Shown in pieces: positions 1 through 32,186 of a DNA stretch of 32,186 nucleotides. How positions within the stretch are numbered: position 1 is the first letter of the stretch; each line of letters opens with the position of its first letter. Both the position numbers and the translations under genes were made by a program. The DNA lies in NCBI GenBank assembly GCA_025935995.1, contig JAICUF010000020.1:1-32186 (forward strand), read 5' to 3'. The notes beneath the pieces are model-generated. The model was not told where the DNA came from and did no database searches. It saw only the letters and a program-made list of their open reading frames with translations. This DNA is from Gemmatimonadales bacterium (GTDB lineage Bacteria; Gemmatimonadota; Gemmatimonadetes; Gemmatimonadales; GWC2-71-9).

Positions 1-2139
1 CCCACCCCACTGCCCGGCGTGCTCGACCTGTCCGGTTGCGCCCGGGGGGTGCCCCCGCCCGGCCCCCGCGCGCGCGCGCCCCCCCCGCCCCCGGGGGGCG
101 CGCGCGCGGCGCCGCGACGCGTCGCGGCACTCGGCGGAAAGCCGGCGTATCACTCCGCGGACTCCCGGCGTCGTCTGAACCGGCGCCCAGCGCGCCCGCG
201 CGCGCCGCCGGAGCAGCGCCTCGACCGGACCCGCGAGCGCCGTCAGCGCGGCGTCACGCTCCGCAGTCGACAGGCTGCGCGGCGGCGCCGTGATCGCCTC
301 ATCGAGCCGGCCGCCGAGCCAGGCGGGGTCCGAGCGATGCGTGCCGCGCGCGCTGTCGACCCAGAGGAGCGCGGCTCCGGCCGGAGCAATCAGACGATCG
401 TCCTCGAGCGCGAGCCCCGCGAGCGCGCCGTGATGCGGCGACCGGACCGCCGCGCAGCCTTCCCACGCGGGAATCCCTCCAAAGCGCTCGGCGAAGAGAT
501 CGCGCCACTGCCACACCTGCGCCGCGCCGATGCCGACGAGCGCGGGTGCCCGCGCCGACCGGGCCAGCGCGCGGCACTGTCGGAGCCGTCGCTCGAGCGC
601 CGCCGGCGGATCGAAGCGAACGACCGTCACCACGGCGTGCCGCGAGCCGAGGCGGGCGGCGCGGCCCTCCCGCTGGCGCAGGCGAGCCGCGGTCCACGGG
701 AGATCGTAGTGCACCACCCGGCCCGCCGCCTGCAGGTCGAGTCCTTCCGCTGCCACATCGCTGGCGATGATCACGCGGGGTCCGTCACCCTCGGCCGCAA
801 AGCCCGCGAGCAGCGCGGCGCGGCCCAGCTTCACGGTGCCGATGCCCGCCGCTTCGCCGGTGCACCAGCCGACCGGCCCGCCCAGTCGTCGGCGAAGCCA
901 CCCGACGGTGTCACGCGATCCGGTGAAGACGAGAGTGCGCGTCCCATCGGCCAGGAGCGATCGAAGCTGGACCAGCTTCGGGTCGTCCACCGGCATGGCC
1001 GCCTGTGCGGCCTGGATGAGCGCGGGAAGTGCCGCGGCGTCGGGGAGCGCGAGATCGCAGGTATCGGCCGCCACGGTGGGCACCGCTCCCCAGAGCACGA
1101 GCTGGTCGCCGCCGGCGCCGGCCCACTGCCGGAGGGTGCGGCGGGAGAGGGCATGGCCCGCCGCGGCGGCGTCGGCGCACTGCGCCAGCAGCAGGTGGTA
1201 CCGGCGGAGCGTCGCCGCGAGCGCGGCGGGGCTCGAGGCCATGGCGCGCCAGAGCACGCCATGAATGAGCCGGGCTACTGCGCGGTCGCTCGACAGCGCC
1301 AGCCGGTCGATGGCGGCGAGAATCGGCCGCATCTCTTCCCCGAGCGGCGGGCTGCAGCGCCGGGTGCTGCGGAGGGGAATCCGTTCTCGGGCCGCGTCGG
1401 TCGCGATGACCACCGCGCCCAGCGCCGAGGGCGCAGCCCGGATGCCGGTGGCGAGCGAAGCCAGGCCCTCGAGCGCGAGCGCGTCGTCGCGGACGGCGAG
1501 GCGGAGCTGGTGCGAGAGGTCCTCGACGTGACTCACGACCGGAGTGGCCGTCAGCAGCAGCGCCGGCCGCCCCGCAAGAAACCGGGCGAGGTGGCGGTAT
1601 CGGAGGATGCCCGGGTGCCGGAAGTGATGGCTCTCGTCCACCAGGGCGAGGCCGCGCGTGTCCGTCGGGAGACTGCCGCGGCTCGCCTGCTCGTGGCTCG
1701 TGACGATCGCGTTCAGTCCGAGGCGAGCGGCGGTGGCGCGCCACTTGGCCACGAGGGACGCCGGCACGATGCAGGCGACGGGCGCCCGCTGCCAGCGCCA
1801 CGCCACTGCGAGCGCGACGTAGGTCTTGCCGGTGCCCGTGGGCTCGGCGAGCAGCGCGCCGCGATAGACTCGCAGCGCGGCGAGCACCCGGCGGTAGGCG
1901 CGCTCCTGCGAGGGCAGGAGCCAGCCCGGCGCCGGATCGGGTGCGGCGGGGAGGGCGATGCCCGCCGCCAGCGCGTGCACCACATGCGGCGCGGGAACTT
2001 CCGGTCCGGCACGAAGCGCCGTCCGGAGCGGGTGAGCGACGTCGTGCAGCGCTTCAGCGACGATCGTCGGGGTGCCGGGCGGCGGCCAGCGCATCGCGCG
2101 CGGCGGCATCGAGGCCGAGATGTCCGGCGGCGAGAGCAT
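1..2139 (-). CDS. SNF2/DEAH-type helicase, C-terminus beyond left edge
   Basis: This frame is open from 2139 down to position 1 with no stop, so the gene continues past the window. It is a superfamily 2 ATPase that would use ATP to move along or remodel DNA. Counting from 2139, it shows Walker A PTGTGKT (K near 105), a DESH box (near 168-171), TATP (near 197-200), motif V ASDVAAEGLDLQ (near 459-470) and motif VI RQREGRAARLG (near 488-498). The start at 2139 is chosen because GAGGAG lies 4 nt upstream of that ATG; it overlaps the methyltransferase end by 86 bp. In-frame ATGs at 2109 and 2094 overlap less but lack a ribosome binding site. The last 40 or so residues in the window are Arg/Gly/Ala low complexity encoded by a G/C-run palindrome, so a sequence error or nearby true end is possible. 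The gene order suggests it works with the upstream methyltransferase. Confidence 0.85.
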   Translation of the reverse strand, partial: MLSPPDISASMPPRAMRWPPPGTPTIVAEALHDVAHPLRTALRAGPEVPAPHVVHALAAGIALPAAPDPAPGWLLPSQERAYRRVLAALRVYRGALLAEPTGTGKTYVALAVAWRWQRAPVACIVPASLVAKWRATAARLGLNAIVTSHEQASRGSLPTDTRGLALVDESHHFRHPGILRYRHLARFLAGRPALLLTATPVVSHVEDLSHQLRLAVRDDALALEGLASLATGIRAAPSALGAVVIATDAARERIPLRSTRRCSPPLGEEMRPILAAIDRLALSSDRAVARLIHGVLWRAMASSPAALAATLRRYHLLLAQCADAAAAGHALSRRTLRQWAGAGGDQLVLWGAVPTVAADTCDLALPDAAALPALIQAAQAAMPVDDPKLVQLRSLLADGTRTLVFTGSRDTVGWLRRRLGGPVGWCTGEAAGIGTVKLGRAALLAGFAAEGDGPRVIIASDVAAEGLDLQAAGRVVHYDLPWTAARLRQREGRAARLGSRHAVVTVVRFDPPAALERRLRQCRALARSARAPALVGIGAAQVWQWRDLFAERFGGIPAWEGCAAVRSPHHGALAGLALEDDRLIAPAGAALLWVDSARGTHRSDPAWLGGRLDEAITAPPRSLSTAERDAALTALAGPVEALLRRRARARWAPVQTTPGVRGVIRRLSAECRDASRRRARAPRGRGGRARAGAGRGHPPGATGQVEHAGQWGG
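69..108. repeat. 16-bp perfect inverted repeat of CG alternation and C/G runs
   Basis: Positions 69-84, five CG dinucleotides then six C, are the exact reverse complement of 93-108, with an 8-nt C-rich loop. The (CG)6 run at 67-78 is of a type able to form Z-DNA. It lies inside the open frame of the helicase, where it encodes Arg/Ala/Gly/Pro repeats. It may be a real low-complexity tail, or an assembly or sequencing artefact close to a contig end. Confidence 0.6.
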
Positions 2140-5023
2140 CGAGCTCCTCATGCAGGGGCTCGCCCGCCGACATGCGGTCAGCGAGCCGGAGAAGGACTTC
2201 GTCGGCCGAGACCGACGCGGGCAGCGGCAGTGAGCCGACGGGTGCCGCGCCGAAACGCAGATAGCCCCCGGCTGCGGGCTGGGCCACGAGCGCCGCGAGT
2301 GCACGGCACCATGTGGTGTTGAGCCACGCGGCGAGCAGGCGAGCCTCCGCGGGCAGGCGCGTCGCGATCACGTAGCACGTATTGAGCGGGAGGAGACATC
2401 GGGCTTCGGCGCCGGTGAGGGCGGCCGCGGCGAGCCGGCGTGCGAGGTCGGCCCACACGACGCGGTTCGGCGCCGCGGCGGGCCCGGCCCGGAAGACCGA
2501 CCACGGCGGTCCGCCGCTGTAGTCGCTCCGCGCGCGGAGGGTCGCTTCGTGGCGCGCGAGGTAGGCGTGGGCGAGCGGCGGGAGTCGTTCGAGCGGTCGC
2601 CCGCTGTCGTCGTGCGTCCAGAGGAGCCGCCGCCGGCACGCGGTCGCAAAGGCCGCCACGTCGCGGCCGCGCACGGCCCACCGCAGGAGCTCGGGCTCGA
2701 CGGGCTCCGGTGGATCGAGGAAGATCCGGTCGGCCCCGGTCTTGAGGCCCAGCTGGCAGCGATGCCGTTCGGACAGCGGCGGATGCCGCATCGCGAGCTC
2801 GCGACCCACGCGCGCGGCATGATCATGACGTACGATCCAGGGTCCGGAGCCCAGCTCGGACTGCGCCGCGCCCGCCGCGCCGCCGGGCTCGAGCGCGCGG
2901 CGGACGGCGTGGCCCGCTGCTGGCGTGCGCCGCGTGGCGATGAGCGCCATCGGATAGGCGGTGGCCTCGAATCCCGCATCGGTGTCACCGGTGAGATCCG
3001 CCACCGCGTGGAGCGTGGCCGTCGCGGCGAGCGCGGCGCGGGCGCGCGCCGCATACCCGGCGCTCGCGAGCTTGGCCGGTACCAGCAGCGCGACCGCTCC
3101 GCCCGGCGCCGCCAGCTCGAAGCTCCGCTCGACGAAGGCGACGGACAGGTCGGGGCGGTGCGCGAAGCCGCCGCCGCCGTCGCCGCGCCACCAGCGGTAT
3201 CGCGTCGCCAGCCGCTCACGCACGGCGGGGCTCAGCGCCTCGGCACGCACCCATGGCGGGTTCCCGAGCACCAGGCCGAAGCCGCCGCTCGCGAAGACCT
3301 CGGGGAACTGTGCCTGGAAGTGGAACCACGGCAACTCGCCTTCGCGCTCGAGTCGGCGGCGGCCGGCCCGGATGGTCCGCAGCGTGGCACGCAGCCCGGC
3401 GAGCCGCTTCGCGCCGGCAGCCGGGAGTCGCGGTCTGTCACCGAAGAAGGTCGGTGAGCGAGCCGCCTCGAGCACGGCCTGCACCTCCCGCTCGACGCGC
3501 GATTCGAGTCGGGTGATGGCATCTCCGGCCGAGCGGCGCTCGGCGGAGGCCAGCTCGCGGAACCGCGCACGCTTGTCAGGCCCCGACGCCGAGATGGCGC
3601 GCCGGCGGAGGCTCCCGATGCGCCGAGCGTCCAGGGGGACGGCGTCCGCCGGCAGCGGGTCGATCAGGCTGTCGCCCTGGCGGATGAGGCAGTCGAGATT
3701 GGGAAGCGGCGCGACGCGCGCGGCATCGGCGCCCTCGTCCGCCACCACGGCGAGCCAGAGTCTGAGTTCGGCCAGCCTTACGGCCATGGCGTTCCGATCC
3801 ACGCCGAAAAGATTGCGGCGAAGGATGGCCCGCTTGGCTCGGGCGGGCCGGGCGGCATTCCGCAGGTCCGTCAACCGCTCGAGCGCGCCCAGGAGGAAGG
3901 CGCCCGAGCCGACGGCGGGGTCGAGGATCGCGAGCCGCGCGGCGATTCCGGCCGCGACCGGCTCGCGATTCCTGAGCCGCTGGTCCGCTTCCGCGTCGCC
4001 GCAGCCAAGCCGCGCGCCGACGGCGGCCGCGAGCGCCGCGTCGACCACCCGCGCGACCAGCGCGGCCGGAGTGTAGAACGTCCCGCTCTCGTGGCGCTCC
4101 GCGGGATCCATGACGCCTTCGAACACGCGGCCCAGCATGTCGGGCGCTACCGCGCCCCGCCGCCGCTCCGACACCGTGAAATGGAAGCGCTCGAAGAGTC
4201 CGTCGAATGCATCCCGCCAGGCGGCGTTGGGGAAGACCGCACGCCAGCGCCGCTCCAGCGGGTGCGGCTCGAACAGACCGCCGTTGAGAAAGGGGATCGC
4301 TCCCAGCGAGGCTGCTGCCCGGGTGCGGTCGGCGGCCGGCCGGTTGAGGGTGCCGAAGAACAGCGGGTACAGGAAGTCGCGCTGCACCTGGCGGCGGCGC
4401 GAGAGTGCGCGGTCGACCTGCCGGGCAAGGAAGTCCGCGCGGCCGTCGAGCCAGCCTTTCGACTGCACGAAGTAGAGAAAGAGCACGCGCGTGAGCTGCA
4501 CCAGCGTCACGGCATGCCGGTCGGCGGCGGGAATGCGGGACGGGAGCAGCGAGGCCATCGCACTCAGCCGCTCGCGGAAGGCGCGAAAGAAGGCGTGGCC
4601 CAGCCCTTCACCCCCGAGCGCATCGGCGACGCGCGATGCCACGCAAAGGGCGCTGCCCGAGGCGCCCCGGAGCCGCTCGAGACATGCCACGGCGACGTCA
4701 TCAGGATGGTCGAGCGCGAGATGGAGCACGGGCACCCCGCCGTACGCCGCCGCGATCGCCAACTCGCGGCTCCGGGGGTAGAATGCGAGAACGCCCATCG
4801 GCCGTCCTTCGGCCAGGTATCGGCGGGCGGTGCGGCGGGCATCGACGGCGGGCGTACCGGATTCGATGGCGAGCCAGGTGAAATCGCCGGCGCGTCCCAC
4901 CGTCGCCGCCGGCGCGGATGCCGCGCCGACATCCTCCCAGAGCGCCTCGTGACCGAGCGCGGCCACGAGGGCAGGGAGGTCCCGGAGGGATCGAACGCCG
5001 CGGAGCGCATCGGCGATGAGCAT
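2054..5023 (-). CDS. Eco57I-like N6-adenine DNA methyltransferase
   Basis: This 989-residue protein has the full motif set of gamma-class N6-adenine methyltransferases of the Eco57I/type IIG kind. GTFYTP (near 314-319) is motif X, DPAVGSGAF (near 368-376) is motif I for S-adenosylmethionine, and NPPW (588-591) is the catalytic motif IV. FGTLN and FLNGGLFEP (223-252) belong to the conserved region before motif X. The C-terminal third is probably the target-recognition part. No PD-(D/E)xK nuclease motif is evident in the 200-residue N-terminus, so cleavage by this protein alone is not supported. The ATG at 5023 is the only reasonable start, since the frame closes upstream at 5060-5062; it has no clear Shine-Dalgarno. 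The gene overlaps the downstream helicase. Known systems with such pairs include DISARM class 1 and type III BREX, but their other genes are not in view. Confidence 0.92.
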   Translation of the reverse strand: MLIADALRGVRSLRDLPALVAALGHEALWEDVGAASAPAATVGRAGDFTWLAIESGTPAVDARRTARRYLAEGRPMGVLAFYPRSRELAIAAAYGGVPVLHLALDHPDDVAVACLERLRGASGSALCVASRVADALGGEGLGHAFFRAFRERLSAMASLLPSRIPAADRHAVTLVQLTRVLFLYFVQSKGWLDGRADFLARQVDRALSRRRQVQRDFLYPLFFGTLNRPAADRTRAAASLGAIPFLNGGLFEPHPLERRWRAVFPNAAWRDAFDGLFERFHFTVSERRRGAVAPDMLGRVFEGVMDPAERHESGTFYTPAALVARVVDAALAAAVGARLGCGDAEADQRLRNREPVAAGIAARLAILDPAVGSGAFLLGALERLTDLRNAARPARAKRAILRRNLFGVDRNAMAVRLAELRLWLAVVADEGADAARVAPLPNLDCLIRQGDSLIDPLPADAVPLDARRIGSLRRRAISASGPDKRARFRELASAERRSAGDAITRLESRVEREVQAVLEAARSPTFFGDRPRLPAAGAKRLAGLRATLRTIRAGRRRLEREGELPWFHFQAQFPEVFASGGFGLVLGNPPWVRAEALSPAVRERLATRYRWWRGDGGGGFAHRPDLSVAFVERSFELAAPGGAVALLVPAKLASAGYAARARAALAATATLHAVADLTGDTDAGFEATAYPMALIATRRTPAAGHAVRRALEPGGAAGAAQSELGSGPWIVRHDHAARVGRELAMRHPPLSERHRCQLGLKTGADRIFLDPPEPVEPELLRWAVRGRDVAAFATACRRRLLWTHDDSGRPLERLPPLAHAYLARHEATLRARSDYSGGPPWSVFRAGPAAAPNRVVWADLARRLAAAALTGAEARCLLPLNTCYVIATRLPAEARLLAAWLNTTWCRALAALVAQPAAGGYLRFGAAPVGSLPLPASVSADEVLLRLADRMSAGEPLHEELDALAAGHLGLDAAARDALAAARHPDDRR

Positions 5024-5116
5024 GCCGTACGGTGGACCGATCCGGCGACGCGGCCGGCATCAACCCGCCGCACGGCACATCCAATTCCCCGCAACCCCGG
5101 CCCGGCCGGAAGGCGC

Positions 5117-6805
5117 ATGACCCCAGGGCGCCACCCACGCTCGCCGCGCTACCTGAGCCCGCTGACCATCGCCCTCGCCTACCTGGCGGTGGGCACCGCC
5201 TGGATATTCCTCTCCGATCGCGCCCTCACGCTGCTCTTTGCCGCGGGAGAGGTCGCCCGGTGGCAGACGGTGAAGGGCGTGCTTTACGTCGCCGTCACGG
5301 CGCTCCTCCTCTTCCTCCTCATGCGTCGGAGTCTGGCCGCGGTGCGGCGGAGCGAGGAGCGGCACCGGCAGATGTTCGAGACGACCACCATCGCCCTGCT
5401 GATCGACCCCGACACCGCCACCATCGAGGACGCCAACGCCGCGGCCGAGGTGTTCTATGGCCGCCCGCGCGCGGAGCTGGCAGGGCTTCCACTCTCCGAG
5501 CTCAATCCGCTGCCACCCGCCGCCATCGACGCCGCCATCGCGCGCGTGCTGGCCGGCCAGCGCGGTCACTTCCACGTCCAGCACCTCGTGCACGGCGACC
5601 AGCTGCGAGACGTCGAGATCTTCTCCAGCGTGATCGAGACCGGAGGGCGCCGGCTCATCTATTCGATTCTCTACGACCAGACCGACGCCCGGCGCGTCGA
5701 GGAGCAGCTGCGGCAGGCGCAGAAGATGGAGACGCTCGGCCAGCTCACCGGCGGCATCGCGCACGACCTCAACAACGTCCTCTCGGTGATCCTGGGGAAC
5801 GCCGAGCTCATGCGGCAGGAGCTGCCCGAGGGCCGCGATGACCTGCGCACCGATCTCGGCGAGCTGATGGCCGCAGCGCGCCGCGGCGCCGCCATGATCC
5901 GGAAGGTCGCCGGCTTCAGCCGGAGCGGCCCGCTCGAGGCCGTCGTCCTCGACCTCGGCGTCAGCGTCCGCGAGACCGCGGAGACCCTGCGCCAGCTGAT
6001 CCCTGCCGGAATCGAAGTGGTCATCGGCGCGCCGGCGGAGCCGGTCCCCGTCCGCGCCGACCGCGGCGCGCTCGAGCAGATCCTGATGAACCTCGTCACC
6101 AACGCGCGGGATGCGATGCCCGACGGCGGCCGGATCGAAATCCAGGTGGCGCGAAGCGGCGGCACCGGCTCGTTCACCGTGCGCGACAGCGGCATCGGCA
6201 TGGATGACGCGACGCGCGGCCGCATCCTCGAGCCCTTCTTCACCACCAAGCCGCCGCCGCTCGGCACCGGGCTCGGCATGGCCATGGTGGACTCGCTGGT
6301 GCGGCGGCAGGGCGGTACCCTCGCGATCGAGAGCGCGCCGGGTCGCGGGACGACCGTCACCGTCGCGCTGCCGCTGGCCGAGCGCCGCGCTGCCGAGCGG
6401 GCTCCGGCCGCACCGCCGGACGGCCTCCCCCGCGGCACGGAGACGATTCTCGTCGTGGAGGACGAAGCGGCGCTGCGCCGCGCCGCACGGCGCCTGCTGG
6501 AGCGGCTCGGCTACACCGTGCTCGATACGGCTGACGGCGAAGAGGCGCTCGGGGTCCTGCGTGAGCGCCAGGGCACGATCGATCTGGTGCTGTCGGATCT
6601 CGTGATGCCGCGGCGGGGCGGCCGCGCGCTCTACGAAGCGGCGCGGGCCGACGGGCTCGGCGTGAAGTTCCTCTTCTCGACCGGCTACGGCAGCGAGGTG
6701 CTGGAGGGGCTCGACGCGCTCGACGGGGGCGGCCCCGCGCTCATCCGGAAGCCGTGGGCCCTCGACGAGCTGGCCACGCGGCTACGGGAGGTGCTCGACG
6801 CCTGA
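5117..6805 (+). CDS. Hybrid sensor histidine kinase with PAS and receiver domains
   Basis: This is a 562-residue inner-membrane signalling protein. Two membrane helices (about 13-33 and 52-70) enclose a short periplasmic loop. A PAS domain follows (about 80-190), then HisKA with the phospho-accepting His216 in GGIAHDLNN, then HATPase_c with N329, G1 DSGIGM (357-362) and G2 GTGLGMAMV (383-391). The C-terminal receiver has acidic E448/D449, phospho-acceptor D494 in LSDLVMP, T522 and K545. The frame is open far upstream, but the start at 5117 is supported by GGAAGG just before the ATG and by the hydrophobic segment that follows. It is divergent from the methyltransferase (93-bp spacer) and its last 24 bp overlap the convergent glycosyltransferase. 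No output regulator is adjacent, so the target is unknown. Confidence 0.93.
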   Translation: MTPGRHPRSPRYLSPLTIALAYLAVGTAWIFLSDRALTLLFAAGEVARWQTVKGVLYVAVTALLLFLLMRRSLAAVRRSEERHRQMFETTTIALLIDPDTATIEDANAAAEVFYGRPRAELAGLPLSELNPLPPAAIDAAIARVLAGQRGHFHVQHLVHGDQLRDVEIFSSVIETGGRRLIYSILYDQTDARRVEEQLRQAQKMETLGQLTGGIAHDLNNVLSVILGNAELMRQELPEGRDDLRTDLGELMAAARRGAAMIRKVAGFSRSGPLEAVVLDLGVSVRETAETLRQLIPAGIEVVIGAPAEPVPVRADRGALEQILMNLVTNARDAMPDGGRIEIQVARSGGTGSFTVRDSGIGMDDATRGRILEPFFTTKPPPLGTGLGMAMVDSLVRRQGGTLAIESAPGRGTTVTVALPLAERRAAERAPAAPPDGLPRGTETILVVEDEAALRRAARRLLERLGYTVLDTADGEEALGVLRERQGTIDLVLSDLVMPRRGGRALYEAARADGLGVKFLFSTGYGSEVLEGLDALDGGGPALIRKPWALDELATRLREVLDA

Positions 6806-7939
6806 GTAGGTGCGGCCCCGCCATTCCACGCGGCGGGCGCCGCGCCAGGTCGAGCGGAGGACGATGTAGAGCAGGACCGACGCGCCCAGCGGATAGAGGA
6901 GGCCGTACGCCGGCGGGACCCGCATGCCGTGCGACATGAGCATCCAGAACCCCGCGCTCAACGCCACGGCAAGCGCGGCGGCCGTCAGCAGCGACGGCGC
7001 CCATCCCGCGAGTGCCGCCGCCAGCACGAGCGGCGGCAGCAGCCAGAAGATCACCGCCACGCCGAGCGCGACCGGGACCAGCGCGCGGCGCACGGGCTCG
7101 TCGGGGAACGAGCGCCGCCCGCCGAGGTAGACGTTCTTGGACCATCCTTCCACGAGATGCGGAAGACTCTCGTACATCCGCGTCTCCATCAGCGACTCGG
7201 CAAAGGCGAACCAGCTCCGAAGCCCCGAGCGGAAGAACGCCTGCGCGAGCGCCAGATCCTCCGCCACCTCGCCGCGCACGGCGGCATGCGTGCCCACGCG
7301 CTCGTAGGCCTCGCGGCGGGCCATGATGAACTGGCCGTTGGCGATGACGTCGCGCGCGCGGCGGGCGCGGTTCACCGCGCTCGGATGGTAGCGGAGGCCG
7401 AGGAGGAGCCAGACCTGCGGCATGACGACGCGCTCCCAGAAGCTGTCGCAGCGCTGCCGCGGCGCGATGGTGAGCATGTCGGCCCGCTCGGCCAGCAGTC
7501 CCGCGACCGCGTGCGCCAGGAGATCGGGCGCGTGGCGCGTATCGGCGTCGGTGAAGACGAGGATCTCGCCGGTCGCGGCGCGGGCCCCCTGCACGCAGGC
7601 CCACGGCTTGCCGAACCACCCGTCGGGAAGCGGCTCGCCGCGCACGAGGCGCACGCGCGGATCGGCGGCGGCGGCGCGCTCGACCTGTTCCGCGGTGTCG
7701 TCGCCGGAGCGGTCGTCCACCACGACGATCTCGAGCGGCTGGTAGGTGCTGGCGCGCACGCTCGCGAGCACCGTCGCGATGGTGCGTGATTCGTTGCGCG
7801 CGGGGATGATGAGGGAGACGGAGGGGCCGGACGGAAGAGCGCGGTAGCGCGAGAGCTCGGGCCGCCGCCGCGCGAGCCGGACGAGTCCGGCGTACGGCGC
7901 GAGCCACGGCAGCCCCGCGAGCAGGGCGCGCGGATCCAC
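6782..7939 (-). CDS. Membrane family 2 glycosyltransferase, HpnB-like
   Basis: This is a 385-residue GT-A fold glycosyltransferase. VSLIIPARNE (41-50) and VVVDDRSGDD (72-81) form the nucleotide-sugar site. DAD at 131-133 is the metal-binding motif, GEVAEDLALA (223-232) supplies the catalytic acidic residues, and W266 in EGWSKN stands in the acceptor region. Three C-terminal membrane helices (about 288-311, 314-335, 343-361) place it in the inner membrane. The segment GWFGKPWACVQGA resembles hopanoid-associated HpnB and carotenoid glycosyltransferases such as CruC, so a lipid acceptor is likely, but the actual substrate is not shown. It starts with GTG only 3 nt after the upstream sensor-domain gene, which suggests one transcript. 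Its end overlaps the convergent histidine kinase by 24 bp. Confidence 0.88.
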   Translation of the reverse strand: MDPRALLAGLPWLAPYAGLVRLARRRPELSRYRALPSGPSVSLIIPARNESRTIATVLASVRASTYQPLEIVVVDDRSGDDTAEQVERAAAADPRVRLVRGEPLPDGWFGKPWACVQGARAATGEILVFTDADTRHAPDLLAHAVAGLLAERADMLTIAPRQRCDSFWERVVMPQVWLLLGLRYHPSAVNRARRARDVIANGQFIMARREAYERVGTHAAVRGEVAEDLALAQAFFRSGLRSWFAFAESLMETRMYESLPHLVEGWSKNVYLGGRRSFPDEPVRRALVPVALGVAVIFWLLPPLVLAAALAGWAPSLLTAAALAVALSAGFWMLMSHGMRVPPAYGLLYPLGASVLLYIVLRSTWRGARRVEWRGRTYSGVEHLP

Positions 7940-7942
7940 TCG

Positions 7943-8449
7943 CTACTGCGGCTGGATGACGGCGGCCAGCTCGGCTTCGAGGGCCGCGAGCTGGCGGTCG
8001 ATCTCCCCGTGCTCGTGCTCCGTCTCGGGCACCGGCACGCCGTTCTGTGCGAAGAGCGTGGCGACGAGCGCGTCGGTGTAGCCGACGACCGCCACCGCCA
8101 CGCCGCGGTCCAGCACGCGATTGAGGCGGAGCATGATGGCCATGCCCTGCCGCGCGCGCATGGCGGCGAGCACGGGCGCCAGATTCCGGATGAGGAGCTC
8201 CCGGAGGTGCTGCAGCTCCTCGACCACCTCGCCCGCGGCCAGGCCGCGCGCGGAGGCCGAGCGGCCGTAGTGCTCGCAGACGTGGTTCCACACCGCGCGC
8301 ACCTCGCGGCGGAGCGGACCCACCATGTGAGTGAGAACGTCGATGAGCAGGCGGAACTCCCGCTCGACGGTCGCGCGCTGTATCGTGGGAGCGGCGGTGA
8401 TGCGGTCGCCCAGCGCATCGGCCCACTGCGCGACCATCGAGTCCCGCAT
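7943..8449 (-). CDS. RsbRD N-terminal-like sensor domain protein
   Basis: From the ATG at 8449 the product is 168 residues, all-helical in appearance. It resembles the globin-like RsbRD N-terminal domain that usually precedes STAS or histidine kinase domains in stress signalling. The opening MRDSMVAQWADAL fits the first helix of that fold, as does the later region around EVVEELQHLRELL. No output domain is attached, so it would act as a stand-alone sensor or partner. The frame is open up to 8650, but that part is antisense to the LD-carboxypeptidase start and reads poorly. GTG at 8464 and TTG codons further up are alternative starts; none has a strong ribosome binding site. It is followed by the glycosyltransferase after 3 nt. 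The family call is from overall pattern and is moderate. Confidence 0.65.
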   Translation of the reverse strand: MRDSMVAQWADALGDRITAAPTIQRATVEREFRLLIDVLTHMVGPLRREVRAVWNHVCEHYGRSASARGLAAGEVVEELQHLRELLIRNLAPVLAAMRARQGMAIMLRLNRVLDRGVAVAVVGYTDALVATLFAQNGVPVPETEHEHGEIDRQLAALEAELAAVIQPQ

Positions 8450-8546
8450 ATCGGCGATCACACGACCAGCGGCGAGCAACGCGGGCTGCGAAGCGCGCAA
8501 AGCCGTGCTCCAGTGCTCTGAGGACGTGGGAACATATACCGGAGGG

Positions 8547-9512
8547 ATGATGGGGTCAAAAAGAGCCGTGCGGCCGCCGAAGCTCGCGCCGGGGAGCCGC
8601 ATCGCGCTCGTCGCGCCCGCCGGTCCGCTGGTCGAGCGCGACGACGCCACCCGCGCGGCCGAGCTCTGCCGGGCGCTCGGCTGGGTGCCGACGATCGCGC
8701 CGCACGCACTCGAGAAGTACGGCTATCTCGCCGGTGGCGACGCCGCGCGGCTCTCCGACCTGAACGCCGCGCTCACCGCGCCCGACGTGGACGGCGTCTG
8801 GTGCATCCGCGGCGGCTATGGCATCACGCGGCTCCTGGACCACGTGGATTTCGCCGGCTTCGCGGCGCGGCCGCGGCCGGTCATCGGCTTCTCCGACATC
8901 ACGGCGCTCCTGCTCGCGCTCCATCACGAGACCGGCATCGTGACCTTCCACGGCCCCACCGCGCGCGCGTCGATGCCGGCCTTCACGCGCCGCCATTTCG
9001 AGCGCGCCGTCGCGGGCGTCGAGCCGCCAGGCCCGCTCGAGCGGCCGCCCGCGGCGCCCGATGTCCTCGTCCCCGCCCGCGACCGCATCGTCGCGGTCCG
9101 GAGCGGCGTGGCGGAGGGCCCGCTCGTGGGCGGCAACCTGACGCTCATCCAGTGCCTCCTCGGCACGCGCTTCATGCCGGATCTCCGCGGTGCCGTTCTC
9201 TTCCTCGAGGACGTGGGCGAAGAGGTCTACCGCATCGACCGCATGCTCGCGCACCTTCGGCTCGCGGGCGCGCTCGACGGCGTGGCCGGCGTCGCCGTCG
9301 GACGCTTCACCGAGGTCGGCCGGCGCGGCGCCGACGGGGTGCTCGGTCTCGAGGAAGTGCTCGAGAATTATCTCGCGCCGCTCGGCGTTCCCGTCGCGTG
9401 GGGGTTTCCCATCGGACACATCGACGATCAGTGGACGGTCCCCGTCGGCGTGCGCGCGCGGCTCGACGCGGGAGCAGGGTCGCTCGAGCTGCTCGAAGCG
9501 GCCGTCGCGTAG
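8547..9512 (+). CDS. LD-carboxypeptidase-like S66 peptidase
   Basis: This 321-residue protein matches the S66 family (LdcA/MccF), which cleaves the L,D bond between meso-diaminopimelate and terminal D-Ala in murein tetrapeptides, or related amides. The expected Ser-Glu-His triad is present: S116 in IGFSDITAL, E221 in FLEDVGEEVYRID and H291 in FPIGHIDDQWT. IRGGYG (87-92) is the usual loop. Length is normal for the family and no signal peptide is seen, which fits cytoplasmic murein recycling. The start is one of two adjacent ATGs at 8547 and 8550. GGAGGG at 8541-8546 is a ribosome site best placed for 8550, while TATACC at 8535-8540 could be a -10 giving a nearly leaderless message from 8547. 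The next gene begins right after its stop. Confidence 0.9.
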   Translation: MMGSKRAVRPPKLAPGSRIALVAPAGPLVERDDATRAAELCRALGWVPTIAPHALEKYGYLAGGDAARLSDLNAALTAPDVDGVWCIRGGYGITRLLDHVDFAGFAARPRPVIGFSDITALLLALHHETGIVTFHGPTARASMPAFTRRHFERAVAGVEPPGPLERPPAAPDVLVPARDRIVAVRSGVAEGPLVGGNLTLIQCLLGTRFMPDLRGAVLFLEDVGEEVYRIDRMLAHLRLAGALDGVAGVAVGRFTEVGRRGADGVLGLEEVLENYLAPLGVPVAWGFPIGHIDDQWTVPVGVRARLDAGAGSLELLEAAVA

Positions 9513-10352
9513 ATGGCGACGCCGACACGCTCGACGCAGGCGCTCGCCGGCGCCCTGGGGGAGATCTTCGTGGACGTGCGGGCCGCCGGCCGCTCCTCGC
9601 CGCGGCCGGCCGTCGTGATCGTGCACGGCTTCAAGGGGTTCAAGGACTGGGGCTTCTTCCCGCCGCTCGCGGAACGACTCGCCCGCGCGGGGTTCACCGC
9701 CGTGTCGTTCAACCTGAGCGGCAGCGGCGTCGACGCGGCGGGTGAGGCGACGCTGCCGGAGCGGTTCGCGAAGAACACGTACGGCGCCGAGCTGGCCGAT
9801 CTCGCGACGGTGCTCGACGCGCTGGAGCAGGGTCGGCTCGGCACCGCGCCGCCCGGCGGCGTCGGCCTTGTCGGGCACTCGCGCGGCGGCGGGATCGCGA
9901 TCCTCCAGACGGCGCGCGACCGGCGGATCCGCGGCCTCGTCACCTGGGCCGCGATCGCCGACATCACGCGCTGGGACGAGCCGACTCGCGCCGCGTGGCG
10001 GCGCCGGGGACACCTCGACGTCGTCAACACCCGCACCGGTCAGGTGATCCCGCTCTCCACTGCGGTGCTGGATGAGATCGAGGCGCATCCGGCGTCGCTC
10101 GACATCCTGAAGGCTGCCGCGGCGATCGAGGCCCCGTGGCTGATCGTCCACGGCACGGCCGATGAATCGGTGGCCGTGGACGACGCGCTGGCACTGAAGC
10201 AGGCCAGCGGCCGGGCCTCCACGCACCTCCTCACGATTCCCGGCGGCAACCACGGCTTCGGCGCCGGCCATCCCTGGCAACCACCCGACGACGCGCCCAT
10301 TCATCGCGTCGTCGAGGCCACCGTGCAGTGGCTGGCCACCTCGGTGATGTGA
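9513..10352 (+). CDS. Alpha/beta hydrolase
   Basis: This is a 279-residue serine hydrolase of the alpha/beta fold. HGFKGFKDW (38-46) carries the oxyanion region, S123 in GHSRGG is the nucleophile, D217 in HGTADESV is the acid and H247 in GGNHGFG is the base. The layout is like dienelactone-hydrolase or acyl-peptidase-type esterases without a cap or signal peptide, so a cytoplasmic esterase or amidase is likely. The substrate cannot be read from the sequence. The ATG follows the LD-carboxypeptidase stop without a gap and its own end overlaps the Nudix gene, so the three genes are probably co-transcribed and translationally coupled. Confidence 0.9.
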   Translation: MATPTRSTQALAGALGEIFVDVRAAGRSSPRPAVVIVHGFKGFKDWGFFPPLAERLARAGFTAVSFNLSGSGVDAAGEATLPERFAKNTYGAELADLATVLDALEQGRLGTAPPGGVGLVGHSRGGGIAILQTARDRRIRGLVTWAAIADITRWDEPTRAAWRRRGHLDVVNTRTGQVIPLSTAVLDEIEAHPASLDILKAAAAIEAPWLIVHGTADESVAVDDALALKQASGRASTHLLTIPGGNHGFGAGHPWQPPDDAPIHRVVEATVQWLATSVM

Positions 10353-10867
10353 CGGACGCCGCCGGGCTCCGCCGGGCCGCCGTCGCGCTGATCGTCGTTC
10401 CCGATCCCGAAGCCTTCCTGCTCATCCGGCGCGCCGAGCGCGCGGGCGACCCCTGGTCGGGTCATCTCGCGCTCCCCGGCGGGCGTCGCCATCCCGATGA
10501 TTCCGATCTCGTCGCGACCGCGATCCGCGAGACGCGCGAGGAAGTCGGTGTCGTCCTCGAGCGGACCAACCTCGCGCACACGCTGTCGGATGTCGTGCCG
10601 CGGACGCCCGCGCTGCCACCGCTCGCCATCCGGCCGTTCGTCTTCACGCTGGCGGAGCGGCCGCCCATCGTCCCCAATCCGGAGGTGGCCGGGACGGTGT
10701 GGGTCGAGGTCGCCGGGCTCCGGGAGCGCGTCGCGCGCGAGGAGCTGACGATGGAGCTGCGCGGCGAGCGGCGCACCTTTCCGGCGTACCGGACCGCGTT
10801 CGGCCCCGTCTGGGGGCTGACGGAGCGGATCCTGTCGCTCTATCTGGAGACCCCCGCGCGGGATTGA
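10349..10867 (+). CDS. Nudix hydrolase, CoA pyrophosphatase-like
   Basis: From the GTG at 10349 the product is 172 residues. LPGGRRHPDDSD followed by TAIRETREEVG (about 42-67) is the Nudix box in the form used by CoA pyrophosphatases (NudL/PCD1), where a D replaces the first E of the generic signature. Such enzymes split CoA or acyl-CoA to phosphopantetheine and 3',5'-ADP with Mg2+ or Mn2+. The GTG overlaps the upstream TGA as GTGA, the common coupling arrangement; a GTG at 10328 is possible but overlaps more. The next promoter begins over its stop codon, so the operon ends here. The preference for CoA is inferred from the motif only. Confidence 0.87.
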   Translation: MTDAAGLRRAAVALIVVPDPEAFLLIRRAERAGDPWSGHLALPGGRRHPDDSDLVATAIRETREEVGVVLERTNLAHTLSDVVPRTPALPPLAIRPFVFTLAERPPIVPNPEVAGTVWVEVAGLRERVAREELTMELRGERRTFPAYRTAFGPVWGLTERILSLYLETPARD

Positions 10868-10891
10868 CATCTCCTTTTGCCCCGGCAACAT
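10864..10891 (+). promoter_or_regulatory. Candidate promoter of the mntR-mntH operon
   Basis: TTGACA at 10864-10869 matches the -35 consensus exactly and overlaps the Nudix stop codon. CAACAT at 10886-10891, 16 bp downstream, is a weak -10. Transcription would begin near 10898, about 20 nt before the ATG at 10918. Confidence 0.5.
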
Positions 10892-10902
10892 TCGGATGTC
10901 CT

Positions 10903-10914
10903 AAATCCGGATTT
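10903..10914. promoter_or_regulatory. Perfect 12-bp palindrome, candidate MntR operator
   Basis: AAATCCGGATTT is a perfect dyad, lying between the predicted transcription start and the ATG of the DtxR/MntR gene. A related half site, TTCGGAT, occurs at 10891-10897. Position and symmetry suggest autoregulation. It is not a clear match to the classic IdeR/DtxR box, so the assignment rests on location. Confidence 0.45.
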
Positions 10915-10917
10915 CGC

Positions 10918-11598
10918 ATGGGCGCAACAGTTGCATCCGCCGTCACCCGATCGGTCGAAGACTATCTGAAGGCCATCTACCGACTCTCCACCGCCGGCCA
11001 GCCGGCCACGACCAGCGCGATCGCGGCGCTCCTCGAGCTGTCGGCCCCGTCGGTGAGCGGGATGGTGAAGCGCCTGTCGGAGCAGGGCCTGCTGGAGCAC
11101 GTGCCCTACCGCGGGGTGGCCCTCACCGCCGCCGGCCGGCGTCTGGCACTCCGCACCGTGCGCCGCCACCGGCTCGTCGAGTCCTACCTCGTCGCCTACC
11201 TCGGCTACAGCTGGGACACGGTGCACGACGAGGCCGAACGGCTGGAGCACGCCATCTCCGACGAGCTGGCCGAGCGGATGGCGACCGCGCTGGGGAACCC
11301 CGGCGTGGACCCGCACGGCGATCCGATCCCCACCGCCGACGGCGACATCGCCGAAGTGACCGGCATGCCACTCAGCGATGTGCCGGAAGGCGTTGCCGTC
11401 GAGGTACGGCGGGTGAACGAGCACGACGCCGAGCGGCTCCGCTATCTCGCCTCGCTCGGCCTCGTGCCAGGTGCGGTGGTCACGGTGACGGGGCGCCTGC
11501 CGTTCGATGGCCCGATCACGCTGAGCACTCCGGCGGGAACCCACGCCGTCGGACCCGGCCTCGCCGCCGACATCGTCTGCTCGCGCGCCGCGGAATGA
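10918..11598 (+). CDS. mntR: DtxR-family manganese-type transcriptional regulator
   Basis: This is a 226-residue metal-dependent repressor. A winged helix (about 10-75) is followed by the dimerisation/metal domain and a C-terminal FeoA/SH3-like domain (about 150-226) that Bacillus MntR lacks. Metal ligands can be aligned: D15 in VEDYLKAIY sits where iron-type DtxR has Met10, and E107 in DEAERLEH sits where it has Cys102. Together with H84, E88, H103, E110 and H111, this is the manganese-selective pattern. It overlaps mntH by ATGA, so it probably represses its own operon when Mn2+ is ample. The ATG at 10918 has no strong ribosome site, but it opens the conserved N-terminus and the frame further up runs through the Nudix gene. 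Confidence 0.9.
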
Positions 11599-12953
11599 AC
11601 GCCGCCTCCACGCCCCCGATCGAGGAGCTCTCGGGCTGGCGTCGCCCGCGCCGCTCGCCCAGCCTTCCGGAATCGCACCGGAGCGTCCGCGTGCCCACCG
11701 GCGCCGGCTTCTGGCGGAAGGCGCTCGCCTTTGCCGGTCCCGGCTACATGGTGGCGGTGGGCTACATGGATCCGGGCAACTGGGCCACCGATCTCGCCGG
11801 CGGCGCCCGCTTCGGCTACACGCTGGTGAGCGTGGTCCTGCTCTCCAACCTGATGGCCATCCTGCTCCAGTCACTCGCGCTCAAGCTGGGAATCGTGACC
11901 GGCCGCGACCTGGCCCAGGCCTGCCGCGACCACTACTCGCGCCCGGTGAGCTTCGCGCTCTGGGTGCTCTGCGAGATCGCCATCGCCGCGTGCGACTTGG
12001 CCGAGGTGATCGGGTCGGCCATCGCGCTCAACCTGCTGTTCGGGATTCCGCTGCTATGGGGCGTGTGCCTCACCGCGGTGGATGTGCTCGCGATCCTGCT
12101 CCTCCAGCACCGCGGCTTCCGCTATCTCGAGGCCTTCGTCGTGGTGCTGGTGGCGACGATCGCCGCCTGCTTCGCGGTCGAGCTCCTGCTCGCGCGCCCC
12201 GACTTCGGCGGCGTAGCGCGCGGCCTCGTGCCGACGACGGAGATCCTCCGGAATCCCGCCATGCTCTACATCGCCATCAGCATCCTCGGCGCCACCGTGA
12301 TGCCGCACAACCTCTACCTGCACTCCTCGATCGTGCAGACGCGCGGGATCGGCCCCGACTCCGCAGCGAAGCGCGAGGCGATCCGCTTCGCCACCTTCGA
12401 CTCCACCGTGGCACTCCTCTTCGCCTTCTTCATCAACGCGGCGATCCTCGTGCTCGCGGCCGCCACGTTCCACACGAGCGGCAACCGGTCCGTCGCCGAC
12501 ATCGGCGATGCCTACCATCTGCTGACGCCGCTCCTCGGCACCACCGTGGGGAGCGTGCTCTTCGCGGTCGCGCTGCTCGCGTCCGGCCAGAACTCGACCA
12601 TCACCGGCACCCTCGCCGGCCAGATCGTGATGGAGGGATTCCTCGACATCCGGCTGCCGCCCTGGCTCCGGCGGATGATCACGCGCCTCATCGCGATCAT
12701 TCCCGCGGTGATCGTCACGGCGCTCTACGGAGAGCGCGGCACGGCCTCCCTCCTCATCCTGAGCCAGGTGATCCTGAGTCTCCAGCTCTCGTTCGCCGTG
12801 GTGCCGCTGGTGCAGTTCACGTCGGATCGCCGCAAGATGGGCGGGTTCGTGAACCGACCCTGGGTGATGGGGGCGGCGTGGCTCGTCACCGCCGCCATCG
12901 TCGGCCTCAACCTGTGGCTCCTCGTGGGCGTCGCGCGCGAGTGGCTCGCCTGA
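11595..12953 (+). CDS. mntH: Nramp-family Mn2+/H+ symporter MntH
   Basis: This 452-residue inner-membrane protein has about 11 helices. The transport site is complete: D59-P-G-N62 in helix 1 and A233/M236 in ATVMPH of helix 6, which bind the transition metal in Nramp structures. [14 protein letters not shown] (133-146) is another family hallmark. It imports Mn2+ (also Fe2+ or Cd2+) with protons. Its ATG lies inside the mntR stop (ATGA), so the two are translationally coupled. The 30-residue basic N-terminal tail is normal for bacterial homologues. The next gene has its own promoter, so the operon appears to be just mntR-mntH. Confidence 0.95.
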
Positions 12954-12981
12954 GAGGGCACGTGCAGGAGGGCGCCGCGGC

Positions 12982-13009
12982 TTGACTCCCGCCGCCGCGG
13001 CGCTATATC
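12982..13009 (+). promoter_or_regulatory. Promoter for the M16 peptidase gene
   Basis: TTGACT at 12982-12987 and TATATC at 13004-13009 are separated by 16 bp, in a region that is otherwise nearly pure G/C. Transcription would start around 13016 and give a leader of about 30 nt before the ATG at 13048. Confidence 0.6.
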
Positions 13010-13047
13010 AGCTCAGTCCCCCGCATTCCACCACCAGCCGAGGTCCG

Positions 13048-15858
13048 ATGTCACACGCCAGACGCGCCGCGTCGCTTCGCGCGGCGGCCTTCTCGACCGC
13101 GTTCGCCTTTACCCTCCTCAGCCTGAGCCCCATGGGGGTACTGGCGCAGGGCCGCGCGACCCGCAGCGCCGCGGCGCTGCCGCAGCTCACGCGGGTGACG
13201 TCGGTCGAGGGGATCACCGAGTACTCGCTCCCGAACGGGCTCCGGGTCCTCCTCTTTCCCGACCAGTCCAAGCCGACCACGACGGTCAACATCACCTACA
13301 TGGTGGGCTCGCGGCACGAGGGCTACGGCGAGACCGGCATGGCGCACCTGCTCGAGCACATGGTGTTCAAGGGGACGCCGCGCCATCCGAACATCCCGCA
13401 GGAGCTCACCGAGCACGGCGCGCAGCCGAACGGCACCACCTGGCTCGACCGGACCAACTACTTCGAGACCTTCAGCGCGACCGACACCAACCTCGTCTGG
13501 GCCCTCGACCTCGAGGCCGACCGGATGGTGCACAGCAACATCGCGAAGAAGGATCTGCAGTCCGAGTTCACCGTCGTGCGGAACGAGTTCGAGTCGGGGG
13601 AGAACGATCCCGGCAGCGTGCTCATGGAGCGCACCATCTCCACCGCCTTCCTCTGGCACAACTACGGCCACTCCACCATCGGCGCGCGGTCCGACATCGA
13701 GCAGGTCCCGATCGAGCGGCTGCAGGCGTTCTACCGGAAGTACTACCAGCCCGACAACGCAATGCTCGTGATCGCGGGCAAGTTCAACGAGAAGCGCGCC
13801 ATGCAGCTCGTGCGCGAGAAGTTCGGCCGGGTGCCGCGGCCCGCGCGCACCGGCGTCATGCAGATCTACCCCACCTACACGGCCGAGCCGACGCAGGATG
13901 GCGAGCGGGCGGTGACGCTGCGCCGCGTGGGCGACGTGCAGGTGATCAACGCCGTCTACCACGTGCCGGCGGGCTCCCATCCCGACTACGCCGCGGTGGA
14001 CGTGCTCAGCAGCGTCCTCGGCGAAGCGCCGGCGGGGCGCCTCTACAAGGCGCTGGTCGAGACGAAGAAGGCCGCCAGCGTCTTCGCGTTCGGATTCCAG
14101 CTCCGCGAGCCGGGTGTGCTGATTCTCGGCGCGCAGGTGCGGCAGGAAGACCCGGTGGACAGCGCGCGGGTCGCGATGCTCCGGACCGTCGCCGACCTGG
14201 CCACGACGCCGCCGACCGCGGAGGAAGTGGACCGCGCCAGGACGGCAATGCTCCGGGGCATCGAGCTCTCGCTCAACAACTCCGCCCGCATCGGCCTCGA
14301 GCTCAGCGAGTGGCAGTCGATGGGCGACTGGCGGCTCCTCTTCCTCAACCGCGACCGGATCCGCGCGGTCACGCCGGACGACGTGAAGCGCGTCGCCGCC
14401 GCCTACCTCAAGCCCGCGAACATGACGCTCGGGATCTTCGTCCCGACGCCGAAGCCGGAACGGAGCGAGATCCCCGCCACGCCCGACGTCGCGGCGCTGG
14501 TGAAGGACTACAAGGGCGACACCGCCCGCTCGGTGGGCGAGGCGTTCGACCCGTCGCCGGCCGTGATCGAGCAGCGGACGACGCGGAGCGCGCTCCCGAG
14601 CGGGCTCAAGGTGGCGCTCCTGCCCAAGAAGACGCGGGGCGGCACCGTCATCGCGACCATGAACCTGCACTTCGGCAGCGAGCAGAGTCTCATGAACCGC
14701 GCCGTGGCGGCCGACGTCGCTGGCGACATGCTGATGCGCGGCACGAAGACGCGGACGCGCCAGCAGATCCGCGACGAGCTCGACCGGCTCAAGGCCAACG
14801 TCAGTCTCAGCGGGTCCGCCACCGGCGCGTTCGTCCGGATCGAGACGGTGCGCGAGAACCTGCCGGCGGTGCTCGCGGTCGTCGGCGACGTCCTGATGCA
14901 TCCCGCCTTCGACGCGAAGGAGTTCGACGAGCTCCGCCGCGAGAACCTCGCGAGCCTGGAGGAGCAGAAGTCCGAGCCGACGTCGCTCGGCTCGATCGCC
15001 TTCAGCCGCTACATCAATCCGTGGCCCAAGGGCCACCCGCGCTACGTGGCCACGCTGGAGGAGCAGGTGGCCGACTACACGGCGGTGACGCTCGATGACG
15101 CCCGGAGGTTCTACGACGACTTCTACGGCGCGTCGAACGGCGAGATCGCCGTCGTCGGCGACTTCGATCAGGCCGCCATCACGGCCCAGCTGAATCAGCT
15201 CTTCGGCAGCTGGAAGAGCGCCCAGCCGTTCACGCGGGTGCGGAGCGTCTACCGCGACCGCCCGTCGACGACGGTGTCGATCGAGACGCCCGACAAGGCG
15301 AATGCCTTCTTCCTCGCCGGGCTCAACCTGCCGGTGCGGGACGACGATCCGAGCTACCCCGCGCTGGTCCTGGGCAACTACATGCTGGGAGGTGGGTTCC
15401 TGAACTCGCGGCTCGCGACGCGGATCCGGCAGAAGGAGGGCATCAGCTACGGGGTGGGCTCCGGCCTCTCGGCCGCGCCGCAGGACAGCGCGGGGATGTT
15501 CCAGGCCTACGCCATCTACGCGCCGGAGAACGCGGCGCGGCTCGAGGCGGCGTTCCGCGAGGAGCTGACCCGCGCGATCCGCGACGGGTTCACCGCCGAA
15601 GAGATCAACAAGGCGCGGGAAGGCTACCTGCAGCAGCGCCAGCTGCAGCGGGCGCAGGATGGCTCGCTGGCCTCGCTCCTGGCCAACGACCTCTTCCTCG
15701 GGCGCACGCTGGCCTATGACACGCGCTTCGAGCAGCGCATCACCGCGCTCACGCCGGCCGAGCTCAACGCGGCGATGCGGCGCTACATCGATCCGTCGAA
15801 GGTCGTGATCGTGAAGGCGGGCGACTTCGCGAAGAAGGCGCCGCCGGCCCAGCCCTGA
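13048..15858 (+). CDS. Secreted M16 zinc metallopeptidase, two fused halves
   Basis: This 936-residue product begins with a Sec signal peptide (about 1-34, ending VLAQG), so it acts in the periplasm or outside. The N-terminal M16 half has the inverted zinc motif H100-L-L-E103-H104 and the third ligand E180 in VVRNEFE. The C-terminal half, from about 530, has the same fold without HXXEH (ADVAGDMLMRGTK in that place) and keeps the substrate-side pair region RIRQKEGISYG. This is the usual active/inactive arrangement of pitrilysin- or PqqL-type peptidases that degrade peptides in a closed chamber. ATG 13048 is preferred because GAGGT precedes it and the signal peptide follows. It is transcribed alone from its own promoter and followed by a hairpin. 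Confidence 0.94.
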   Translation: MSHARRAASLRAAAFSTAFAFTLLSLSPMGVLAQGRATRSAAALPQLTRVTSVEGITEYSLPNGLRVLLFPDQSKPTTTVNITYMVGSRHEGYGETGMAHLLEHMVFKGTPRHPNIPQELTEHGAQPNGTTWLDRTNYFETFSATDTNLVWALDLEADRMVHSNIAKKDLQSEFTVVRNEFESGENDPGSVLMERTISTAFLWHNYGHSTIGARSDIEQVPIERLQAFYRKYYQPDNAMLVIAGKFNEKRAMQLVREKFGRVPRPARTGVMQIYPTYTAEPTQDGERAVTLRRVGDVQVINAVYHVPAGSHPDYAAVDVLSSVLGEAPAGRLYKALVETKKAASVFAFGFQLREPGVLILGAQVRQEDPVDSARVAMLRTVADLATTPPTAEEVDRARTAMLRGIELSLNNSARIGLELSEWQSMGDWRLLFLNRDRIRAVTPDDVKRVAAAYLKPANMTLGIFVPTPKPERSEIPATPDVAALVKDYKGDTARSVGEAFDPSPAVIEQRTTRSALPSGLKVALLPKKTRGGTVIATMNLHFGSEQSLMNRAVAADVAGDMLMRGTKTRTRQQIRDELDRLKANVSLSGSATGAFVRIETVRENLPAVLAVVGDVLMHPAFDAKEFDELRRENLASLEEQKSEPTSLGSIAFSRYINPWPKGHPRYVATLEEQVADYTAVTLDDARRFYDDFYGASNGEIAVVGDFDQAAITAQLNQLFGSWKSAQPFTRVRSVYRDRPSTTVSIETPDKANAFFLAGLNLPVRDDDPSYPALVLGNYMLGGGFLNSRLATRIRQKEGISYGVGSGLSAAPQDSAGMFQAYAIYAPENAARLEAAFREELTRAIRDGFTAEEINKAREGYLQQRQLQRAQDGSLASLLANDLFLGRTLAYDTRFEQRITALTPAELNAAMRRYIDPSKVVIVKAGDFAKKAPPAQP

Positions 15859-15881
15859 GCCGGTCGGCTTGGGCATGGCTT

Positions 15882-15912
15882 CGAAGGCGCCCCGATGGGC
15901 GCCTTCGTCGCT
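15882..15912 (+). terminator. Hairpin terminator after the M16 peptidase
   Basis: Positions 15882-15892 pair perfectly with 15897-15907, an 11-bp stem with a CGAT loop, 24 bp after the stop. The following bases are only moderately T-rich, so termination may be incomplete or the hairpin may mainly protect the 3' end. Confidence 0.6.
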
Positions 15913-15957
15913 TGTGCCCCCGCCTGCATCCCGCGTCACCTTCCGCACGTATGGTTC

Positions 15958-15986
15958 TCGACTCCCGGGCCCCCCGCCATTACTGT
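15958..15986 (+). promoter_or_regulatory. Candidate promoter for the M1/ABC operon
   Basis: TCGACT at 15958-15963 and TACTGT at 15981-15986 are spaced by 17 bp, about 30 bp before the ATG at 16019. The match is modest. It is the best candidate in the 111 bp between the hairpin and the gene. Confidence 0.35.
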
Positions 15987-16018
15987 CCGGGCACACCAGC
16001 CGCGAACCAGGAGCTCCG

Positions 16019-18438
<2,420 letters not shown>

Positions 18439-18439
<1 letters not shown>

Positions 18440-19230
18440 TGCTCCTGGCGCTCCTGATCGCGGCGCAGCTTCCCCGCGTCGCGGTCGAGCGCCGGCTGGC
18501 CGCCGAGCTCACGCTTCGGGTCGGGGATACCGTGGCGCTGGCGGCCACCGCGGAATCCCGGGAGACGCGCGCCGTCGTGGGCGCCGTCTTCGAGCCTCCC
18601 CCCGACCCGGCGGCGGTGCTCCGCCGGGAGTACCGCGTCCGGCTGCACCTGTCCGACCTGGCGCAGCTTCTGGGCACGCCCGACCGCGTCGATCGGTTCG
18701 GCGTGACGCTCCGGCCCGGCGTCTCGCCCGACACCGCGGCGCGCCGGCTCAACGCGCTCGCCTTCGGCTTCCGCGCCTATCCCTCCACGGCGATCGCCGC
18801 GGAATCGTCCCGCACCTTTCTCGTCGTGAGCCGGTTCCACCGCGCCATCGCCGTCATCAGCATCGTCGCGAGCGCCGTCTTCCTGCTCTGCATCATGCTG
18901 CTCAAGGTCGAGGAGCGCCGGGCCGACGCCGCCGTGATGCGGTTCGTGGGCGTCCGGCGCCGGACCATCTTCGGGGCACTGCTCCTCGAGGCCGCGCTCG
19001 TGGCGCTCGCGGGCTCGGTGCTGGGGACGGGGATCGCCCTCGGCGCCGGCGCCCTCACCAACCTCTATTACCAGCGGCTGTTCGAGACGCGGCTCGTCTT
19101 CTCGCTCATCACGCCGTCGATCGTCGCCTTCAGCGTGGCGCTGTCGCTCGCGCTCGGCCTCGTGGCCGGCGCGCTCGCGGCGGCGCGGCTCACGCGCACC
19201 CGGCCCATGGTGCTCTGGGGGCGCGGGTGA
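18439..19230 (+). CDS. FtsX-like ABC permease, short form (AttF/AttG-like)
   Basis: This is a 263-residue membrane protein. A short hydrophobic N-terminus (MLLALLIAAQL) leads into a periplasmic domain with the MacB-PCD look (about 15-120). Three C-terminal helices follow (about 133-155, 175-200, 220-250) that carry the FtsX-type sequence AAVMRFVGVRRRTIFGALLLE. It lacks the full N-terminal helix with basic lead found in its neighbour, so it may be shortened at the 5' end. The ATG overlaps the M1 stop (TGATG), and the GTG of the next permease overlaps its own stop. FtsX/MacB/LolCE-type systems use ATP to do mechanical work on periplasmic substrates rather than importing small molecules. Confidence 0.82.
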
Positions 19231-20417
19231 TCGCGGGCTGGGGGCCGCGAAGCCTCGCGCGGCATCCGCTCCGCACCGCGCTGTCCCTCGCCGGCATCGC
19301 GGTCGCGTCGGCGATGCTCCTCGACATGGTGATGCTGAGCGGAGGACTCGAGCGGTCGTTCGCCGACCTGATGCTGACCCGCGGCTTCCAGATCCGCGTG
19401 ACGCCGGCCGGCACGCTGCCGTTCGACGCCGAGGCGACGATCGCCGGCGCGGGCACGCTCCGCGCCGCGCTGCGCGGCGATCCCCGCATCGCCGCCGCCG
19501 GTGCCGTCCTGGGCGCGAGCGTCTTTGCCCGGCGCGGGGATTCGGTGGTGACGCTCTTCGCCTACGGCGTGGAGCCCGACGCGCAGGGCATCTATGAGGT
19601 GGAGACCGGCCACGATCTCGCGCCCGGCGACACGGCCGGTCTCCTGCTCAGCGATCCTGCCGCGGCCGTGCTCCACGCCGCCGCCGGCGATCGGGTGACG
19701 CTGGCGGCCCGTCTCGATCCCGGGACCGCCGGCGCCGGCGGCGAGCGCACCTTCACCGTCCGCGGTACGGTGCGCTGGCTCTACGACTATCGCGGGCAGC
19801 GCTCGATCGGGCTTCCGCTCCGCACGCTGCAGGCGATGACCGGGCGCGCGGCGGAGGACCGCGTGTCGCTCCTCATGGTGAAGGTGCGGAACGGCGCGGA
19901 TCCCGACGCGGTGGCACGCTCATTCCGCGGGCGGTTCCCCCGCGTCGCGGCCAACAGCGTCACGGATCTGGTCGCCGCCTTCCGCGTCAGGATGCTGTAC
20001 TTCCGCCAGCTCGCCGGGATCCTCGGGACGGTGAGTCTGCTCGTCACCGTCCTCCTCGTGACCACGCTTCTCACCATCACCGTCAACGAGCGGCTCGGCG
20101 AGATCGTCACCCTCCGGGCGATCGGCGTGAGCCGCGCGCACGTCGTGCGCCAAGTCATGGCCGAAGGCCTGGCGCTCACGCTCCTCGGCGCGGCGCTCGG
20201 CACGGCGCTCGGCCTCGCGACCGCGCGCTACCTCGACACCATTCTCACGAGCTTTCCCGGCCTGCCGGCGGCGTTCTCCTTCTTCGTCCCGCGGCCGGAC
20301 GCGATCGCGCTCGCCGCGGCGGCGCTCCTCGTGACCGGCACGCTCGCGGGACTCTATCCCGCCTGGCGCGCGGCCGGCGCGCCCATCGCGGCGACGCTCC
20401 GGGCGGAGGCGACGTGA
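19227..20417 (+). CDS. FtsX-like ABC permease, full length
   Basis: This 396-residue permease has the complete MacB/LolC topology. An N-terminal helix (about 12-32) follows the basic start LARHPLRTALS. A periplasmic MacB-PCD domain runs to about residue 255, and three helices follow (about 262-292, 308-335, 352-380) around the conserved VNERLGEIVTLRAIGVSRAHV. It starts with GTG inside the previous stop (GTGA), and its stop overlaps the ATPase start in the same way. It probably forms a heterodimer with the short permease and uses the ATPase encoded next. Confidence 0.9.
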   Translation: MIAGWGPRSLARHPLRTALSLAGIAVASAMLLDMVMLSGGLERSFADLMLTRGFQIRVTPAGTLPFDAEATIAGAGTLRAALRGDPRIAAAGAVLGASVFARRGDSVVTLFAYGVEPDAQGIYEVETGHDLAPGDTAGLLLSDPAAAVLHAAAGDRVTLAARLDPGTAGAGGERTFTVRGTVRWLYDYRGQRSIGLPLRTLQAMTGRAAEDRVSLLMVKVRNGADPDAVARSFRGRFPRVAANSVTDLVAAFRVRMLYFRQLAGILGTVSLLVTVLLVTTLLTITVNERLGEIVTLRAIGVSRAHVVRQVMAEGLALTLLGAALGTALGLATARYLDTILTSFPGLPAAFSFFVPRPDAIALAAAALLVTGTLAGLYPAWRAAGAPIAATLRAEAT

Positions 20418-21082
20418 GCGTCGCCGTCGCGGCCGAGGTCACGCGCGACTACTCGATGAGCGGCGGCGTCGTACATGCGCTCCGCGGGGTCTCGCTCGCG
20501 ATCGAGCCGGGCGAGTACGTGGCGATCGCGGGTCCGTCCGGAAGCGGCAAGTCCACCCTGCTGCAGCTTCTCGGCGGGATCGACCTGCCGACATCGGGCC
20601 ACGTCGAGATCCTGGGCACGCGCCTCGACTCGCTGGGCGACCGCGCCCTCACGCGGCTTCGGCTCCTCCGCCTCGGCTTCATCTTTCAGCGCTTCCACCT
20701 GCTGCCGGTCCTCACGGCGCTCGAGAACGTCGAGCTGCCGATGGCCGAAGCGGGCGTGCCGCGGGACGAGCGGCGTGAGCGCGCGCGGTCGCTGCTCGAC
20801 TATGTGGGACTCCTCGACCGCGCCGCGCACCGTCCGGTGCAGCTCTCGGGCGGGGAGATGCAGCGCGTGGCCATCGCGCGCGCCCTCGCGAACCGTCCCG
20901 CGCTCATCCTCGCCGACGAGCCGACCGGCGAGCTGGACGCCGCGACCGGAGCGGGAATCCTGGCCCTCTTCCGCCGGCTGACCGCCGACGGCAGCACCCT
21001 CGTCGTCGTGACGCACGATGAGCGGCTCGCCGCCGAGGCCGGGCGCGTCGTGCACATGCTCGATGGCCGGGTGCGCGGCTGA
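20414..21082 (+). CDS. LolD/MacB-type ABC transporter ATPase (AttE-like)
   Basis: This 222-residue cytoplasmic ATPase has Walker A GPSGSGKST (36-44), Q-loop FIFQRFHLLPVLTALENV, signature LSGGEMQRVAIARAL, Walker B LILADEPTGELD and the switch His in VVVTHDE. The DEPTGELD ending and the FHLLP segment are typical of the LolD/MacB/FtsE branch, which pairs with FtsX-like permeases. GTG 20414 overlaps the permease stop, and its own stop shares bases with the next ATG (TGATG). It energises the two permeases before it. Confidence 0.95.
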   Translation: MSVAVAAEVTRDYSMSGGVVHALRGVSLAIEPGEYVAIAGPSGSGKSTLLQLLGGIDLPTSGHVEILGTRLDSLGDRALTRLRLLRLGFIFQRFHLLPVLTALENVELPMAEAGVPRDERRERARSLLDYVGLLDRAAHRPVQLSGGEMQRVAIARALANRPALILADEPTGELDAATGAGILALFRRLTADGSTLVVVTHDERLAAEAGRVVHMLDGRVRG

Positions 21083-22506
21083 TGCTTTTCCTCCTCGCCT
21101 TCCGTCATCTCGCGGTCCGGCCGGGTCGCTCGCTCGTGCTGCTGGCCGGCTTCGCGCTCGGCGTCGGCGTCATGATCGTCCTCCTCTCGGTGGGGGAGGC
21201 GATGCTGGAGCAGTCGCGGGACGTGGCACTGGTGGGCGGCGGCGAGGTGACGGTGCTGCCCGAGGGCATCGACGTCGAAGCGATGCGCACCGGCGGCGTC
21301 ACCGGAATGTTCTTCGGCATCGACCGCGCGCGCTACCTCACGCGCCAGCTCCTGGGCGGGCCGCGCGAGGCCACGGCCGTCGCGGCGGTGGCGCCGGCGA
21401 TCGAGAACAAGCTCCTGTATCTCACCGCCCATGGCCGCACCGTCGTGACCCGGGCCGGCGGCGAGATCCCGAGCCGCGCAGCCGCGACCGGCGCGCCGCT
21501 CGCGCTCGTGGCCGGCAGCTGGGGCGATACGCCGGCCGATCGCGAGTGGATCGAGCCGACGCGGCAGCAGCTCTACGACGGCCTCGACCACTTCCACATT
21601 CCGCCCGCGCCCGACTCGACCTGGGCCGAGTGGCACTACTTCAACGTGGAGACGGCGCCCGGCGAGTGGTGGTACGTCACCCTCCTCGTCGGCGGCGCGG
21701 TACCCGGCGGGCGCTGGGGCGGGGCGGTGCTCCTGACGCACCGCCGGCCCGACGGCGTCTACGAACGCTTCGCCGATTCGGTCACCTCGCGGGGTGTCCG
21801 CCTCGACACGCTCGCCGCGGACCTCGCCATCGGCTCGAGCGCCGTGCGGCAGCGCGGGGGCATCTACCACGTCACCGCGCGGATCCCCGGCCGCGCGGAC
21901 ATCGACTTCACCCTGACGCCGGCGCCCAGCCGCTACTTCCCCCCGGCCGAGCTCCGCGCGGAGCCCTTCGTCTCGGGGTACGTGGTCCCGGCGCTCTCGG
22001 CATCGGTCAGCGGGCGGTTCTGCGCGCGGGACGTCTGCCGCGCGGTGGCCGGGGTCCGTGGATATCACGATCACAACTGGGGTGTGTGGCGGGCGGTGAC
22101 GTGGGAGTGGGGTGTGGCGCACGGGCGGGATCTCGACGTGCTCTACGGCGGGGTACTCACCGGTGATTCCGCCGCGGGCGGTGCGCCGTTCGTGCTGGTG
22201 GCGGTGGACTCGCTCGGCATCCGGCAGGTGCTCCGCTTCCGGTCGGTGAGCTACACCGGGTCGCGCCCGACGAGGTCGGCGGGAGTGGACGGCCCCGCAT
22301 CCTTCCAGCTCCGCGCGGCGCGCGACGACGACAGCGTCCGGCTCCGCGTCTCGGTCACCGACGCCGTCGCATCCCGCTCGTCGGCGTCCGCGTTCCGTCG
22401 CTACTTCCTCCAGATGCGCGGCGGCTTCACGCTCGACGGCCGCCTCCTCGGCGAGCCGGTGGCGGATACCGGATCCGGCTTCTTCGAGACCTACGTCGGG
22501 CGTTAA
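21082..22506 (+). CDS. Membrane-anchored CrtC/AttH-like lipocalin-type protein
   Basis: This 474-residue protein joins an FtsX/MacB-like N-terminus, with one helix (about 17-37) after RHLAVRPGRS, to a large periplasmic part. From about residue 180 the latter carries the CrtC/AttH hallmarks: EWHYFNVE (183-190) and YHDHNWG (328-334). That family includes hydroxyneurosporene hydratase and the AttH protein of AttEFGH clusters, which has two lipocalin-like barrels. AttH is usually a separate exported protein; here it is tied to the membrane by what looks like the first part of a permease. The preceding ATPase and permeases supply the rest of an AttEFGH-like set. The substrate of such systems is unknown, and a hydrophobic ligand is an inference. 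The stop TAA shares the TTAA with the stop of the convergent gene. Confidence 0.8.
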   Translation: MLFLLAFRHLAVRPGRSLVLLAGFALGVGVMIVLLSVGEAMLEQSRDVALVGGGEVTVLPEGIDVEAMRTGGVTGMFFGIDRARYLTRQLLGGPREATAVAAVAPAIENKLLYLTAHGRTVVTRAGGEIPSRAAATGAPLALVAGSWGDTPADREWIEPTRQQLYDGLDHFHIPPAPDSTWAEWHYFNVETAPGEWWYVTLLVGGAVPGGRWGGAVLLTHRRPDGVYERFADSVTSRGVRLDTLAADLAIGSSAVRQRGGIYHVTARIPGRADIDFTLTPAPSRYFPPAELRAEPFVSGYVVPALSASVSGRFCARDVCRAVAGVRGYHDHNWGVWRAVTWEWGVAHGRDLDVLYGGVLTGDSAAGGAPFVLVAVDSLGIRQVLRFRSVSYTGSRPTRSAGVDGPASFQLRAARDDDSVRLRVSVTDAVASRSSASAFRRYFLQMRGGFTLDGRLLGEPVADTGSGFFETYVGR

Positions 22507-23960
22507 AGGCCGATCAGAATCCGGAGGCCCGCGTAGCGGTAGCGATACGCGCCCGTCACCGAGCTCGCGACGCTGTTGGTCACCCCGCCGAACAGCTCGG
22601 CCGACGTCACACCGTTCCACCGCCGGGCCACGCGCCCTTCCACGTGCCACTCGGCCTGCGCGGACGAGCCGGACGTATGCTGGACGCCCAGCCCGCCGCT
22701 CAACCGGCCTTCCCAGCCACGCGCCGCCGCCATGACGCCGGCCCGCGCCTCGCCCATGCCGAAGCGATCCGGCGAGAAATAGCCGACACCGTGCTGGCGG
22801 TAGTCCAGCAGCCGGCCGTAGGCCCCGACGAAGAAGTGGCGGCTCACGTCCTGGGTGAGCGCCGCCACCGCGGAGACGCGGCGGTTGCCGTCGCTGATCC
22901 ACGCGGCCCCGCCGCCCAGTCCAAGCGCCGTGTGCCGGGCGAGCTGGAGATCGACGCTGCCGTCCAGCATGTCGATGTCGAGCCCGCTCCCGATGAGAAA
23001 CGCCGTCTCGTCGAGCGGCAGATGCGCGAAGGTTGCCCCCACACCCACGCCGCGCGCCGGCCGCAGGCCGAGGCCCCCCCGTGCCGTGAACTCGGAACGC
23101 GACGCCGCGCCGTCGGGATCGAGCTCGCGCGCTCCGGCGGCCGCCGTGATCCGCGCCATCCCCGCCGACAGCTCGGCACCGCCTTCGATCAGCGACCGGT
23201 GTGCGTGGCGCACCGGATCGCTGCTCTGCTGCAGCCCGCCGGTCCCGAAGACGCGAAGGCCGGGGACGAGGCCGGTGGAGAGGGTGAGCGACTCGCTCCA
23301 GTTGGTGTCGTGGTCGGAGTCGTTGTTCCAGCCGCCGGTCAGCTCGACTCTCGGACCGCTCGCCTCGCGCAGCTCGCGTCGCACAGTCAGCGCATCGCGG
23401 TTCGCCGGGTCGGCGGCGAGCGCACGCGCCACGAACTCGCCGGCAGCCCGGTCGCGGCCTCGCCACCGCGCTGCCTGCGCGCGGCCGGCGAGCGCCGCCG
23501 GGTCGCGCGGATCCGCGAAGAGGATCAGCGCGTACGCGGAATCCGCGGCCCGGTAGCGGCCCTGCCAGGCCAGCACACGCGCTCGGCCCAGCTGCGCCTC
23601 GCGCCGCTCGGGATCCTCCGCCAGCAAACTGTCGTATCGCGCGAGCGCCGGCCCGAGCTTCCCCTGCCACGCGAGCACCTGTGCTTCCGCGGTCCGCACA
23701 TCGGGGTCGGCCGGCTCGATCGCGCGCGCGCGCGTGAGCAGCGCCAGCGAAGAGTCGAGATGGTTGTCCCACGCCGCGAGCACCGCGAGCCGGTAGAGGG
23801 CGCGGACCGACGATGGATCCTGGGCAAGAGCCCGCTCGTACGCCGCCCGCGCCTCCGGATAGCGGCCCTCGGCCCACGCGCGGTTGCCGTCGGCCACTTG
23901 GGCCGCGAGCGGACTCGCGCTCCCGGCCAGCAGCGCAAGGGCGAGCAGGCGTCGATTCAC
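22503..23960 (-). CDS. TPR plus outer-membrane beta-barrel protein, YaiO-like
   Basis: This 485-residue protein has a Sec signal peptide (1-20, ending PLAAQ) and about five TPR units (22-205), seen as repeating AWxGR/ALAxDP helices. From about residue 212 it has alternating, Gly- and aromatic-rich strands that read as an outer-membrane barrel ending in GLRILIGL. The architecture recalls YaiO and the TPR-barrel exporters of polysaccharide systems (PgaA, BcsC, AlgK/AlgE). The start is GTG with GGGAG 5 nt upstream, and it begins 13 bp after the upstream glycosidase-like gene on the same strand, so the pair is an operon. A role in passing or binding a glycan at the outer membrane is an inference. 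Confidence 0.8.
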   Translation of the reverse strand: MNRRLLALALLAGSASPLAAQVADGNRAWAEGRYPEARAAYERALAQDPSSVRALYRLAVLAAWDNHLDSSLALLTRARAIEPADPDVRTAEAQVLAWQGKLGPALARYDSLLAEDPERREAQLGRARVLAWQGRYRAADSAYALILFADPRDPAALAGRAQAARWRGRDRAAGEFVARALAADPANRDALTVRRELREASGPRVELTGGWNNDSDHDTNWSESLTLSTGLVPGLRVFGTGGLQQSSDPVRHAHRSLIEGGAELSAGMARITAAAGARELDPDGAASRSEFTARGGLGLRPARGVGVGATFAHLPLDETAFLIGSGLDIDMLDGSVDLQLARHTALGLGGGAAWISDGNRRVSAVAALTQDVSRHFFVGAYGRLLDYRQHGVGYFSPDRFGMGEARAGVMAAARGWEGRLSGGLGVQHTSGSSAQAEWHVEGRVARRWNGVTSAELFGGVTNSVASSVTGAYRYRYAGLRILIGL

Positions 23961-23973
23961 GGATGCTCCCGTC

Positions 23974-26568
23974 TCAGGGAAGGGCGCGCCACACCGCGCG
24001 CATCGAATCTGCGGCGGGCTTGAGCCGCGCGTGCGACTGCGGGCTGCTCCAGCCGCGCCAGGTCCACGGCGCCGCCTCGATGACGCCGCTCGCGCGCCTG
24101 CCGGCCTTGGCGTAGCGCACCACGCTGAAGTGAAAGCTGTCGGCCGTCACGGTGCCGAACGGTCCCTCCGCCGCGTGATCGAGCAGGAGTGTCCTGGTCG
24201 AGGGATCGGTCACGTTCAGGAGATCCCAGGGAATCCTGAGCTCGAGCAGCCCCGCCGCTGAATCGTAATACCAGTCGGACAGGGTGCTCGCTGCAGTCGT
24301 TCCGTAACGCAGACGGCCGCGGTCGACGCCCGAGGCGGGGAAGAAGGTCCCGTCCCGCGCATACCGCGAGCGGTTGGTCACCACGAACATCGGATCGAAC
24401 CGCCCGTCCCGCCGGTCCGCCACGGTGACGGGGCGCCGGTAGAAGCGGCCGAAATCCTCGCCCGAGGCGAGATCGGCGATCGGCGTATAGCGGTTGTACT
24501 CCGGGGCGACGCGCATCGCGCCGCTGTCGGGAGCGCTGAGCTCGACCACGAACTCGTAGCCGGTCGCCCCGGTGCGCCCGCTCGCAGGCAGGCGGTGCTG
24601 CCCCCGGCCGGGGAGCCAGGTATCGATGCCGATCTCGATCCCTTCACGCCCCCAGTCGAGTGGGGCGGTCGCGAGCGCGAGATAGACGTACGACTCGTCC
24701 GACCCCGCGTGGAGCGGGCCGAGCGTGCCCTGTCCCGCGGAAATCCGGGGAAGCGACCGCCATCGCGCAGGAGCCTCGCCGGGCAGCGGCGAGGCTCCCG
24801 CGGGCCCGGCGTACTCGCCGAGCAATCCGTAGTTCTGCTCGGCGTCCATCACGTTGTGCCACTGGCGTGTGTTCTCCAGCGGAATCTCGAAGTCGATGAC
24901 CACCCAGTTCCGCTTGAACCACTCGTCCAGCCAGGCGAACAGGATCCCGCCGGCGGCGCCCGCCTCGTGAATTTCGCGGGTGAGCCGGGCGTCGATCCCC
25001 GCCATCGCGGTCTCGTCGTGGCCGCCGTGATTCCAGCCCTGGGGCTGGAGGTGCGCGACGCCGCGGCTGGACGGCACGCCGTACTCCGAGATGAGGAGCG
25101 GGATGCCGGCGTGATGGCGGCGGAGATCGGTGAGGTAGCCGAAGTAGGCGGAGGGACCCTCGCTCGAGCGCGCCGCGAGATAGCCGGGCTCGTGCAGCAT
25201 GAAGTCGGGGTAGTACGGATAGGCGTGGTAGCTCGCGAACCATCCCGCGGGATTCGCCGCGGTCGGGTGGACCAGCGATGCGTCCACCGCCACCGCGTCG
25301 TTCTCGTACTCATTCGCGGCGACCGTGTTACCCCGGCCCGATCGCCGGCGCCAGGCCAGCTCTTCGGCGGTGGTCGCCTCGGTAGGATGCGTCAGCGGGT
25401 CGAGCGTCGGCCAGTTGGTGTAGGCGATGGGCCGGAGCGCGTTGTATCGATCGGCTTCGTAGGCCAGCATGTAGTCGCACTGCTCCGCCAGCCAGGCATC
25501 CATCGGCGTGCCGGTGGCGAGCTCGAGGTAGCGGCCGCGCCACGTGCGCCGGCCCGCGTGAGCCTGATCGTACGCCTTCACCGCATACGGCTCCCACTCG
25601 CGGCCGATGATGTAGCCCAGCGTCCAGCGGGAGACGTCGGCGTCGTAGCGGCCGCTTGCATGGCCGGGTCGCGCGGGCAGGGTGACGCGGCCGTGCGTCA
25701 GGTCGACCACCCGTTCCATCTCGCGCCGGAACGACGCCTTCCACGCGGCATCGTCGAAATCGTCGTCCGGGGGCAGCTCCGTCCAGACGCCGTGCATGAG
25801 CCAGAGCACCTGCTTCGGGTGGCCCGCGTTCCAGGCCGCGAGCGCGCGATAGAAGGCGGGCGGCAGAATGGTGTAGACGCGAAGCGTATTCGCGCGGAGT
25901 CCGGCCAGGGTGTCGAGCCAGCCGGCGTAGAGGGACGAGTCGAGCGGGAACTCCGACGGGTGATGCCCCGGAAGCGCCACGCCGAGGTTGACGCCCTTTA
26001 CATAGATGGGGCGCCAGCCGCCGCCGGCGGCCGGGATCTCGAAGCGCTCGCCGGTGACCCGTGCGGGAAGCGAAAGCTGCCGCGGCCGGACGAACGGCGT
26101 CGGATGCGGGCGGCCGCGGTCGGGATCGAGGCGGGTGAGCAGGGCCTGCATGTCGGTATTGCCCGGGTCCCGGGCGAGCACCCGCCGTGCCGCGGCGCCG
26201 GCGGTCGTGGTGTCACCCACACGCAGCGCGGCGCGGGCCAGGCCGTCCCAGCCGTCCGTATTCATCGAGTCGCGGATCACCACGAACCGGAAGAGCGATT
26301 CGGCGACGACCGGCCTTCCCTCCCGCAGGGCGACATAGCCCAGCCCCGCGGCCGCATCGAGATTGGTGGCGCAGAGACGGCGGGCCCGGTCGAAGAGGGT
26401 GCCCGCGAGCCCGAGCGAGTCGGCGCGGTAGGCCCGCCAGCCGGCGGCCGAGGCCGCGCCCGAGGCGGCGGGGCAGCCCTGACCGGCGAGCGCCGGTGCG
26501 AGGCTCAGGAGCGCGGCGGCCGCGACGGCGGCGCACCGGAGCGGGCGCGCGTATATGTTGAAGGGCAT
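23974..26568 (-). CDS. Secreted TPR-glycosidase-like protein with C-terminal CBM9-like domain
   Basis: This 864-residue protein has a signal peptide (about 1-29, ending PALAG), a small TPR-like helical region (about 40-148) and a TIM-barrel-like region (about 180-560). The barrel begins IYVKGVNLG, like GH2/GH5 clan-A glycosidases. E324 in IGREWEP fits the acid/base at the end of strand 4 and E495 in LLISEYG fits the nucleophile at the end of strand 7. The C-terminal 270 residues read as a beta-sandwich of CBM9 or DOMON type. I cannot place it in a numbered family. The start at 26568 is supported by GGAAG just upstream and the signal peptide. It is followed at 13 bp by the TPR-barrel gene, which suggests shared work on an exported glycan. 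Confidence 0.75.
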   Translation of the reverse strand: MPFNIYARPLRCAAVAAAALLSLAPALAGQGCPAASGAASAAGWRAYRADSLGLAGTLFDRARRLCATNLDAAAGLGYVALREGRPVVAESLFRFVVIRDSMNTDGWDGLARAALRVGDTTTAGAAARRVLARDPGNTDMQALLTRLDPDRGRPHPTPFVRPRQLSLPARVTGERFEIPAAGGGWRPIYVKGVNLGVALPGHHPSEFPLDSSLYAGWLDTLAGLRANTLRVYTILPPAFYRALAAWNAGHPKQVLWLMHGVWTELPPDDDFDDAAWKASFRREMERVVDLTHGRVTLPARPGHASGRYDADVSRWTLGYIIGREWEPYAVKAYDQAHAGRRTWRGRYLELATGTPMDAWLAEQCDYMLAYEADRYNALRPIAYTNWPTLDPLTHPTEATTAEELAWRRRSGRGNTVAANEYENDAVAVDASLVHPTAANPAGWFASYHAYPYYPDFMLHEPGYLAARSSEGPSAYFGYLTDLRRHHAGIPLLISEYGVPSSRGVAHLQPQGWNHGGHDETAMAGIDARLTREIHEAGAAGGILFAWLDEWFKRNWVVIDFEIPLENTRQWHNVMDAEQNYGLLGEYAGPAGASPLPGEAPARWRSLPRISAGQGTLGPLHAGSDESYVYLALATAPLDWGREGIEIGIDTWLPGRGQHRLPASGRTGATGYEFVVELSAPDSGAMRVAPEYNRYTPIADLASGEDFGRFYRRPVTVADRRDGRFDPMFVVTNRSRYARDGTFFPASGVDRGRLRYGTTAASTLSDWYYDSAAGLLELRIPWDLLNVTDPSTRTLLLDHAAEGPFGTVTADSFHFSVVRYAKAGRRASGVIEAAPWTWRGWSSPQSHARLKPAADSMRAVWRALP

Positions 26569-26619
26569 GGGCTTCCGGAATGTCCACCGATCAACAGAGG
26601 GGAGCAACCCACGAGCACG

Positions 26620-27015
26620 ATGACCGATACTCGCCTCATCGGCCGCACCCTGGTGGACACCTTCGGGAAGGGATGGGAACGGGGAAATGTCGAGCTCATG
26701 ATGTCGGTCTATGCGCCCGACGCCGTGTTCATCGAGACGCCGTTCTCCGCGCCGCTCGCCGGCAGCGAGGCGATCCGCGGCTACTGGGCGGAGATGCCCT
26801 ACAATCAGTCCGAGGTGACCTTCACGGCCGGCGAGATCTACGCCGCGGGTCCCTGGTTCTCGACCGAGTTCAAGTGCGTCTTCCGGCGCCGGCGCACCGG
26901 GGAATGGGTGGACGCCCGCGGCGCCATCTTCTGCGAGACGGCTGGAGAGCTGATCAGCGAGATGCGGATGTACTGGCACCGCTGGAACGGGGGCCGTGAC
27001 ACCGCCAAGCCCTGA
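26620..27015 (+). CDS. SnoaL-like NTF2-fold protein
   Basis: This 131-residue protein has the cone-shaped alpha+beta fold of SnoaL/NTF2-like proteins: an N-terminal helix (LIGRTLVDTFGKGWERGN), then MMSVYAPDAVFIETPF, AIRGYWAEMP and the closing strands with CETAGELISEMRMYWHRW. Members are small-molecule isomerases, hydrolases or binding proteins, and the activity cannot be told from this sequence. The ATG at 26620 is the only suitable start; GGGGAG lies rather far upstream (about 17 nt), so translation may be weak. It is divergent from the glycosidase-like gene with a 51-bp spacer. Confidence 0.85.
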   Translation: MTDTRLIGRTLVDTFGKGWERGNVELMMSVYAPDAVFIETPFSAPLAGSEAIRGYWAEMPYNQSEVTFTAGEIYAAGPWFSTEFKCVFRRRRTGEWVDARGAIFCETAGELISEMRMYWHRWNGGRDTAKP

Positions 27016-27026
27016 GTGTCCTGAAA

Positions 27027-27067
27027 AGTGGACGGCGGCCCCCTGGTCCACTGGCATAAGTTGTTTT
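27027..27067 (+). terminator. Possible terminator after the SnoaL-like gene
   Basis: AGTGGAC at 27027-27033 pairs exactly with GTCCACT at 27046-27052 around a 12-nt loop. The TTGTTTT stretch that follows at 27061 is 8 bp off the stem. This is a weak intrinsic terminator at best, but it is the only hairpin between the two genes. Confidence 0.4.
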
Positions 27068-27087
27068 GTCGTAGCGCTTTAACCGGA

Positions 27088-27103
27088 TGGCACGGGGCTG
27101 GCA
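27088..27103 (+). promoter_or_regulatory. Candidate sigma-54 (-24/-12) promoter
   Basis: TGGCACG, four bases, then TGGCA gives the invariant GG (27089-27090) and GC (27101-27102) with exactly 10 bp between them. Only the second base of the TTGCA half differs from consensus. Transcription would begin near 27114, 56 nt before the DUF4384 gene. Whether this organism has RpoN is not known from the window. Confidence 0.4.
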
Positions 27104-27169
27104 GTGCAATGCGGGACGATTGTCCCGTCCCCGGTTGGTGAGCCGCCGGCCCCAGTTCTGGAGGTATCC

Positions 27170-28750
27170 ATGATCGCCGCGTTCCTGATCGCACTCGCCG
27201 CCGGCAGCGGGGCGCCCGCCGTCGGTCCGCAGGACCCGCCGATTCGGCTTTTCATCAACGAAGACAGACATTTCGAGCGAGGCGACCGCGCCAAGGTCCA
27301 GGTGGAGACCGACGACGACGGGTACGTCGTCGTGCTCCATGCCGATCCCGAGGGGCGGGTCCGCATTCTGTTCCCGCTCGATCCGGGCGACGACAACTTC
27401 CTCCGCGGCGGTCACCGCTACGAGCTGCGCGGCCGGGGCGACCGCGAGTCGTTCACCGTGGACGTGTCGTCGGGTGAGGGGACGATCTACGCGGCGGTGT
27501 CTCCCGATCCGTTCAAGTTCGACGAATTCGTGCAGGGCGATCACTGGGACTACCGCGCGCTCAACGCCACCCAGCTGGGCAGCGATCCCGAGCCCGACCT
27601 CACCGACATGGTGCGCCGGATGGCGGGCGGCCGGTTCGACTACGATCTCCTGACCTACGACGTCTCCTACGGTACCTCGTACAACTCGACCGCGTACTAC
27701 GCGCCGGCGGCGCCGATCTACGTGCGGCCCTCGTACTACGATCCGTTCTGCGACCTCAGCTGGGACTGCGACCCCTACTACTTCTCGGGGCGGTCGGGTC
27801 TTTCGGTGAACCTCATCTTCGGCCGGCCCTACCGGTACTCGTACTACGATCCGTTCGCCTACGATCCCTTCTATTACGACCCGTTCTACTACGGCAGCTA
27901 CCGCTACCGTCCCGCCTACCGCTATCCCGGAAACTACGGCGGGTACTATGGCGGGTATTACGGGCACAACTCGCGGACGTATCAGGGGCCGATCTACTCC
28001 CCGTACCAGTTCAAGGCGGTGAACCGCACCTGGAGCGGCGTCGGCGCGTACGGAACGCTTTCCCGGAATGGCCGCGACGTCCGCCAGGCGACGCACACCG
28101 TGTACGGCCAGCCGCCGGCACAGACGCCGATCATCGGGACCCCGTCACGGCCGGATCTCGACGGCAGCCCCAAGGTCTCGCCCGCGGCGCGCGCGCGAGA
28201 CGACGCGATGGAGATGCGGCGGCAGCGGGTCGAGGAGTCGCGGTCGCCGGAGCGCGCGCGCGCGTCGGATGACCGGCGGAACGACCAGCCGCGGGAAGTG
28301 AAGGCGTCGCCCTCGGAGAACCGCGGTGAAAGCCGGGACAACGGTCGCCGCGCCGATCCGGTCCGCGAGACGCAGCGTGATCGGCAGGCCGAGCGCACCC
28401 GCCGCATGGAGAGCTTCCCGGAGGCGCGGCGGGTGCAGCCCGATCCGCGCGAGGTGCGCGCCGGGTCCGACCCGAGGGAAGTTCGAGCGGCGCCCGAGAA
28501 CCGCTCGTGGCAGGCGCCGCGTCGCGAATCCGCGCCGGTCGAGCGGCCGGAGCCGCGCGACTATCAGCGGCCGGAGCGCGCGGAGCCGCGGCAGTATCAG
28601 CCGCGTGAGCGCGAGCAGCCCCGTGAGCAGCCCCGGATGTCGCCGCCGCCGCAGCGGGCGGAATCGCCGCGCGCCGAGCCTTCACGGGGTGGCGGCGGTG
28701 GCGGCGGATACGCCCGGCCGTCGCAGGCCAATCGGGGACGGTTCCGGTAG
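27170..28750 (+). CDS. Exported DUF4384 protein with Tyr-rich and Arg/Pro/Glu-rich regions
   Basis: This is a 526-residue protein. A short hydrophobic N-terminus (MIAAFLIALAAGSGAPA) may act as a signal peptide although it lacks basic residues. Residues 25-120 form a DUF4384-like beta domain (FERGDRAKVQVETDDDGYVVVLHAD, given here in parts: FERGDRAK and DDGYVVVLH). About 165-290 is very rich in Tyr, with YDPF repeated five times and GGYYGGYYG. The last 190 residues are a disordered tail of Arg, Glu and Pro ending in a seven-Gly run. A cell-surface or envelope structural role is plausible, and no enzyme motif is seen. The start is fixed by GGAGGT at 27160-27165, 4 nt before the ATG. A strong terminator follows. 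Confidence 0.8.
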   Translation: MIAAFLIALAAGSGAPAVGPQDPPIRLFINEDRHFERGDRAKVQVETDDDGYVVVLHADPEGRVRILFPLDPGDDNFLRGGHRYELRGRGDRESFTVDVSSGEGTIYAAVSPDPFKFDEFVQGDHWDYRALNATQLGSDPEPDLTDMVRRMAGGRFDYDLLTYDVSYGTSYNSTAYYAPAAPIYVRPSYYDPFCDLSWDCDPYYFSGRSGLSVNLIFGRPYRYSYYDPFAYDPFYYDPFYYGSYRYRPAYRYPGNYGGYYGGYYGHNSRTYQGPIYSPYQFKAVNRTWSGVGAYGTLSRNGRDVRQATHTVYGQPPAQTPIIGTPSRPDLDGSPKVSPAARARDDAMEMRRQRVEESRSPERARASDDRRNDQPREVKASPSENRGESRDNGRRADPVRETQRDRQAERTRRMESFPEARRVQPDPREVRAGSDPREVRAAPENRSWQAPRRESAPVERPEPRDYQRPERAEPRQYQPREREQPREQPRMSPPPQRAESPRAEPSRGGGGGGGYARPSQANRGRFR

Positions 28751-28771
28751 GTCGGACGGGAGATGAAGCCG

Positions 28772-28808
28772 AGCGGGGCGGCCGATGGAGGGCCGCCCCG
28801 CTTGTTTT
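28772..28808 (+). terminator. Strong intrinsic terminator
   Basis: A perfect 12-bp stem (28772-28783 with 28791-28802) and 7-nt loop is followed by TGTTTT. It ends the DUF4384 transcript. The converging phosphatase operon could use the same stem but lacks a T-run on its side. Confidence 0.85.
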
Positions 28809-28821
28809 ACCCCTGCGGTCG

Positions 28822-29292
28822 CTACCGCTTGGCGTGCCGCTTCGCGTAGTCGAGTCCCCACTCGAGGTACTCGGGGCTTCGAAGTCCCATCCGCATCGCC
28901 TGCTCCACCGCGTCCTCCTCGTCCATTCCCCGATCCAGCATCAGCCAGGCGATCATCGCGCCGCCCACGCGGTTCCCGCTGCCGCAGTGAAAGAAGACCG
29001 GCTTGTCTCCCGCGCCGCGCAGTACGGCCAGGATCCGCTCCAGCTTCTCGTCACCCAGCGATCCGCTCGAGACCGGCACGTTCACGTACTCCAGTCCCTG
29101 CGCCCTGGCCTCGGCGGGCTCGTCGAGGGGACGCGGCTCCATCGGATCGCGGATGTCGAGCACGATGGCGCCGCCCGCCGCCTTGAGTGCCGCGAGCTGC
29201 GCGGCCGTGGGCTGGCCGCCGGTGATGACGTTCGGGGTCACCTGGCAGGCATTCGGGGCGCCGCGGAGGGCATCGAATGGCGTCTGGGTCAT
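28822..29292 (-). CDS. BLH/DUF442-type phosphatase
   Basis: This 156-residue protein fits the BLH/DUF442 branch of dual-specificity phosphatases. VITGGQPTAAQL (22-33) is the typical N-terminal signature. The phosphate loop H102-C103-GSGN-R108 has four residues between Cys and Arg, as in BLH proteins, and not the five of ordinary protein tyrosine phosphatases. The substrate of this branch is largely unknown; some members are linked to sulfide metabolism. The frame extends upstream through the DUF190 gene in another register, but the ATG at 29292 overlaps that gene's TGA (ATGA), which fixes the start. It is the last gene of the crcB operon. Confidence 0.85.
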   Translation of the reverse strand: MTQTPFDALRGAPNACQVTPNVITGGQPTAAQLAALKAAGGAIVLDIRDPMEPRPLDEPAEARAQGLEYVNVPVSSGSLGDEKLERILAVLRGAGDKPVFFHCGSGNRVGGAMIAWLMLDRGMDEEDAVEQAMRMGLRSPEYLEWGLDYAKRHAKR

Positions 29293-29651
29293 GCGGAAGT
29301 CCGGTCTCCTGACGGCGTCTCGGGCCGATACATGATCACCCGGGCGCGCTCGAGCGTGATGAGCCCGCCGCCGATCATGGCGTCGAGCTCGGGAAGGATG
29401 CTCTGGATCATTTCCTCCGTCTCGATGCACTCGACCACGAGCGGCAGGTCGAGCGAGAGCCGGAGGTTCTTCTCCGCGTGCAGGCGCGCTGTGGCCCCGA
29501 AGCCCATGATGCCCCGGATCACGGTGGCGCCCGCGAAGTGCCGCTCCCGGAGCAGCAGCACGATCGCCTCATAGAGCGGGCGGCTCTGATACTTGTCGCG
29601 CTCGCCGATGTGGATGCGCATGAGCGTCCGTTCGCCCTCGAACCCGTGCAT
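29289..29651 (-). CDS. DUF190 PII-like protein
   Basis: This is a 120-residue protein of the DUF190 family (PF02641). The family hallmarks are visible: MRIHIGERDKYQSRPLYE (11-28), GATVIRGIMGFG (near 41-52), LPLVVECIETEE and the final VIMYRPE. The fold is PII-like, and such proteins often sit next to crcB, as here, where it starts 8 bp after the crcB stop. A role in sensing or adjusting fluoride export is suggested only by that association. AGGAGG precedes the ATG by 5 nt. It is coupled by ATGA to the phosphatase. Confidence 0.92.
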   Translation of the reverse strand: MHGFEGERTLMRIHIGERDKYQSRPLYEAIVLLLRERHFAGATVIRGIMGFGATARLHAEKNLRLSLDLPLVVECIETEEMIQSILPELDAMIGGGLITLERARVIMYRPETPSGDRTSA

Positions 29652-29659
29652 CGCTCCTC

Positions 29660-30052
29660 CTATCTCACCCGCAGTGCGATGAGCTGCCGCGCGGCGGCGA
29701 AGCCGAGGAAGACAGCGCCGATCGCGAGGACGAGACTGAGCGCCATGTACAGCGAGGCCCGCATCCACTCGCCGTCCTCCAGCATCCGCACCGTCTCGAA
29801 GCTGAAGGTGGAGAAGGTGGTGTAGCCGCCGCAGATCCCGATCGTGAGGAAGGCCCGGATCTCGGGGCTCACCGTCGGCGTCTCGATGGCATAGCGGATG
29901 ATCAGGCCGAGGAGGAACGAGCCGGTGAGGTTGACGGCGAGGGTGCCGGTGGGAAAGGTCGTGGCCGCCCCCCGCTGCACGAGCCCGGCGACCAGATAGC
30001 GTCCCGCGCCGCCGATCGCGCTGCCGAGCGCGACGTACCAGATCAGGCCCAT
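29660..30052 (-). CDS. crcB: Fluoride ion channel CrcB/Fluc
   Basis: This 130-residue protein has four membrane helices and works as an antiparallel dimer that lets F- leave the cell. GGAGRYLV (14-21), NLTGSFLLG and the sodium-site/pore motif GICGGYTTFSTFSFE are all family signatures. Length is normal. The frame is open far upstream, but the ATG at 30052 starts the first helix (GLIWYVALGSAIGG). There is no ribosome site; instead TAATCT ends 7 nt before the ATG, which suggests a leaderless message. A fluoride riboswitch cannot fit because the spacer to nadE is only 21 bp. Confidence 0.95.
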   Translation of the reverse strand: MGLIWYVALGSAIGGAGRYLVAGLVQRGAATTFPTGTLAVNLTGSFLLGLIIRYAIETPTVSPEIRAFLTIGICGGYTTFSTFSFETVRMLEDGEWMRASLYMALSLVLAIGAVFLGFAAARQLIALRVR

Positions 30053-30058
30053 GGGCCG

Positions 30059-30065
30059 TAGATTA
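30059..30065. promoter_or_regulatory. Two-way -10 element between crcB and nadE
   Basis: TAGATTA reads TAGATT on the plus strand and TAATCT on the minus strand, both of the TAnnnT form needed for a -10. The nadE ATG begins 10 nt after the plus element and the crcB ATG 8 nt after the minus element, about where transcription should start. Neither gene has a ribosome site, so both mRNAs may be leaderless. No -35 is clear on either side. Confidence 0.5.
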
Positions 30066-30073
30066 CCACCAAC

Positions 30074-31888
30074 ATGCTCCGGCTCGCCATAGCTCAGGTC
30101 CGCCCCCGGAAGGGCGCGTACGAGGAGAATCTGCGCCGCTTCGGCGAGCTGCTGCGGGACGCCGCGGCGGCCGACGCCGCGCCCGACCTCGTCATCGCGC
30201 CGGAAACGGCGCTCACCGGGTATTTCGTCGAGGGGGCCGTGCGCGAGCTGGCGCTCCCCGCCGGCCGCCTGTTCGACGACCTCGCCGCGCAGCACGAGTC
30301 GGCCGGCGCCCCGCCGCTCGACGTCTGTCTCGGCTTCTACGAGCTGCACGACAACCGCCTCTTCAATTCCGCCCTGTACGCCTCGCTCGGCGGCAGCGAC
30401 GCCGGGATCCGCCACGTACACCGGAAGATCTTCCTTCCCACGTACGGCGTCTTCGACGAGGAGCGCTTCGTCGAGCCGGGCCGCTCCATGCAGGCGTTCG
30501 ACACCCGCTGGGGCCGCGCCGCCATCGCCATCTGCGAGGACGCGTGGCACTCGTTCGTCCCGATGCTCGGCGCGCTCGACGGCGCGCAGCTCATCATCGT
30601 GCCGAGCGCGAGCCCGGCGCGCGGCATCGAGCCCGACGCCGACCCGGGCCGGCCGTCGAGTCTCTCCCGATGGGAGCGCATCATCCAGGGGATCGCCGGC
30701 GAGCACGGCGTGTACGTGGCGCTGGCGCAGCTCGTGGGGTTCGAGGGCGGGAAGGCGTTTCCCGGCGGCTCGGTGCTCGCGGCGCCCGACGGCAGCCTCG
30801 CCGTCCGCGGCCCCGTCTTCGAGGAATCGCTCATCCGCTGCGATCTCGATTTCGACGAGATCACTCGCGCGCGCGCCGACACGCCGCTGCTGTCGGACCT
30901 GGAGATGCGGCTGCCGCATCTGTTGGGGTCGCTGCATAGGGCGAGGACCGGGGCGGGGACGGAAGGACGGAAGGGCGGAAGGTCGGAAGGATTGCTCCGG
31001 TCTCGGGCCGACGTCGCCTCGTCGGAGCGTTCCGCCCTTCCGTCCTTCCGTCCTTCCGCCGGCCCCTCCGACTCTCCCCTGGCGATCGAGGCTCCCCTCA
31101 CCCGCCGCTGGCTGGTCGAGTTTCTCCGTGACGAGCTGGTGCGGCGCAGGGGATTCTCCAAGGCGATCCTGGGCCTCTCGGGCGGGGTGGACAGTGCGCT
31201 CGTCGCCTTTCTCGCGGCGGAGGCGCTGGGGGCGGAGAACGTGATCGGAGTCCGGATGCCGTACCGCACCTCGAGCCCCGAGAGCCTGGAGCATGCGCAG
31301 CTGGTGGCGACGCAGCTCGGCATCGAGATGCGGACGGTGGACATCAGTGGCGCGGTGGACGGGCTCGCGGGTGCCCTGGGCGATGACCCGTCGCCGGGAC
31401 GGCTCGGCAACATGATGGCGCGCACCCGCATGATCACGCTGTTCGATCTGTCGGCCGCGCTCACGGCGCTGCCCGTCGGCACCGGCAACAAGACCGAGCG
31501 GCTGCTGGGCTACTTCACCTGGCACGCCGACGACTCGCCGCCCGTGAACCCGATCGGCGATCTCTTCAAGACGCAGGTCTGGGAGCTTGCCCGCGAGATG
31601 GGAGTCCCCGACGCCATCGTCTCGAAGCCGGCGAGCGCCGATCTCATCCGCGGTCAGACCGACGAGGCCGACTTCGGGATCTCCTATCCCCGCGCCGACC
31701 TGATCCTCCACTGGCTGCTGCTCGGCTATCGCGCCGGGGAGGTAGTGCGGCGCGGGTTCACCGAGGACGAGGTGACGCTGGTGCGGCGGCGGCTGGATTC
31801 GACGCACTGGAAGCGGCGGCTCCCGACGGTGGCGATGGTGAGCCAGACGGCGATCGGGGAGTACTATCTGAGACCGGTGGATTACTGA
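30074..31888 (+). CDS. nadE: Glutamine-dependent NAD+ synthetase
   Basis: This is a 604-residue enzyme that makes NAD+ from deamido-NAD+, ATP and glutamine, the last step of NAD synthesis. The N-terminal nitrilase-type glutaminase has the triad E44 (APETALTGY), K118 (HRKIFLPTY) and C154 (AICEDAWH). The C-terminal synthetase has the pyrophosphate loop SGGVDS (369-374), TGNKTERLLGY and PIGDLFKTQVW. Residues about 289-338 between the domains are low complexity and are largely encoded by a palindromic repeat (30957-31053) read through in frame. Both active sites are intact, so the insertion is probably tolerated as a linker. The gene is divergent from crcB with 21 bp between them. Confidence 0.95.
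   Translation: MLRLAIAQVRPRKGAYEENLRRFGELLRDAAAADAAPDLVIAPETALTGYFVEGAVRELALPAGRLFDDLAAQHESAGAPPLDVCLGFYELHDNRLFNSALYASLGGSDAGIRHVHRKIFLPTYGVFDEERFVEPGRSMQAFDTRWGRAAIAICEDAWHSFVPMLGALDGAQLIIVPSASPARGIEPDADPGRPSSLSRWERIIQGIAGEHGVYVALAQLVGFEGGKAFPGGSVLAAPDGSLAVRGPVFEESLIRCDLDFDEITRARADTPLLSDLEMRLPHLLGSLHRARTGAGTEGRKGGRSEGLLRSRADVASSERSALPSFRPSAGPSDSPLAIEAPLTRRWLVEFLRDELVRRRGFSKAILGLSGGVDSALVAFLAAEALGAENVIGVRMPYRTSSPESLEHAQLVATQLGIEMRTVDISGAVDGLAGALGDDPSPGRLGNMMARTRMITLFDLSAALTALPVGTGNKTERLLGYFTWHADDSPPVNPIGDLFKTQVWELAREMGVPDAIVSKPASADLIRGQTDEADFGISYPRADLILHWLLLGYRAGEVVRRGFTEDEVTLVRRRLDSTHWKRRLPTVAMVSQTAIGEYYLRPVDY
30957..31053. repeat. Palindromic octamer repeat inside nadE
   Basis: Positions 30957-30980 and 31030-31053 are a perfect 24-bp inverted repeat around a 49-bp centre. 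Each arm is built of GGAAGGNC octamers (GGAAGGAC, GGAAGGGC, and on the left also GGAAGGTC). Translated, the arms give Glu-Gly-Arg-Lys-type and Leu-Pro-Ser-Phe-Arg-Pro-type peptides in the linker of NadE. Confidence 0.85.
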
Positions 31889-31892
31889 GAAG

Positions 31893-31920
31893 ACGGAAGG
31901 GCGGAAGGACGGAAGGACGG
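31893..31920. repeat. Second GGAAGGNC octamer array
   Basis: Three tandem units (GGAAGGGC, GGAAGGAC, GGAAGGAC) lie just after the nadE stop. They are the same units as in the arms of the palindrome inside nadE, which points to a repeat family dispersed in this genome. Confidence 0.75.
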
Positions 31921-31949
31921 GAAACATCGTGAACACAAGGAGCGAATGA

Positions 31950-32186
31950 TTGCTGCCTGAGGCGCGGGCGATGTCGTATTCGCGGGGGGAGATCACGACC
32001 TTCGTGATGCCGCACATGCAGAATGTGCTGGGCGATCTCTTCGGCGGCACGCTCATGTCGCTGGTGGACCAGGCGGCGGCGGTGGCGGCGATCCGGCACG
32101 CGGGCGGGCCGGCGGTGACCGCGAGCATCGACCGGGTGGACTTCCGGGAGCGGATCCCGGTCGGCTCGCTCGTGAGCTGCCTCGCC
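31950..32186 (+). CDS. Acyl-CoA thioesterase, hotdog fold, cut by right edge
   Basis: The first 79 codons of a hotdog-fold thioesterase (YciA/BFIT/ACOT type) are visible. NVLGDLFGGTLMSLVDQAAA carries the conserved Asn, the GG turn and the active-site Asp of the long helix. AVTASIDRVDFRERIPVGS is the following strand pair. Such enzymes hydrolyse acyl-CoA to free acid and CoA. The TTG at 31950 is preferred as start because AAGGAG at 31938-31943 lies 6 nt upstream; the ATG at 31971 has no ribosome site but begins the conserved part. The product continues past the window. Confidence 0.85.
   Translation, partial: MLPEARAMSYSRGEITTFVMPHMQNVLGDLFGGTLMSLVDQAAAVAAIRHAGGPAVTASIDRVDFRERIPVGSLVSCLA

Follow-up and report, generated by a model that had tools for sequence, protein, structure and literature searches.

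When an adenine methyltransferase gene and an overlapping helicase gene lie at the very end of a contig, are they the visible part of a larger defence system, or are they complete in themselves? The question is posed by a stretch of 32,186 bp (hereafter the window) that makes up one entire contig (C139) of a Gemmatimonadales genome (G000, 87% complete). A preliminary description of this DNA had taken the two genes for a partial defence module, to be compared with class 1 DISARM and type III BREX, or else a smaller or rearranged system. As the window is a whole contig, the region to its left was read through relatives. The assignment to Gemmatimonadales, within the Gemmatimonadota, agrees with the named relatives of the methyltransferase.

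Anatomy of the methyltransferase-helicase pair

The upstream gene of the pair (positions 2054..5023, minus strand) encodes an Eco57I-type N6-adenine DNA methyltransferase (MTase) of 989 amino acids with a C-terminal target-recognition region. The protein matches the Pfam families Eco57I (1.8e-17) and N6_Mtase (5.9e-9), and its motif I (DPAVGSGAF, residues 368-376) and NPPW motif (residues 588-591) are kept, as DPAxGSGAF and NPPW, across an alignment of 28 homologues. The downstream gene (1..2094, minus strand) starts with an ATG at 2094, 41 bp inside the 3′ end of the MTase gene and in an overlapping frame. It encodes a SNF2/RapA-like SF2 helicase/translocase that matches Helicase_C (3.1e-15) and ResIII (7.6e-10) of Pfam and belongs to an alignment of homologues in which GxGKT, DEAH and QRxGRxxR are conserved. 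Because the catalytic motifs of both proteins are conserved, both activities are probably intact. The 3′ part of the helicase gene is cut off at the contig end; full-length helicases in relatives run to ~720-830 amino acids, so the window helicase is without its C-terminus. Its last ~35 residues are unlike those of relatives in any frame. Positions 1-110 of the window are a contig end with long G/C runs, where an assembly error is likely.

Upstream of the MTase, on the opposite strand, lies a divergent gene for a PAS/His-kinase/receiver protein (5117-6805, plus strand). The layout given in the preliminary description, with an MTase, a helicase that overlaps it on the same strand and is open to the edge, and a divergent kinase, is therefore borne out by Pfam matches, motifs and the 41-bp overlap. 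Two further proteins of the window have no Pfam match at all (21082-22506, plus strand, 474 amino acids; 23974-26568, minus strand, 864 amino acids). A tRNA-Arg (tcg) called by ARAGORN at 3217-3315 (minus strand) falls inside the coding strand of the MTase and is probably spurious.

Neither Pfam nor the homologue alignments revealed a conserved nuclease motif in the MTase or the helicase, in agreement with the preliminary description, and the window helicase carries neither a PLD nor a PD-(D/E)XK nuclease. The AF2 model of the MTase (pLDDT 87.5) has its closest PDB fold in CamA, followed by BrxX, BseCI and MmeI. The N-terminal domain of the MTase, ~105 amino acids long, is devoid of catalytic residues. 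This domain was considered as an active PD-(D/E)XK nuclease on account of its modelled α-β-β-β-α-β topology and was rejected, as it displays no conserved acidic or lysine residues; such residues are absent from this position in the MTases of related systems also. For the helicase, a complete homologue from L066 was modelled with AF2 (pLDDT 83.9). RapA is the closest solved protein to it both in fold and in sequence, with a low TM-score over the full chain (0.35).

Distribution, inheritance and target recognition

Of 61 related genomes searched, 52 carry both genes, eight have neither, and one has only the MTase, at a contig edge (Fisher p 3e-9 for co-occurrence). About 40 loci, read over as much as 20 kb, have the helicase gene after the MTase gene on the same strand, and the spacing between the two is −119 to +41 bp in almost every case. 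Such adjacency, repeated in dozens of genomes, means that the pairing is not due to chance and, as the two genes adjoin almost everywhere, we regard them as a complete two-gene unit. At one locus (L037 of genome G051, 3958-15772), ~11.8 kb separates the helicase from an MTase without its C-terminal part; the intervening stretch is lower in GC (0.615 vs 0.66), which gives the impression of an element inserted into the pair.

The flanks of the pair change between families while the pair stays. In relatives, the helicase gene is followed by housekeeping genes: a HAD phosphatase of the Gph/PpaX kind most commonly comes first, with sigma/anti-sigma genes and others behind it, and the genes 5′ of the MTase include a glycosyltransferase, an LD-carboxypeptidase, a Nudix protein and others (product names were read from sequence, with Pfam run on part of them only). 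Genomes in which the Gph/PpaX-like phosphatase comes immediately after the helicase are numerous and belong to different families (for example, L051, L064 and L066). The search for nearby pglZ, DUF1998, PLD and nuclease genes that the preliminary description had proposed was carried out in relatives, and only housekeeping genes were encountered beyond the helicase: none of drmA/B/C, pglZ, brxC/F or a nuclease gene was seen on inspection of their flanks. Homologous pairs, which the same description had suggested collecting, proved to be neighbours almost everywhere, but none of the loci examined placed them in a defence island.

In a set of 146 Gemmatimonadales genomes, nearly all of which are at least 90% complete, the MTase profile is found in 130 (~89%), nearly always in single copy, compared to eight of 103 genomes from elsewhere in the phylum. 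The 16 Gemmatimonadales genomes that lack the pair are mostly small; the median size is 2.75 Mb for genomes without the pair vs 3.7 Mb for those with it (p 7e-6). As such genomes exist, the pair is dispensable.

Both genes follow the descent of their hosts. Comparison with RpoB (sequences selected by the RHGNKG motif) gave a Mantel r of 0.90 for the MTase and 0.93 for the helicase in 37 genomes, values that no permutation reached. Fourteen of the 15 strong splits of the MTase tree are present in the RpoB tree and none is in strong conflict with it; two strong splits of the helicase tree do conflict. Since the two trees match that of RpoB, the pair is inherited vertically. Sequence change in the MTase within families keeps step with that in its housekeeping neighbours (47% vs 47% for the HAD phosphatase, 49% vs 49% for GT2); between families, the MTase is somewhat faster than most of them. 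The helicase outpaces the neighbours tested (37% within families), which would also fit a conflict with phages. Being vertical, near-universal in the order and outside defence islands in the loci examined, the pair is unlike a mobile defence module. The reading as a partial defence module is abandoned here, while the suggestion of a smaller system in the preliminary description is upheld in the form of a complete two-gene pair.

The target-recognition region of the MTase was compared at matched catalytic identity (0.35-0.42). In a common alignment, its identity is 0.36 in Gemmatimonadales vs 0.21 in homologues from other phyla, although this alignment is anchored on the window and favours its kin by construction; pairwise alignments gave a difference of the same sign and smaller size (0.38 vs 0.30). 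The lowest deciles of the pairwise identities are 0.34 and, in other phyla, 0.22, the latter being the level of shuffled sequences. The controls were drawn from many phyla, so that their mixed origin may explain part of the difference. Because the region is more conserved than in other-phyla homologues, the comparison suggests one stable target motif for the MTase. Among cyanobacterial relatives, the MTases of Nostoc and Brasilonema (L092, L093) share 88% identity in catalytic columns and only 48% in target-recognition columns, a pattern that we read as a recent change of specificity.

Probable loss of the nuclease

In the nearest relatives from other phyla (L095-L145), the MTases are mostly found close to SNF2 helicases that carry an N-terminal PLD domain. 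PLDc_2 was matched in all eight such helicases scanned, and an alignment of ten PLD-helicases shows no variation at H142, K144 and GSSN, giving an active-looking HxK/GSSN site. PADLOC labels these helicases HKD+Snf2 and their MTases type IIG. In both trees, a Gemmatimonadota-centred clade, which includes a few Acidobacteriota, Myxococcales and deltaproteobacterial members, stands apart from the PLD-helicase systems with support of 1.0 and 0.998.

Three Gemmatimonadota of a sister lineage (f4; L096, L150, L151) carry a gene of ~180 codons between the MTase and the helicase. Its product has no convincing Pfam or PADLOC match, and it aligns over its whole length with the PLD domains of the relatives (hhalign 98.3%, E 1.1e-14). 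In each of the three, other residues stand in place of the catalytic H, K and GSSN. In Gemmatimonadales, only a short stretch precedes the Q motif and Walker A of the helicase, and the PLD domain is absent. In the helicase tree, which is midpoint rooted and has partly weak inner nodes, Gemmatimonadales branch off after the lineages whose N-terminal part is dead or altered. The simplest reading of these sequences would be a stepwise disarming of a restriction-type system; as the linked nuclease gene of the sister lineage persists without its catalytic residues, cutting would have been lost before the gene was.

Helicases of the f9 lineage and of Kutchimonas possess an N-terminal extension of ~190 amino acids with a conserved RRPxVLxxLRxxF (L146:11382-11921, L148:10012-10611, L072:3720-4319, L076:11952-12491). 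We considered this extension as a remnant of the PLD domain and found no support for it (hhalign 0.8%; 19% to the sister-lineage gene).

Role of the pair and its relation to known systems

Combining these findings, we propose, with a probability of roughly one half, that the two genes form a complete unit, a resident and vertically inherited core pair of Gemmatimonadales that serves host regulation or genome upkeep. The observations behind this proposal are the anatomy, pairing and co-loss of the genes, their vertical descent, the absence of a nuclease, the dead PLD remnant in the sister lineage, and the conservation of target recognition. The ancestor would have been a restriction-type system composed of an MTase and a PLD-nuclease/SNF2 helicase; the active site of the nuclease would have decayed first, and the nuclease itself would have disappeared later. 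The present-day MTase would methylate (m6A) one conserved motif across the host genome. The RapA-like motor may act with the MTase at this motif, where it would sense unmethylated or hemimethylated DNA and displace or remodel proteins, as RapA-type motors do. The role of the pair would then lie in host regulation or genome upkeep, with DNA no longer being cut. We favour such a role over exclusion because of the vertical and near-universal retention of the pair, its housekeeping context and its stable target recognition. The dispensability of the pair, the fast helicase, the somewhat raised rate of the MTase between families and the defensive ancestry speak against it, and an exclusion system devoid of a nuclease could also be inherited vertically.

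That the pair amounts to a core epigenetic system of the whole order, with an adenine MTase always coupled to a dedicated SNF2 remodelling motor and an origin in the stepwise disarming of a PLD-nuclease restriction system, has in our estimate just short of even odds. To our knowledge, core adenine methylases are established for few lineages, and all of them work alone. If the proposal is true, an entire order of bacteria possesses a core adenine methylase that is linked to a motor resembling a chromatin remodeller. The sister lineage with its dead nuclease would be a preserved intermediate, allowing the passage from restriction to host use to be traced gene by gene. The literature collection searched returned no description of such an MTase-helicase pair and no papers on Gemmatimonas methylomes.

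A possible, if less probable, role for the pair is resident defence in which the MTase marks self and the motor blocks replication or expression of unmethylated incoming DNA with no cutting, a mode that has been proposed for BREX. The relationship of both proteins to defence families is real, as had been supposed from the outset: DrmMI, type IIG and DrmD models are their best matches, and their ancestry is restriction-like. The sister relationship of the pair's clade to PLD-nuclease restriction-type systems, the fast evolution of the helicase and the loss of the pair from small genomes also agree with defence. Against it stand the vertical descent, presence in ~89% of the order and housekeeping surroundings of the pair, as well as a target-recognition region free of rapid change; moreover, DUF1998 and DUF499, the markers of DISARM and Hma systems, each occur in only one of the 61 genomes. 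It is unlikely that the pair belongs to a restriction-modification system with an unlinked nuclease gene, the product of which would work in trans with the motor in the manner of R.CglI and H.CglI. Such a division of labour has precedents in CglI and NgoAVII, in which a separate nuclease protein acts with a helicase-like ATPase (PMC4267653, PMC5737866), but the early loss of the catalytic residues in the sister lineage and the lack of a linked nuclease in Gemmatimonadales flanks are at odds with it.

That the pair is a fragment of class 1 DISARM, of type III BREX or of an Hma/BREX-related system whose remaining genes lie beyond the contig end is very improbable: these systems do share an MTase and a SNF2 helicase, and the pair matches DrmMI (102 bits) and DrmD (71-82 bits) weakly, but in relatives the missing side is occupied by housekeeping genes, and the genome's own PglZ-domain match (G000:C80:1540-2121), like those of 50 relatives, is probably of another kind. 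PglZ-domain matches occur in 51 of the 61 genomes, mostly as ~524-aa frames on contigs other than that of the pair; judged by size, this near-core protein of the order is probably PorX, and we rejected it as a BREX PglZ, none of which is found in the flanks of the pair. DUF1998/DrmB (PF09369) and DUF499 (PF04465) are absent from the window's own genome (87% complete), and inspection by eye of the flanking gene clusters in relatives revealed no BrxC or BrxF. All matches to defence models lie far under the curated cut-offs where such exist, including those to PglX models and that to the NCBIfam DrmD model (82 bits vs a cut-off of 610, scored on the truncated protein). We therefore regard the pair as probably a resident system, either epigenetic or acting by exclusion without cutting, rather than a broken piece of a mobile defence island, and it carries a warning that 'MTase plus helicase' matches to DISARM or BREX models do not by themselves denote partial defence systems.

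With class 1 DISARM, the pair shares an adenine MTase of the DrmMI group and a SNF2 helicase of the DrmD group, but it has no DrmA, DrmB or DrmC (PLD) beside it and no DUF1998 in its genome. Type III BREX (PglXI/BrxXI, BrxHII) likewise joins an MTase to a RapA-like Swi2/Snf2 helicase, but no BREX-type PglZ accompanies the pair. The same combination occurs in the BREX-related systems centred on Hma/DUF499 (PMC12839542), whose DUF499 ATPase is missing here. As these defining genes are missing, we assign the pair to none of the three. CglI and NgoAVII resemble it in that a helicase-like ATPase works with an MTase, and a PLD nuclease of the RE_NgoFVII kind is found in the pair's relatives, where it is ancestral; their separate nuclease is active, however, and the pair has none. 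RapA, a SNF2 ATPase that recycles RNA polymerase, is closest to the helicase in solved sequence and fold but, as far as we know, is not linked to any methyltransferase.

The nearest kin of the pair in both trees are the PLD(HKD)-SNF2 + MTase systems (PADLOC C3a139 'HKD+Snf2' with a type IIG-like MTase; L099, L105, L120), in which a homologous MTase and helicase lie close together. These differ in having an intact-looking N-terminal PLD domain (HxK, GSSN), a scattered distribution over phyla and a more variable target recognition, whereas the Gemmatimonadales pair is nuclease-free and vertical. Solitary core MTases (CamA of C. difficile, M.Hpy99XIX, CcrM) are likewise nuclease-free adenine MTases kept across a taxon, and the MTase of the pair, with its catalytic motifs intact and no linked nuclease, is conserved and vertically inherited across the order; they have no obligatory SNF2 partner, however, whereas the MTase of the pair always retains its motor. 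The pair is a nuclease-less branch of the MTase + PLD-SNF2 family with a distribution like that of the solitary core MTases.
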